This document shows positions 1-64,000 of a stretch of DNA of 64,000 bases, piece after piece. Under the pieces are notes generated by a model that worked only from the letters and a program-made list of their open reading frames with translations, had not been told where the DNA came from and did not search any database. Position numbers and translations under genes: made by a program. Each line of letters begins with the position of its first letter. Within the stretch, counting starts at the first letter, position 1. Source of the DNA: Tridacna crocea (taxonomy: Eukaryota > Mollusca > Bivalvia > Cardiida > Cardiidae); contig OX031071.1 in NCBI GenBank assembly GCA_943736015.1, positions 37,356,619 to 37,420,618 of the forward strand, read 5' to 3'.

Positions 1-1195
1 TATCACGCGAATCAACACAAAATTAGGGATCTATACAGCCCATATCGTCATAGAAGTGGCTCAATAATCCTGAGGAAGAATAGTCTTTGAACATGCTAAA
101 AATTTACCAAAAAAACTGAAAGGTCGACGCAGTTAATTTTCCACACTTCGTGCAGGCTGGTCTTCGTCGATTCTCCTTGTAGATGCATCAAACAATCTTT
201 TACCAGAGAGCAACTTCTGTTTTTAAGTAGATCTACGTTTATTATATACCAGTAAAATTTTCTGGATCCAATACAAGCGTTGAATCGAATTGAATAACAC
301 ACACGACAGGAAAAAAATCCACACGCAGTGAAATACGGCCCCAAATATGGTATGATGACGTAATATTTATCCGCCATTCACAAAGACAATAGTTACTACC
401 ATCCGCGCTGACTGATTTTCTCATTTTATCAGCCGTTTTCAAATAAAATGTCAATAACTACAAATCTTGTCGAAACTTGTACGTATATAATAAAAGTAAT
501 ATTGTGTTGTAGCAACTTTCATTGTGCTTGTATTTACTTCTCTCGGCGTAAGAAAATTTTGACATCGTGCGACATCAAATTTTCTTATGCTGCACGAATT
601 AATTACAAACACAAAGAAAGTCACTGCAACATTATATTCCGTATGTATTCCTTTATATCACGTAAATAGTAATTGCTGTTTGGTAGTTTCTTTATTGAAT
701 ATGATTTAAATCATTCCGAATGACGAATATGTCATATAAATATGCTCATTGTTTTTAACATTACATTCAGTAACAACGAATATGTTGTTTGTGTGTTACT
801 TTTCTGTCCCGTTTTTTTTTTCCTAATGCATAGCAAATTGCCCAAGTAATCAGGTAGCTAAACAGCGTCTCGTTGTCGTTTAATCCTTCGATTAAATCAA
901 GGAACAAACTCAAGAAAAACATGTAGAGATGTGTTTTTACATTGACGTTTGACACCCACTGACAAAAATGTACGCATTTTACTGGGTTTTAGAATTGACG
1001 TCGCTGATGTGACGTTCGTAAACAAAACGCACTGTGGAGGGTGCCTGTATTTAAACGTGCATATCTCCGAAACTATACATCATATCGATGAAAAATGATA
1101 AACACATCAGACAGAAATGAATCCCTTTTAATAAAATGCAAAAAAACAAAAATCGAAAATTTTGGCCATAAGGCACCTTTTCCCAGATCCGCGCT
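1..1195. other. Unassigned single-copy sequence left of the array
   Basis: AT-rich sequence without a convincing gene. Open frames here (for example 96-377 and 767-955 on the minus strand, 448-669 on the plus strand) are under 100 codons, have no recognisable domain and no matching copy elsewhere in the window. I see no hairpin MITE and no tandem repeat in this stretch. Confidence 0.5.
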
Positions 1196-1697
1196 CATAT
1201 ATATGTCACTGAAATTTGTATGAAAAAAATAAAACAAATCATTGATAATTAAGACTCATAAAATTACAAAAAAAGTTTTTTGATGGTATTCCCTTAAAAG
1301 GCTACGTAGCCTCCTAAGATATTTTTAGATTTCGCGCCAAAAATCAATAAAGCATTGTGGGAATGTCAAGTGAGTGACATGTGACTTATAACTCTTAAAT
1401 TCCATTACATCATTATCTCCTGCTAGATGGCATTCTATAAATACTCATCTATCTGATATGGGCATCCTGGGTACAGAACCGAACCACCTTCCTACGCGAC
1501 AACCGTTACTTTGAATTTAAAACAAAAAAAAGTTTACCCAATAAAACGCTACCTCGTGCAATTCACTCAACTATGATCACCAGTTTAGTATGACATGTGC
1601 AGACAACGCCATTACATAACAAACATGTAATAATTATTTTCCATCATGTCTTCTTCGGACGCTATGTTTGAAAGTTCGTCTGTGTACATGTGCAGTT
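1196..1697 (+). mobile_element. Fragment of TTAA MITE family 2, interrupted by a 198-bp insertion
   Basis: The sequence matches the elements at 31,690-32,209, 36,637-37,166 and 61,717-62,230. Shared landmarks are the 'aattaagactcataaaattac' block, 'tagatttcgcgccaaaaatc', 'gcattgtgggaatgtcaagt', and the later 'atgtcttcttcggacgctat' block. The 3' third, which in the other copies ends in 'ctgaagggccacct', is missing. The element is split at 1,411-1,608 by a separate insertion. Confidence 0.75.
1411..1608. mobile_element. 198-bp insertion flanked by a 9-bp direct repeat
   Basis: Both sides carry CCATTACAT (1,402-1,410 and 1,609-1,617). The homologous element at 31,910 has a single 'ccattacataacaaac' in the same place, so this is an inserted segment with a 9-bp target-site duplication. 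The insert has no clear terminal inverted repeats and no coding capacity. Its family is not recognised. A weak Pol III B-box-like string on the minus strand (near 1,475) leaves a SINE possible but unproven. Confidence 0.65.
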
Positions 1698-1739
1698 TAA
1701 ACAACTCTGAGAAAAAGTTTATTAAAAAAACTTAATTTT

Positions 1740-1960
1740 GAAAAGGAGAAACTTTCTTGACTCTTTACACGAAGAAAAAATTCAGACTTTCCAAAATTGA
1801 AGGCATTTTCAGGTAGCAACTTTTTGATCTGGCACCATTGAGGGAACCTGTCTAAAATAGGAAGGAAGACATTTTAGGAAAAGGAAAAAATGTCAAGTAG
1901 CACCGTATTCTCCTTTTCAGACCAAAAGTTTTCAAGCCTTCTTCCTAGACCTTTTAAACT
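1740..1960. mobile_element. Degenerate copy of the hairpin MITE family 1
   Basis: Contains the family's landmarks in decayed form: a 'ctctttacac' left end, 'aggaaaaggaaaaaatg', 'ttctccttttcag', and 'ttttcaagccttcttcct'. The central palindrome is no longer perfect. Confidence 0.4.
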
Positions 1961-2819
1961 CATTATTGCCGTAAAAGAGGGTTAGATCTAAGTTTCTATA
2001 CAGCGAAAAAGCATATACTGGTAACGTTAAATGAAACTCTTTGCTATCACATGAAATATTTTCTTCAAATGAATTGGAAAGGAGTTTCAGAAAAGTCAAT
2101 TAAATTTTTCACAAGCTTGCCTTCTTCAAGTTTGTTAAAACTCAAGATAGTAAACTGGTCCTCATTGCACAGGAACATTGCACAATTCTATTGACTTTTC
2201 TATATCAGGAGATGCGATTTAAGTACAGGAAAATGTATCGCATTATGTTATGCCCAAATTCTAAACTCGCCTTCTAACAGTATTTTTAGTACTTTGATTA
2301 TATGTAGGTCCTGAGGAAGATGAAAGCGTACCTGTAAACTTTCTTGGAGAAAACCCCGACCTTTGTAATTCAGTTTTTGTCCAAGATATTAAGAATTTAC
2401 ATAATGGAGGGTCCATTTGACACTTTACCACATATTTCAAAGTTGTAATAATCTTGGGGAACAGGGTTTTTTGCAAACATGGCGGAAGAACAAAAATACT
2501 GGTCTGAAAACTATTGCTATTATTTTTTTCCGCGTGGAAAAAATGAAAAAAAAGCAATAGTATTCAAACCGGAGTCCGTATTCACCAACAATTCTTTAAA
2601 ACTTTTTTTGTCCTATTCTTCAAGATTTCCTGACTGAAAGTAACAGCACTTCTGATTGGTTTAGCCAATCAGAAGTTCTGTTACTTTAACATTGACAAAA
2701 TTTTGAAGAATAATGCAAAAATTGTTCCTAAAATGGTTGGTGAATAGGCCTATAGACCCAGGTCAACCTATGTGGATATGGGCAGCCGGTGGTGAGGATA
2801 ATTATACGGAAAATTAAAC

Positions 2820-3015
2820 AAATCCCGAGTTTTAACGACTGTGAATGAGGAGGACATCGGTGACATTGTAGGAATAGGAGACATGCTCGGTGGTATAAAG
2901 CATTTGGCTTCTTTCCCACAATACTCTCTACTCTATCTAAGACAAAAAGCATCTTTTAAACTGCAATTAGTTTGGCATCTGCACGTGTTTTCAATCTGGT
3001 CCAGTTCCGAAATGT
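2820..3015 (+). mobile_element. Diverged MITE family 1 copy (unit 1)
   Basis: Has the family architecture in a diverged subfamily: 'gacattgtaggaataggag', a non-palindromic centre, 'ctttcccacaatactctcta', then 'tggcatctgcacgtgttttc' and 'tctggtccagttc'. Paralogous copies lie at 28,960-29,145 and 29,575-29,785, and a related one at 57,915-58,115. Confidence 0.6.
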
Positions 3016-3529
3016 TTGTCATTTGACATTTAGATTAAAGCTATACTAATCAAGGGCTAAATAAAGAAACTGGCTTTCTCAGACAGTGGGAAAAAGCAAT
3101 TTTCTGTAAAAAAAAAATGGACAGTGAAGATCCAAGATCAGACTGCAAGTTTACATTGATAACCTAACTGTTGCAGTGATGTAACAATAAGCTCTGACAA
3201 AAAGGGGTTAAATGCTTCACTGTAAAGCATTATATCAAGCGGGACATGGAATGAATTCATAATAATTATGTATTCCTAGATTTAATCTTGTAAAAGAACC
3301 AAATAAATCATTGGTAGAAAGATCCTGAAGGATATATTAAGCGAGACATGGAATTAATTGATATGTATTCATAGATTTAATCTTGTAAAAGAACCAAATA
3401 AATCATTGGTAGAAAGATCCTAAAACACGCAGAAATAAATGATAATAGCAATAGTTTACCCGACCAGATCAACCTCTGCGAACATGGACAAGTTGTGATG
3501 ACGATAAATAATCCGAAAATTCATCAAAT

Positions 3530-3715
3530 CCCAAGTTTAAACAACAGTGAAAGGGAATGGTTTTGATTACGTTGTAGGAAAAGGAGTGGTAATAAGTACT
3601 TTACTCTTTTTCCAAAGATATTTTCTACCCTATCTAAATTTAAACTGCATTTAGTTGGTCGTGTGCAAATATTTTCAACTTGTCCAGTTCTACAATTTTG
3701 TCCAGTTCTTAAATC
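3530..3715 (+). mobile_element. Diverged MITE family 1 copy (unit 1)
   Basis: Shows 'gttgtaggaaaaggagtgg', 'ctctttttccaaagatattt', and 'caacttgtccagttcta', the same order as in the intact elements. The paralogous copy in unit 2 is at 30,275-30,475 and a related copy in unit 3 is at 58,695-58,890. Confidence 0.6.
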
Positions 3716-4025
3716 TTATTATATGATAAAGATTCAAGCTGTGCTATTCAAAAGCTTTAATAGAGATATTGAATTTCTCATTGAAGGGGAAAATGGAACA
3801 TCAAAGCAATTTTGTGATAGCATATTTGAAAAGAGACTGGACAGTGAAGATCCATTATCAAACCGCACGTTTTGTGCAGTCTGATCTTGGATAACATTGT
3901 CCGCAAAAGGCAATCTAATCAAGGACTACTTTTACATGTACATGGAAGTTTTGCTGTGAAATGACAGAAATCATGTTGAAAGCGATGTAAAATATCAATC
4001 AATCCATCGATCAGTTAAATAATCG

Positions 4026-4313
4026 CCCAGTTCCGATAGCTTACTCAGTAGCACACAGGTCTTAAGAACAGTGAGTCGCCCCCGCTTGGCCAATATCTTT
4101 CCAAGGACTGCTGATAGTCATTGCGATGCGATTCATTCCTCTCTCACCGCTGATCGGTGTATCAACGATGGATATGTCAGAAAGCAGCCAATGGCTTGGA
4201 AGAAAATTGTGCTAAACGCTGGTAAGAGAAACTCCAGGAAATCTGGGATATATGAAATGGCCACGGTGATATAATATAACTGAAAACGGCGTTAAACGTG
4301 TTTTCAATACAAC
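4026..4313 (+). repeat. tRNA-derived SINE, unit 1 copy
   Basis: The head resembles a tRNA ('tccgatagcttactcagtag' for the D-arm/A-box region) and is followed by a body shared with 30,768-31,015 and 59,270-59,565 ('tcattgcgatgcgattcatt', 'cctctctcaccgctg') and a 3' part 'ctgaaaacggcgttaaac'. In this copy the B-box is lost: about 20 bases around 'gttcgatccc' are missing. Related SINEs with such a tail are common in bivalves. Not a functional tRNA gene. Confidence 0.7.
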
Positions 4314-5009
4314 CAATTGTTATCGGCAGTTAGACCTTGCATGTACATGTACTCTTTGCCGGTTCTTGCTCACGCAATGTTATGATGAAAACCTAGCTCG
4401 AACATAATTGAACTGACGTGCATGTACATTGCGGCTCACTCAATCCTTCGTGTGCGATATAAAGGAAATAACTCAAGCTTTCTCATTCTGCTCCGGTACT
4501 GCTTATTTCCCTGACCGTTGGATCCTTCTTAAATGGGAAAGACTAAAGCTGTTATAGATTTTGTGCACGCAGCTTGAAACTAAAAATAATTTTGCTCTAT
4601 AAATATTGCTTTTCATTCCTGTTTTTATTTTACTATAGACAATTTCATCAAAGAGATGGATGAAAGACATAGTTGAGCGACAATTTATTCACCCATTCAT
4701 GAATAGACAACTCGTCATTAACTATTATCACTGTATAAGTTTTATTCTGTAATAATTTCACGCTTGTTGAAATTTAACAGTATAAAATTTCGAGTAAAAG
4801 TATTTGTATTCGAGTATGTGAATGGGACCTGTCTAACGCAGCAGTAATTGTGGATAGTTTGACATTTAACGAAGTGTGAGAGGAAAAGGGAGGGGGCCTT
4901 CGTGCACTGTTACATTATGCAGGATGTTGAGTCGTTACATACTGTTTTGGTCATGACCTTTTGAAACTGACCGTACATACTACTTATTCTTTTATCACAC
5001 CATCACGAC

Positions 5010-5213
5010 TTTTTATGACTATGAAAAGAAGCCTTTTGAAAACATTCATTGTAGGAAAAGTATAAAATGTTGGTAACCAGCATTTTAACCATCTACTACA
5101 ACGTTTTCTATCGTATCCAAGATAAATATTATTTGAGCCTAACTTCAATTGTCGTCTGCACTGTTTTCAATTTGGAGAAGTAGAAATATTTCCTGTGTGG
5201 TAAAGGGTTATGG
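5010..5213 (+). mobile_element. MITE family 1 copy (unit 1)
   Basis: Contains 'gaagccttttgaaaacatt', 'atgttggtaaccagcatttt', 'tcaattgtcgtctgcactgt' and the right end 'gtgtggtaaagggtta'. The paralogous copy in unit 2 is at 32,680-32,850, partly deleted in its second half. Confidence 0.75.
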
Positions 5214-5544
5214 TATCAGTAACTTATACTCCGACATCATATTAGGGTAGTTATGTTATGTTCTTAACTTTGTAAATATATATTTTAACCTTGCAAGTTG
5301 TACAAGTTGTAACTAATATATGCATATTGAAAGCAATAGTGTGAATAAATTCAAGAAAGTCATTATTGTGATTGAAATTGTGGAGGGACAGTTCATCTCA
5401 TCATTAGTAATCGTTAATAATAGTGCTTAACGGGGTAAACCCCCCAATAAGAACAGATGAAAAAGTGCAGCTAGAAGATTTTAAAGCATGTTCTGGGACA
5501 TGTGCATTAACCCTATACTCCTATATAAACGTTATCAGGAGAAC

Positions 5545-5616
5545 TCGTACTCCGGAGACCTCGTACCCTGGAGAACTTTACCCCAATCTCAAGGGTACGA
5601 GTTATCCGGAGAACTT
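5545..5616. repeat. Cluster of TACGAGTTCTC/GAGAACTCGTA repeats
   Basis: Several direct and inverted copies of a short unit, read as 'gagaactcgtaccctgg' or its complement, separated by a few bases. The same motif clusters at 9,494-9,575, 10,360-10,485, 11,226-11,245, 37,229-37,300 and 38,519-38,602. The adjacent opposite-strand copies can pair to form hairpins. Confidence 0.75.
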
Positions 5617-6010
5617 GTACACCAACTAATAAATATAATGTTAGTTTACCAGTATGCTGTCAACTTTTATTTTTTTGCCGTAATTGTGATGTAGTTTTCA
5701 TGAATGTTGGATGTTGTTTTGTGTAAGAATGGTCTAAGAACCAGTATTTGATTGGATTAGATATTTGTTAAATGGAAGGAGTTCATAAAATGAACACAGA
5801 ATTAATCAAATTTTCACACCCGGTGAAAAGGCAAATTTCCTGAACAAAGAGAGCAAGAAAGGTGTGATTTTCACAATGATATATTTACTGTAACATAATT
5901 GCAATGTTCAATAGTGAACCCGTAATTCAGTTAACGCTAGAATCGAAACGGATAGTAAAGAACAAGATCAATGTGCAAAAAAATGCAGTCTGAGCTTAGA
6001 TTTACACCAT
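5595..6010 (+). repeat. Left arm of a large inverted repeat
   Basis: This stretch is the reverse complement of about 10,630-11,245. For example 'aactaataaatataatgtta' and 'gtaacgctagaatcg'-type blocks in the left arm reappear inverted on the right. The right arm carries roughly 200 extra bases near 10,950-11,150. Unit 2 keeps only the left arm (about 37,290-37,700). Confidence 0.75.
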
Positions 6011-6189
6011 CAAGATTCTCTGCTAAACCTTTTGGAAAAAAAATATTTCCTGAATTTTAGAGAGTCTTCGATGAAGTCCCTTGTATACTTTTGGCGCATA
6101 AAGAGTTAAGCACATAGGATAATGATTGGAAAAGTCATTGACATCATATGTCCACAATGTTTCAGCAATACAAAAATGCCTCCTTAGAA

Positions 6190-6330
6190 TCGCTTGTAAG
6201 TCGAACGTTTCATCTAAGCCGTCTGAAGAAGCTTTCAAAAATGTTTGATATAGTGAGAAAACACGTGGAAAAAGGACACACTGTTGGTTATTTGATTTTG
6301 CACCTTTTCCCATAATGGTTACTTCTTCGG
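6190..6330 (+). mobile_element. Diverged MITE family 1 copy (unit 1)
   Basis: Recognisable by 'gtgagaaaacacgtggaaaa', 'actgttggttatttgatttt', 'caccttttcccataatggtt'. The paralogous copy is at 37,880-38,010. Confidence 0.5.
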
Positions 6331-6427
6331 TGTGGTTGAAACTCGAGATCTTGAAGTAAACGACTCAGAAAACATAGATGAAGATTGTGCAATGAAAATG
6401 AGAGGGAGACAGAGAGCGAGAGAAAAT

Positions 6428-6830
6428 GCAAATATTGCTATATTATGTGAACTCATAGCATCTTCAAAATTGTATATATCTACATACAAAAAAGTAATAT
6501 TTGGTACAGACCTATTTATTTAGACTGAAAGGGTGGAAAAAATTGTGGGAAAGTGAGAAAATGCTGATTATATATTCAGCATCCTCACCTTTAATTATTT
6601 CCAACAACATTTTCAAAAGCTATCTCCCACAGGGTGGTATTTAGCAACTCAGCACTATTTGGATCCATTAAGATTCAGTGCGTTAGATTTCTTCTTTTAA
6701 TGTAAAATTATAAAGAACCGGTTATAATCATATAATCCTTTTCCAACAATTTTTATACAAGTCTTATTCTTCGTCAAACCATGCGATTAACTGGTAAAGA
6801 GCTAAGAGTCCTTTTGAAGAACTACACAGG
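6428..6830. other. Segment present in unit 1 but absent from unit 2
   Basis: Flanking sequence continues in unit 2 from 'gagagagagagacagacaga' (38,040) directly to 'gctggtaaatggcaagcg' (38,109). The unit 1 segment contains a partial MITE family 1 copy at 6,520-6,660 ('attgtgggaaagtgagaaaa', 'tatttccaacaacattttca'). Nothing coding is apparent. Confidence 0.55.
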
Positions 6831-7009
6831 TTTATATGCTGGTAAATGGCAAGTGTACACAATCATGTTTATCACCTGATATGTGACTTCATTGTACGGG
6901 ACACCTTTGACTCCTTCTTCAAAAAATGGCATACTCCATTGACGAACCCAAAAAGATCTAAACAAACTTTTCAAGACATAAATGTTGAAAAATGAACGAT
7001 GGTTAATCA

Positions 7010-9310
7010 ACATTGATATGGGATTATATGATAGTTTGACACCAACTTGACATGTAAATAAACAAGGGCGCCTTTCCTAACTTGTCAGTTTTGCACATTT
7101 TGGGTTCGAAAAGGACATGTACATTTTGAGAAAACCAGATACGTTACCATACACATACCATTTTAACACTATATCAGTATGGTAATACAATGTTTTTATC
7201 GCAAATGCTATACGCGAACCTGACAGTGAGATACTGCAGTGCCATTTAGGACAATTTGATAATGGCAAAGCAGAACAGACCCGTCATACAAGGATGGGAA
7301 CTAAATCACTGCAGTTGACATCTAGAAAAATCTATTATAACCAAAAGTATTTTTCTAAATTGTGTCAAGAAAAGCCATGATGTGCGGCACCTTTGTTCCT
7401 TTCGTGAAATATTTACTTATCCTTTCCACAAAAATGAAGTGTTTTATCAAAATATGCATGTACAACACTGTTAAAATGACATGTAAATTGACTGAGTAAC
7501 GTATCTGGTCGGAAAATCGTGGATCAAATATCTGGTAAGTATTGCATGTTTGAGCTATCTACTATCATACATATGCATGTACTTTTACTATAATGTAAAG
7601 CGTATCAAAAACAGTAAAATATGGAGTAACTGAGATGGTTGCTTTATTGAATTTTTTTATAAAAACTCCAGTAAATTAAAACAGTTTGAACTGGATTTAA
7701 TAGCCAGATTCCCTCCTTTCCTGTGTTATTTCAACTATGCTGAATGCTGGTAAACTTTAAAACATTTCATAACAGTCTTTATATGTCACGAATACCATTT
7801 TCAAACTAAAACAGTGGGCCTTTTGAATTTCCGACCTTGTTTTTCCCATTCCGTGCAAACATCATGGAAGTGTGTTAGTCAAATGTATTAGACATTATAT
7901 AATATGCATTTGTAGTTCTGTTATGTAGTATGCTTAACCATTAGGCATGAAAGCTAATCGCATGCTTGGTGCAATGCAGTTGTAACTAGATCTGTATATA
8001 ATATGGAGATCTCGTCACAAATGTATTGCATGAACCTGCCGAATTACTGCGGCATACATAAACATTTAGACATGCATACTCTGTAATTACCAGTACCAAT
8101 CATACACCACAATACTATTTCATTCCGATGTAATATAAATTGTGCTTGACAAACGTGTGAAAGGGTTCATGGAGCAGGTTAGCACTGTGGTTTACACTGT
8201 TTGCATACACCTTTTGGAGAAAAAAGATTATACAACGGGATCAGATACGTTACCATTCGTGACCAGATACGTTACCATTGTTTCTACAGGAAAGTATACA
8301 GACTGAGTGATATGTGAAAAATATTACTGAATTTGTATTTTCTGACAAGCTAAATATAGGCATACAGAAAACTTGACTAAATGGGTCAATGATTGGTAAA
8401 ACGGACAAAATTACAGCATTACTTTTATGTAAAGGTTGATTACACTGGATTATACTTGATTACATGACAAAGAAAACGGCGAGAACATTTGATTCATTTC
8501 CAGGAGAGAAAACGAGGCATATGACGTAGTTTGAGTACAATGAAGTTAATAAGAAAGTGCAAAAAGCAGAGTTAAAATTTCACAGTAACGTATCTGGTTG
8601 AGTCACGTATCTGGTTCCAAAAACGGTTTTCAGTGCATATCAGTCAACCCAATTGCGATTAAAAGTTACACTTTTCAGGCTAAGTTATAAGGCCTACGTT
8701 TAAGTTGTTACATTGATTTCATATCGTCCAAAATAAGAACTAATGTTGGTAACGTATCTGTTTATTTTTAGCACAGAGGATTCATGACCATGGGGAATTT
8801 TTGTTATAGATCCAGCCTATCCAGATTTTATATGTTCATACAAGCATATATAATTGTTTAAAATTACTGATATATTATTTCCCCATTCCATCTGTATCGA
8901 TCTTTTTTCTTCGCACCTTTTGGCTGTAACGTATCTGGTCTGATTTTGGCGACATCCCCTTTGTGAAAATGGCCAAGGCATTCGACCATTGTCGGTGAAA
9001 TTTTATTCTTCTTATGTTTATACAATGTTTGTAGAAACGAAACAATGTGTAAATTGTGTTGCCATATGTGAAAATTAAATAATGTGCATACTCGATACAG
9101 CAATGGTGCGCTGGCGACAGGTAAAATCACCAGGGATAGGGCTATATTAGGTGATACAGCTTGGGTATTATGCTGTTTCCAATAATTTTTAAGGTTTTAT
9201 GTGATGACTTGAATGTTGTCTTATTTAGAAAATATGTTTAAACATGATTTTACCAAACTACATTTATGCATTTGGCTGGCGACATCGTATTTGTAAATAT
9301 TGCCCCTACT
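7010..9310. mobile_element. 2.3-kb unit 1-specific insert with eight dispersed copies of a GTAACGTATCTGGT motif
   Basis: Unit 2 lacks this segment: it passes from about 38,265 to 38,345 with only short unrelated sequence. The motif GTAACGTATCTGGT occurs forward at 7,496, 8,585, 8,603 (partial), 8,749 (partial) and 8,936, and inverted at 7,134, 8,241 (one mismatch) and 8,262. No long open frame is present. Exact ends and a target-site duplication could not be defined, so the assignment as a transposon is inferred from the copy-specific presence and the repeated motif, which would suit transposase-binding sites. Confidence 0.5.
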
Positions 9311-9359
9311 GCGTAGAATCAATGACCAATCCTTAAAACATCCGGTAACAAAACTGATA

Positions 9360-9580
9360 TTTTACTACAAATACCCGTTATCATTGTTTGATTATTGTAC
9401 AACTTACTCATTTTTTACAAAAGATAAAATGAAAATCATCAAATCACCGAAATCTGAATGAAATAAACAAATTTATCCCCAGAAATATCTGTAGGGTACG
9501 AATTCCCTGGTGAATTCGTACCCAGGGTACGATATCTCCAGAGTCTGTGTTATCCAGGGTACGAGTTCTCTAGCAAGCAA
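9360..9580 (+). repeat. Left arm of the inner inverted repeat
   Basis: Inverted relative to about 10,360-10,620: 'acaaatttatccccagaaat' and 'aaatgaaaatcatcaaatca' reappear as 'attttgggggataaattc' and 'gatgattttcattttatc'. Contains one cluster of GGGTACGA repeats. The unit 2 equivalent is 38,375-38,602. Confidence 0.75.
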
Positions 9581-10130
9581 CCTAAACGCTGTGGAGTTTT
9601 AGATTCACGCCGTAAGTGACGATCCCTGTTACAAATATTAAGATCTAGGAAACAAACGAGTCTTAGCATAATCGATTCGGCTTTTTATTAGATTATTATC
9701 CTGTCAACACAGTGTGCGATAAACAAAATCGGAAGTGATCAGGTATTTTAACATAAACAATAGAATATAGCCTTGAAAGGTTCTGCACAAATTATGGATT
9801 TTCCGAACCCGGAAGTAAATTGAATGAAATGAATATTCAGCTGATAAATTGGAAAAAATAATAAGTTCTAAATCAATGTTTTTTCTGAACAAGACCTATA
9901 ATGCACTAGAATGAGCCTCAAAATGTAACTATGGTATTTATGTATCCATAAGGAATATTGATGAAAAGCATTACAGGTCCTTTCGTACCCAGGTTGTTTG
10001 GTACCTCAGGCTTTGTTACTTCGTTAGTCTAAAGATAACGTTACATGTGGCCTGATGTTTTAAACAATCAGTGATCAGAGTGATTTTGGTTTCAAAATTG
10101 AAAATATCAATTATTATCTATTTAAATTTT

Positions 10131-10189
10131 TGTTGTTGGTACTCATTAGAATCGTCCTATCGGGACGATTCTAATGAGTACCTACAACA
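10131..10189. repeat. Near-perfect 27-bp-arm palindrome, unit 1
   Basis: Arms at 10,131-10,157 and 10,163-10,189 are complementary with a single mismatch, around a 5-base loop (tatcg). The core arm is 'ctcattagaatcgtcc'. The same hairpin is at 39,150-39,212 in unit 2, where the few differences lie in one arm. Its loop is shorter than is usual for an animal pre-miRNA. Confidence 0.85.
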
Positions 10190-10359
10190 TAAGGTTTTGA
10201 GGAGGAATAGTGAATTAAGAATACTGTCACTCCCTCTTATCAGGTGCTATGAGAATAGAACAAGAATACCACACAAGCCTCATAGAAATTTTGTCGATAA
10301 AATACTATTTCATAACTGTTTACAAAACAACAATTTTGGAACATCAAAATTGGTTGCTA

Positions 10360-10620
10360 GAGAACTCGTACCCTGGAGAACTCGTACTCTGGAGAACTCG
10401 TACCCTAATCTGAAGGGTACGACTTCTCCGGAGAACTCGTACCCTGGGTACGACTTCTCCAGAGAACTCGTACCCTACAGATATTTTGGGGGATAAATTC
10501 TCTATATATCATTGGGGATAAATTCTCTATATATCATTCAGATTTTGATGAATTGATGATTTTCATTTTATCTTAAGAAATGATCGAGTAAGTTATACAA
10601 CAATCAAGCACTGGTAACGG
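10360..10620 (-). repeat. Right arm of the inner inverted repeat
   Basis: Reverse complement of 9,360-9,580. It holds the densest GTACGAG cluster (10,360-10,485; six or more units in both orientations) and a local direct duplication of 'ggggataaattctctatata' at about 10,488 and 10,514. This arm is absent from unit 2, which diverges after about 39,370. Confidence 0.75.
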
Positions 10621-10629
10621 GAATGGTCT

Positions 10630-11245
10630 TGATGGTGTAAATCCAAGATCAGACTGCATTTTTTGCATATTGATCTTGTTCTTTACCACCCGTTTCGATT
10701 CTAGCGTTAAAGGAATTAAGGGTTCAATATTGAATATTGCAATTATGTAACTGTAATTTTACCATTGTGAAAATCACAGCTTTCTTGCTCTCTTCGTTCA
10801 GGAAATTTGCCTTTTCACCAGGTGTGAAAATTTGATTAAGTCTTTGTTCATTTTATCAACTCCTTCCATTTAACAAATATCTAAACCAATCAAATACTGA
10901 TTCCTAGACCGTTCTTACACAAAACAACATCCAACATCAACTCAAAACTTGAATGCAAGTGAAGGTTACCCGAAGAATTCAAGAGAGCAAAAGTTAATCC
11001 TACTAATGATTTTTCAGTTGAATATAATTTACTTAAGGTTCATAAATGTTTTCCTTACGATTTTTACACCAAATACAACATACACTGCATGAGAAAAAAC
11101 ACAGGTTTCTTTTCTTATTTGTCTTTTCAACACATGTGCAAGAAAAGAAAATCATCAAATCTACATCACAATAACGGCATTAAGATGACTGCATGCTGGT
11201 AAATTAACATTATATATTTATTAGTAGGGGTACGAGTTCTCCAGA
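10630..11245 (-). repeat. Right arm of the outer inverted repeat
   Basis: Reverse complement of 5,595-6,010 with about 200 bases of extra sequence near 10,950-11,150. It directly abuts the inner right arm, so the 3.3 kb between outer and inner left arms (6,020-9,350) has no counterpart on the right. Confidence 0.75.
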
Positions 11246-11394
11246 GATACACAAACCAGACAGAAAGATAGCCCTCAAATTATTATTGATGTGTTGTAAA
11301 CTTTTGAAATTAGACTTTTCAATACTTTGTTGTGTTGTCATCCCTTTCGCTGCTTATGTTTCTTAACATTTCACCAAACATTCCCCCGTTTTTA

Positions 11395-11572
11395 CAACCT
11401 ATAGGTAGAAGCCTTCTGGAAACACTGTGAGAAAAGGAGAAAATAATGGCAGCAATGTTTTAAACTCTTCTAAAATTAAGTTTCAATGTTTGAGTTGCAT
11501 TTATATTGTCGTCTGCAAATGCTTTGACTTTGGACAAGTCTAAAATTTTACTGATTGGTAAAGAGTTAACAT
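11395..11572 (+). mobile_element. MITE family 1 copy upstream of TRIM gene 1
   Basis: Shows 'gtagaagccttctggaaaca', 'gagaaaaggagaaaat', 'attgtcgtctgcaaatgctt', 'tggacaagtctaaaatttta' and the end 'ttggtaaagagttaac'. The unit 2 counterpart is at 41,395-41,545. Confidence 0.75.
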
Positions 11573-11714
11573 TGTACTAAATGAGAAAATTTAGACTTGT
11601 CCACTTTGAAAGCATTAGTGGTTAATGAATTGAATTTGGGTAACATTATAAGATTTGTGTCTGTACGGGTAGAGAATGTTGAAAGAAAAGAAGAAATTGA
11701 TTGTTAACCCTTTA

Positions 11715-11845
11715 CTCCATAGATACTCATTTCTACACATTGCTTGTAGGAGCCTTTGGAAAACATTGTGGCAAAAGGTGAAATTGCTCATGACGAGCAA
11801 TTTCACATTTTCTCACAATATTTTCTATGCTATGAAAAGGTGTCA
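11715..11845 (+). mobile_element. MITE family 1, alternative-loop subfamily, unit 1
   Basis: The outer stem is that of family 1 ('cctttggaaaacattgtgg' and 'tctcacaatattttc') but the centre is 'gaaattgctcatgacgagca' rather than the usual 'atgctggtaaccagcat'. The same alternative centre is found in the intact element 59,773-60,002 and in the fragment at 63,130-63,240. Confidence 0.7.
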
Positions 11846-12319
11846 TATACCCATAAAAAACAGCTTCATCCTTGCTGTTATTTAGGGTCAATTAGAGATA
11901 CCATGGAAATGCCTTATGGGATAAACCGGTAAAGGGTAAAGAGCTTTCTCTCATTTTCCTGCAATGCTTTCAAAAGTTGTTTTCTTTAGGACACAGGATT
12001 GTATGGTAAAGAGTTAATTTCTTACTCCTTCAACCTTTTTTCAGACTATCCTAAAATATTATCAACTATAAAGCAATGTGTATCAAGGCATACTAGATAA
12101 TAGTTTAGTGACAGTGAAACATTGTGGGAAAGGAATTATTTTTTTGGCAGCAAGCAAATGTTCCGTTTCACATAATGGAACATCCTTTATAACAGTGGGA
12201 TAAAAAAAAAACATGTTTATGAAGTAATTAGAAAGTTTGTATGTTTAACCCTTGACCAAAATATAACATTTTGGATTGATCCCAATTCAAAGCAGTTGAG
12301 GACTGCAATTACAATTTGG

Positions 12320-12445
12320 ATGATAGAACTGTCTTTGATATGATGGAAAACATTGTGAGAAAGGGAAAAAAATCTAATTACATGTACCTGCATTTTCTGC
12401 TTTACCTACAATGTTTTCAATTTTTTTATTACTATTGGTAAATCT
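12320..12445 (+). mobile_element. Degenerate MITE family 1 fragment just upstream of TRIM gene 1
   Basis: Contains 'atggaaaacattgtgagaaa', 'cattttctgctttacctaca' and 'atgttttcaatttttttatt'. The paralogue is at 42,075-42,190. It lies within the probable intron preceding the coding exon. Confidence 0.55.
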
Positions 12446-12464
12446 CAGGGTTATGTGGTAAATG

Positions 12465-12495
12465 GTTTATGTTTGTTTCTTTTTTCTATTTATAG
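12465..12495 (+). promoter_or_regulatory. Splice acceptor before the TRIM gene 1 coding exon
   Basis: A pyrimidine-rich run ('gtttgtttcttttttctatt') is followed by 'tatag', giving an AG at 12,494-12,495. The exon would start 24 bases before the ATG. The arrangement is conserved at 42,248-42,249 upstream of the second gene. The matching donor and first exon were not identified. Confidence 0.6.
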
Positions 12496-12519
12496 ACGTG
12501 ACACCTTGCACCTGGCATT

Positions 12520-14271
12520 ATGGAAGTGTCTGGTAGAAATCAGACAGCGAGTGACGACACAACAACAGGTGTTCAATGTGATCCTTGTTTATTATTGAAC
12601 AAAAATATAAATGCTAAATCTTACTGTGTGGACTGTGACGAATTTTTCTGTAATAATTGTTGTTTGGTACATAAGATGTCAAAGTTGTCAAGAAATCACA
12701 AATTTTTAAATGGAGATGAAATGCCACAACAAAAACGTGTTTCAACAGAAGAAAATGTCTGTTCTTTACACAAAGGGAAAGTATTGGAGTATTATTGTAA
12801 GATGCATACTAACTTTTTTTGCGGTGTTTGTTTGACTGTTGAACACAAAACTTGTTCTATAGAATACATAGACGATATTGTCCAAGACTTTGACACAAGT
12901 CCAGAGTACAGATCTTTAACAGAGAAAATTACAAGTCTTCTACAGCAGCTAAAAGATATAAAGAAAACTTCAACAAGACACAGTCAAGACTTAGAAACAG
13001 TGTGCACCCAGTTTGTAGCAGATGTGAAATCATTTCGTACAGAAATCAACGAACTTCTAGATTCCATGGAAACAACAATTTTGAAGGAAGCCCAGGATGT
13101 GAAGGAGTTTGATACAAAAGCTTCTCAAACTGTGTCTACAGTGTGTGATACAATGACCACTGACATAAATGAAATTGTCTCTAACTTAGACAAACATAAA
13201 CAATACAAACAACAGCGACAGTTTGTGATCTCTGCAAAGAAAGCTGAAACCCTGATTTCTGAATTAGAAAAGAAAATAGCTGATATATACAGTCAAAACA
13301 AAATTAGAAATTATAAATTTCACAAAAATGAGGAAATGCTACATTTACTTCAATCTATGTGCAATCTTGGTACATTAGAGGATAGAGAGAAGGAGGGAGG
13401 AAAAACAGAAATGGCGAGAAAGGAAAAAGAAAACATAAAGCTTGTCAACAAAGATCCCAAATCTGTTACAGCCAGATATGTAAGAAAAATCAATGTTAAA
13501 AATTCAAAAGATAAAAGTTACTGTTATATTACAGGCAGTGTAATGATAGATCCACACAGAATAGTTCTAACAGATTATTGGAACTTCAGTGTAAAACTTG
13601 TAAATGTTGACAGTAAGAGTATTCTATCTTATCTAAAACTTTCCACACAACCATGGGATGTTACGTGTATTGATAAAAGTCAGCTTGTCATTACATGTCA
13701 CAATAAATTAGTGTTTGTAAATGTTGGACAGACTTTGACTGTAAACAAAGACCTTCAAGTTAATGGAGAATGTAGAGGAATTATTTTTAATGATAATCAA
13801 TTATTTGTGTCATTTGATAAACCAGAACCTGCTGTTAAATTAATCAGTCTACATGGAGAAATATTGAAAACATTTTCTACAGACCAAAATGGACAACCTC
13901 TGTTTAAACGTCCCTGGTATATTTGTCTAAGTAATTCCAAGTCTACACTTTTTGTTAGTGTTTGGAAGACAAACAGTGTGACAAGTGTGGATTTACGGGG
14001 TAAAGTTCAAAATATTTACAGAGATAATAACCTGGAGTATCCACTTGGTCTGACTGTAGATAGATATGATAATATTTATATAGCTGGACGTGATTCACAC
14101 AATATACACCAGATATCTACACAATGTAGACCCATACAAATATTACTGGATAAAACACAAGGAATGGTACTTCCACAGTCAGTGTCATATTGTGAAGCAG
14201 AAAACAAACTTTATATCAGTCATGCCAGTGCATCTTACCAAAACGTTTTGTCAGTTTATCAACTACAGTAG
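12520..14271 (+). CDS. TRIM-like protein with two B-boxes, coiled coil and NHL-type beta-propeller (copy 1)
   Basis: A 583-residue uninterrupted frame. Residues 20-60 fit a first B-box-type zinc finger: C20, C23, C36, C39, C44, C47, H51 and H60. Residues 81-112 fit a second B-box: C81, H84, C93, H96, C101, C104, H109 and C112. No RING finger precedes them, so this is a TRIM-like protein without an obvious E3 catalytic domain. Residues about 125-300 are charged and helical in character, consistent with a coiled coil. Residues about 335-583 have NHL-like beta-propeller strands ('PLGLTVDRYDNIYIAGRDS' and similar). Family members usually act in the cytoplasm as oligomeric adaptors in ubiquitin signalling, innate immunity or RNA regulation; the target here is unknown. 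The start is supported by a conserved upstream splice acceptor and by identical N-termini in both copies. About 83% identical to the protein at 42,274. Confidence 0.93.
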   Translation: MEVSGRNQTASDDTTTGVQCDPCLLLNKNINAKSYCVDCDEFFCNNCCLVHKMSKLSRNHKFLNGDEMPQQKRVSTEENVCSLHKGKVLEYYCKMHTNFFCGVCLTVEHKTCSIEYIDDIVQDFDTSPEYRSLTEKITSLLQQLKDIKKTSTRHSQDLETVCTQFVADVKSFRTEINELLDSMETTILKEAQDVKEFDTKASQTVSTVCDTMTTDINEIVSNLDKHKQYKQQRQFVISAKKAETLISELEKKIADIYSQNKIRNYKFHKNEEMLHLLQSMCNLGTLEDREKEGGKTEMARKEKENIKLVNKDPKSVTARYVRKINVKNSKDKSYCYITGSVMIDPHRIVLTDYWNFSVKLVNVDSKSILSYLKLSTQPWDVTCIDKSQLVITCHNKLVFVNVGQTLTVNKDLQVNGECRGIIFNDNQLFVSFDKPEPAVKLISLHGEILKTFSTDQNGQPLFKRPWYICLSNSKSTLFVSVWKTNSVTSVDLRGKVQNIYRDNNLEYPLGLTVDRYDNIYIAGRDSHNIHQISTQCRPIQILLDKTQGMVLPQSVSYCEAENKLYISHASASYQNVLSVYQLQ

Positions 14272-14393
14272 AAAACAACACATAATGGTGACCTGCTGTA
14301 AGGGTAGGTCTTTTTAACCTTGTACCACACTGTTTTGTATGTTCAACCCTTTACCACACTATCCCGAGTTGTTCTTCTTCTGAAGAAAATAAG

Positions 14394-14623
14394 TAACCTT
14401 TTACCACATAATCTCACATTTTAACGACACTGAAATATATGTCTTTTGAAAACATTGTGGAAAAGGGAGAAAATGCTGGTTTCCAGCATTTTCTCCTTTT
14501 CCACAATGTTTTTACCCTGTCAATGACACAGAAAAGCATTTCAGCTACATTTATATTGTCATCTTCAAAAATTAATGCTTTCAAATTGTCGGGTCCAAGA
14601 TTTTGTTGTTTGGTAAAGGTTAA
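14394..14623 (+). mobile_element. MITE family 1, intact, immediately 3' of TRIM gene 1
   Basis: A 230-bp element with ends 'taaccttttacc' and 'ggtaaaggttaa'. The central hairpin is a perfect inverted repeat: 'ggagaaaatgctgg' followed by 'ccagcattttctcc', flanked by the stem 'aaaacattgtgg'/'ccacaatgttttt'. The TTAA-type ends and CCNTTTACC termini suit a piggyBac-like (TTAA-targeting) non-autonomous element. The paralogues are at 44,152-44,385 and 45,296-45,495. Confidence 0.85.
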
Positions 14624-14625
14624 AA

Positions 14626-14700
14626 CATTGTGGGAAAAGCAGAAAAAGCTTGTAACCAACATTGATATTTTCCCCACAATGTTTTTTATCTATCATAGAC
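14626..14700 (+). mobile_element. Partial MITE family 1 hairpin
   Basis: A central hairpin only: 'aaaacattgtgggaaaagca' with 'cccacaatgttttttat'. The 'agcttgtaaccaacattg' centre is imperfect. The paralogues are at 44,388-44,460 and 45,496-45,570. Confidence 0.6.
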
Positions 14701-14729
14701 AGAAACCATTACTGGTATTTAAACTACAT

Positions 14730-14959
14730 TTAACTCTTTACCAAACCATATAATTTTAGACTCATCCAAATTTAAGGCATTTGTAGATGACAAAATTAAT
14801 ATGACTCAAAAGTTGAAATTTGTTTTGGGAAGGGAAGAAAACGTTATGAGAAATGGCGAAAATGTTGGTTACCAGCATTTTCTCCTTTTCCGACAATGTT
14901 TTCAGAATGTTTCCTTCTCAATTGCGTGAAAACCAGTGATTTGTTTGGGAAACACTTAA
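14730..14959 (-). mobile_element. MITE family 1, intact
   Basis: TTAA at both ends (14,730 and 14,956). Contains 'tagactcatccaaatttaag', the hairpin 'gaaaatgttggttaccagca' with 'ttctccttttccgacaatg', and the right-end 'gtgaaaaccagtgatttg'. Orientation is opposite to the element at 14,394. The paralogues are at 44,486-44,709 and 46,460-46,689. Confidence 0.8.
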
Positions 14960-15551
14960 TTTGTGGTGAGTAACTTACTGCTTTTGATTTGGTCAATTCT
15001 CAAACTCGGTCATTGGGTCAATAGGTAGTAAACCTGGGCAGTAAGTACTCATAAAAACATTGTGGGAAGTAGCATTTTCTCCTTTACCCTCAAATTGTCA
15101 GCACTTCAATGATATTTTTGTCAGCACTGTAATGATAAATCTCTTCTTTGGACCATTATATTACAGCAAAGCAGTAGTAGTAGTAGTGCTTAATTGACTG
15201 CATACATAGATAACATTAATATGAGCCATGCTCTGTGATATGGGGGCTTAAAGCATCTGCAAAAAGTTATGACTCGGTCAGCCTGTGGAGTCTGTGCCAA
15301 CTGACATGGACCAAAAGTTTTTACTGTCGCTCAACTTTCTGGATGTCCGAGGACCAATGTACCTCATAATTAAGTTGAATGTTGAGAAAATGTTACCAAT
15401 TTGGATCAATGATTATGTGGATTTTGAGAAAATATGGCTAATTTGAATCATTTGGGTTATATGATTGCTTGTCTGGTGTTATGCATCATTGAGATCCAGT
15501 AAGCCCCCTTTTGCCAGAACACGGCTCATATACTTTTGTTCATTGCGTAGA

Positions 15552-17493
15552 CACGGTGGATATATGTACACCGGATATAGCCCTCAAATTGAATAAAAAT
15601 AACTCTGTCTTCTGTGACTGCAAGTACGAGATTTCCTAGTATTTCTTAACAACAGATTTTAAATTACAATTGCCTTGTCAAGCCTTATTCTATGATGTTT
15701 ATAGATGGTTGAGTCAACATCGAATGCAGTTTTTAGCCTTGGAAATTCTGAAAAAAATGTCAAAAAAGTCGGCTGCTCACGACGGATTTCGGAGATTTCT
15801 AGAAACAATTCATCTGCAAAGCCGATTCTTTTGACTATACAAAAATCTGAGTCGACAAATTTCTTGATATTTTAGTCTAATTTCATGACATGATTACAAT
15901 TTTGCTGTATCGGGTAAAAATTGCCAGAAAATACAAGGTTTTTGTCGACAATGGTGTACCGAGGATAGCTGTTATTTTGAAAGAACTTTACGGAGGATAG
16001 TATTGTACTGTACCGGGGATAGTATGATAATGCACCAGGGATAGTAATGTCTCATTCTATAGTGTCATGTGTGAACTCTATATTGATAAACCAATGTAAA
16101 TGTAATTATGCTACACTTAGATTGGTCTCTTCTCGGGTTGAAAGGTTTTTATGCATTTGATATTTCATTATCTTGTTCATGCTACATTTTCTCGTATTCA
16201 GATGCATTATACAAATGCTTCTATGGATATTTCGGGCATATCTTTACCTGGTGATTCAATGCAGAGAACGACTGCTAAATCTTTTGTATATAAAAAAATG
16301 TACTTAATCGACAAACGCGAACTTGGCACGACAGTTTAGGTATCACTTTGCACTCCATCAAAATTTCCGATCCTCATGTTGCAAGTTTTAAAGAAGGTAT
16401 TTACCACAAATTCGTCTTTGACACACATCCATTTCTTCTACTAATCAAGATGCATTTAAAGAGATTAGCCAAGAGCTCACCTGCTTATATAAACTGCAGC
16501 CTGACATTATCAAGTAAAGATGCGCTAGCTTACCAAAAGGGAAAGCATGATGCTGCTGCTTGCGTATGCGACAGGTGCAGGAAAGCATATATTCATGGCA
16601 GTAATCCTGTAGTGGTCATAAAGCCTATTTTAAACAGATAAGCAAAGCAATACTAGCAGCATTTATGTAGAATGCCCAAATCAGATAGGTGTGTGAAGGA
16701 TGGATGCCACCCAGCGGAAGATAATGCCTGTGAATACTATGTTACATATATTTTGATACCGTTTGTTAGCTCTCCGGTACGAAAATACCTCCTCGTTAAA
16801 GGTAAACTGGAAGATCACATTGCCTTCCATAACTTTTGTATACATGTACAATATTTTGTATGTGCAGCAGGAAGCTAAGAATATGTTCTTCTATCTAGTC
16901 TGGAGTGTATCTATCATCTGATTGCAGCCTATATTGTCAAGAACAGAAAAACTTGGTGAGTTATGAACATCCAATACTAACATGTCTGTATTCCTTACTT
17001 GTTATTTCAGAATATCTGACATATTTGGCTTTCTGGGTGGCATATATCATCAAATAACTAGTCATGAGCAAGAAATTACAATTCGCTCAGTAGCATCTCA
17101 CACTACTATCCTCAGAGCAGAAATTTCTGAAATAAAACTATCCTCGGTACAGCAAGGAACTATCTTTATGTTTACACGTAGGCTTCAGAAATTCAACCAA
17201 ATTCCCTGTTCTGATAATATCCCATTATTTTGGAAAGTCTGGTCAAAAATTTCCGTGAGCATGACTTTCGGAAGACAAATTAACTTCGCTATAGAACTAT
17301 TGTTTGGTAATTCATCAACAGCAAAGTACTGATTAACCATTTAGCTTATCAAATCATTAACATATGACAGACGAATGTTACAAACACTGGTTTAAACGTA
17401 CAAATTCTTATCTGTGGTGCAAGCAATAATTCCTTCATGTGTAAACATTTACTCACTTTGGTTGCTATATCCGGTGTACGTGTACCCAGCGTG
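15552..17493. mobile_element. 1,942-bp DNA transposon relic with CAC...GTG ends and 5-bp TSD (Transib/RAG-like candidate)
   Basis: Terminal inverted repeats of 29 bp match at 25 positions. The left begins CACGGTGG and the right, read inward, CACGCTGG; both end in 'GTACACCGGATATAG'. The element is bounded by GTAGA (15,547-15,551 and 17,494-17,498). Unit 2 has the empty site near 47,420 with a single GTAGA, proving a 5-bp target duplication. Inside, a 12-bp motif resembling 'taccgaggatag' occurs four times at 15,957-16,045 and twice inverted at 17,104-17,150, typical of subterminal transposase sites. Open frames inside (16,151-16,339, 16,348-16,641, 16,672-16,878, 16,982-17,332) are short and not recognisable, so the copy is non-autonomous or badly decayed. 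CAC ends plus a 5-bp duplication are characteristic of Transib and RAG-like transposons; family membership is inference. Confidence 0.75.
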
Positions 17494-17554
17494 GTAGAGT
17501 AAGACCAAACTGCAGAGAACATGCAGTTTGATCTTAGACATATAGATAGTTGTA

Positions 17555-17740
17555 TGAAATTGAAATGTTTTGTCTGTTAATTGCCTGCATGGCTCAAATA
17601 CTTTTGTTCATTGTGTAGAAAAAAACCAGACTGCGAGGAACATGTAGTTTGATCTTAGACATATGTAGATCTAAATGTACAGAATAGAAAATGTTTTGTC
17701 GGTTTATCAACTGCAGTAGAAAACAACACAAACTATCAGC
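17555..17740 (+). pseudogene. Relic of a TRIM gene 3' end (unit 1)
   Basis: Bases from about 17,690 to 17,732 repeat the last codons, stop and first 3' UTR bases of the TRIM genes: 'tatcaactgcagtagaaaac' against 'tatcaactacagtagaaaac' in gene 1. Over 40-odd bases only about three differ. A weaker version precedes it at about 17,570-17,590. The unit 2 equivalents are at 47,490-47,520 and 47,608-47,655. No upstream coding remains. Confidence 0.6.
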
Positions 17741-17797
17741 ATATTGTATGGATATGTCTATTTATATCAGCTGCTAACTGTAGTAGTAGCAGAAAAG

Positions 17798-18120
17798 ATA
17801 TTTAACCCTTTACTTCATTATCCGGAATCTTAATGACCTTAACAGAGAAATATTATGAAAACATTAAAAGAAAAGGAGAAAATGCTGATATTAACAAGCA
17901 CTTTCTCGGAATGATTGCTACCCTACGAGAGACAGAAAAATCATCATTTGTCATTACATTTAATATGTCGTCTATGAATGCTTTCAGTTTAATTGAGGTA
18001 AAAATTGAGTTTAAAGTTTTCTCTCAGTGTTTTCTCTCGTACTAGAAACATAAATTGTCATTCATAGAACGTTAAATTTGTCGTCTGCGAATGTTTTCAG
18101 TGTAATTGAGGTTAACATTT
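17798..18120 (+). mobile_element. MITE family 1 copy with duplicated right part (unit 1)
   Basis: Starts 'ttaaccctttacttcattat', continues 'aaaagaaaaggagaaaatgc', then has two successive copies of the segment 'gtcgtctatgaatgctttca' / 'gtcgtctgcgaatgttttca'. The unit 2 copy is at 47,728-48,155 and there the repeated segment is present three times. Confidence 0.6.
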
Positions 18121-18479
18121 TGTCGTCCAGTCAAGAATTAATTATATATACACAGTGCAGTATTTTGCAATTCTCTAGGCTCTGCAGAACAAGATCAGAC
18201 TTCACAGACAGTGCAAACTAATCTTCAATATAATTGAATAATGGGATAATGTTTGTGACATGCTTTTGTCAAAAATCGATCTTGAGTATGGAATATATAT
18301 ATGAGTCATGCTCGTTGAAAAGGACCAGTCTATCTCATGATTAAGTCGGTCATTTAAAAAAGTGGCTGTTATGGATCCATAATTATGCGGTGACTGTTTT
18401 TCCCAAAGCAGGTCATTTTTGAAAAATATTTTTAGACTGTTTACCGTAAGTTTTTTCCCGTAAATCCACAGCTTTAAGG

Positions 18480-18600
18480 AAGATGTAAATGAAGAGGCTT
18501 TGAAAACAGAAAAAGGTGTAAATCAGCATTTTCTCTTCATTTTCAACAATGTTTTCTACCATTCTAAAAACTTTTTTTTTTCTAATTTTTTGGTCATTTT
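18480..18600. mobile_element. MITE family 1 fragment (unit 1)
   Basis: A central part only: 'gaagaggctttgaaaacaga', 'cagcattttctcttcatttt', 'caacaatgttttctaccatt'. The paralogue is at 48,490-48,600. Confidence 0.55.
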
Positions 18601-18762
18601 TCTTAAGTCGGCTTAAGCTTTCAATTGAGGCTGGCATAAGTTTTTGTAATTTTATAGAGGTTTTTGAAGGCTATCTGTTACAGGGGATACAAACTTATAT
18701 TTGTTAATCTACAGTAATTTTAGACTTGACAATATATGGGACATGCTGTGGCAGGAAAGGGC

Positions 18763-19002
18763 TTAATGCTTTACCAAACAACAAAATTTTAGACGTGTCG
18801 AAATTAAAAACTTTTGCAGACGACAAAAAAAAAAAAAAAACGTGACTCAAAAATTGAAAATGGACTTTAGAAGAGTAGAAAATATTGTCGGACAAGAAGG
18901 AGAAAATGCTGGTTACCAGCATTTTCTCCTTTTCCCACAATCTTTTCAAAAGGCCCCTTCCTCTGGGTCGTAAAAACCAAGGATTTTTAGGTAACAGGTT
19001 AA
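18763..19002 (-). mobile_element. MITE family 1, intact (unit 1)
   Basis: TTAA at both ends (18,763 and 18,999). The central hairpin is 'ggagaaaatgctggttacca' followed by its complement to 'ctccttttcccacaatc'. Includes a poly-A run of 16-18 near 18,823. The paralogue is at 48,776-48,989. Confidence 0.85.
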
Positions 19003-19679
19003 TACATCTCTGTAATCTATCATACCAGGCAAATCATCCATGGAATCCATTTTGTCCAATGACTCAATGAATCATACAGTACACTGGTCCTTTGGCATGC
19101 AGACCATTGAACAATAGCGGACTGCAAAGGCTGACATTGGTGGCTACTTTTTGCAGTTGTATAATTAAGCCCTTTTTTACAGAGCATTATTTTTTTGTAC
19201 ATTTATTAATACCTGCTGGATAGTTGTTACACCTAGGAATAATCCATGGCAGTGTCCTATTAAAGATCTACACTGCTATGAACAAACCATGACATACTGA
19301 TATACATGCAGATCTTTATGAAGAAGTATAAACTTCCGCGATTTAATGTCGCTGTCTAATGTCCAGAACATTACCACATTCTTCATTATAAACATTAGCT
19401 CATTCTTCATTATAAACATGAGCGCATTCTTCATTATAAAGTTTTCCCGCGCAGTCAGACATTGTCAGTCTAACCATGGATCATAGCATAACATGGTTAT
19501 TTTTTTACCAATGAATGGGGCTTCGAACTCTCAATATGTTGACTTTCATTTTCTTTGGCAAATTAGAGTTCATGTTACTCAGGAATTGGTAATGCTCTTG
19601 TGAAAAATTTTTGGACTTATTATTATCCTTATTATTATTATTGGTGTATTTTCAGATCAGGGTAGATGTTTGAGAAGAT

Positions 19680-20110
19680 GACATGTAGAATTGTTGAGGA
19701 GAAATGAAGAGAAATTTGCCCATGATACCTTGGAAAACTATATGTAGAACAGGAAAACATATTGGTGAGGAGAAATGAGGAGAAATTCTACCCGTGATAC
19801 AGTGGAAAACATGTGAAACAGGACAACATATTGGTGAGGATTAATGAGGAGAAATTCTACCCGTGATACCTTGGCAAAACATGTGTGAAACAGGACAACA
19901 TATTGGTGAGGAGAAACGAGGAGAAATTCTACCCATAATACCTTGGAAAATATGTGTGAAACAGCACAACATATTGGTGAGGAAATATGAGAAGAAATTC
20001 CACCCATGATACCCTGGAAAAACATTTGCAACATTGTAACATAGGACGACTAATTGTTAAGGAGAAAGGAGAAATTCTACCCGTAATACCTTTGAAAAAC
20101 ATATGTAAAA
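19680..20110 (+). repeat. Minisatellite, about 70-73-bp unit, unit 1
   Basis: About six tandem units carrying 'gaggagaaattctacccgtg', 'ataccttggaaaacatgtgt' and 'caacatattggtgagg'. The phrase 'acatattggtgagg' recurs at about 19,758, 19,826, 19,898 and 19,969. Long minus-strand frames across it are only the periodic translation of the repeat. Confidence 0.9.
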
Positions 20111-20464
20111 TAGGAAAACTTGAAAAAACTGGGTTTTTTAAATCGGTGACTAACTTTTTTTCATTGTTTTTCATGAAAGATCTTTGACACTGGAAACTTC
20201 TAAATAGTGACTTGTTACATTAAATATTTTATATTGTGACAGGTGCTTTTCACAATTTTTTTTTTTTGCATTCTCAGGCAAAAGTTTTATACATTTAGCT
20301 GCATTTATTCTGTCCATTGTGCATTAGGCCGCATCTAAATTTTAGTCGTTCAGTAAAGTTAAAGCACAAATCCCATCATTTGCATCTTAGAGATACATGT
20401 AATTGGTATATTCATAATGATTGAGGTAGATCTTAAAAACATCCAATCACAGCGCAACTACTGA

Positions 20465-20665
20465 TTAAGTTTTTCAGGAGGCAAGCACTGAAAACATTTT
20501 CAGACAACAAAATGAATGTGGTCTCAAAACTGAATTTTGTTTTTGGAAGGGTAGACAACATTGTAGGAATTGCTGGTTACTAGCATTTACTACTTTGTCC
20601 AACAATGTATTCAGACGGCTTCTTGAGCATGTTAAAATTTGGGATTGTGTGTTAAAGGTTTAAAC
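20465..20665. mobile_element. MITE family 1 copy (unit 1)
   Basis: Contains 'tgaattttgtttttggaagg', 'gacaacattgtagg', 'attgctggttactagcattt', 'gtccaacaatgtattcag', and the end 'ttgtgtgttaaaggtttaa'. The paralogue is at 50,765-50,965. Confidence 0.65.
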
Positions 20666-20699
20666 GTTGGAAAAGTAAAATGTGTTTTTATATCATTTT

Positions 20700-21000
20700 C
20701 CATCTTATATGCATATATAATTATGAACAGATTTTATGTTTGTAATTGGATTTAAATGTATATAATTGTACTTATTGTAATTGTATATATTGTTTGTACA
20801 TGTATTTATATAAGTACAGATCTTATGTTTGTAATTGTATATACATGTGAATATAATGTAGAAGAAGACAAAGTGTACAAGAAACAACCTACATAATTAC
20901 TTTAGCTTCTTTTTGATGAGTTGTTATTTGTAAGTTTTTGTATGACATATGTATTCTTTATCGTAGTTTATGTCATTTTCAACTTTATTTCAATTATATT
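20700..21000. other. AT-rich low-complexity stretch
   Basis: Dominated by 'ttgtatatat', 'atgtatataattgta' and similar words with no gene. It is conserved in unit 2 at about 51,005-51,300. Confidence 0.7.
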
Positions 21001-21129
21001 ACAGTGATAGCTTACTTATTCATGTGTGTCATGGTTTCAAATAGTACATGCCTGGGGCTCTGAGGTGTCTTGTTGATTAAAGATCACTCCTGTAAAATGA
21101 CCAAAGCCTCGAGTAAGAATCCATTCAGG

Positions 21130-21840
21130 GGTTTCAAGATTCTTTAGTCCTATATCTTCCCCACTGAGCCACAAAGCAAAATGACTGCCAGTAAACAAAT
21201 TTTAGGCCTTTCATATCTTCATCACTGAGTCACAAAAGACCTTGCATGATTAAATGTAGTTAATCTTAAGTATCAGTCATTTATTATTTGAACACTAACA
21301 ATTCCTGTAGTTTAATCCGTTATCTTCACCACTGGGCCACAGAGAATCTTGTATGATTTAATGTAGTTAATGTTAAGTATCATTAATTCACCATTTGAAC
21401 ACTAACAATTCCTATATATATATCCCTTTTCTTCAGCACTGAGCCACAGAGGACCTTGTATGATTCAAAGTTCTTAATATTATGTATCAGCCATTTACCA
21501 TTAAAGCACTAACAATTTCTGTAATTAAGTCCTTTATCTTCACCACTGGGCCACAGAGGACCCTGTATGATTAAATGTTGTTAATGTTATGTATCAGTCA
21601 TTTACCATTAGTGCACTAACAATTCCTGTAATTAAGTCCTTTGTCTTCACCACTGGGCCACAGAGGATCCTGTATGATTCAATTTAGTTAATGTTAAGTA
21701 TCAGTCATTTACCATTTGAATACTAACATTTCCTATAATTTAATCCTTTATCTTTATCAATGGACCACAGATGATCATGTGTGATTAAATTTAGTTAATG
21801 TTAAGAATGAATCATTTACCAGTTGAACACTAACGATGAA
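21130..21840 (+). repeat. Tandem repeat, about 107-bp unit, unit 1
   Basis: Six to seven units, each with 'cttcaccactgggccacaga', 'ttgtatgattaaatgtagtt', 'aagtatcagtcatttaccat' and 'cactaacaattcctgtaat'. The 'ccacaga' landmark recurs every 106-108 bases from about 21,337 to 21,763; earlier units are degraded. Confidence 0.9.
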
Positions 21841-22143
21841 TAAAGTTGACCCATACACTGGCAAATGAAGGTTTCATGTATCGCTCTAATACATTTTACC
21901 AAGCAAGTCATCATAAAAGAAAAGGAAAAGCCATTTTCGTTATTGATTGACTGAAGCCTGGGGTAGTATGGTTCTTGGACATACATGAACATTTTCGAAT
22001 AGCGAAGGTTTTGATTAATGTCAGCCTGTGCAGACGGGGCAGTCCAACACGAGCAAAAACTTTTTTGCAGACACATTAAGTCCCATTTTACAGAGCATGA
22101 TTCGAAATTTTGTTGTTTTAAGGAAATGAGATGCAAGATCAGC

Positions 22144-22372
22144 CATTACCTCTTTACCAAAAGAGAAAATCCTAGTCTGGTCTAAGTTGAAAGCATTTGC
22201 AGATGACAAAATATATACGACTCAAAAATTGAAACTTGATTTTTGAAGAGTAGAAAAAAATGTGGGAAAAGGAGAAAATGCTGGTAACCAGTATTTCTCC
22301 TCTTCCTACAGGTTTTTAGATGATGTCTTCCTCGGGGTCGTAAAAACCAGGAATTGTTTGGTACAGGTTAAA
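22144..22372 (-). mobile_element. MITE family 1 (unit 1)
   Basis: Contains 'tggtctaagttgaaagcat', 'gtgggaaaaggagaaaatgc', a slightly damaged right half-hairpin, then 'gggtcgtaaaaaccaggaat' and 'ttggtacaggttaa'. The paralogue is at 52,476-52,704, where the hairpin is better kept. Confidence 0.75.
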
Positions 22373-22485
22373 ATATTCATAGTATGGTATTCGATCTATA
22401 TTGTTTTGTATACTACTCACACTTTGATAGGGATCACTCACATATTTCTGTATGGGTTTATATGTTACAACAATTTTGAATAAAC

Positions 22486-22706
22486 TCTTTACCATACTGT
22501 AAAATTTTAGATTTGTCCAAGTTGAAAGCATTTGCTGACCTAAATCTATATGCAAGGTGCACTATGTTGTCTGTCATGGGGTAGAAAACATCGTTGGAAA
22601 AGGAGAAAATGCTGGTATCCAGCATTTTCTCCTTTTCCAACAATGTTTTTCAAAGGCTTCTTTCTCAGTGTCTTTAACAGTCGGCATTGTGAGGTTTAGG
22701 CTTAAA
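22486..22706 (-). mobile_element. MITE family 1 (unit 1)
   Basis: Begins 'aaactctttaccatactg' and has the perfect central hairpin 'gagaaaatgctggtatccag' with its complement and the stem 'ttccaacaatgtttttc'. The paralogue is at 52,812-53,032. Confidence 0.75.
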
Positions 22707-23005
22707 GATCCAATATCCACTGGTTATTTTATTAATCAGTGTAGCAATGTAAAATATTGTAAAATCATACATGATACATGCCACATTTAGGTTGAGGGTG
22801 AATCTTTTAGGATGATCCCTAGCAAACTTTGAGTAGTATAGTGTGAGATCCTAACTAACACACATCGCGATAGCAGGGTAATTTTCATTGAATTAATTTA
22901 TTCAATTGATGTCTTAGATTCTCATGATATCCGATGAACTGTATTTAAATACTTATGAGAATGTAAATCAAATTGTAAAATTAAGATATCATCCTTCATG
23001 AACGT

Positions 23006-23221
23006 ATTTCAACCTTTACCACTATTGGGTGAAGTCTTTTCAAAGCAATTTGAAGAAAAAAAACAGGAAATGTTTGTAAAGAGGATTTCTTCTTTTTCAC
23101 AATATTTGCCGACATATCATGGACAGAAATCATAATTTGAGTTGCATGCATTTCAATTTTTGTCTGCAAATGCAATTAATTTTATCAAGTTTAGTTTTTA
23201 TCCTTTGGTAGAGGGTTAATC
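23006..23221 (+). mobile_element. Degenerate MITE family 1 (unit 1)
   Basis: Bounded by 'ttcaacctttaccactatt' and 'cctttggtagagggttaa', with 'tttttgtctgcaaatgcaat' inside. The centre has decayed. The paralogue is at 53,336-53,545. Confidence 0.65.
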
Positions 23222-23269
23222 AACCTGTTTTATTAATGTCATATTATTGTTTTATTGGATACTTTAATC

Positions 23270-24340
23270 CTTAGTATGCTGAATATTTAATTTCTATCTC
23301 CATTGTCCAAAGGCCTGTAGTCTTAAGTCATGGATTGGTGTCTGTCGTGTGTGTGTGTGCATCCAACTCTCCATGCTTCCATGTGTAAATTTTTACTTTA
23401 AACGTCATCTTTCAAAAATGCCGATCGAATTTCGATGAAACTTTACAGTAATGATCCTGCCATAGTTCTCTACAGAATTAGTTGAAAGAATTTGAATCCT
23501 TCAAAACCTTTGATTGTGATGGCAACAAAACTGAACAATACTGAAAATCTTTGAAAATCTTCTTGCCTGAAACCCAAAGTTCCATGGCTTCCAAGTTTGG
23601 CATGTAGCTTTATCCAATAGAATTCTACCAAATTTTATTTAAAATGTAGGCCTTGGGTCAAAATTGGTTCAGCCCTTGGGATCACAATTTTCTAAGAGTT
23701 TGTTTCATAAAAACTGAAAATCTTCCTGTGGGTAGCCATAAGGCCTAGGACTAGCATATAGTGCTTGTAGCTATATCTAGTTGGCCTGTACCAAGAATTC
23801 CAATATTATAGCCATGGGGTCAAATGCGTTCCTACTTAGGGGGGCACAAGGATTATTGGTACATGTACATTGGCTTACACAGGTAAAATTGTAAAATTTC
23901 AGGCATACCTGGCCACATTGCTAAGGGCTTACAAATTATGCATGTACTTTAGAGTAAAAGAGTACTTTAGACCTCTACCAAGTTTCTTAAAATTATAGCC
24001 CTTGAATTAAAATTGGCCCCATCCATGGGGTCATGAGTTTTACATCGGTTTACATATTAAAAACTTAGGAAGCCTTCCCGGACCAAGCCATAAAACCTTT
24101 ATGTTGGGCAGTCAAACTTTACGTGTAGTTTTTTCTGATGGACATCTTCCAAAGGGGCCAATATCATAGCCTTGTAATCAAGTTTGATCCCATCCAAGGG
24201 GTCACAAGTTTTACATGGGCTCATAAAATGAAAACTTGAGAAATCATATTGGTACTTTCCATAAGACCTAGGTATGGATATGGGGCTTCATCTTGTGGAC
24301 CTCTACCTTAGTTCAAGTAATTGTAGCTCTCTTGTGAACA
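23270..24340. repeat. Dispersed molluscan-type non-coding repeat, unit 1
   Basis: A run of degenerate related phrases: 'atagccatggggtcaaatgc', 'ggcccatccatggggtcatg'-like blocks, 'gaaaatcttcctgtgggtag', and 'agccataaggcctaggacta'. These blocks recur every 100-150 bases. The paralogous stretch is 53,590-54,700. I recognise this style from bivalve intergenic DNA; the function is unknown and no frame is open. Confidence 0.6.
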
Positions 24341-24344
24341 ATTG

Positions 24345-25660
24345 CCCTTGTCTCAGTTTTTAGCCCACATGAGCACAACATGCTCAAGGGGAGCTTTTAG
24401 GATCACCCGATGTCTCGTCAAGAATTCTTTAAACATCAATTCCTCCTACACCGCTGGGCCAATTTTGACCAAAGTTGGCTGGACTGTTCCTAGGGAGGTC
24501 CTCTTTAAAAGTTGCTCACAGAATTTGATTCCATCAAAAACTCTAGTTGTCATGGCAACCATGTAGAATTTTCTAAGAATTCTTCTTCTTGAAATCGCTG
24601 CCCAGATTTTCAAATAATATCACAGAGATGTACCTTTGGTGAACCTTTTTAGTTCACCTAAGCACAACGTGCTCAAGGGGAGCTTTTAGGATCACCCGAT
24701 TTCCGTCGTGCATTGTGCGTCGTCAACAATTCTTTAAACATCAACTCCTCCTAAACCGCTGGGCCAGTTTGGACCAGACCTGGCTGGAATGTTCTTTGGG
24801 AGGTCCTCTTTAAGAATTGTTCACAGAATTTGATTCCATCAGAACTCTGGTTGGCATGGCAACCAAATTAAATTTTCTAGGAAATTCTTTAAACAATCCT
24901 CTCCTCTGAAACCGCTGGTCAGATTTTGAAATAATTTCCTTTGGTGACCCGTTTTAAAATTGTTCGTGAAATTTTGACCTGTTAAGAAATGTAGCTCTTG
25001 TGAATGGGGGGGCTTCTTGCACGATACAAAAATGAATGAATTCTTAAAAATTCTTCTTCTTTGAAACTGCAGGTCAGATTTTGAAATAACATAGAGATGT
25101 TCTTTGGGTGACCCATTTCAAAAGCTGTTCTCAAATTTTTGATCTGTCAAGAAACATGGCTTTGGTGAATGGGGGTTGCTTGCATTGTAGGGAAATGAAG
25201 AAATTCTCAAAAATTCTTCTTCTCTGAAACCGCTCGTTAGATTTCGAATAATTTCTCAGGGATGTTCTTTGGGTGATCCTTTTCAAACTTTGTTCGCAAA
25301 ATTTTGATCCATCGAGAAACGTGGCTCTGGTGAATGGGGGCTAGTTGGACTCTACGGACATAGAGAAATTCTTGAAAATTCTTCTTCTCATAAACGTCTG
25401 GTTAGATTGTGGAATAATTTCACAGACTTGCACTATACGGACATGAAGAAGTTCTTGAAAATTCTTCTTCCTTTAACAGCTGGTCAGATTTTAAAATAAT
25501 TTCACAGCAACGTTCCAAATATTGTTTGCGAAATTTTTGATCTGTCAAGAAACATGGCTCTGGTGGATGGGAGCTACTTGCACTATACGGAAATTAAGAA
25601 ATTCTTAAAAATTCTTCTTTTCTGAAACTGCTGCTCAGATTTCAAAATGACTTTTACAGG
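24345..25660. repeat. Tandem array of a molluscan-type repeat, about 160-bp period, unit 1 only
   Basis: Phrases 'cccacatgagcacaacatgc' and 'gctcaaggggagcttttagg' occur at 24,360 and 24,655. Then successive degenerate units carry 'gaaaccgctggtcagatttt', 'gatgttctttgggtgaccc', 'tctgtcaagaaacatggct' and 'ggtgaatgggggctt', about every 160 bases to 25,640. Unit 2 lacks most of this region (it jumps near 54,690). Confidence 0.7.
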
Positions 25661-26279
25661 TGACGTTTTGAAAATTGCCTGGCAATATAATGATGTTGTT
25701 TCCAATGTTTCAGTACCTAAAAAAAAGGCTATGGTCCTCTCAAAAATTCGGGTGATCGATCCAAGGCCATATTGGCCCTCTTGTTTAAGCCTTGTACTTC
25801 GAAACCAGATATTGCAGTGTTTGATGTGTAGGGTTGTTACTTGTACTTGTTTATTCTGCTGTAATGTATTGGACAATTCTACCCTAAAGATGTCAAATCA
25901 TGAAATAGACTTTCTCAATAGCAAAGGCAAACTTGGCATATATAATGGAGTTTTAATGTTGTTTGAGCAGAGATTGTACAGTAGAGGACATCAGAGATCT
26001 ATGATCAGACTGCTGATTCTTTACTTTACAGTCAGATTTTGGATGTGCATGGTCCACTAAAGTGGCACAGTTTGTGATAAGCACTTTAAGTGTTGTACTG
26101 AATACATGAAATCAACATTTTCAAACATTGCTATTAGAATGTTTAGATTATTTGGAATGTTTCACTGAATATCAGATAGCTTGTAGCTGCAGAATAATAT
26201 TCTATTATTTTTTTATTGTTTCATTTTAACAATAATATATACCTTTTACCGCATAAAGACTACATCTTTTTTATCAGCT

Positions 26280-26560
26280 CGCCACAGCATAAAACGTTCT
26301 TTTTAGTGAACTGAGGTGATTGTGTTGCGTCCTACGTCTGTCAAGCGTATGAACCTGTCACTTTCTCTGACTCTAGAGGCCAGATTTAGAATTTGAATAC
26401 ACATGAAAATGGGATAGAATGTTTGTCTGGAAAGTATCTTGGACAAGCTTGAAATTGGGTCATGTCAGTTCGAAATTAAGGTCTTGGGGACAAGTCCACA
26501 TTCAGGTCTGATAACGATAAAACTTAGAATATTTTACTGAATTACATCTGGGACAAGTTG
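26280..26560 (+). repeat. Molluscan-type repeat with 'ctcgcc' head (unit 1)
   Basis: Matches the style of the repeat at 40,100-40,690 ('ctagaggccagatttagaat', 'tttgtctggaaagtatcttg', 'gggtcatgtcagttcga'). The paralogue is at 55,240-55,540. Confidence 0.55.
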
Positions 26561-26964
26561 AAATTTGATGGCTGAGAAATTAAGAATTGGTTTCCTAGTA
26601 CGAGGATATATCAAACGATATGTAGATAAACCATTTAATTCATATTAAAGTGACATTTTCTGTTCACAACACATTTCAGCTTAAATACTGAAAACATTAC
26701 AATATTTTTGTAACTCCACACATGCAAGAATTTAGAATTAGAAAGTCGGCATTGTGCAATAAAGGCTTAAGGAAGCAGGGATGCAACCCGAAGTGTGATC
26801 ATCGGTCTATAAATGGTTTTAGAAGATTTACGAGGGTCTACTCTCTGAAGAGGACGACAAAATTAGAGGCAGTCAAAAGAATTATTCTGACGTCCAGATC
26901 CACAGGAACAATGCTATTGTAAAAAATGGATCTCAACTGAGATAGCATAATCTTGTCTCAACTG

Positions 26965-27440
26965 TACCTACAAAATGCACTTACCCTTGATTTAAATATG
27001 AGGCACTGTACTCACGACATGTAATCACCCATGATTTAAATATGAGCCACTGTACTCACAACATGTACTCGCCCGTGATTTAAATATAAGCCACGGTGCT
27101 AACAAGACATACTTACCCTTGATTTAGATATGAGCCACGGTACTGACAACATGTAATCACCCATGATTTAAATATGAGCCACTGTACTCACAACATGTTC
27201 TCACGCATGACTTAAATATATGAGCCACTATACTGACAACATGTACTCCGCCGTGATTTAAATATGGGCCACTGTACTCACAACATGTTCTCACGCATGA
27301 CTTGGATATGAGCCACGGTATTCACAACATCTACTCACCCGTGATTTAAATATGGGCCACGGTGCTCACAACATATACCCATCCATGATTGATACATGAG
27401 CAACTGTACTCACAACATTTATTCATCCTTGATTTAAATA
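26965..27440 (+). repeat. Tandem repeat, about 55-60-bp unit, unit 1
   Basis: Eight or so units of 'cacccatgatttaaatatga', 'gccactgtactcacaacatg', 'tactc'. The unit 2 equivalent at 55,935-56,225 has fewer and more decayed units. Confidence 0.85.
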
Positions 27441-27486
27441 TGGGCTACATTTGTGCTCATTGGATATCCCTCCTTTTTACTGATGA

Positions 27487-27512
27487 AATAATAATAATAA
27501 TAATAATAATTT
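27487..27512. repeat. (ATA)n microsatellite, unit 1
   Basis: A run of about eight 'ata'/'taa' triplets. It is longer and mirrored at 56,266-56,311 in unit 2. Confidence 0.9.
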
Positions 27513-27719
27513 ATTAGTAAATAAAAGTCACTGGTCCATAATACAACAAAGAATGCATAATATATTTGGTTGTATCCCTCGATCAATAAAAATGAAATAG
27601 AGATGAATTTTTACAATGACGGTTTTGAGCATCCACCGTTTAACACGTATTGTTTTTCTAAACACACTTGAATAGATCATAATGATAAAATAAAAGTCGT
27701 AATACAAATAGCCTTATTA

Positions 27720-27960
27720 GACACTTAAAATTTAGACCTGTCCACATTGACAGTATTTGCAGACGACAATTATGGCTTGAATAATAATATTTGTCTTTTG
27801 ATAGGGCAACAATATTGTGGCAAGTGGAGCAATTGTTGGATACGAGCACTTTTGTCTACTCTACAGTGCTATAAACCTGTTCAAATTGAGACCATTTGCG
27901 GACGACAGTTAAAGCTTAAATGGTCAAGTTTGTTTTTGAAAGGCTAAAAAAATTGGGAAA
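27720..27960 (-). mobile_element. Degenerate MITE family 1 pair (unit 1)
   Basis: Contains 'tgcagacgacaattatggct', 'attgtggcaagtggagcaat', 'tgttggatacgagca', and a second set 'accatttgcggacgacagtt'. The paralogue is at 56,540-56,820. Confidence 0.55.
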
Positions 27961-28017
27961 ATGAAGAAAATGTTGGATACCAGAATTTTCCTCTTTTTAA
28001 AAAAGCTATATAAGTCA

Positions 28018-28241
28018 TTACCATACGACAATATTTTAGGCTTGTCCAAATCAAAAGCATTAAATTTTGCATACGACAAGATATAAGACACTAAAGATTT
28101 GAAATTTGTTTTGTGAGGGGTAGAAAACATTGTTAGAAAAGGTGAAAATGATGGTTACATGCATTATCTAATTTTCCCACGATGTTTTCTAACGGCTTCT
28201 TCCTCAGGGTCGTCAAAAGTAGGGATTGAGTGGGAATCAGA
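28018..28241 (-). mobile_element. MITE family 1, unit 1 only
   Basis: Contains 'taccatacgacaatatttta', 'ggcttgtccaaatc', the hairpin arm 'ttgttagaaaaggtgaaaat' and 'cttcttcctcagggtcgtc'. Unit 2 (near 56,815) passes directly across the site. Flanks ATAA on both sides look like a decayed TTAA duplication. Confidence 0.7.
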
Positions 28242-28959
28242 TAAACATCATATAGCATCACATTCATCCTTTCCAATAATGGTACATTCTGTACCTTCCA
28301 GGAAATGAAGCTCTGCCAAAGCAAAACTGGGGGCATGGGATATAGGGCCAGAGGAAAAGAGATTGTGAGAAACAATCAAGGGAAATAACTGATTGACATT
28401 TCCTGTTTTATAATTATGTAGATCCAGAGAAGCATGAAGGCAGAGAAACTTTCTTGGAGGAAAACCACGACCTTTGTAATTCAGTTTTTGTCCAAGATAT
28501 TAAGAAATTACATAATGGAGGGTACATTTGATACTTTACCACATAATTCAAAGTTGTAATACTCTTGGGGAACAGGGCTTTTTTGCAAATATGGTGGAAG
28601 AACCAAAAATGCTGATTTGAAAACTATTACTATTAAACTTTCCCCGCGTGGAAAAAGTGAAAAAAAAAAATAGTTTTCAAACCAAGGTCCGTATTCACCA
28701 ACCATTATTAAGAACGTTTTTTGTCCTATTCTTCAAAATTTCCTGACTGAAAGTAACAGAACTTGTGATTGGCTAAACCAATGGTTTAGTCAATCAGAAG
28801 TTCTGTTACTTTCACATTGACAAAATTTTGAAGAATAATGCAAAAATTGTTTCTAAAATGGTTGGTGAATAGGCTTACAGACCCAGGTCAACCTACGTGG
28901 ATATGTGCAACAAGTGTCGATGATAATTATACGGAAAATTAAACAAATCCCAAGTTGTA

Positions 28960-29145
28960 ACGACTGTGAAAGAGAACGGCATCGGTGACATTGTAGGAAA
29001 ACTTAGTGGTAAAAAGCATTTTTATCCTTTCCCACAATACTCTCTAGCCTATCTAAGACGAAATTACCAATTGAACTGCATTTAATTAGGCGTCTGCACG
29101 TGTTTTGAATCTGGTCCAGTTCCGAAATTTTTGTCATTTGATATT
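28960..29145 (+). mobile_element. Diverged MITE family 1 copy (unit 2)
   Basis: Paralogue of 2,820-3,015, with 'gtgacattgtaggaaaactt', 'cctttcccacaatactctct' and 'gcgtctgcacgtgttttgaa'. Confidence 0.55.
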
Positions 29146-29574
29146 TAAATTATAGCTATACTATTCAAGAGCTAAGAAACTGATTTTCTCAGACAGTGGG
29201 AAAAAGCAATGTTCTGTACAAAAAATGGACAGTGAAGATCTAAGATCGGAATGCACGTTTACATGGATAAGCGAACTGTTGCCATGATATAACAACAAGC
29301 TCTGACAAAAAGGGGTTAAATGCGTCACTGTAAAGCATTATACCAAGCGGGACATGGAATAAATTCATAATAATAATTATGTTTTCATAGATTTAATCTT
29401 GTAAAAGAACCAAATAAATCATTGGTAGAAAGATCCTTAAACACACACACAAAATAAAAAAAATAAATAAATAAACAAAAACAAAGCAATAGTTTACCCG
29501 ACCAGATCAACCTCTGCCAAGATGGACAAGTGGTGACGACGATAAATAATCCGGAAATTCATCAAATTCCAAGT

Positions 29575-29785
29575 TTAAACAACCGTGAAAGGGGAAGGTT
29601 TTGATGACGTTGTAGGAAAAGGAGAAATACTCAGTGGTAAAAAGCAGTTGGCTCCTTTCCCACAATACTCATTACCCTATCTAAGACAAAAATCATCTTT
29701 TGAACTGCAACTAATGTGGCGTCTGCACGTGTTTTGAATCTGGTCCAGTTCCGAAATTTTTGTCATTTGATATTTTAAATTATAG
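29575..29785 (+). mobile_element. Diverged MITE family 1 copy in a local duplicate (unit 2)
   Basis: Second copy produced by the local duplication of about 620-640 bp in unit 2. It shares 'cctttcccacaatactcatt' and 'cgtgttttgaatctggtcca' with the copy at 28,960. Confidence 0.55.
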
Positions 29786-30274
29786 CTGTACTATTCAAGA
29801 GCTAAGAAACTTACTTTCTCAGACAGTGGGAAAAAGCAATTTTCTGTAACAAAAAATGGAAAGTGAAGATCTAAGATCGGAATGCACGTTTACATGGATA
29901 AGCGAACTGTTGCCGTGATATAACAACAAGCTCTGACAAAAAGGGGTTAAATTCGTCACTGTGAAGCACTTTACCAAGCGAGACATGCAATTAATTCATA
30001 TGTATTTATAGATTTAATCTTGTAAAAGAACCAGATAAATCATTGGTAGAAAGATCATGAAGCATATACTAAGCGAGTCATGGTATTAATTCATATGTAA
30101 TCATAGATTTAATTATGTAAAAGAACCAAAAAAATTATTGGTAGAAAGATCCTTAAACACCAAGAAAGAAAAATGAATAAACAAAAACATAGCAATAGTT
30201 TACCCGACCAGATCAACCTCTGCGAACATGGACAAGTGGTGACGACGATAAATAATCCGAAAATTCATCAAATC

Positions 30275-30475
30275 ACAAGTTTAAACAACAGTGAAAGGGA
30301 ATGGTTTTGATGACGTTGTAGGAAAAGGAATGGTAATAATTACTTTGCTCTTTTTCCAAAGATATTTTCTACCCTATCTACAACAGATATTATTTGAACT
30401 GCATTTACTTGGTCGTGTGCAAATGTTTTCAGCTTGTCCAGTTCTAAAATTTTGTTAAGTTCTAAAATTTTATTA
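30275..30475 (+). mobile_element. Diverged MITE family 1 copy (unit 2)
   Basis: Paralogue of 3,530-3,715, including 'gtgaaagggaatggttttga' and 'ctctttttccaaagatattt'. Confidence 0.55.
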
Positions 30476-30767
30476 TTTGATAAAGATTCAAGCTATTCAA
30501 AAGCTTTAATAGAGATATTGAATTTCTCATTGAGGGTGAAAATGGAACATCAAAGCAAATTGTGATAGCATATTTGAAAAGAGACTGGACAGTGAAGATC
30601 CATATCAAACTGTACGTTTTGTGCAGTCTGATCTTGGATAACATTGTCCGCAAAAGGCAATCTAATCAAGGACCTACTTTTACATGTACATAGAAGTTTT
30701 GCTATGAAATGACAGAAATCATGTTGAAAGCGGTGTAAAATATCAATCAATCAATCGATCAGTTAAG

Positions 30768-31015
30768 CAATCGCCCAGCTCCGATAGCTTACTCAATAGC
30801 ACACAGGACGTATGACCAGTGTGTCGTTTGTTCGATCCCCCGCTCGGCCAATTTCTTTCAGAGGACTGCTGATAGTCATTGCGATGCGATTCATTCCTCT
30901 CTCACCGCTGGTCGACGTATCTAAACCCTGGTAAGAGAAACTCTAGGAAATCTGGGATATATGAAATGGCCGCGGTGATATTATGAAACTGAAAACGGCG
31001 TTAAACGCCGTACAA
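30768..31015 (+). repeat. tRNA-derived SINE, unit 2 copy
   Basis: This copy keeps the B-box ('gttcgatccc' near 30,830) that the unit 1 copy has lost, after an A-box-like 'gatagcttactcaatagc'. About 70 bases of the body are deleted near 30,925. It ends in 'ctgaaaacggcgttaaacgc'. Confidence 0.7.
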
Positions 31016-31057
31016 TCAATTGTTATCGGCAGTTAGATCTTGCATATACATGTACTC

Positions 31058-31506
31058 CGGAGCCGTAGGAACAGGGGAGGCGGGGGGGGGGAGGCCACTC
31101 CAATAATTTGATCACCAATAAAATGACTGTGTCAGTATTTCGCTGAATATTGCTAGACAATCATCGTGCATAAAGAGAATAAAATAATAGAAAATTTCAA
31201 ACGATTTAAAATAGTTCTAAACAAACGCCGGCGAGCCATAGAATTTTTTCTTTTACTTTTGTTATCTGACAGACACCAAACAATTTCTGACGTCACATTT
31301 CATTCCGTGTGAGTTCTGCTTTATTTTTTTCTCCCAATCTCATAATTCACCACATTGTTGAACAAATTTCCTCCTTTTTCGGTCATTAGTATTAGTAGAT
31401 GGGTTATTTCTCACTGCATAATCAAACGCAATATATGTAAAATCAGGACAAGCCGGTTCTAAAATGATGTTGGCCCCCCCAATCCAAAATTGCTTCCTAC
31501 GGGTCT
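31058..31506. mobile_element. 449-bp TIR element, unit 2 only
   Basis: GTACTC lies on both sides (31,052-31,057 and 31,507-31,512). Unit 1 has one 'tgtactctttgccggttc' (4,349), the empty site. The ends share an imperfect inverted repeat: 'gagccgtaggaa' on the left, 'ttcctacgggtc' on the right, each next to a G-rich or C-rich run ('ggcggggggggg' and 'ggcccccccaatcc'). No coding capacity. Superfamily not assigned; a 6-bp duplication is the best reading. Confidence 0.7.
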
Positions 31507-31689
31507 GTACTCTTTGGCGGTTCTTGCTCACGCAAAATTATGACGAAACCTAGTTCGAACATAATTGAAATGACGTGCATGTAAATTGCGGCTCACTCGA
31601 TCGTTCGTGTGCAATATAAGTGAAATAACTCAAACTTTCTCATTCTGCTCTGGTACTGCTTATTTCCCTGACCGTTGCATCTTTCTTAA

Positions 31690-32209
31690 AGGTGGGTATG
31701 TAGAATTTTCACATCACACCAAATAAAAAAAAATATCATTGAAATTTATATGAATAAACAATACAAATCATCAATAATTAAGAATCATAAAATTACAAAA
31801 AAAAATGATGGTATTCCCTTAAAAGGCAATATAGCTTCTTAAGCTTTTTTAGATTTCGCGCCAAAAATCAATAAGGCATTGTGGGAATGTCACGTGACTA
31901 ATAACGCTTATATTCCATTACATAACAAACATGTAATAATTATTTTCCATAATGTCTTCTACGTCGGACGGATGTTTGAAACTTTGTCTGTGTTTTCCTG
32001 TATTTAAATTAGAGAAATGATAAACTAAAAATAGAACGTGTCTCCCGTTGGTATCAACCTGGTCCGTAATAAATTTCTAATTTCTTGTGTTATCGGATGG
32101 TTTTCGACTTCTGGGGTTTTATGAAGGCAAATTAAAAGGCTATGGGAGTATAAAGATGATTTTTTTGCATTTTTGTAATTTTTTTGTCCCAAAATCTGAA
32201 GGGCCACCT
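31690..32209 (+). mobile_element. MITE family 2 (about 520 bp), unit 2
   Basis: Ends 'aggtgggtatg' and 'gaagggccacct', flanked by TTAA on the left and GTAA on the right. Unit 1 has the uninterrupted 'ccttcttaaatgggaaag' (4,525). Internal landmarks are 'tagatttcgcgccaaaaatc' and 'gcattgtgggaatgtcacgt'. Non-coding. Confidence 0.85.
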
Positions 32210-32679
32210 GTAAATGGGAAACCTAAAGCTATTATAGATTTCGTGCACGCAGCTTGAAACCGAAAACAATTTTGCTCTATAGATATTGCCTTTTATTTTT
32301 TTTTTATCTTACTTTAGACAATTTTATCAAAGCGATAAAAGAGATAGTTGAGCGACAATTTAGTAAGCCATTCATGAATAAACAACTTGTCATGAACCGT
32401 TATCACTGCATTTATCTTGTAGTAGTTTTGTGCTTGTGTATATATAAGATTTCGTGTAAAAGTTTTTGCATTCGAGTATGTGAATGGGACCTGTCTAATG
32501 CAGCCGTAATTGTGGATATTTTGACATTTAACGAAGTGTGAGAGGGAAGGGGTGGGTGGCCTTGGTGCACTGTTAAATTATGGAGGATGCTGAGTTTTTA
32601 TATATTTTTTTGGTCATGACCTTTTGAAACTGACCGTATATATTACTTATCCTTTTATCACACAATCACGACTTTTTAC

Positions 32680-32850
32680 GACTATGAAAAGAAGCCTTTT
32701 GAAAACATTGTAGGAAAAGTAGAAAATGTTGGTAACCAGAACTTTAACCATATACTACAATGTTTGAGTCAAACTTCAATTGTCGTCTGCACTGTTTTCA
32801 ATTTGGACAAGTATAAATATTTCCTGTGTGGTAAAGGGTTATGGAATTGG
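32680..32850 (+). mobile_element. MITE family 1 copy (unit 2)
   Basis: Paralogue of 5,010-5,213: 'gaagccttttgaaaacattg', 'aaaatgttggtaaccagaac', 'ttgtcgtctgcactgttttc', 'gtgtggtaaagggtta'. Confidence 0.7.
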
Positions 32851-32869
32851 TAAATTATACTCCGACATC

Positions 32870-32960
32870 ATTTTAGGGTAGTTATGTTATGATCTTAACT
32901 TTTAGGGCAGTCATATTATGATCTTAACTTTTAGGGTAGTTATATTATGATATTAACTGA
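32870..32960 (+). repeat. Short tandem repeat, about 36-bp unit
   Basis: Three units of 'ttttagggtagttatgttat' plus 'gatcttaac'. Unit 1 has only one unit in this place (near 5,238). Confidence 0.75.
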
Positions 32961-34108
32961 GTAAATACAGATTTTAATCCGGCAAGTTGTACAAATTATA
33001 ATTAAGATACCTGTATTGAAAGTGATAGTGTAAATAAATTCAAGAAAGTGTTTATTGTGATTGAAATAGACCATCTGCCAATTACTGTTACTGACGTGTC
33101 ACCACGAGTTACTTCCCTTTCCACCGGACAATCTTTCCCAATCTTGTATATACACGAATAGTGAAAGGGTCATGGAATACACCCTAAACGCGATAAAAAA
33201 AGACAAAAAACCTAAAACGGCTGTGCCGGTAGTTTTATCAATTATCTTTTTTGACACATACAAAAAAGATCTTGTTTTATCAATTTTTCGAAAGACTTCA
33301 GACAGTAAAGCGCTATCATAAGCGTTGTCTCCTGCCGGGTCTGTTGATAGAACTTTTTTTTATGCAGACTGCATTTACCCTTAGGCTGCCAAGCGTGATT
33401 CGATGACCTTTTGCAGACAATATAGATTCGGATAAGATTACGAAGAATGTGCAGTCTGATCCTAGATCTTCACTATCTGATACGGAGAGATTTTTTCTCG
33501 AGATTGACCCTCCGTAACAGATTTTAACAATTCCAAACCTTTTAAGCGATCAACCTAAGACTAAACGGGATAAACACTTAATTGTGACACTTATGTGTTA
33601 GTCGGTGCCTAAAAAGAACATCACATCTTTTTACATAGATCACCCACTTTGACGGTAAAATACCGAGATCAAACGAACACCCAGCTAACCCTTTACCAGC
33701 TTTGCAATGAAAATAAGTATAGCACGTATTCGCTTCCTGAAAATGAATCTCTAATATCTTTTTTTTCCTAGAGGAAATGGAAGGTTTGAAATTTGAGTTT
33801 AACTTTGTTATTACGATAGTCAACTTATACGGTAGTTCAAGCAGCAATATGAGAAAAATGCAACTATATAGATTTTTAAAAGTGTTAATTATGTCAAAGT
33901 CAGGACTTTCGCTGTAAATTCAAAATGTATAATGTCACAGTTTCTTGATTGTAGACTGTCTGTGTCTTTTAACAGATATTGGAACGATTTTTTTTTGGGT
34001 GGGGGGATTATCAAATTACTAGTTTAAATTAATCAAAGCACAGATTCCTGGACTTCAAGCCTGTACGTTACAAACTTAGCTACGGAATTCGGCAAACATT
34101 GGTTGAAT

Positions 34109-34896
34109 GAGTGTAGGACAAAACCCCCCTAGGACAAAACCCCCCTAGGATAAAACCCCCATGGACAAACCCCCCCCAGGACAAAACCCCCATAGGGTAA
34201 AAAAACCCTAGGACAAAACCCCCATCATATATAAAAAGCATATAAATTTGAGAAAGCACACATAATTTGCAAACAGTTTTAAAGTATTCAAAACAAGTAT
34301 GTTTGATTTAAGGAAAAAATCTAACATGAAAGGCAAAAAATGATTTAGATATTATCTTATTTTAATTTGTAACTCAAGCTTGTTGATAATTTCTATTGAT
34401 ATATGAACACCTATGCAGACTTGGGTAAGACAGGTGTTGAGAGGGGATTAAGACACCTGATTTGCAAGTTTACACCTGTCATATTCACTAATATTTAGTA
34501 GTAGATTTGAACATATAAAAGCACCAAATAAGAAAAAAAAATCCTTTGATTAATATATAAATGATTTTTTCCATTGTATGATTGCATTTATGATTTATTA
34601 TGAATTTATTATGAATGTATTAAGAAAAAAACACATTTTTGGTCATAAAGAAAAAATTTAAGAAAAAAAAATCGTATCAAATCAATTTAACTTATACAAA
34701 AACATTATTTTTTACAACCCCCACAAGTATTTAAAGCAGTAAATTTTATTCAACTTTAAAATTATTGTGCGAAAAGAATCATGGGGTTTTTGTCCACTTT
34801 TCAGTTAAGGGTATGGGAGTTTTGTCCAGGGGTGTTTTGTCCATGGGGGTTTTGTCCTAGGGGGATTTTGTCCTCGGGGGGTTTTGTCCGTAACCC
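34109..34896. mobile_element. 788-bp foldback element with tandem GGACAAAACCCCC ends
   Basis: Left end 34,113-34,225 has about six tandem copies of 'ggacaaaacccccctag' with small variations; right end 34,785-34,893 has the complementary 'gggggttttgtcc' series. The 8-bp GGTTGAAT flanks both sides (34,101-34,108 and 34,897-34,904). The middle (34,230-34,780) is AT-rich and non-coding. Inverted terminal arrays and an 8-bp duplication suggest a foldback-type non-autonomous DNA element, with hAT-type target size. Confidence 0.8.
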
Positions 34897-34984
34897 GGTT
34901 GAATAATCACACATAAAAATAGGAAAAGTCGAATGCAGTTATATTGATGTTACCCCCCCCCCCAGTTTTTACAACACTAAAATT

Positions 34985-35410
34985 TTCATTGACTCTTTAC
35001 GAAACAGAAATTTGAGACTTGCCCAAATTGTAAGCTTTTGCAGATAGCAATTCGAATGTGTATTGAAAATGAAATTTTCTGTAGGAAGGATAGCAAAGGA
35101 AATGGAGAAAAGGTTGGTTACTAGAACTTTATCCCTTTTCAACAACATTTTTAAAACCTATACATGTATTTCTAAGGGTCATAAAAAGCTTGAGATATGG
35201 GTTTTAAATGGTTACCCTTTTCACCCGACGACAACACTTTGGACTCTTCCAGATACTTAGCATATGGAGACGATAGAATAAACGTGGGTCAAATGGTTGT
35301 AATTGTCTTTGAAAAAGTAAAAAAAAAAGAAAAAAACTATTGTTGAAACAGGAGAAAATGCTTGTTGCAAGCCCTTCCTTTTTTCCTTAAATATTTTCTC
35401 TCACACTTAA
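34985..35410. mobile_element. Two adjacent degenerate MITE family 1 copies
   Basis: The first (34,985-35,225) has 'cattgactctttacgaaac', 'agaaaaggttggttactaga', and 'atttctaagggtcataaaaa'. The second (35,240-35,410) has 'gtggagacgatag'-like and 'acaggagaaaatgcttgttg' parts. Both lie within the 3.5-kb element. Confidence 0.55.
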
Positions 35411-35775
35411 AAAATGTATTTTTCACAGATATTTCTGAGCTACATATCGATTACTTTTTTGTTAGGAGGGTGGAGTGTTAAGGTTGAGGAAATGAGACAA
35501 GTAACAGACAGTGAGACAAATCAGCACGTCTGCCCCCTTTTTTTCCGGGTCGCTCGAAATACTTTGGCAAAAAGGTTACATAACTGTCCAAGGACAGTCC
35601 ATTTACTGATATGAAAGCACTATTATCAAACATCCTTGTTGCACTTTCAGGTCTGTACCTATTGAAGAATAAATTCATGTTATAGATATGAAACAAAAGA
35701 AACATGGCTTCAGATTAAATTTCAGACCATCCATAACTTCTTCACAAAATATTTATTCAAGCTTCATTTTGAGTA

Positions 35776-35992
35776 TCTAACCCTTTACCGAACAACAAAA
35801 TTTTTAGACTGGTCCAAATTGAAAGAAAAAAAAAAAAAATTCAAAATTGAAATTTGTTTCCAGCAGGGTAGAAAACATTGTGGGAAAAGGAGAAAATGCT
35901 GGTCACCAGCATTTTCTTCATTTCCAAGAATGTTTTCAAAATGCTTCTATCTCAGGGTCGTAAAAACCAGGGATTGTTTGGTAAAGGGTTAA
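35776..35992 (-). mobile_element. MITE family 1, best-preserved ends
   Basis: Left end 'taaccctttaccgaacaa' and right end 'tgtttggtaaagggttaa' are inverted repeats. The centre is 'ggagaaaatgctggtcacca' with its complement. A good reference for the family's structure: TTAA, CCCTTTACC terminus, asymmetric shoulders, central hairpin. Confidence 0.85.
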
Positions 35993-36636
35993 GAAAATCT
36001 AATGAAATCTTACTAAAAAAATAGGTGAAGGGTTAACTCGGTGTTCCTTTGATCTCAATATCGCACTGCAGGGTGGGTGACCTTTAGAACAGCTGTAATG
36101 TACTTGCTTCTTACAGATAACACACACGTGTCACATTAAATTGATTCTTCTTATCTTTTGTTTCATATCACTTTACCCCTTTAATGATCATTAATAGACA
36201 GGATTATGAATTTTAAACAGGTTTCAGAGGGTAAGTTCGTTCTTAGTCTCTACATGCCCTTTATTTTAATACGATCTCTTTAAATGCATATTTTGTCTGT
36301 TTACGATTATTTTTTCAAAGCAATATCACGAAATATGTTTGAATTATGTTAGAATTGATTTCCTCTAGATTTCTTGACATGCCATTTTCTTTTTAGTTAT
36401 GAATTTGTCCAAATTTAAAGGAATTGCGAACGTGACATACGGCATTTATTATTGAAATAATGCTTTGTTTGTCCGGTGTCACGTGATATTTCTGGTGCGC
36501 CGCTTACGATAAAATGGAAATATCGCTTATATCAAATCTAATTGGCAAATCGTCTATTGTGGAGGTGCTTAATGGGGTAAACCCCCATTAAAAACAGATG
36601 AAATCAGGATTAAAAAGTGCCGCTAGAAGTTTTTAA

Positions 36637-37166
36637 AGGTGGCCCTTCAGATTTTGGGATGACAGTTTTACAAGAATATAAAAGAAATCATCCTTATACT
36701 CCAAAAGCCTAATAATTTTCATTCATAAAACCCCAGTAGTCGAAACCCATCCGACAACATGAGAAATAAGAGATTTACTATAGCCCACGTCAACACTGAC
36801 GGGAAACACGGTCTATTTTTACATGAGCAACTCGCCCATATACACGCCCGAAATACACAGACGAAGTTTCAAACAGGACGTCTGAAGAAGACATATTTGT
36901 TATGTTATGGACTTTCAGAGCCGTAGTCATGTGCTAGTCACTTAACATTCCCACAATGCTTTTTTTAAATTTTTGGCGTGAAATCTAAAAATAGTGTAAG
37001 AGGCTACTTAGCCGTTTAAGGGAATTCCATCGATTTTTTTTTTTTTTTTTTTTTGTAATTTTATGATTCTTAATCATTTATGATTTGTATTAATTTTTTA
37101 TATGAATTTCAGTCATATATATATTTTCTTAATTTTGTGGAATGTGAGAATTCTAGATACCCACCT
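36637..37166 (-). mobile_element. MITE family 2 (530 bp), unit 2, inverted
   Basis: Exactly flanked by TTAA on both sides (36,633-36,636 and 37,167-37,170). Starts 'aggtggcccttcag' and ends 'gatacccacct'. Unit 1 has the empty site 'gaagattttaaagcatgttc' (5,475). Opposite orientation to the copy at 31,690. Confidence 0.88.
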
Positions 37167-37228
37167 TTAAAGCAGTTCTGGGACATGTATGAGCATCAAC
37201 CCTCTATTCCTATATGAATATATAGTAT

Positions 37229-37310
37229 CAGGAAAACTCGTACCCTGGAGACCTCGTACCCTTGAAAACTTGTACCCCAATCTTAAGGGTACGAGTTCTC
37301 CAGAGAAGAT
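37229..37310. repeat. TACGAGTTCTC repeat cluster, unit 2
   Basis: Counterpart of 5,545-5,616: 'ctcgtaccctggagacctcg' followed by the inverted 'gggtacgagttctccagaga'. Confidence 0.75.
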
Positions 37311-37879
37311 GTTAAGTTACATGTAGTTTACCAGTATCATGTCAACTTTTTTTTTGCCGTTATTGTGATGTAATTTTGATTGATGTTTGATGTTGATTTG
37401 TGTAAGAACAGTCTAGGAATCAGTATTTGATTGGATTAGATATTTGTTAAATGGAAGGAATTAATAAAATGAACACAGAATTAATCAAATTTTCACACCT
37501 GGTGAAAAGGCAAATTTCCTGAGCAAAGAGAGCAAGAAAGGTATGATTTTCACACTGATAAATTTAGTGTAATATAATTGCAATATTCAATATTGAACCC
37601 GTAGTTCATTTAACGCTAGAATTGAAACAGATAGTAAAGAATAAGATCAATATGCAAAAGATGAAGTCTGAGCTTGGATTTACACCATCAAGATTCTGAG
37701 CCAAACCTTTTAGAAAAAATATTTCCTGAATTTTAATGAGTCTTCGATGAAGTCACCTGTATACTTTGGGCACCAAAAGAGTTAAGCACATAGGATAATG
37801 ATTGGAAAAGTCAGTGACATCATTTGTCCACAACAAAAATGCCTCTGTAGAATCGCTTGTAAGTCGAAAATTTCATTTA

Positions 37880-38010
37880 AGCCGTCTGAAGAAGCTTTTA
37901 AAATTCTTTGAATGGTGAGAAAACACATGGAAAAGGTGACCATGTTGGTTATTTGATTTTGCTCCTTTTCCCACAATGGTTACTTTTTCGTGAAGTAAAC
38001 GACTCAGCAA
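37880..38010 (+). mobile_element. Diverged MITE family 1 copy (unit 2)
   Basis: Paralogue of 6,190-6,330, with 'gctccttttcccacaatggt'. Confidence 0.5.
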
Positions 38011-38036
38011 ACATAGAAGAACACTGTGCAATGAAA

Positions 38037-38038
38037 AT

Positions 38039-38088
<50 letters not shown>

Positions 38089-38099
38089 GACAGAGAGAG
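38037..38099. repeat. (GACA)n / (GA)n microsatellite
   Basis: A 'gagagagagaga' run followed by about ten 'gaca' units. Unit 1 has only a short imperfect GA stretch here (near 6,400). Confidence 0.95.
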
Positions 38100-38518
38100 G
38101 TTTAATTGCTGGTAAATGGCAAGCGTTCACAATCATATTTATCACCTGATATTGACTTCATTGTAACCGACACCTTTGAATGATTTAAAAAAAAAATTGG
38201 ATACTCCATTAACGAACCTAGAAATTTCTAAATAAGCTTTAAAAACACCTATCTTTGAATCATAAGATGGATCCAGATTATGTAGATCTAAATGATAATT
38301 TCATCTTCCTTGAATTTACCTAACCATTTACCTTACTTCCTTTTCATTTCAATCCATGAAACATCCGGTAACAAAACTGATATTTTGCTACAAATACCCG
38401 TTAACAATGTTTGCTTATTGTACAACGTACTCATGTCACAAAATATAAAATGAAAATGACCAATTCACCAAAATTTGAATGATATATACAAATTTATCCA
38501 TCCCCAAAAATATCTGTA

Positions 38519-38602
38519 GGGTACGAGTTCTCTGGAGAATTCGTACCCAGGGTACGAGATCTCCAGAGTCCGTGTTCTCCAGGGTACGAGTTCTCTAGCA
38601 AC
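38519..38602. repeat. TACGAGTTCTC repeat cluster (unit 2)
   Basis: Counterpart of 9,494-9,575, with four direct and inverted copies of 'gggtacgagttctc'. Confidence 0.75.
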
Positions 38603-39149
38603 CAACACAAACGCTGTGGAGTTTTAGATTCACAGCGTAGATGACCATCCCTGTTACAAATATTAACATCTAGGAAATAAACGAGTCTTGGCTTATTAGA
38701 TGATTATCCTGTCAAAATAGTCTGCGATAAACAAAAATTGGAAGTGATCAGGTAATTTTGACATAAACAATAGTCTAGAATATAAGTTTGAAATGTTCTG
38801 CACAGATTTTGGATTTTCCGAACCCGGAAGTAAATTGAATGAAATAAGTATTCTGCTGATAAATTGGTAAAAAGAAAACAATAAGTTTTAAATCAATAAT
38901 TTAATTGAATAGCATATATAAATGCATTAGAATGAGCCCCAAAAGGTAACTAAGGTATTTTTTAATCCATAAGGGATATTGCTGAAATAATTTACAGGTC
39001 CTTTCGTAACCAGGTTGTTTGGTACCTCAGGCATTGTTAATTCGTTAGTCTAAAGATAACGTTAGATGTGGCCTGATGTATTAAAAAATCAGTGATCAGA
39101 GTGACCCTAGTTTCAAAATTGAAAATATCAATTATTATCTATTTAAATT

Positions 39150-39212
39150 TATGTTGCTGCTACTCATTAGAATCGTCTTATCGGGACGATTCTAATGAGT
39201 ACCAACAACATA
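39150..39212. repeat. Near-perfect palindrome, unit 2
   Basis: Counterpart of 10,131-10,189. The left arm ends 'ctcattagaatcgtctt', the right arm begins 'gggacgattctaatgag'. The right arm still matches the unit 1 arms closely while the left has a few substitutions. Confidence 0.8.
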
Positions 39213-39719
39213 GGGTTTTGAGGAGGAATAGTGAATTTAGAATACCATCACTCCCTCTTATCTGGGACTCGGAGAATAGAACAAGAATACCACACAAGCC
39301 TCATAGAAACTTTGTCCATAAAATACTATTTCTTAACTGTTTATAAAACAACAATTTTGGACGATCAAAATTTTGAAACATCTGCAGAGTACGAATTCAA
39401 GATCAGTACAGATGAGATTGCTTGATTGATTGCATGGTGTGGAATGATTACAAAGTTTACGCTGTTTTCAACATTATTTCAGTTACATAGCGGTAGTCAG
39501 TGAACCAATTCATTATTGCTGGGAGTGAATTCTACCATTTCTCACAATATTATTTCCAAGCCACTCATTTCTTTCATACATAACATAAAAAAAAAAATGA
39601 TCAGCGGTGTTACAATGTCTATGATATTCGGAGAGAGCTGCGGACTGAATCATCAGCGTCCTGATCTTATTTCCTGTACGCTATTTACTGAGATACATTG
39701 CCTCAACAGGTCCAAATGA

Positions 39720-40091
39720 GATATGATATTTTTTGTGATAAGTTAGAAAACATTATAAAAAAAAGAGATAATATTGGTTGCTAGCAATTTTTCCTTTTCT
39801 CATATTTTCAGATCCCTTTCTACTCAAGATCGATAAAACTCAGAATAACCTGGTAAAGGATTAACCCTTTACCAAACAATCCCTGGTTTGTACGACCCTG
39901 AGATAGAATCCTTTTGAATACGTTGTTGGACATGAAGAAAATGCTGGCCACCAGCATTTCCTCCTTTTTCCACAATGTTTTCTTCCCTGCCCGAAACATA
40001 TTGCAATTTTTGAGTTAGGTTTATTGGTCTGTAAGCTGTAGCTGAGAATTATTTTGCCATCTGTAGCTGTTTTCAATTCAGACTATTTTAA
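39720..40091. mobile_element. Two abutting MITE family 1 copies, unit 2 only
   Basis: A degenerate copy (39,720-39,860; 'gttagaaaacattataaaaa', 'ggttgctagcaatttttcct') ends 'ggtaaaggattaa'. That TTAA is shared with the start of an intact element (39,861-40,091) beginning 'ttaaccctttaccaaacaat' with hairpin 'gaaaatgctggccaccagca'. The second appears to have inserted at the first one's TTAA end. Confidence 0.75.
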
Positions 40092-40099
40092 TTTATTAG

Positions 40100-40690
40100 C
40101 TCGCCTGAGCATGAGCTTTCGTGATCGTGCTGTGTCTGTTGTTCATCGCTAGTCGTTAACTTTTACCTGGCATACGGTAACGCCTTAGAGGCTACATTTT
40201 CGATCCGATACTCATGAAACTTGGTCAGAATGTTCGTCTCAATAAAATCTCGGATGAAACCAAAATGGGTCAAGTCGGGTAAAAATTTAGGCCACCTGGT
40301 CAAATCTTAGAAAAACCTTGTGTACGCTTTAGAGGTCACATTTTTAGTCCAACACTTTAAAAAGACGGTCAGGATGTTTGTCTTGATGATATCTCGGATG
40401 AGCTCGATAGTGGGCCATGTGGGGTCTAAAACTAGGTCAAATCTTGGGAAAATCTTTTGTATTCTTTCAAGGCCACATTTTCAGTCCAAAACTCTGCCTT
40501 GGAGGACACATTTTCAGTTTGATACTCTTGAAACTTGATCAGAATATTTGTCTCGATGATACCTTGAATGAGTTTGAAAATGGGTTATATAAGTTCTACG
40601 TCACTTGGTCAAATCTTAAAAAAAACTTCATAGTTCGAAACTTCAAAAATAATTTATTTTTCATTGACTTTGTCACATTTACGGGAGATT
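40100..40690 (+). repeat. Molluscan-type dispersed repeat
   Basis: Starts 'gctcgcctgagcatgagctt', then has phrases 'actcatgaaacttggtcaga', 'atgttcgtctcaataaaatc', 'ggtcaaatcttagaaaaacc', and 'ttgaaacttgatcagaatat' in about 110-150-base periods. Absent from unit 1 at this position. No function is known to me. Confidence 0.65.
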
Positions 40691-41029
40691 GAGTGTGTAG
40701 TGTTACAACGTTAAAATCTACAATGTAAGAAACAAAATACGAAGCTCAATTATCTATCTTTACATTGTAAATCCTGGAGATAAGAACTTTGAATTTCAAT
40801 TTTAACCGCACCAATTAACAGTTTTAGCTTTGATAATTTAGAGGAGAATTCTAGGATGTTGTCCTTGCTCTCTCTCGATCCAATTGTCATTGGTGTCTTG
40901 ATGTCTTGAAGGAAAAAATGACACATTCAATTTCTACTACAATGTACCTCTGTTTTCTAATATATGTATTATGTACCCCTGACTTTAAACCTTAAAGCGC
41001 TGAACCCCATTAGTGTTATTTTTGTGGAT

Positions 41030-41100
41030 AGTGTAGATCAAGATCAGACAGTACAGAACTCACAGTCTGATCTTGGATCTACTCTGTCCTCTACTTTGTA
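41030..41100. repeat. Hairpin 'aagatcagac / gtctgatctt'
   Basis: 'agatcaagatcagac' and 'cacagtctgatcttggatct' are inverted around about 20 bases. The same word pair occurs, more decayed, near 3,130, 10,633, 18,190, 33,420, 48,230, 58,370 and elsewhere, so this is another dispersed foldback repeat. Confidence 0.6.
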
Positions 41101-41394
41101 ACATACTCTGGCCCAAAGAATCTTGAAATACCAATATTTGGGCAGTTTTGACTTCCAGAAAATGTCCATTTCATTTATTTGGCATTTTAAGAATTAATGA
41201 GGATATTTCATTCAAACTTGGGTAAGCCGTAAACTATTTACACAAATCAGAAAGAAAGATAGCCATCAAATTATTATTAATGTGTTGTAAAGTTTTCAAC
41301 TTAGACTTTTCAATACTTCGTTGCGTTGTCATCCCTTTCGATGCTTATGTTTCTTAACATTTCACCAAGCATTCCCCCATTTTTACCACCTATA

Positions 41395-41545
41395 GGTAGA
41401 AGCCTTCTGGAACACTGTGAGAAAAGGAGAAAATAATGGCAGCAATGTTTTATACTCTTCTAAAGTTTGAGTCACATTTATTTTGTCGTCTGCAAATGCT
41501 TTCAGTTTGGACAAGTCTAAAATTTTACTGATTGGTAAAGAGCTG
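41395..41545 (+). mobile_element. MITE family 1 copy upstream of TRIM gene 2
   Basis: Paralogue of 11,395-11,572: 'gagaaaaggagaaaataatg', 'ttgtcgtctgcaaatgcttt', 'tggacaagtctaaaatttta'. Confidence 0.7.
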
Positions 41546-42074
41546 ACATTGTACTAAATGACAAAATTTGGACTTGTCCAGTTTGAAAGCAATAGTGGCA
41601 AATAACTTGAATTTGGATAACGTTGTAAGATTGGCCTCTGTACGGGTAGAGAATGTTGAAGGAAAAGAAGAAATTGATTGTTAAGAGCATTTTCTCATTT
41701 TCCTGCAATGTTTTCAAAAGTTGTTTTCTTTAGGACTATGAGAACACAGGATTGTATAGTAAGGAGTTAATTACTTACTCCTTTAACCTTTTTTCAGACT
41801 ATCCTAAAAATATTATCAACTGTATAGCAATGAGTATCAAAGGATACTAGATAATAGTTTAGTGACAGTGAAACATTGTGGGAAAAGAATGATTTTTTTT
41901 TTTTGCCGGCAAGCAAATGTTCTATTCTACATAATGGAACATCCTTTATAACAGTGGGGTAAAAAAAACATGTTTATGAAGTAATTAGAAAGTTTGTATG
42001 TTTAACCCTTGCCCAAAATATAAAATTTTAGACTGATCCAAATTTAAAGCAGTTGAGCCCTGCAATTTCAATTT

Positions 42075-42190
42075 GGATGATAGAAATGTCTTTGATATGA
42101 TGGAAAACATTGAGAGAAAGGGAAAAAGTCTAATTACATGTACCTACATTTTCTGCTTTTCCCACAATATTTTCATTTTTTTTATTATTA
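42075..42190 (+). mobile_element. Degenerate MITE family 1 fragment (unit 2)
   Basis: Paralogue of 12,320-12,445, upstream of TRIM gene 2, with 'tgcttttcccacaatatttt'. Confidence 0.55.
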
Positions 42191-42218
42191 TTGGTAAATC
42201 TTAGGGTTATGTGGTAAA

Positions 42219-42249
42219 TGGTTTATGTTTGTTTCTTTTCTATTTATAG
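42219..42249 (+). promoter_or_regulatory. Splice acceptor before the TRIM gene 2 coding exon
   Basis: 'tatgtttgtttcttttctat' then 'ttatag' gives an AG at 42,248-42,249. Spacing to the ATG (24 bases) is the same as in gene 1. Confidence 0.6.
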
Positions 42250-42273
42250 ACGTGACATCTTGCACCTGGTATA

Positions 42274-44022
42274 ATGGAAGTGTCTGGGCGAAATCAGACA
42301 GGGAGTGGCAACACAACAATATGTGTTCAATGTGATCCTTGTTTAATATTGAAGAAAAATATAAATGCTAAACATTACTGTGTGGACTGTGAGGAATTTT
42401 TCTGTGACAATTGTTCTTCTGCTCATAAACTGTTTAAATTATCAAGAAATCACAAGTTATTATCGGGAAATGAGATGCCTTCACAGAAACTTACTTCAGC
42501 ACGGGAAAATGTCTGTTCTAAACACAAAGGGAAAAATTTGGAGTACTATTGCAAGATGCATAAAAACTTTTTTTGCGGTGTTTGTTTGACTGTTGAACAC
42601 AAAACTTGTTCTATAGAATACATAGACGATATTGCGCAAAATTTTGAAACAAGTCCAGAGTACAGATCAATAACAGAGAAAATGACAAGTCTTCTACAGC
42701 AGTTAAAAGATATAAAGAAAACTTCCACAAGACACAGCCAAGACTTACAAACAGTGCACGCCAAGTTTGTATCAAGTGTGAAATCCTTCCGTACAGAAAT
42801 CAACAACCTTCTAGATTCCATGGAAACAACCATTTTGAAGGAAGCCCAGGATATGAAGGAGTTTGATACAAAAGCTACTCAAACTGTGTCTAGAGCGTGT
42901 GATACATTGACCACTGACATCAATGAAATTGTCTCTAACTTAGACAAACATAAACAATACAAACAGCAGCGACAGTTGGCGATTTCTGCAAAGAAAACTG
43001 AAACTCTGATTTCTGACATAGAAAAGAAAATGGCAGACATATCCAGTCAAAACAAAATTAGAAATTATAAATTTCACAAAAATAAGGAAATTCTACATTT
43101 ACTTCAATCTATGTGCAATCTTGGTACATTATTGGATAGAGAGAAGGAGGGAGGAAAAACAGAGATGGAGAGAAAAGAGAAAGAAAACGTAAAGCTGGTC
43201 AACAAAGATCCCAAATCTGTTAAAGCCAGTTATGTAGGACAAATCAATGTTAAACATTCAGAAGATAAACGTGACTGTTGGATTACAGGCAGTGTAATGA
43301 TAGATCCATACAAAATAGTTCTAATAGATTGTTACAACTACAGTGTAAAACTTGTAAATGTTGACAGTAACAGTATTCTATCTTATCTAAAACTTTCCAC
43401 ACAACCATGGGATGTTACTTGTATTGATAAAAGTCAGCTTGTCATTACATGTTATAATAAATTAGTTTTTGTAAATGTTGGACAGACTTTGATTGTAAAC
43501 AAAGAACTTCAAGTTAATGGAGACTGTAATGGAATTATTTTTAATGATAATCAATTATTTGTGTCATTTTATAAACCAGAACCTGCTGTTAAATTAATCA
43601 GTCTACATGGAGAAATATTGAGAACATTTTCTACAGACCAAAATGGACAACGTCTGTTTAAATGTCCCTGGTATATTTGTCTTAGTAAATCCAAGTCTAC
43701 ACTATTTGTTAGTGACTGTTGGACAAACACTGTGACAAGTGTGGATTTCAAGGGTAAAGTTCAAAATGTTTACAGAGATACTAACCTGGAGTGGCCATCT
43801 GGTCTGACTGTAGATAGATATGATAATATTTATATAGCTGGACGTGACTCACACAACATACACCAGATATCTACACAGTGTAGACCCATACAAATATTAC
43901 TGGATCAAACACAAGGAATGGAAGTTCCACAGTCAGTGACGTATTGTGAAACAGAAGACAAACTTTATATCAGCCATGCTAGTATATCTAAACTAAATGT
44001 TTTGTCAGTTTATCAACTATAG
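42274..44022 (+). CDS. TRIM-like protein with two B-boxes, coiled coil and NHL-type beta-propeller (copy 2)
   Basis: A 582-residue uninterrupted frame, aligned without gaps to the protein at 12,520 at about 83% identity by my count. All B-box ligands are kept: C20, C23, C36, C39, C44, C47, H51, H60 and C81, H84, C93, H96, C101, C104, H109, C112. No RING. Residues about 125-300 look coiled-coil and 335-582 form the propeller. About a quarter of the differences fall in residues 1-85; others cluster at propeller positions (353-356, 481-483, 504-509). At 481 this copy has D, as expected in an NHL-type turn ('LFVSDCWTN'), while copy 1 has V. The final glutamine codon of copy 1 (cag) is a stop (tag) here, so the protein is one residue shorter. 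Likely a cytoplasmic adaptor; partner unknown. Confidence 0.93.
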   Translation: MEVSGRNQTGSGNTTICVQCDPCLILKKNINAKHYCVDCEEFFCDNCSSAHKLFKLSRNHKLLSGNEMPSQKLTSARENVCSKHKGKNLEYYCKMHKNFFCGVCLTVEHKTCSIEYIDDIAQNFETSPEYRSITEKMTSLLQQLKDIKKTSTRHSQDLQTVHAKFVSSVKSFRTEINNLLDSMETTILKEAQDMKEFDTKATQTVSRACDTLTTDINEIVSNLDKHKQYKQQRQLAISAKKTETLISDIEKKMADISSQNKIRNYKFHKNKEILHLLQSMCNLGTLLDREKEGGKTEMERKEKENVKLVNKDPKSVKASYVGQINVKHSEDKRDCWITGSVMIDPYKIVLIDCYNYSVKLVNVDSNSILSYLKLSTQPWDVTCIDKSQLVITCYNKLVFVNVGQTLIVNKELQVNGDCNGIIFNDNQLFVSFYKPEPAVKLISLHGEILRTFSTDQNGQRLFKCPWYICLSKSKSTLFVSDCWTNTVTSVDFKGKVQNVYRDTNLEWPSGLTVDRYDNIYIAGRDSHNIHQISTQCRPIQILLDQTQGMEVPQSVTYCETEDKLYISHASISKLNVLSVYQL

Positions 44023-44151
44023 TAGAAAACAACACATACTGGTGACCTGCTGTAAGGGTAAGTCTATTTAACCTTGTACCACACTGTTTTGTGTTGTTAA
44101 CCTTTTATCACCCTACCCTGAGTTGTGACAATGCTAAAGAAGAAAATAACA

Positions 44152-44385
44152 TAACCTTTTACCGCATAATCCCACATCTAAACGTCAATGAAGGATGTGG
44201 CTTTTGAAAACATCGCGAGAAAAGGAGAAAATGCTGGTAACCAGTTTTTTCTCCTGTTTCCACAATATTTTCTATCCTATTAATGACACAGAACTGCATT
44301 TTACCTACATTTATATTGTCGTCTGCAAAAATTAATGCTTTCAAATTTGTCGGATTCAAGATTTTGTTGTTTGGTAAAAAGGTTA
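44152..44385 (+). mobile_element. MITE family 1 (unit 2), 3' of TRIM gene 2
   Basis: Paralogue of 14,394-14,623. Stem and centre are slightly mismatched ('gctggtaaccagttttttct'). Confidence 0.8.
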
Positions 44386-44485
44386 AAACATTGTGGGAAA
44401 AGCAGAAAAAGCTTGTAACCAACATTGATTTTTTCCCACAATGTTTTCTACCTATCATAGACAGAAATCATTATTTAAACTACAT

Positions 44486-44709
44486 TTAACTCTCTACCAA
44501 ACCATATAATTTTAGACTCATCCAAATTTAAGGCATTTGTAGATGACAATATGACTCAAAAATTGAAATTTGTTTTGGGAAGGGAAGGAAACATAATGAG
44601 AAATGGAGAAAATGTTGGTTACCAGCATTTTCTCCCTTTCCCACAATGTTTTCAGAATGTTTCCTTCTCAAGTCCGTGAAAACCAGTGATTTGTTTGGGA
44701 AACACTTAA
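44486..44709 (-). mobile_element. MITE family 1, intact (unit 2)
   Basis: Paralogue of 14,730-14,959, TTAA at both ends. Confidence 0.8.
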
Positions 44710-44917
44710 TTTGTGGTGAGTAACTTACTGCTTTTGATTTGGTCAATTCTCAAACTATGTCATTGGGTGAATAGGTAGTAAACCTGGGCAGTAAGTACAT
44801 GCAAAAACATTGTGGGAAGTAGCATTTTCTCCTTTACCCGTAATTTTGTCAGCACTTCAATGATAAATTTCTTCTGTGGACCTTTATTTACCAGCAAAGC
44901 AGCAGAAGTAGTAGTGT

Positions 44918-45144
44918 TTAACCAATTACAACACAATCCCTACTTTTGAGGACCCCTAGAAAGAAGCCTTTGGAAAACATTGTGGGAAAAGGAGAAAATG
45001 CTGGTAACCAGCATTTTCTCCTTTTCCCACAATGTTTTTCCCTTCGCAAAACAAATTTCAAATTTTCAGTCACTTTTATTTTGTCGTCTGCAAATGCTTT
45101 CAATTAAGACCACTCTATAAATTTGTCATTAGGTAAAGTGTTAA
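44918..45144 (+). mobile_element. MITE family 1 with a perfect hairpin, absent from unit 1
   Basis: TTAA both ends. The arms 'aaaacattgtgggaaaagga' and complement, including 'gaaaatgctggtaaccagca', form about 31 perfectly paired bases per arm. Unit 1 has 'gtagtgcttaattgactg' (15,183) at this place without the element, so it inserted after the units separated (or was lost from unit 1) and was then copied to 46,898-47,124 by the local duplication. Confidence 0.88.
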
Positions 45145-45295
45145 AAGAAAACATTGATATGAGCCATGCTCTGTGAAAAGGGGGCTTAATGCCTCTGTGG
45201 AAAGTTATGACTCGGTCAGCCCGTGGAGTCTGTGCAGGCTGACATGGAACAAAACCTTTCGCTGTTGCTCAATTTTTCTGTATGTTCAAGGACTC

Positions 45296-45495
45296 GACAT
45301 TGAAGGATACGGCTTTTGAAAACATCGTGGGAAAAGGAGAAAATGCTGGTAACCAGCATTTTCTTTTTTTTTCCACGATGTTTTTACCCTATCAATGACA
45401 CAGAAAAGCATTTCAGCTACATTTATATTGTCATCTTCAAAAATTAATGTTTTCAAATTTGTCGGCTCGTAGATTTTGTAGTTTGGTAAGGTTAA
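45296..45495 (+). mobile_element. MITE family 1 copy (unit 2, local duplicate)
   Basis: Third homologue of 14,394/44,152, with 'gaaaatgctggtaaccagca'. It starts the second local duplicate. Confidence 0.75.
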
Positions 45496-45571
45496 AACAT
45501 TGTGGGAAAAGCAGAAAAAGCTTGTAACCAACATTGACTTTCTCCCACAATGTTTTCTGCCTATCATAGAC

Positions 45572-46432
45572 CACAGGAATTTGACATTCTATAACCAAAA
45601 TAAATGATAAAATATGTAAAAAAATATCTCCCCTATATAATAAAAACACAAGGAATGCAACGTCTCGATTGCTGGCGCTAGCACCCGACAGCCTTTCCCA
45701 ACCAAAATCACCCACGAAACAAACATTGATCATAATCTCCTTTAGCCTAGCGATAGACAACAAATTAAAGTACCTGCGACACCCAGCGATACCTCAGTAG
45801 ACACCTTTCAACAGGAGATATCCGTCATGTTTTACAACTTTATCGGTCAATTTTGATTTGTCTGAGACACCATTCGCTGACGTCACAAGAAGAGCAAGGA
45901 AGCATATTTTCGTATTACTTATTACTATTATTTTTTTCGTTTTTAAAATATTTATGGACATCATACGATACTAAAGATTTTTCTAGAAGTAACTAACAAA
46001 AGTATTTGAGCGCATTCCTTTTTAAAGAAAAGATATTTGACTTTTGTGAATAGGGAAATCCCCATGAAGTGAGGTAACTCTATAAACTTAAGCCGTATTG
46101 GACCGTTCACGGGAATCACGTGACGTCAGGGAATGGTGTCTCAGACAAATCAAAATTGACCGATAAAGTTGTAAAACATGACGGATATCTCCGGTTGAAA
46201 GGTGTCTAGTGAGGTATCGCCGGATGTCGCAGGTACTTTAATTTGTTGTCTATCGCTAGGCTATAGGAGATTATGATCAATATGTGTTTCGTGGGTGATT
46301 TTTGTTGGGAAAGGCTGTCGGGTGCTAGCGCCAGCAGTCGAGACGTTGCATTCCTTGTGTTTATATTATATATAGAGAGATTTTTTTCATGTGTTATCAT
46401 TTATTTTGGTCATTGAATGTCAAATTCCTGTG
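45572..46432. mobile_element. 861-bp foldback element with 315-bp inverted arms and a 7-bp TSD
   Basis: Left arm about 45,572-45,886 starts 'cacaggaatttgacatt'; right arm about 46,118-46,432 ends 'aatgtcaaattcctgtg'. The arms pair nearly perfectly out to 'ctgacgtcac' / 'gtgacgtcag'. CATAGAC flanks both ends (45,565-45,571 and 46,433-46,439). The homologous sites at 14,693 and 44,456 read 'tatcatagacagaaa' without the element. The 230-base middle is AT-rich and non-coding. The open frames across it (45,437-45,763 and 46,206-46,400, minus) are shadows of the inverted arms. A 7-bp duplication does not point to one common superfamily. Confidence 0.88.
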
Positions 46433-46439
46433 CATAGAC

Positions 46440-47265
46440 AGACATTATTTAAACTACATTTAACTCTCTACCAAACCATATAATTTTAGACTCATCCAAA
46501 TATAAGGCATTTGTACATGACAAAATTAATATGACTCAAAAATTGAAATTTGTTTTGGGAAGGGAAGGAAACATTATGAGAAATGGAGAAAATGTTGGTT
46601 ACCAGCATTTTCTCCCTTTCCCATAATGTTTTCAGAATGTTTCCTTCTCAAGTCCGTGAAAACCAGTGATTTGTTTGGGAAACACTTAATTTGTGGTGAG
46701 TAACTTACTGCTTTTGATTTGGTCAATTCTAAAACTCGGTCATTGGGTGAATAAGTAGTAAACCTGGGCAGTAAGTTCTTGTAAAAACATTGTGGGAAGT
46801 AGCATTTTCTCCTTTACCCGTAATTTTGTCAGCACTTCAATGATAAATTTCTTCTGTGGACCTTTATTTACCAGCAAAGCAGCAGTAGTAGTAGTGTTTA
46901 ACCAATTACAACACAATCCCTACTTTTGAGGATCCCTAGAAAGAAGCCTTTGGGAAACATTGTGGGAAAAGGAGAAAATGCTGGTAATCAGCATTTTCTC
47001 CTTTTCCCACAATGTTTTTCCCTTCGCAAAGCAAATTTCAAATTTTCAGTCACTTTTATTTTGTCGTCTGCAAATGCTTTCAATTAAGACCACTCTATTA
47101 ATTTGTCATTAGGTAAAGCGTTAAAAGAGAACATTGATATGAGCCATGCTCTGTGAAAAGGGGGCTTAATGCCTCTGTGGAAAGTTATGACTCGGTCAGC
47201 CCGTGGAGTCTGTGCAGGCTGACATGGAACGAAACCTTTCGCTGTTGCTCAATTTTCTGCATGTC
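46440..47265 (+). repeat. Local duplication in unit 2, second copy
   Basis: Copy of 44,440-45,290, lying after the foldback insertion. It contains MITEs at 46,460-46,689 and 46,898-47,124. The equivalents of 15,350-15,545 of unit 1 follow directly (47,265-47,420). Confidence 0.88.
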
Positions 47266-47489
47266 CAAGGACCAGTGTACATCATAGTTATGTCGGATGT
47301 TGAGAAAATATGGCTAATTTGAATCATTTGGGTTATGTGAATTCTTTTCTGGTGTCATGCATCATGGAGATGCAGTAAGTCCCCTTTTGCCAGAGCTTGG
47401 CTTATATATTTTCGTTCATTGTGTAGATTAAGACCAGACTGTGCAGAAGATGTAGTTTGATCTTAGACATAAATAGTTGTATGAAATGG

Positions 47490-47660
47490 AAATGTTTTGT
47501 CTCTTAATCACCTGCTTGGTTCAAATACTTTGGTTGTGTAGAAAAAGACCAGACTGCAAGGAACATGTGGTAGGATCTTGCACATAAGTAGTTTTAGTTG
47601 TACAAAATAGAAAATGTTTTGTCGGTTAATCAACTGCAGTGGAAAACAACACAAACTGTC
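47490..47660 (+). pseudogene. Relic of a TRIM gene 3' end (unit 2)
   Basis: Counterpart of 17,555-17,740. 'ggttaatcaactgcagtgga' plus 'aaacaacaca' matches the stop region of the TRIM genes, with the old stop codon changed to tgg. Nothing else of the gene is left. Confidence 0.55.
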
Positions 47661-47727
47661 GGCATGTTGTATGGATATGTCTATTTTTATCATTAACTGC
47701 TATCTGTAGTTGTAGCAGGAGTGATAT

Positions 47728-48155
47728 TTAACCCTTTACTACATTATCCGGAATCTTAATGGCCTTAAAAGAGAAATATTTTGAAAACATTACAAGAAAA
47801 GGAGAAAATGCTAATATTAACAAGCACTTTCTCAGAATGATTGCTACCCTATCAGAGACAGAAATCATCATTTGTCATGACTTTTAGTTTGTCGTCTACA
47901 AAAGCTTTCAGTTTAATTGAGGTCAAAATTGAGTTCAAAGTTTTCCCTCAATGTTTTCTCTCATACCAGAAACATAAATTGTCATTCATGGAACGTTAGA
48001 TTTGTGGTTTGCGAATGCTTTCAGTTTAATTGAGGTCAAAATTGTGTTCAAAGTTTTCTCTCAGTGTTTTCTCTCATACCAGAAACATAAATTGTCATTC
48101 ATACAACGTTAAATTTGTCGTTGGCGAATGCTTTCAGTTTAATTGAGGTTAACAT
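47728..48155 (+). mobile_element. MITE family 1 copy with triplicated right part (unit 2)
   Basis: Begins 'ttaaccctttactacattat'. The segment with 'gctttcagtttaattgaggt' and 'cataccagaaacataaattg' is repeated in tandem. Confidence 0.6.
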
Positions 48156-48489
48156 TTTTGTCGTCCAGTCAAGAATTAATTATATATATACAGTGCAGTA
48201 TTATGCAATTCTATAGACTCTGCAGCCCCAGATCAGACTGCACAGGCAGCGCAAACTAATCTTCAATATATTTGAATGATCGGATAGTGTTTGTGACATG
48301 CTTTTGTCAAATCGGTCTTGAGTATGGAATATATATATGAGTCATGCTCTTTGAAAAGGACTAGTCTACCTCATGATCAAGTGGATCATTTAAAAAAGTG
48401 CCTGTTATGGATCCATAAATATGTAGTGACTGATTTTTAGACTGATTACTATAAGTTTTTACCCATTAATCCATAGTTTTAAGGATGCT

Positions 48490-48600
48490 GTAAATGAAGT
48501 GGTTTTGAAAACATCGTGAGAAAACGAGAAAAAGGTGTTAAACAGCATTTTCTCTTCATTTTCAACAATGATCTCTACCATTTTAAAAAACATTTTTACA
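48490..48600. mobile_element. MITE family 1 fragment (unit 2)
   Basis: Paralogue of 18,480-18,600. Confidence 0.5.
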
Positions 48601-48775
48601 TGTTTTTGGTCAAATCGTTTAGTCGGCAAAAGCTTTCAATGAAGGCTAGTATATTTTTTTTGTAATTTTATAAATGTTTTTGAAAGGTTGTCTGTTACAA
48701 AGGTATATAAACTTATGTTTGTGAATCTACAGTAATTTTAGACTTGAAAATTATATTTAAGAGCTATGCTTTATT

Positions 48776-48989
48776 CTTTAACAAATTACACAGTTTTAGA
48801 ACTTTCCAAATTAAAAGCAGACAAAGAGAAAAATGACTCAAAAATTGAACTTTGACTTTAGGAGAGCAGAAAACACTGTGGAAAAAGGAGAAAAGGCTGG
48901 TTACCAGCATTTTCTCCTATTCGAACAATCTTTCCAGAAGCGTTCTTCCTATGGGTCATAAAACCAGGGATTGTCTGGTAACAGGTTAA
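48776..48989 (-). mobile_element. MITE family 1 (unit 2)
   Basis: Paralogue of 18,763-19,002. The hairpin is 'ggagaaaaggctggttacca' with 'gcattttctcctattc'; one arm carries a G for T change. Confidence 0.78.
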
Positions 48990-49059
48990 TACATCTCTGT
49001 AACATAACATACCAGGCAAGTAATTATAATTATTCTAATCATGGATCCATAAAATCCAT

Positions 49060-49340
49060 TTTGTCTACTGACTTACTGAATCATAAAGTACACTGGTCCT
49101 GTGGCATGCAGACAATTGAATAATAAAATCCATTTTGTCTACTGACTTACTGAATCATAAAGTACACTGGTCCTGTGGCATGCAGACAATTGAACAATAG
49201 AATCCATTTTGTCAAATAAGTTAATGAATCATTAGGTACACTGGTCCTTTGTGGTATAGCAGACAATTGAACAATAGAATCCATTTTGTCAAATAAGTTA
49301 ATGAATCATAAAGTACACTGGTCCTTTGGCATGCAGACAA
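49060..49340 (+). repeat. Tandem repeat, about 78-bp unit, expanded in unit 2
   Basis: Four units of 'aaaatccattttgtctactg', 'acttactgaatcataaagta', 'cactggtcctgtggcatgca' and 'gacaattgaa'. Unit 1 has one unit (19,045-19,115). Confidence 0.85.
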
Positions 49341-49904
49341 TTGAACCATAGCAGACTGCAAAGGATGACATGGATGGCTACTTTTTGAAGATGCATTAAG
49401 CTCCTTTTTTACAGAGAATTGACATTTTTTGCATATTTGTTAATACCTGCTGGACAGTTGTTACATCTAGGAATAATCCATAGCAGTGTCCTATTAAAGA
49501 TCTACACTGTCATGAATAAACCATGACATACTGATATACATGCAGGTCTTTATGAAGAAATATAAACTTCCGCGATTTAATGTCGCTGTCTACTGTCCAG
49601 AACATTACCCCATTCTTCATTATAAACATTACCGCATTCTTCATTATGAAGTTTTCCTGCGCAGTCAGACATTGTCAAGATCCGACAGCACCTACTGTCC
49701 AGTCTAACCGTGGATCATAGCATATCATGGTTATTTTTTTACTAATGAATCGGGCTTTGAACTCTCAATATCTTGATTTTCATTTTCTTTGGCAAATTAG
49801 AGTTCATGTTACTCAGGAATTGGTAATGTTCTTGTGAAACAATTTTAGACTGATCATTATTATTATTATTGCTGTATTTTCAGATGAGGGTAGATGTTTG
49901 AGAA

Positions 49905-50395
49905 GATGACATGTATAAGTGTTGAGAAGAAATGAAGAGAAATTTTACCCATAATACCTTGGAAAACTATGTGTAGAACAGGAAAACATATTGGTGAGGA
50001 GAAATGAAGAGAAATTCTACCCGTGATACAGTGGAAAACATGTGAAACAGGACAACATATTGGTGAGGATTAATGAGGAGAAATTCTACCCGTGATACCT
50101 CGGCAAAACATGTGTAAAACAGGACAACGTATAGGTGACGAGAAATGAGGAGAAATTCTACCCATGATACCTCGGAAAAACATGTGTGCAATAGGATAAC
50201 ATATTGGTGAGGAGAAACGAGGAGAAATTCTACCCGTTATACCTTGGAAAATATGTGTGAAACGGCACAACATATTGGTGAGGAAATATGAGAAGAAATT
50301 CCACCCATGATACATTGGAAAAACATTTGTAATATTGTAACATAGGACAACTTATTGTTAAGGAGAAAGGAGAAATTCTACCCTTGGAAAAACAT
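49905..50395 (+). repeat. Minisatellite, about 70-73-bp unit, unit 2
   Basis: Paralogue of 19,680-20,110 with about one extra unit. Confidence 0.9.
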
Positions 50396-50764
50396 ATGTG
50401 AAATAGGAAAACTTGAAAAAACTGGGTTTTTTAAATCGGTGACTAACTTTTTTTCATTGTTTTTCATGAAAGCGCTTTGTCACTGGAAATTTCTAAATAG
50501 TGACTTGTTACATTAAATATTTTATATTGTGACAGCTGCTTTTCACAATGTTTTTTTTTTTTTGGCATTCTCAGACAAAAGTTTTATACATTTAGCCACA
50601 TTTATTCTGTCCATTGTGCATCGTCCTAATCTAAATTTATGTCGTTAGGTAAAGTTAAAGCACAAATACCATCATTTGTATCTTAGAGATAATTGGTATA
50701 TCCGTAATGAGTGAGGTCGATCTTAAAAACATCCAATCACAGCACAACTACTGATTAAGTTTTC

Positions 50765-50965
50765 CAGGAGGCAAGCACTGAAAAACATTTTCAGACAACA
50801 AAATGAATGTGATCTAAAAATAGAATTTTGTTTTTGGTAGGGTAGAAAACATTGTAGGAAAAGGTGGAATTGCTGGTTACTAGCATTTACTACTTTGTCC
50901 AACAAAGTATTCAGGCGGCTTCTTCCTCGAGCATGTTAAAATTTGGGATTGTGTGTTAAAGGTTT
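50765..50965. mobile_element. MITE family 1 copy (unit 2)
   Basis: Paralogue of 20,465-20,665 with 'aacattgtaggaaaaggtgg' and 'gctggttactagcattt'. Confidence 0.65.
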
Positions 50966-51439
50966 AAACGTTGGAAAAGTAAAATGTGTTCTTATATCAT
51001 TTTCCATCTTATATGCATATATAATTATGAACAGATTTTATTTACGTAATTGTATTTAAATGTATATGTGTATACAGCAAGTGTACTTATTGTAATTGTA
51101 TATATTGTTTGTACATGTATATATATAAGTACAGATCTTATGTTTGTAATTGTATATACATGTGAATATAATGTAGAAGAAGACAAAGTCTACAAGAAAC
51201 AACTTACATGCTTATTTTAGCTTCATTTTGATGAGCTGTTATTTGTAAGTTTTTGTATGACATATGTATTCTTTATCGTGGTTTATGTCATTTTCGACTT
51301 TATTTCAATTATATTATAGTGACAGCTTACTTATTCATGTGTGTCATGGTTTCAAATAGTACCTGCCTGGGGCTCTGAGGTGTCTTGTTAATTAAAGAAC
51401 ATTCCTGTAAAATGACCAAAGCCTCGACTAAGAATACAT

Positions 51440-52165
51440 ACAGGGGTTTCAAGATTTTTTAGTCCTATATCTTCCCCACTGAGCCACAAAGCAAAATGAC
51501 TGCCAGTAAACAAATTTTAGGCCCTTCAGGGCCTCTAATTTAATTCTATATCTTTATCATAGAGTCACAAAGGATCTTGTATGATTTAATGTAGTTAATG
51601 TTAAGTATCAGTCATTTACCATTTCAACACTGAAAATTCCTTCAATTTAATCCTATATCTTCACCAATGGGCCACATAGGACCTTGTATGATTAAATGTA
51701 GTCAATGTTAAGTATCGGTCACTTAACATTTGAACATTAAGAATTCCTACAACTTAATCATATATCTTCACCACTGGGCCACAGAGGACCTTGTATGATT
51801 AAATATACTTAATGTTAAGTACCATCAATTTACCATTTGAGCATTAACAATTCCTATAATTTAATCCTTTTTCTTCACCACTAAGCCACAGAGGACCTTG
51901 TATGATTAAATGTTGTTAATGTTATGTATCAGTCATTTACCATTAGAGAACTAACAATTCCTGTAATTTAATCCTTTATCTTCACCACTGGGCCGCAGCG
52001 GACCCTGTATGATTCAATTTAGTTAACGTTAAGTATCAGTCATTTACCATTTGAATACTAACATTTCCTATAATTTAATCCTTTATCTTTATCAATGGAC
52101 CACAGATGATCTTGTGTGATTAAATTTAGTTGATGTTAAGAATGAGTCATTTACCAGTTGAACAC
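51440..52165 (+). repeat. Tandem repeat, about 107-bp unit, unit 2
   Basis: Paralogue of 21,130-21,840, about six units. Confidence 0.9.
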
Positions 52166-52475
52166 TAACGATGGATGAAGTTGACCCATACACTGGCAAA
52201 TGAAGGTTTCATGTATCGCTCTAATACATTTTATGAAGTCATCACTAAGAAAAGGAAAAGCCATTTTCGTTTCTGATTGACTTAAGCCTGGGGTAGTATG
52301 ACGCTTTGACATACATGAACATTTATGAATAGCAAAGGTTTTGACTAATGTCAGCCTGTGCAAACTGGGCAGTCCGACACGAGCCAAAATGTTTTTGCAG
52401 CCACATTAAGCCCCCTTTTTACAGAGCATGATTCGACAATTTTGTTGTTTTAAGGAAATGGGATCTAAGATCAGC

Positions 52476-52704
52476 CATTACCTCTTTACCAAAAGAGAAA
52501 ATCCTAGTCTGGTCTAAATTGAAAGCATTTGCAGATGACAAAATATATGTGACTCAAAAATTGAAACTTGACTTTTGAAGAGTAGAAAACATTGTGGGAA
52601 AAGGAGAAAATGCTGGTAACCAGCATTTTTTCCTTTTCCCACGGGTTTTTAGATGATGTCTTCCTCAGGGTCGTAAAAACCAGGAATTGTTTGGTACAGG
52701 TTAA
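52476..52704 (-). mobile_element. MITE family 1 (unit 2)
   Basis: Paralogue of 22,144-22,372; hairpin 'gaaaatgctggtaaccagca' intact. Confidence 0.78.
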
Positions 52705-52811
52705 AATATTTATAGTCTGGTATTCTATCTATATTGTTTTATACTACTCACACTTTGATAGGGATCACTAACATATTTCTGTATGGGTTTATATTTTACC
52801 ACAGTTTTGGA

Positions 52812-53032
52812 TAAGCTCTTTACTATACTGTAAGATTTTAGATTTGGCCAAGTTGAAAGCATTTTAGCTGACTAAAAACCATATGCACTTCGCTGTCTGT
52901 CATGGGGTAGAAAACATCGTTAGAAAAGGAGAAAATGCTGGTATCCAGCATTTTCTTCTTTTCGAACAATGTTTTCCAAAGGCTTTTTTCTCGGTGTCTT
53001 TAACAGTCGGCATTGTGAGGTATAGGCATGAA
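52812..53032 (-). mobile_element. MITE family 1 (unit 2)
   Basis: Paralogue of 22,486-22,706, with 'gagaaaatgctggtatccag'. Confidence 0.75.
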
Positions 53033-53335
53033 GATCCATTTCCACTGGTTATTTTATTGATCAGTTTAGCAATGTAACATATTGTAAAACCATACATGAT
53101 ACATGCCACATTTAGATTAAATGTGATCCCTAGCAAATTTTGAGTAGTATAGTTTGAGATCCTAACTAAAGCTGGCTAGACATCGCAATAGCAGGGTAAT
53201 TTTCATAGACATAATTCATTCAAATTATGTTTTAGATTCTCATGATATCCAATGAGCTGTACTTACATACTTGTGATAATGTATAGCAAATTATGAAATT
53301 AAGATATCACCCTTCAACAATGTATTCCAAGATTT

Positions 53336-53545
53336 TTATCCCTTTAATACTGTCTAGTGAAGGGTTTTCAAAGCAACTTGGATAAAAAGAGAAAATGCTT
53401 GTAAACAGCATTTCTTCTCTTTCGCAATATTTTCTGACTTATCAAGGACAGAAATCATATGTTGAGATACATTTCATTTTTTTTCTGCAAATGCATTCAT
53501 TTAATTTTGTAAAGTTCAAAGTTTTATCCTTTGGTAGAGAGTTAA
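53336..53545 (+). mobile_element. Degenerate MITE family 1 (unit 2)
   Basis: Paralogue of 23,006-23,221; 'aaaaagagaaaatgcttgta' and 'cctttggtagagagttaa'. Confidence 0.6.
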
Positions 53546-53589
53546 TGAACCTATTTTTTTTTATGTAAAATTGTGTTTTATTGGATACT

Positions 53590-53696
53590 TTAATCATTTG
53601 TATGCTGAATAATTAATTTTTATCTCCATTGGCCAAAGGCCTGCACTCTTATGACTTTGTCATGAACTGGTGTCTGTCGTGTGTGGGTGGGTGGGT

Positions 53697-53734
<38 letters not shown>

Positions 53735-54700
53735 ATCCGTCCGTGCGTGCGTGCATGTGTTAACTTTTACTTCAAACATCTCCTTCTTCTTCTAATTTTG
53801 GTGAAACTTCCCAGAAATGATCTTGCCATGGTACTCTACAGAATTTGTACAAAAAAAAGGATTCCTTCAAAAACTTTGGTTGTCACAGCAACAAAAAAGA
53901 AAAAGTACTGAAAATCTTTAAAAAAAATTTCTTATCTGAAGCCAAAAGTCCCATGGTTTCCAAATTTGGCATGTAGCTTTATCTAATAGTATTGTACCAA
54001 GTTTTATTTCAATTATAGCCCTGGGGTTGAAATTGGCTCTGTCCTGGGGATCACAAGTTTTCCAAGGGTTTGTCTCATGAAAACTGAAAATCTTCCCGTA
54101 CGTAGCCATAAGGCTTTGGGCTAGTATATAGTGCTTGTAGCTTTATCTAATTGGCCTCTACCAAGAGTGTCAATATTAAAGCCCTGGGGTCGAAATTTAC
54201 CATACCGGGGGGCACAAGTTTTACCGGTACATCTACATAGGGTTACAGAGGTAAAATTAGGTAAATATCATCTTGTACCTGGCAGTATGTCCTAGGGCTT
54301 ACAAATTTTGCATGTAACTTAATGTAATAGGCATCTACTAAGTTTCTTAAAGTTGTAACCCTCAGATTACAATTGGCCCCATCCTTGAGGTCAAGAGTTT
54401 TACATGGGCTTACATATTGCAAATTAAATCGTCCTGCACCGAGGCATAAGACCTAGGGCAGTCAATTTTTGCTTATAGCTTTATCTAGTGGGCATTTTCC
54501 AAGACAGCCAATATCCTGTAATCAAATTTGGCCCACCCAAGTTTCACATGGGCTTATAAAATGAAAACTTGAGAAATCATATTGGTGCGTACCATAAGAC
54601 CTTGGTATAGATATGGAGGCTTCAAAAATCTTGTTGAACTCTACATGGATTCAAGTAATTACAGCTCTCTTGTAAATAACTTCCCTTGGCTCAAATTTGT
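53590..54700. repeat. Dispersed molluscan-type non-coding repeat, unit 2
   Basis: Paralogue of 23,270-24,340, with the same recurring phrases ('agccctggggtcgaaattta', 'gtagccataaggctttgggc'). Confidence 0.6.
53697..53735. repeat. (GT)n microsatellite
   Basis: About 17 GT dinucleotides. It is much shorter in unit 1 (23,349-23,360). Confidence 0.95.
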
Positions 54701-55239
54701 AAGTATTCTAGTTGAACCCAACTGGCCAGGTATTGCAATGTTTGACGTGAAGGGTTTGTTACTTGTAAGTGATGTAGGGCCTTTATGACTCTCTTGTTTA
54801 TTCTCCTGTAATGCATTGAGCAGTTCTGCCCTAAAGATGTCAAATCATGAGAAATACCTTCTCAATAGGAAAGACAAACTTGGTATATATAATGCAATTT
54901 TAATGTTGTTTGAGCAGAGATAGGTTGTGCAATAGCGGACATTGGAGATCAGCGATCAGACTGCCGATTCTTTACTTTAAAGTCAGAGTTTGATCCACAT
55001 AGTCCACTAAATTGGCAGTTTGTGATAAGCAGTTTTTTAGTGTTGTGCTGAATACAGAGAATCAACATTTTCAAATTAGATAAAGAGACATTGTTATTGG
55101 AGTGTTTAGATTATTTGGAATGTGTTATTGAATATTAGATAGCTAATAACTGTAGAATAATATTATGTTCTTTAATTGTTTTATTTTATCAATAATATAC
55201 TGTAACGGCCTAAAGACTACGCCTTTTTTTTTTAACTCG

Positions 55240-55540
55240 CCACACCATAAATAGCTCTTTTTGGTGAACTTAGGAGATCGTGTCGTGTCCTACGTCCGTC
55301 AGGCGTCATGTGCTTGTCATCTTGTATGCACTCTAGAGGCCAGATTAAAAATTTGAAAGCATATGAAACTGGGATAGGATATTTGTCCGGAAGGTATCTC
55401 GGCAGGGTTGAAAATGGGTCATGTTGGTTCAAAATTTAGGTCTCTGGGACAAATCTTACGAAAATATTGAGACCATATTTCAGGTCTGATACCAATAAAA
55501 CTTGGTCAGAATGTGTTTCTTAATTACATCTAGAACAGGT
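55240..55540 (+). repeat. Molluscan-type repeat with 'ctcgcc' head (unit 2)
   Basis: Paralogue of 26,280-26,560 ('ctctagaggccagattaaaa', 'aaaatgggtcatgttggttc'). Confidence 0.55.
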
Positions 55541-55934
55541 TAAAATTTGATGGCAGGATATATCATACACTATATAGATAACCGCTTAATTCATATTATT
55601 GTGACATTTTCTGTTCACAACATATTTCAGATTAAATACTGAAATAGCCTATATGTTACAATATCTTTGTTACTCCACAAATGTAAGAATTAAGAATTTA
55701 GAATTAGAAAGTCGGCATTGTGCAGTAAAGGCTTAAGGAAGCAGGAATGCAACCAAACGCGTGATCATTGGTCTATAAATGGTGCCAGAGGATTTACGAG
55801 GGTCTAACATCTCTAGATGAAAAATAAGTGGCAGACAAAAGAATTATTCTGACGTGTTGATCCAGAAGAATAATGATGTTTTAAAGAATGGATCTCGGAT
55901 TAATAATGATGACCTTGTTTCGAATGTACCCACA

Positions 55935-56225
55935 ACATGTAATTACCCTAGAATGAAATATGAACTGCTGTACTCACAACATGTGCACACCCATTATTAA
56001 GATAATGAGCCACTGTACTCATAGCATGTACTCACCCGTGATTCAAATAGGAGCCACTATACTCATCCATGATTGATTCATGAACCACTGTACTCACAAC
56101 ATGTACTCACCCGTGATTAAATATGGACCACAGTACTCACAACATATACTCATCCATGATTGATTCATGAGCCACTGTACTCAGTCTCATAACATTTACT
56201 TACCCGTGATTTAAAAATAGACCAC
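55935..56225 (+). repeat. Tandem repeat, about 55-60-bp unit, unit 2
   Basis: Paralogue of 26,965-27,440 with fewer units. Confidence 0.8.
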
Positions 56226-56265
56226 ATTTGTGCTCATGGGATATCCCATCTTTTTACTAATAAAG

Positions 56266-56311
56266 AAATAATAATAATAATAATAATAATAATTATTATT
56301 ATTATTGTTAT
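56266..56311. repeat. (ATA)n(TAT)n microsatellite, unit 2
   Basis: 'aataataataataataat' followed by its mirror 'attattattattgttatt'; self-complementary. Confidence 0.9.
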
Positions 56312-56539
56312 TTATTAGTAAATAAAGGTGACTGGCCCATAATACATCGGAGGATGCATACTTATACATTAATCCATTAGGTTGTATCCCTCGATCAATA
56401 AAAATGAAATAGAGATGAATGTTTACAATGACACTTTTGTATATTCAGCTATTAACACATAGTGTTTTTTTTAAACACAATTAGATAGATCATAATGATA
56501 AAATAAAAGTCGTAATACAAATAGCCTTATTAGACACCT

Positions 56540-56820
56540 AAAATTTGGACCTGTCCACATTGAGAGCATTTGCAGACGATAATTATGGCTTGAATAATAG
56601 TATTCGTCTTTTGACAGGGAAACAATATTGTGGCAAGTGGAGAAATTGTTGGATACGAGCACTTTCATCTACTCTGCAATGCTATAGAGCTGTTAAAATT
56701 AGGACCATTTTCGGACTACAGTTATACCTTAAATGATCAAGTTTGTTTTTTAAAGGCTAAAGAACATTATGAAAAATGCAGAAAATTTGGACACCATCCT
56801 CTTATTCACATAGCTATATA
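56540..56820 (-). mobile_element. Degenerate MITE family 1 pair (unit 2)
   Basis: Paralogue of 27,720-27,960. Confidence 0.5.
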
Positions 56821-56903
56821 AACATCATAGAATCGAGCACTCATCATTCCCAATAATGCTACATACTGAAGCTTCTAGGAAATGAAGCTCTGTCAAAGCA
56901 AAA

Positions 56904-57235
56904 CTGGGGGCATAAAATATGGGGCCAGAGGTATAGAGATTGTGAGAAACAATCAAGGGAAATAACTGAGTGACATTTCATGTCTAATATGTAGGTCCTG
57001 AGGAGCATGAAAGTGCACCTGTAAACTTTCTTGGAGAAAACCATGACCTTTGTAAATCAGTTTAAACTGGGGGCATAAAATATGGGGCCAGAGGTATAGA
57101 GATTGTGAGAAATAATCAAAGGAAATAACTGAGTGACTTTTCATGTCTTATATGTAGGTCCTTAGGAGCATGAAAATGCACCTGTAAACTTTCTTGGAGA
57201 AAACCATGATCTTTGTAATTCAGTTTTTGTCCAAG
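56904..57235 (+). repeat. Direct duplication of about 165 bp at the unit 2 / unit 3 junction
   Basis: 'aaactgggggcataaaatat' to 'atgacctttgtaaatcagtt' occurs twice in tandem (about 56,904-57,063 and 57,065-57,225). The second copy continues into the unit start sequence ('tttttgtccaagatatt'). The single homologue at the unit 1/2 junction is 28,325-28,490. Confidence 0.85.
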
Positions 57236-57309
57236 ATATTGATAATTTACATAATGGAGGGTACATTTGATACTTTATTAAACAATTCAGATTTGTAATT
57301 GGAGTAGTT

Positions 57310-57640
57310 CTTAAATATCGCCGTCCCTGGCGGGATTTGAACCCTGGACCCCCTGGTCCCAAGGCGAAGACTCTACCACGTCCCTACAAAAGCCAGCTCA
57401 ATAGCAAAGCAGTATAAGTGTCCACCTATACCATTTCAAGCGAAACATTTACATCTATCTGTGGGATAGACCAGTATACAACATACTAGCCAACCACCTG
57501 AAGATTCGTCCACGAATCCTTCAATCACTTTTATTTTATCACAGTTCTCACAAATCACCGTCCTTATGGGGGTTAGAACCCTGGACCTTCAGGTCTCAAG
57601 ACGAACACTCTACCACGTCCCTACAAAAGCTAGCTCTTTG
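57310..57640 (-). repeat. Two tRNA-derived repeat heads in tandem (minus strand)
   Basis: On the minus strand, 57,415-57,310 and 57,640-57,545 both read 'tagggacgtggtagagt', then an anticodon-like region and a B-box-like 'ccagggttcaaatcccgcc' / 'ccagggttctaacccccat'. The acceptor stem ends are not complementary (both read 'agggacg'), so these are tRNA-derived SINE heads, not functional tRNAs. Absent from units 1 and 2. Confidence 0.6.
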
Positions 57641-57914
57641 TCAAGCTGTATACTCTTGAGGAAGAGGATTTTTTGAAAACATGGCGGGAGAACAATAATG
57701 CTGGATTGAAAAATGCTGGATTGAAAACTTTTCTTATTTTAACTTTTTTACACCTGGTTTAGTCAATCAGAAGTTCTCTTACTTTCACATTGCCAAAATT
57801 TGAAGAATAAGACTAAGACTTTTTTTAAAGAATGGTTCGTGAAATACAGACCCAGGGCAACTTTGAGCGGACATGGGCAACCAGATGTGGTGACGATAAA
57901 TAAACGGAAAATTA

Positions 57915-58115
57915 ATCAAATCTCGAGTTTTAACGACAGTGAAAGAGAAGGGTATCGATGACGTTGTACGAAAAGAAGACATACACAGTTGTAAAAAATC
58001 ATTTTGTTCCTTTCCTACAATATTGTCTACCCTATCTAAGACAGACATCATCATTTCATTTGCAATTAGTTTAGCGTCTGCACGGGTTTTCAATCTGGTC
58101 TAGTTCCGAAATTTT
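57915..58115 (+). mobile_element. Diverged MITE family 1 copy (unit 3)
   Basis: Homologue of 2,820-3,015: 'gatgacgttgtacgaaaaga', 'tcctttcctacaatattgtc', 'gcgtctgcacgggttttcaa'. Confidence 0.55.
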
Positions 58116-58694
58116 TGTTATTTGATAAAGAATCAAGCTGCGCTATTCAAGAGCTTTAATAGAGATACTGACTCTCTCAGTGAGTGGAGAAATGGAACTT
58201 CAAAGCAATTTTACGATACCATATTTTAAAAGAAATTGGGCAGTGAAGATCAAGATAAAGAATCAAGCTGCGCTATTCAAGAGCTTTAATAGAAAAATTG
58301 ACTTTCTCAGTCAGTGGAAAAATGCAATTTTCTGTAAAAAAAAAGAAAAAAAAGGACAGCGAAAATTAAAGATCAGACTGCATGTTTAGTTCAGTCTGAC
58401 CTTGATTGACATTGTCCGCAAAAGGCAGCCTGATCCATATCATAGATGTACATGGATAAGCGAACTGTTGCCATGATATAACAATAAACTCTGACAAAAA
58501 GGGGTTAAATGCATTATACTAATCAAGTCAGAAAATAAATTCATAGGCCTTCATAGAAAAAAGTGTAAAAGAAAACCAAATGAATCATTGGGTAGAAAGA
58601 CCCTAAACACACACAAAAAAGTGAACCAGATCAACCCGTGCTGACATCGACAAATGGTGGTGACGATAAATAAAAGTAAAATTACTGGTAATCA

Positions 58695-58890
58695 AACCCC
58701 GAGTTTTAACGACCAAGAAAGAGAAGGGTTTTGATGACGTTGTAGGATAAGGAGAAACACTCAGTGGTAACAAGTATTTTGCTCCTTTTCCACAATATTT
58801 TCTACCGTATTTAAGCCAGAAATCACCATGTGAACTGCATTTAAGTAGTCGTCTGCAAATGTTTTCAATCGTTTTTTATTTGACAAAGAT
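58695..58890 (+). mobile_element. Diverged MITE family 1 copy (unit 3)
   Basis: Homologue of 3,530-3,715, with 'gctccttttccacaatattt' and 'gtcgtctgcaaatgttttca'. Confidence 0.55.
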
Positions 58891-59060
58891 TCAAGCTGCG
58901 CTTTACAAGGCTTAAACAAAACATTTGACTTTCTCAGTCAGTGGGAAAATGGAACCTCATTTTCATTTTTTTTTATTTGACAAATATTCAAGCTGCGCTA
59001 TACAAGGCTTAAACAAAACATTTGACTTTCTCAGTCAGTGGGAAAATGGAAGCTCAAAGC
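58885..59060 (+). repeat. Short direct duplication, about 80 bp, unit 3
   Basis: 'tttatttgacaaagattcaa' / 'gctgcgctttacaaggctta' / 'aacaaaacatttgactttct' occurs twice (from about 58,874 and from about 58,972). Confidence 0.85.
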
Positions 59061-59269
59061 TATTTTGTGACAGTATATTTTAAAAATCGACACTGATGAT
59101 CAATTCAAGATCGGACCACGTCTTGAGCAGTCATATCTTGAAAAACATTGTCCGCAAAAGGCAGTCTGATCAAGGACCTACATGTACATGGATAAGCGAA
59201 GTGTTGCCGTGAAATGACAGAAATCATGTTGAACGCGTGTAAAAGGTCGATCAATCAATCAATTAAGCA

Positions 59270-59565
59270 ATTGCCCAACTTCGATAGCTTAGTCAGAAGC
59301 GCACGGGACTTAAGAGCAGTGGATGGTTTGATCCCCGCTTGGCCAGTTGCTTTCCGAGCATTGTTGATAGTTATTGCGACGGTATTCATTCCTCTCTCAT
59401 TGCCGATCGTTGTACTGACGTTGGTTATGTCATGAAGCAGCCAATGGTTGGAAAGACAATTATGCCATGTCTTGATAAGAGAAACTCCAGAAAAGCATGG
59501 ATATTTGCAATGGCCACTGCGATATAACTGAAATAAAAGTGAAAACGGGGTTAAACAACGTACAA
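59270..59565 (+). repeat. tRNA-derived SINE, unit 3 copy (longest)
   Basis: A-box-like 'cgatagcttagtcagaagcg' and B-box 'ggtttgatccc', then the full body ('tgtcatgaagcagccaatgg') and the tail 'gtgaaaacggggttaaacaa'. The best copy for building a consensus. Confidence 0.72.
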
Positions 59566-59772
59566 TTAATCGTATAATACTATTTAATACTCTTTACCAC
59601 TTCTTGCTCGCACAATGTACGACGGAACCTAGTTCAAACATAGTTGAAGTGACTTACATGTATGTAAAATTGCAGCTCAGTTGAGTGCCTGCGCGTGATC
59701 CAAGGGAAATAACTGAAATCATGTCCTCAATCTGTTTTGGTACTGCTTATTTCCCTTATTGTTAGATATGTC

Positions 59773-60002
59773 TTAAAACTTTCCCAAATGACAAATTTTA
59801 GACTGTCCCAAACTCAAAGTATTTGCAGATGACAATTTTGAATTCAATGAGAATGGCAGAAAGTTTTCCGATAGGCTAGAAAAAACACTGTGGGAAAAGG
59901 AGAAATTGCTCGTTACGAGCAATTTCTCCTTTTCCCACGGTGTTTTCTAAAGACTTGTACTGCAGACACGTAAAAACCAGGGCTTGTTTGGGAAAGAGTT
60001 AA
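59773..60002 (-). mobile_element. MITE family 1, alternative-loop subfamily, intact (unit 3)
   Basis: TTAA at 59,773 and 59,999. The hairpin is 'ggagaaattgctcgttacga' with the perfect complement to 'ctccttttcccac'. The shoulder blocks ('tagactgtcccaaactcaaa', 'tatttgcagatgacaa') are those of family 1. It sits in the same TTAA that carries a family 2 MITE in unit 2 and is empty in unit 1. Confidence 0.85.
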
Positions 60003-60349
60003 ACGGGAAAACGCAAAGCTAGTACAAATTCCGTCCAGGCAATTTGAAACTGAAAACAAAGTTGTTCTAGAAACATTGTCTTTCTTTTTTTTCTGGACTT
60101 TAGACAATTTAATCAAAGAGATGAAAGACATAGTTGAGCAACAATTTAGTGACCTGTATAGGGCCCATTCATGAATAGACACATAATCATGAACTACTAA
60201 CATTGCATAAGTTTTATCTTGTTGTAGATTTAATGCTTGTGTATATCTACGATTTCGCGTAAAAGTACTTGTATTCAAAGTATGTGAATTAGACCTCTGT
60301 AATGCAGCCGTTATTGTATGTCTTTTGACTTTTAACGAAGTAATAATAA

Positions 60350-61716
60350 TCAATATCTTGAACTAATTCTCACTGTTGCTTTATCGGTATATAACATGTA
60401 ACTTACAAGTACAATGTGTGGGAATAAAATATGTATTTACAAAGTTAAGATCTTAAAATCAATACTTGGTAACATAACCACAGTGTATAAACGAACTGAA
60501 CCCAAACCGGATATTGCGAGTAAATTTCAGTGATGTCCACTTTGCATTAGAGACAGCCGAGATAAAAATTGTTGGGTCTTTCATACTGCTGTATGTAAAC
60601 TGTGTGAATCTTTATTTATAGTTTATGCCACACCTGTATTTTTAATACATAAACTGCTTTATTATCATTCTTAGCTTTAAAACATTGAAATTCTCAATAC
60701 TCACCGCAGGCTACAGCGTCATTTGCAGTAGACCCGATCTTAAATCAGCTTTTATCATGTTAAGGCTGGCTGAAACACGTTTTTCGAGTTTGAACCGGTG
60801 CAATTAATTAATTAAAAAAGACATTTGCGGCATTGGACATTTTAAAGTTCGATTTTGAACGTAAAAAATAAGAATTAATGCCTCTATGTAAAGTAGGTCA
60901 ACTGTACGTTTCTTGCTGGTGATTCGTACCCTTACTTGCGAGTTTATGAAATCTATCTGTACGATGTCTTGGGAGTTTTTTCAAATATTCTGTACGGTTC
61001 TTGGGATAACAAATCTGATGCCTGATGGTATAAATCTGTATAAAATGGAGTAATTCAGATGCCCTTACAGCAAACTGTCAACCACAAGCTTTGGTGATAT
61101 AAATAAATCATAATTTGGAAATCCATAAAGGAAAAACCTCAAGATAAAAATTTTAGAATTTGACTCACAAAGAAAAGAAACAATTTCGTATAAAGAAAAC
61201 TTCAAAAGTATTTCAAAAGATTTGAAGCTATGGAACAGGCCTCTGCAACCTAATGATGATACTAAGACAGTGAGTTTGAAGGCTTGTTTATGTGTCACCA
61301 TTTAAAAAAGCCCCATAAAGAAAGATACCAGTGAGGGATGTTCACAAGTTTCTTGAAGAATCTGAATGTTTTATGCGAAATACTGTTTTATAGTGGTTAT
61401 TCCTATTCCTCATAGAAATGAGTCATCAGTCAATGACTTAAGAAAAGATTGTAAGAATTTGAGAAGAAATTATACTCAACGAGCAATTTCTTCCTTTCTC
61501 GTTACATGTTCTATTCTTTTTCAAAATTATACTTTTATTAAGAAGATCTGTAAATTTTCCCCTAAATTCTCCCAAATTGGATGAGTCCAAGATGCAGTAT
61601 CAGGAAACGGTAATTCCTCTTTTTATCTATTAAAGCAGATGAATCCCTCTTTTTATCTTTTAGCAGATGAATACGAATTGTGAAATTTTATTGCATGACT
61701 TCGTTCTGTTCCTTAA
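60350..61716. other. Unassigned sequence right of unit 3
   Basis: No gene recognised. A decayed alternative-loop MITE family 1 core lies at about 61,430-61,530 ('ttgagaagaaattatactca', 'acgagcaatttcttcctttc'). The minus-strand frame at 61,065-61,301 (78 codons) and others are anonymous. Confidence 0.5.
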
Positions 61717-62230
61717 AGGTGGGTATATAGGTTTTTCACATCACACAAAATTAAATAATATATATATCACTGAAATTAATATGAAAAAACAATACGAATT
61801 ATCAATAATTAAGAATCATAATATTACAAAAAAATAGGGGTGGTATTTCCTTAATAGGCTACGCTGCCCATTAGGCTATTTTTAGATTTCGCGCAAAAAA
61901 AAAAGCATTGTGGGAATGTTAATTTTAAATAAGTGACTGGCATGTGACTAATAACGCTTAAATTCCATAAGAAACATGTATTTATTTTCCATAATGTCTT
62001 CTTCGGACGCTATGTTTGAAGCTTCGTCTGTGTACTTTCCAGTATGTAAATGAGCAAATTGTAAAAAGAGACAGTGTGTCCCGTCGGTGTCAACCTTGGC
62101 TGTAGTAAATCTCTTATTTCTCTTGTTTTCGGATGGTTTTTGACTGCTGGGGTTTAATGAAAGAAAATTATACGGCTTTGGGATTTTTTTTTTTTGTAAA
62201 TTTTTTGTCCCAAAATCTGAAGGGCCTCCT
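61717..62230 (+). mobile_element. MITE family 2 (514 bp)
   Basis: Starts after TTAA with 'aggtgggtatatagg' and ends 'gaagggcctcct'; the right TTAA has decayed to GTAG. It shares 'tagatttcgcgcaaaaaa' and 'cttcttcggacgctatg' with the other copies. Confidence 0.85.
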
Positions 62231-63129
62231 GTAGTTCATGAAAAGGAAGCAGAATAAAACCGAGTCTTTTTATACTATTATGTTTGGCTGCTTTTCTCTC
62301 AAAAACCTGATCTTCAGTGACTGTTTACAGCCACAAGAATAGATGTTCAATGACCTGTCGCAGCTGTTACATATCTCCCCGTGTTTCATATTTGATATTG
62401 TCTTTTATTCTGGTCCGCCTTGATCACCGATTTCAACACTAACTTCTGGAAATAAAATACAGCTTCACCCATACCCAGCTGTAATAAAAGAGCTGGGCAG
62501 TACACTGTGCATGGACTAAAGACGCAAATAAAATGTGACACATAGTCCCTGTGACACGTAATCCTTCAACAAAACATACAACGAATGGTGTTCAGAAATG
62601 GCACTGATAATGACAACAGAACAAAATCATTGTCCCACTTTTATAATATAAAATAGCGTATTTCATATGTGGTGGTACGAGGATAAGATTGTACACATGG
62701 TGGGTAGACGAGGGGTCGAATGGCTAGGTTAGAGATTATTCAGTGTCGACCAATTACAGTGCTGACAGCACTTTGACTTTTTTTATACGATGGAAGGGTT
62801 GTATTATGTTATGGCCACGGTCGGTCACCGTTAGCATTTTTTGTATGCACCCACAGTTTCGATCGGAATGATTTGAAACTTACTACAATGAATCTCTATG
62901 ATGTGTGGTTTTGCATGTGACTTTTCAAATTTGGATCTCAGTAGGGTTCTAGATTTTAACCCATTTCACTGACAAGCCCCTTTGGGCGTACATGTATATG
63001 CACTGCTGTGCGAAGCTCATGTTATTTTTTTGCCAATGAGACAAAGTCGTTTTATTTTGAACGTATACTTAGAAATGATTCACATATAATCACAGGTAAT
63101 ATTTTTTTACTTGTGATAGATCTATGTAT
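62231..63129. other. Unassigned sequence
   Basis: No gene, tandem repeat or MITE recognised. A small hairpin 'cccagct' ... 'agctggg' with a 10-base AT-rich loop lies at about 62,475-62,498; too short to interpret. Confidence 0.4.
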
Positions 63130-63240
63130 ATTAGATTTTATACAGCATACAAAGTGTTGTGGCAAAGGTTGAAATTGCTTGTAACGAGGAGTTCCACCTT
63201 TTGCCACAAAAATTTCAAAGATTCTTCAGTACAACTGCAT
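63130..63240. mobile_element. MITE family 1 core, alternative-loop subfamily
   Basis: 'aaagtgttgtggcaaaggtt', 'gaaattgcttgtaacgagga', 'ccaccttttgccaca' form a partly decayed hairpin. It lies inside the anonymous minus-strand frame 63,138-63,452. Confidence 0.6.
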
Positions 63241-64000
63241 TGAAATGACATTGTAAGGAATAAATTGCGAAACAAAGTTTGTATTGAGCACTCTAGTAAC
63301 GTGCGTAATGGATGCTTCGCTCTTGTGTAGGTATAAAGCAATGGAAATCCCTGTATGGTACTCGCAAGAATTCGTTCAGCCAACTCGCAAGTAATGTACA
63401 GATCATTTACTTGATATTTGCAAGAAGGGTACAGTATCAAACCGTTCGCCATGCAGAATTTCCATACATTTTTAGGTAATTTTAACTAATTTTGGCGGCA
63501 TATATTGGCTGTTTTGTGAAGAGCATACACTTAGAAACAAAACTTTACAAATGGGTATCGGATAAAAAGACGGAATTATACATAAATTGCCTTGTGAAAA
63601 CAGCATGTATAGTAGTGAGAAAAGGAGTGAAGACGAGTTTTGGACTTTATCAGCAATTACACGGCCAAAGATGGTAAATGATGTATTTATTTGAAAGATA
63701 CATTATTTCATTCAATGATGCAAATGTTTGCAAGTTGCATGAAAGTCACAACAACCTGTCGATCTCAATTATTCAAAGGTACCCATCTGTTTTCACCAAT
63801 CGATCCATGGAATTTACTCGCAAGATCCGGTTTGGGTACAGTTCGTTTATATACTGTGATAACTACCCTCAAATGATATGGGAGTATAATTTACAGATAC
63901 CATAAAAAGCCTCACTTCTCAAGAAATTTTGATACATGTCCAAATTGAAAACAAGTGTAGGCGACAATTGAAGTTAGGCCCAAATGATAGTATTTATCTT
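63241..64000. other. Unassigned sequence at the right edge
   Basis: Short open frames on the plus strand (63,492-63,677 and 63,678-63,905) have no recognisable motif. The last 70 bases ('catgtccaaattgaaaacaa', 'gtgtaggcgacaattgaagt') look like the left shoulder of another MITE family 1 copy cut by the window edge. Confidence 0.45.

Follow-up and report, generated by a model that had tools for sequence, protein, structure and literature searches.

The window, that is, the whole stretch of 64,000 nucleotides analysed here, consists of about three diverged tandem units (approximately 2300-28400, 28400-57100 and 57150-64000), whose colinear pieces are mostly around 70-90% identical and serve as internal presence/absence controls for insertions. 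Two paralogous intronless open frames, one per tandem unit, lie at 12502-14268 (589 aa) and 42256-44019 (588 aa); in a Pfam search the former shows a B-box zinc finger (E 1.2e-7) and a coiled coil, with no RING match, and it resembles TRIM-type chains in the PDB, an indication of an animal host. Many copies of a roughly 220-bp repeat, one of them at 14729-14960, are dispersed over both strands throughout the window. Some stretches are present in one unit and missing from another. These include a 228-bp stretch at 11708-11935, missing from unit 2, with ends CCCTTTAC..GTAAAGGG and a TTAA/TAAA flank, which we take to resemble a piggyBac-type MITE, and two stretches of unit 2 missing from unit 1, at 31058-31505 and 31691-32210, whose flanks overlap by 7 and 4 bp, respectively.

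The element at 15552-17493

The first unit hosts an element of 1942 bp, hereafter E1 (15552-17493, no strand assigned), recognised by its terminal inverted repeats (TIRs), a flanking repeat and two empty sites. According to arm pairing and a four-arm alignment, the left TIR (15552-15597, plus strand) begins CACGGTGG and the right TIR (17448-17493, minus strand) begins CACGCTGG. These repeats are imperfect, with 25 of the 29 outer bases identical, and 37 of 46 (80%) over a longer span. The left heptamer, CACGGTG, is one base away from the V(D)J heptamer CACAGTG, and the right one, CACGCTG, is two bases away. Both ends are adjoined by a perfect direct repeat, GTAGA, read from the letters at 15547-15551 and 17494-17498 (plus strand). 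The borders, the CAC-starting ends, the flanking GTAGA and the single-base departure of the left heptamer are all as an earlier sequence-only reading of this DNA had described them.

In the paralogous unit some 30 kb away, the site is empty and GTAGA is present once, at 47423-47427 (plus strand). In blastn, the match of the left flank ends at 47427 and that of the right flank starts at 47423, an overlap of exactly 5 bp that corresponds to GTAGA, and an alignment of the joined flanks gives the same single-GTAGA site, bearing out the earlier claim that unit 2 has one GTAGA at this element-free place. A second empty site, also with a single GTAGA and not mentioned in the earlier reading, was located by alignment and by reading the letters at 17615-17619 (plus strand), in a local 121-bp tandem copy of the flank. 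E1 is thus confirmed as a real DNA transposon with a 5-bp target site duplication (TSD), proven by two clean empty sites. Most simply, it inserted after both duplications, that of the unit and that of the 121-bp tandem, and made its 5-bp target duplication at that moment.

E1 looks non-autonomous. Pfam, searched up to E 1 with its six frames in pieces of at least 15 aa, returned nothing, and a PDB search with the six frames (two of them in part) gave no match up to E 10, in line with the earlier remark that no RAG1/Transib-like frame was seen. The longest frame, of 121 aa, was dropped as a gene candidate: frames at least as long turn up in 16 of 300 shuffles, so that its length is no evidence for a gene. 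The earlier failure to find a clear nonamer was also repeated: candidates at spacers of 11-13 or 22-24 were rejected, as they matched at just 2-5 of the nine positions.

The subterminal regions of E1 carry copies of a 13-base motif, GTACCGAGGATAG, with 0 to 3 mismatches. A motif scan places the left array at 15956-16044 (plus strand), with four copies at 15956, 15988, 16010 and 16032, that is, 405, 437, 459 and 481 bases from the left end (spacings of 32, 22 and 22), and the right array at 17106-17150 (minus strand), with two inverted copies at 17106 and 17138, lying 344 and 376 bases from the right end (spacing of 32). Allowing up to three mismatches, these six copies, four direct on the left and two inverted on the right, compare with a mean of 0.22 in shuffles of the element (n=300), which upholds the claim of subterminal repeats near both inner sides. 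Outside the TIRs, the left and right sides share an exact inverted match of at most 14 nt, a length reached in 2 of 500 shuffles.

A second element with related ends

The main new result is the presence in the window of a second element, E2, related to E1 and with the exact CACAGTG at one end. E2 emerged from a window-wide scan for pairs of inverted ends that are flanked by direct repeats; it spans 3380 bp (60479-63858, no strand assigned) and contains no recognised transposase. Its left TIR (60479-60529, plus strand) starts with CACAGTG, identical to the V(D)J heptamer, and its right TIR (63808-63858, minus strand) with CACAGTA, which still reads GTG-ended on the plus strand; the aligned arms are identical at 47 of 51 positions. 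ATAAC adjoins both ends as a perfect 5-bp repeat (60474-60478 and 63859-63863, plus strand).

As in E1, inverted copies of a subterminal motif are present, here resembling ACTTGCGAGT with 0 to 2 mismatches. On the left (60934-60976, plus strand), ACTTGCGAGT at 60934 and TCTTGGGAGT at 60967 lie 456 and 489 bases from the end with a spacing of 33; on the right (63360-63392, minus strand), the inverted copies TCTTGCGAGT (63360-63369) and ACTTGCGAGT (63383-63392) are spaced by 23 and lie 467 and 490 bases from the end. The longest exact subterminal inverted match of E2 is 13 nt (reached in 11 of 500 shuffles). Six exact TIR 9-mers recur subterminally in E2, a number reached in 1 of 500 shuffles. 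E1 has just one (211 of 500), so that for E1 the idea of a motif copying the TIR block comes down to a gapped resemblance seen by eye.

Pfam searches with 11 open stretches of E2 yielded no transposase, with two unrelated sub-threshold matches only, YneP (E 0.003, 17.7 bits, cut-off 27) and Ribosomal_L36 (E 0.18), and ten pieces searched against the PDB likewise yielded none, the sole match being ribosomal L32 at E 0.9. Nested in E2 is a repeat (61709-62233, plus strand) with other copies at 31682-32212 and 36634-37170; the unit-2 stretch at 31691-32210 mentioned above is this same repeat.

Inverted counterparts of the E2 flanks occur near 5250 in unit 1 and near 32,880 in unit 2, in both cases without the element. 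The corresponding sites lie at 5250-5254 and, within a 29-bp tandem array, at 32881-32885 (both minus strand), and base by base both contain ATAACATAACTACCC. These two paralogous sites show E2 to be an insertion. They were rejected as proof of its duplication: both already hold ATAACATAAC, which makes the unit-1 site ambiguous in this respect, so the duplication of ATAAC by E2 is not proven from them, and 5 bp is claimed for E2 because ATAAC abuts its TIRs exactly. Related copies with another duplication length, which the sequence-only reading had named as counting against it, were not found in the window, E2 being the sole related element found and having a 5-bp flanking repeat as well.

The relationship between both elements is clearest at their ends. 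In the four-arm alignment, CAC is followed by a similar TA-rich stretch as far as AC at position 18, then by a 9-bp segment that is present in E2 only, and then by ACCGGAT[AC]T[AT]GC; the invariant columns are CAC, TA and ACCGGAT.T.GC, and the gap is a clean 9 bp. The distance from the heptamer to the inner block is thus 11 bases in E1 and 20 in E2, identical at both ends of each, and the window contains CAC[AG][GC]T[GA] with ACCGGAT 5-40 bases further on at the four E1 and E2 ends only. Both elements have their inverted motif copies at roughly 340-490 bp from the ends, and the six spacings (32, 22, 22, 32, 33 and 23 bp) lie near two or three helical turns, which is suggestive only. A blastn comparison of E1 with E2 returned no match; it missed even the shared end block, so its sensitivity does not suffice to exclude similarity of the inner parts. 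As far as their sequences tell, E1 and E2 look like two related families with end blocks at different spacing.

The combination of CAC..GTG ends, a TIR of at least 16/20 and a 5-bp repeat occurs twice in the window, as E1 and E2, against 0.017 times per dinucleotide shuffle (n=60), a lenient control, since shuffling destroys the real repeats of the window too. At the 12/20 level four pairs were observed, E1 and E2 included, against 1.68 expected per shuffle, and the CAC-ended candidates with 5-bp repeats at 34522-37504 and 48874-50033 (TIR 12/20) were set aside as chance level. The other CAC..GTG pairs with a TIR of at least 16/20 have repeats of 2 bp (two pairs, one of which, 15569-17476, lies within the E1 TIR arms), 4 bp (one) and 7 bp (one), the last two being located in a foldback-like element at 45572-46432. 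The arms of this foldback align over 315 columns (295 identical); its ends read CACAGG..CCTGTG, and CATAGAC apparently flanks it as a 7-bp repeat. It has CAC ends, yet not a 5-bp repeat, so in this window such ends do not by themselves identify a superfamily.

Relatives were also sought in viral and prokaryotic collections, whose negatives consequently say little on eukaryotic ones. In the viral contigs, neither the E1 end patterns nor the gapped two-block pattern had any match; the 15-base core had 17, none with CAC 14 bp upstream; the 115-aa frame of E1 had five pattern matches and no relatives; and the E2 end had three, with identical surroundings and the remainder of the TIR absent. In the prokaryotic contigs, the gapped pattern matched once in each of five bacterial contigs; with one match apiece and judging by the titles, these were regarded as chance. 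No autonomous relative of another superfamily was met in the window or in these viral and prokaryotic collections.

Transib, RAG-like and other candidate superfamilies

The ends of Hztransib reportedly begin CACGGTGGAT, like the left end of E1. A 5-bp TSD is given for Transib in PMC8355894, for Hztransib, which has long TIRs and the TSD GCTCG, in PMC1852546, and for non-autonomous Transib MITEs of Helicoverpa in a table of PMC9033116. E1 and E2 share with Transib the symmetric TIRs, the CAC-starting heptamer-like ends (CACGGTG, CACGCTG, CACAGTG and CACAGTA) and the 5-bp length, with GTAGA present twice around E1 and once at each of its two empty sites, and ATAAC twice around E2, the duplication being proven for E1 only. 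Among the superfamilies with published TSD lengths that were compared, Transib fits best.

Unlike Transib, E1 and E2 have AT-rich targets, no transposase seen, subterminal motif arrays and a bipartite end, in which the heptamer and a ACCGGATATWGC block are 11 or 20 bp apart. Transib TIRs are described with symmetric spacers of 20-22 bp between the heptamer and a nonamer-like block (PMC8355894); the inner block of E2 stands at 20, yet it is not A-rich. ProtoRAG, Transib and RAG are reported to favour GC targets (PMC8289069), whereas GTAGA has 2/5 G+C and ATAAC 1/5 (n=2). A brief literature search met no description of subterminal arrays in Transib, and in the literature searched no paper was found that brings Transib together with CACGGTG. 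An ORF-based mollusc survey reports one Transib element only (PMC10294476), resulting in a low prior for Transib if the host is a mollusc.

According to PMC4411706, it is a widespread view that the V(D)J recombination signals (RSS) descend from Transib ends. The left heptamer of E2 is identical to that of these signals, and both E2 arms contain ACCCAAACC, which agrees with the nonamer at 7/9 positions, but with a spacer of 14 instead of 12 or 23; a heptamer with a nonamer at either of these two spacers is found neither in E1 nor in E2. Since 12% of random window stretches contain a nonamer match of at least 7/9 at spacers of 5-44, the E2 nonamer is not significant and provides no evidence for an RSS.

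The heptamer also brings in the RAG-like (RAGL) transposons in the narrow sense, of which E1 and E2 would be non-autonomous members mobilised by a RAG1L-RAG2L pair, as in the pearl oyster. The CAC ends, the 5-bp flanking repeats and the heptamer resemblance, exact at the left end of E2, are indeed shared with the RAGL/ProtoRAG elements of bivalves and amphioxus, and non-autonomous elements have been reported in Pinctada imbricata (PMC7204232), so this kind of thing would not be new. The same source gives the protostome RAGL end consensus as CACTWMCAAACKTYKBB, with AAA at positions 8-10, and here the likeness breaks down: the four arms read GAT, GGT, TAT and TAT at these positions, and they score 8 and 6 (E1) and 6 and 6 (E2) of 17, at or below the chance mean of 8.95 for random sequence after a fixed CAC. 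The E1 and E2 frames searched have no Pfam match to the kelch or RAG1 family, no convergent RAG1L-RAG2L genes were seen by Pfam in these two copies, and no RAG1L or RAG2L sequence was recognised in them. We regard this origin as highly unlikely. With the protostome consensus unmatched, the data support the label "Transib-type" and do not support "RAG-like" when narrowly understood.

Subterminal repeat arrays mark CACTA elements, and both E1 and E2 have inverted subterminal motif arrays along with CAC..GTG ends, so that they resemble EnSpm/CACTA in two respects. The CMCT clade, as outlined in PMC12730594, groups EnSpm, Mirage, Chapaev, Transib and others, mostly with CA..TG ends and with TSDs that range from 2 to 5 bp, and the termini of EnSpm are given there as CAC..GTG. 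Another CMCT lineage (EnSpm/CACTA, Chapaev or an unnamed one), whose duplications happen to be 5 bp long, could be behind both elements, and it would sit well with their AT-rich TSDs. What speaks against it is the length: 3 bp for EnSpm (PMC12730594) and 2-4 bp for CACTA (PMC9033116), whereas E1 has 5 bp at two clean empty sites and the flanking repeat of E2 is also 5. We consider such a lineage unlikely.

Convergence of the CAC ends in a different superfamily (Academ, hAT5, Ginger2, P or an undescribed one) seems less plausible. Ginger2 ends are TGT. Its TSD of 4-5 bp (PMC10045372) means that length alone does not exclude it, and hAT and Academ are second and third by element number in the mollusc survey (PMC10294476), while the foldback of the window, with CACAGG ends and a 7-bp repeat, offers a local case of such ends. 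However, AcademX and AcademH have TSDs of 3-4 and 9-10 bp, respectively (PMC10045372), neither of which is seen in E1, and a heptamer-like CACRGTG with 5 bp in two related elements suits Transib better. Such convergence hardly seems likely at all.

A probable trans-mobilised pair and its possible meaning

We infer that E1 and E2 belong to the Transib/RAG1 branch. They probably represent two related families of non-autonomous cut-and-paste transposons, mobilised in trans by one or more transposases of this branch of the CMCT (EnSpm-Mirage-Chapaev-Transib) clade. The CAC-heptamer ends, the 5-bp duplication of E1 and the 5-bp flanking repeat of E2, the common end blocks and the inverted subterminal motifs argue for it; that Pfam and PDB recognise no transposase in either element and that the duplications are AT-rich argue against it. 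A single transposase, or two closely related ones, would mobilise both elements: its DNA-binding domain would recognise the subterminal copies as well as the ACCGGAT block further in from the heptamer, the enzyme would nick beside CAC to release the element, and strand transfer would be staggered by 5 bp. The Transib/RAG-like interpretation first proposed from the sequence stands as far as it holds E1 to be transposase-mobilised, with CAC-heptamer ends and a 5-bp TSD, to which a related element with CACAGTG is now added; its narrow ProtoRAG/RAGL part fails on the end consensus.

A rather unlikely variant would place E1 and E2 in a separate Transib-like lineage, combining RAG-type heptamer ends and 5-bp duplications with a two-block end, helically phased subterminal arrays and AT-rich targets. 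Between the families of such a lineage, the spacer would differ by roughly one turn of the helix (11 versus 20 bp), and the lineage would join a CACTA-like end architecture to a RAG1-type chemistry.

For a mollusc host, the presence of two such non-autonomous, related families would suggest that it also has an autonomous Transib-type element, of which no description was found in the literature searched. The pair itself constitutes a natural comparison, in which both recognition blocks are common and their spacing differs by 9 bp. The separate lineage, if true, would illustrate how the RSS logic of a heptamer and a second block at a distance can accommodate a change of spacing without loss of function.
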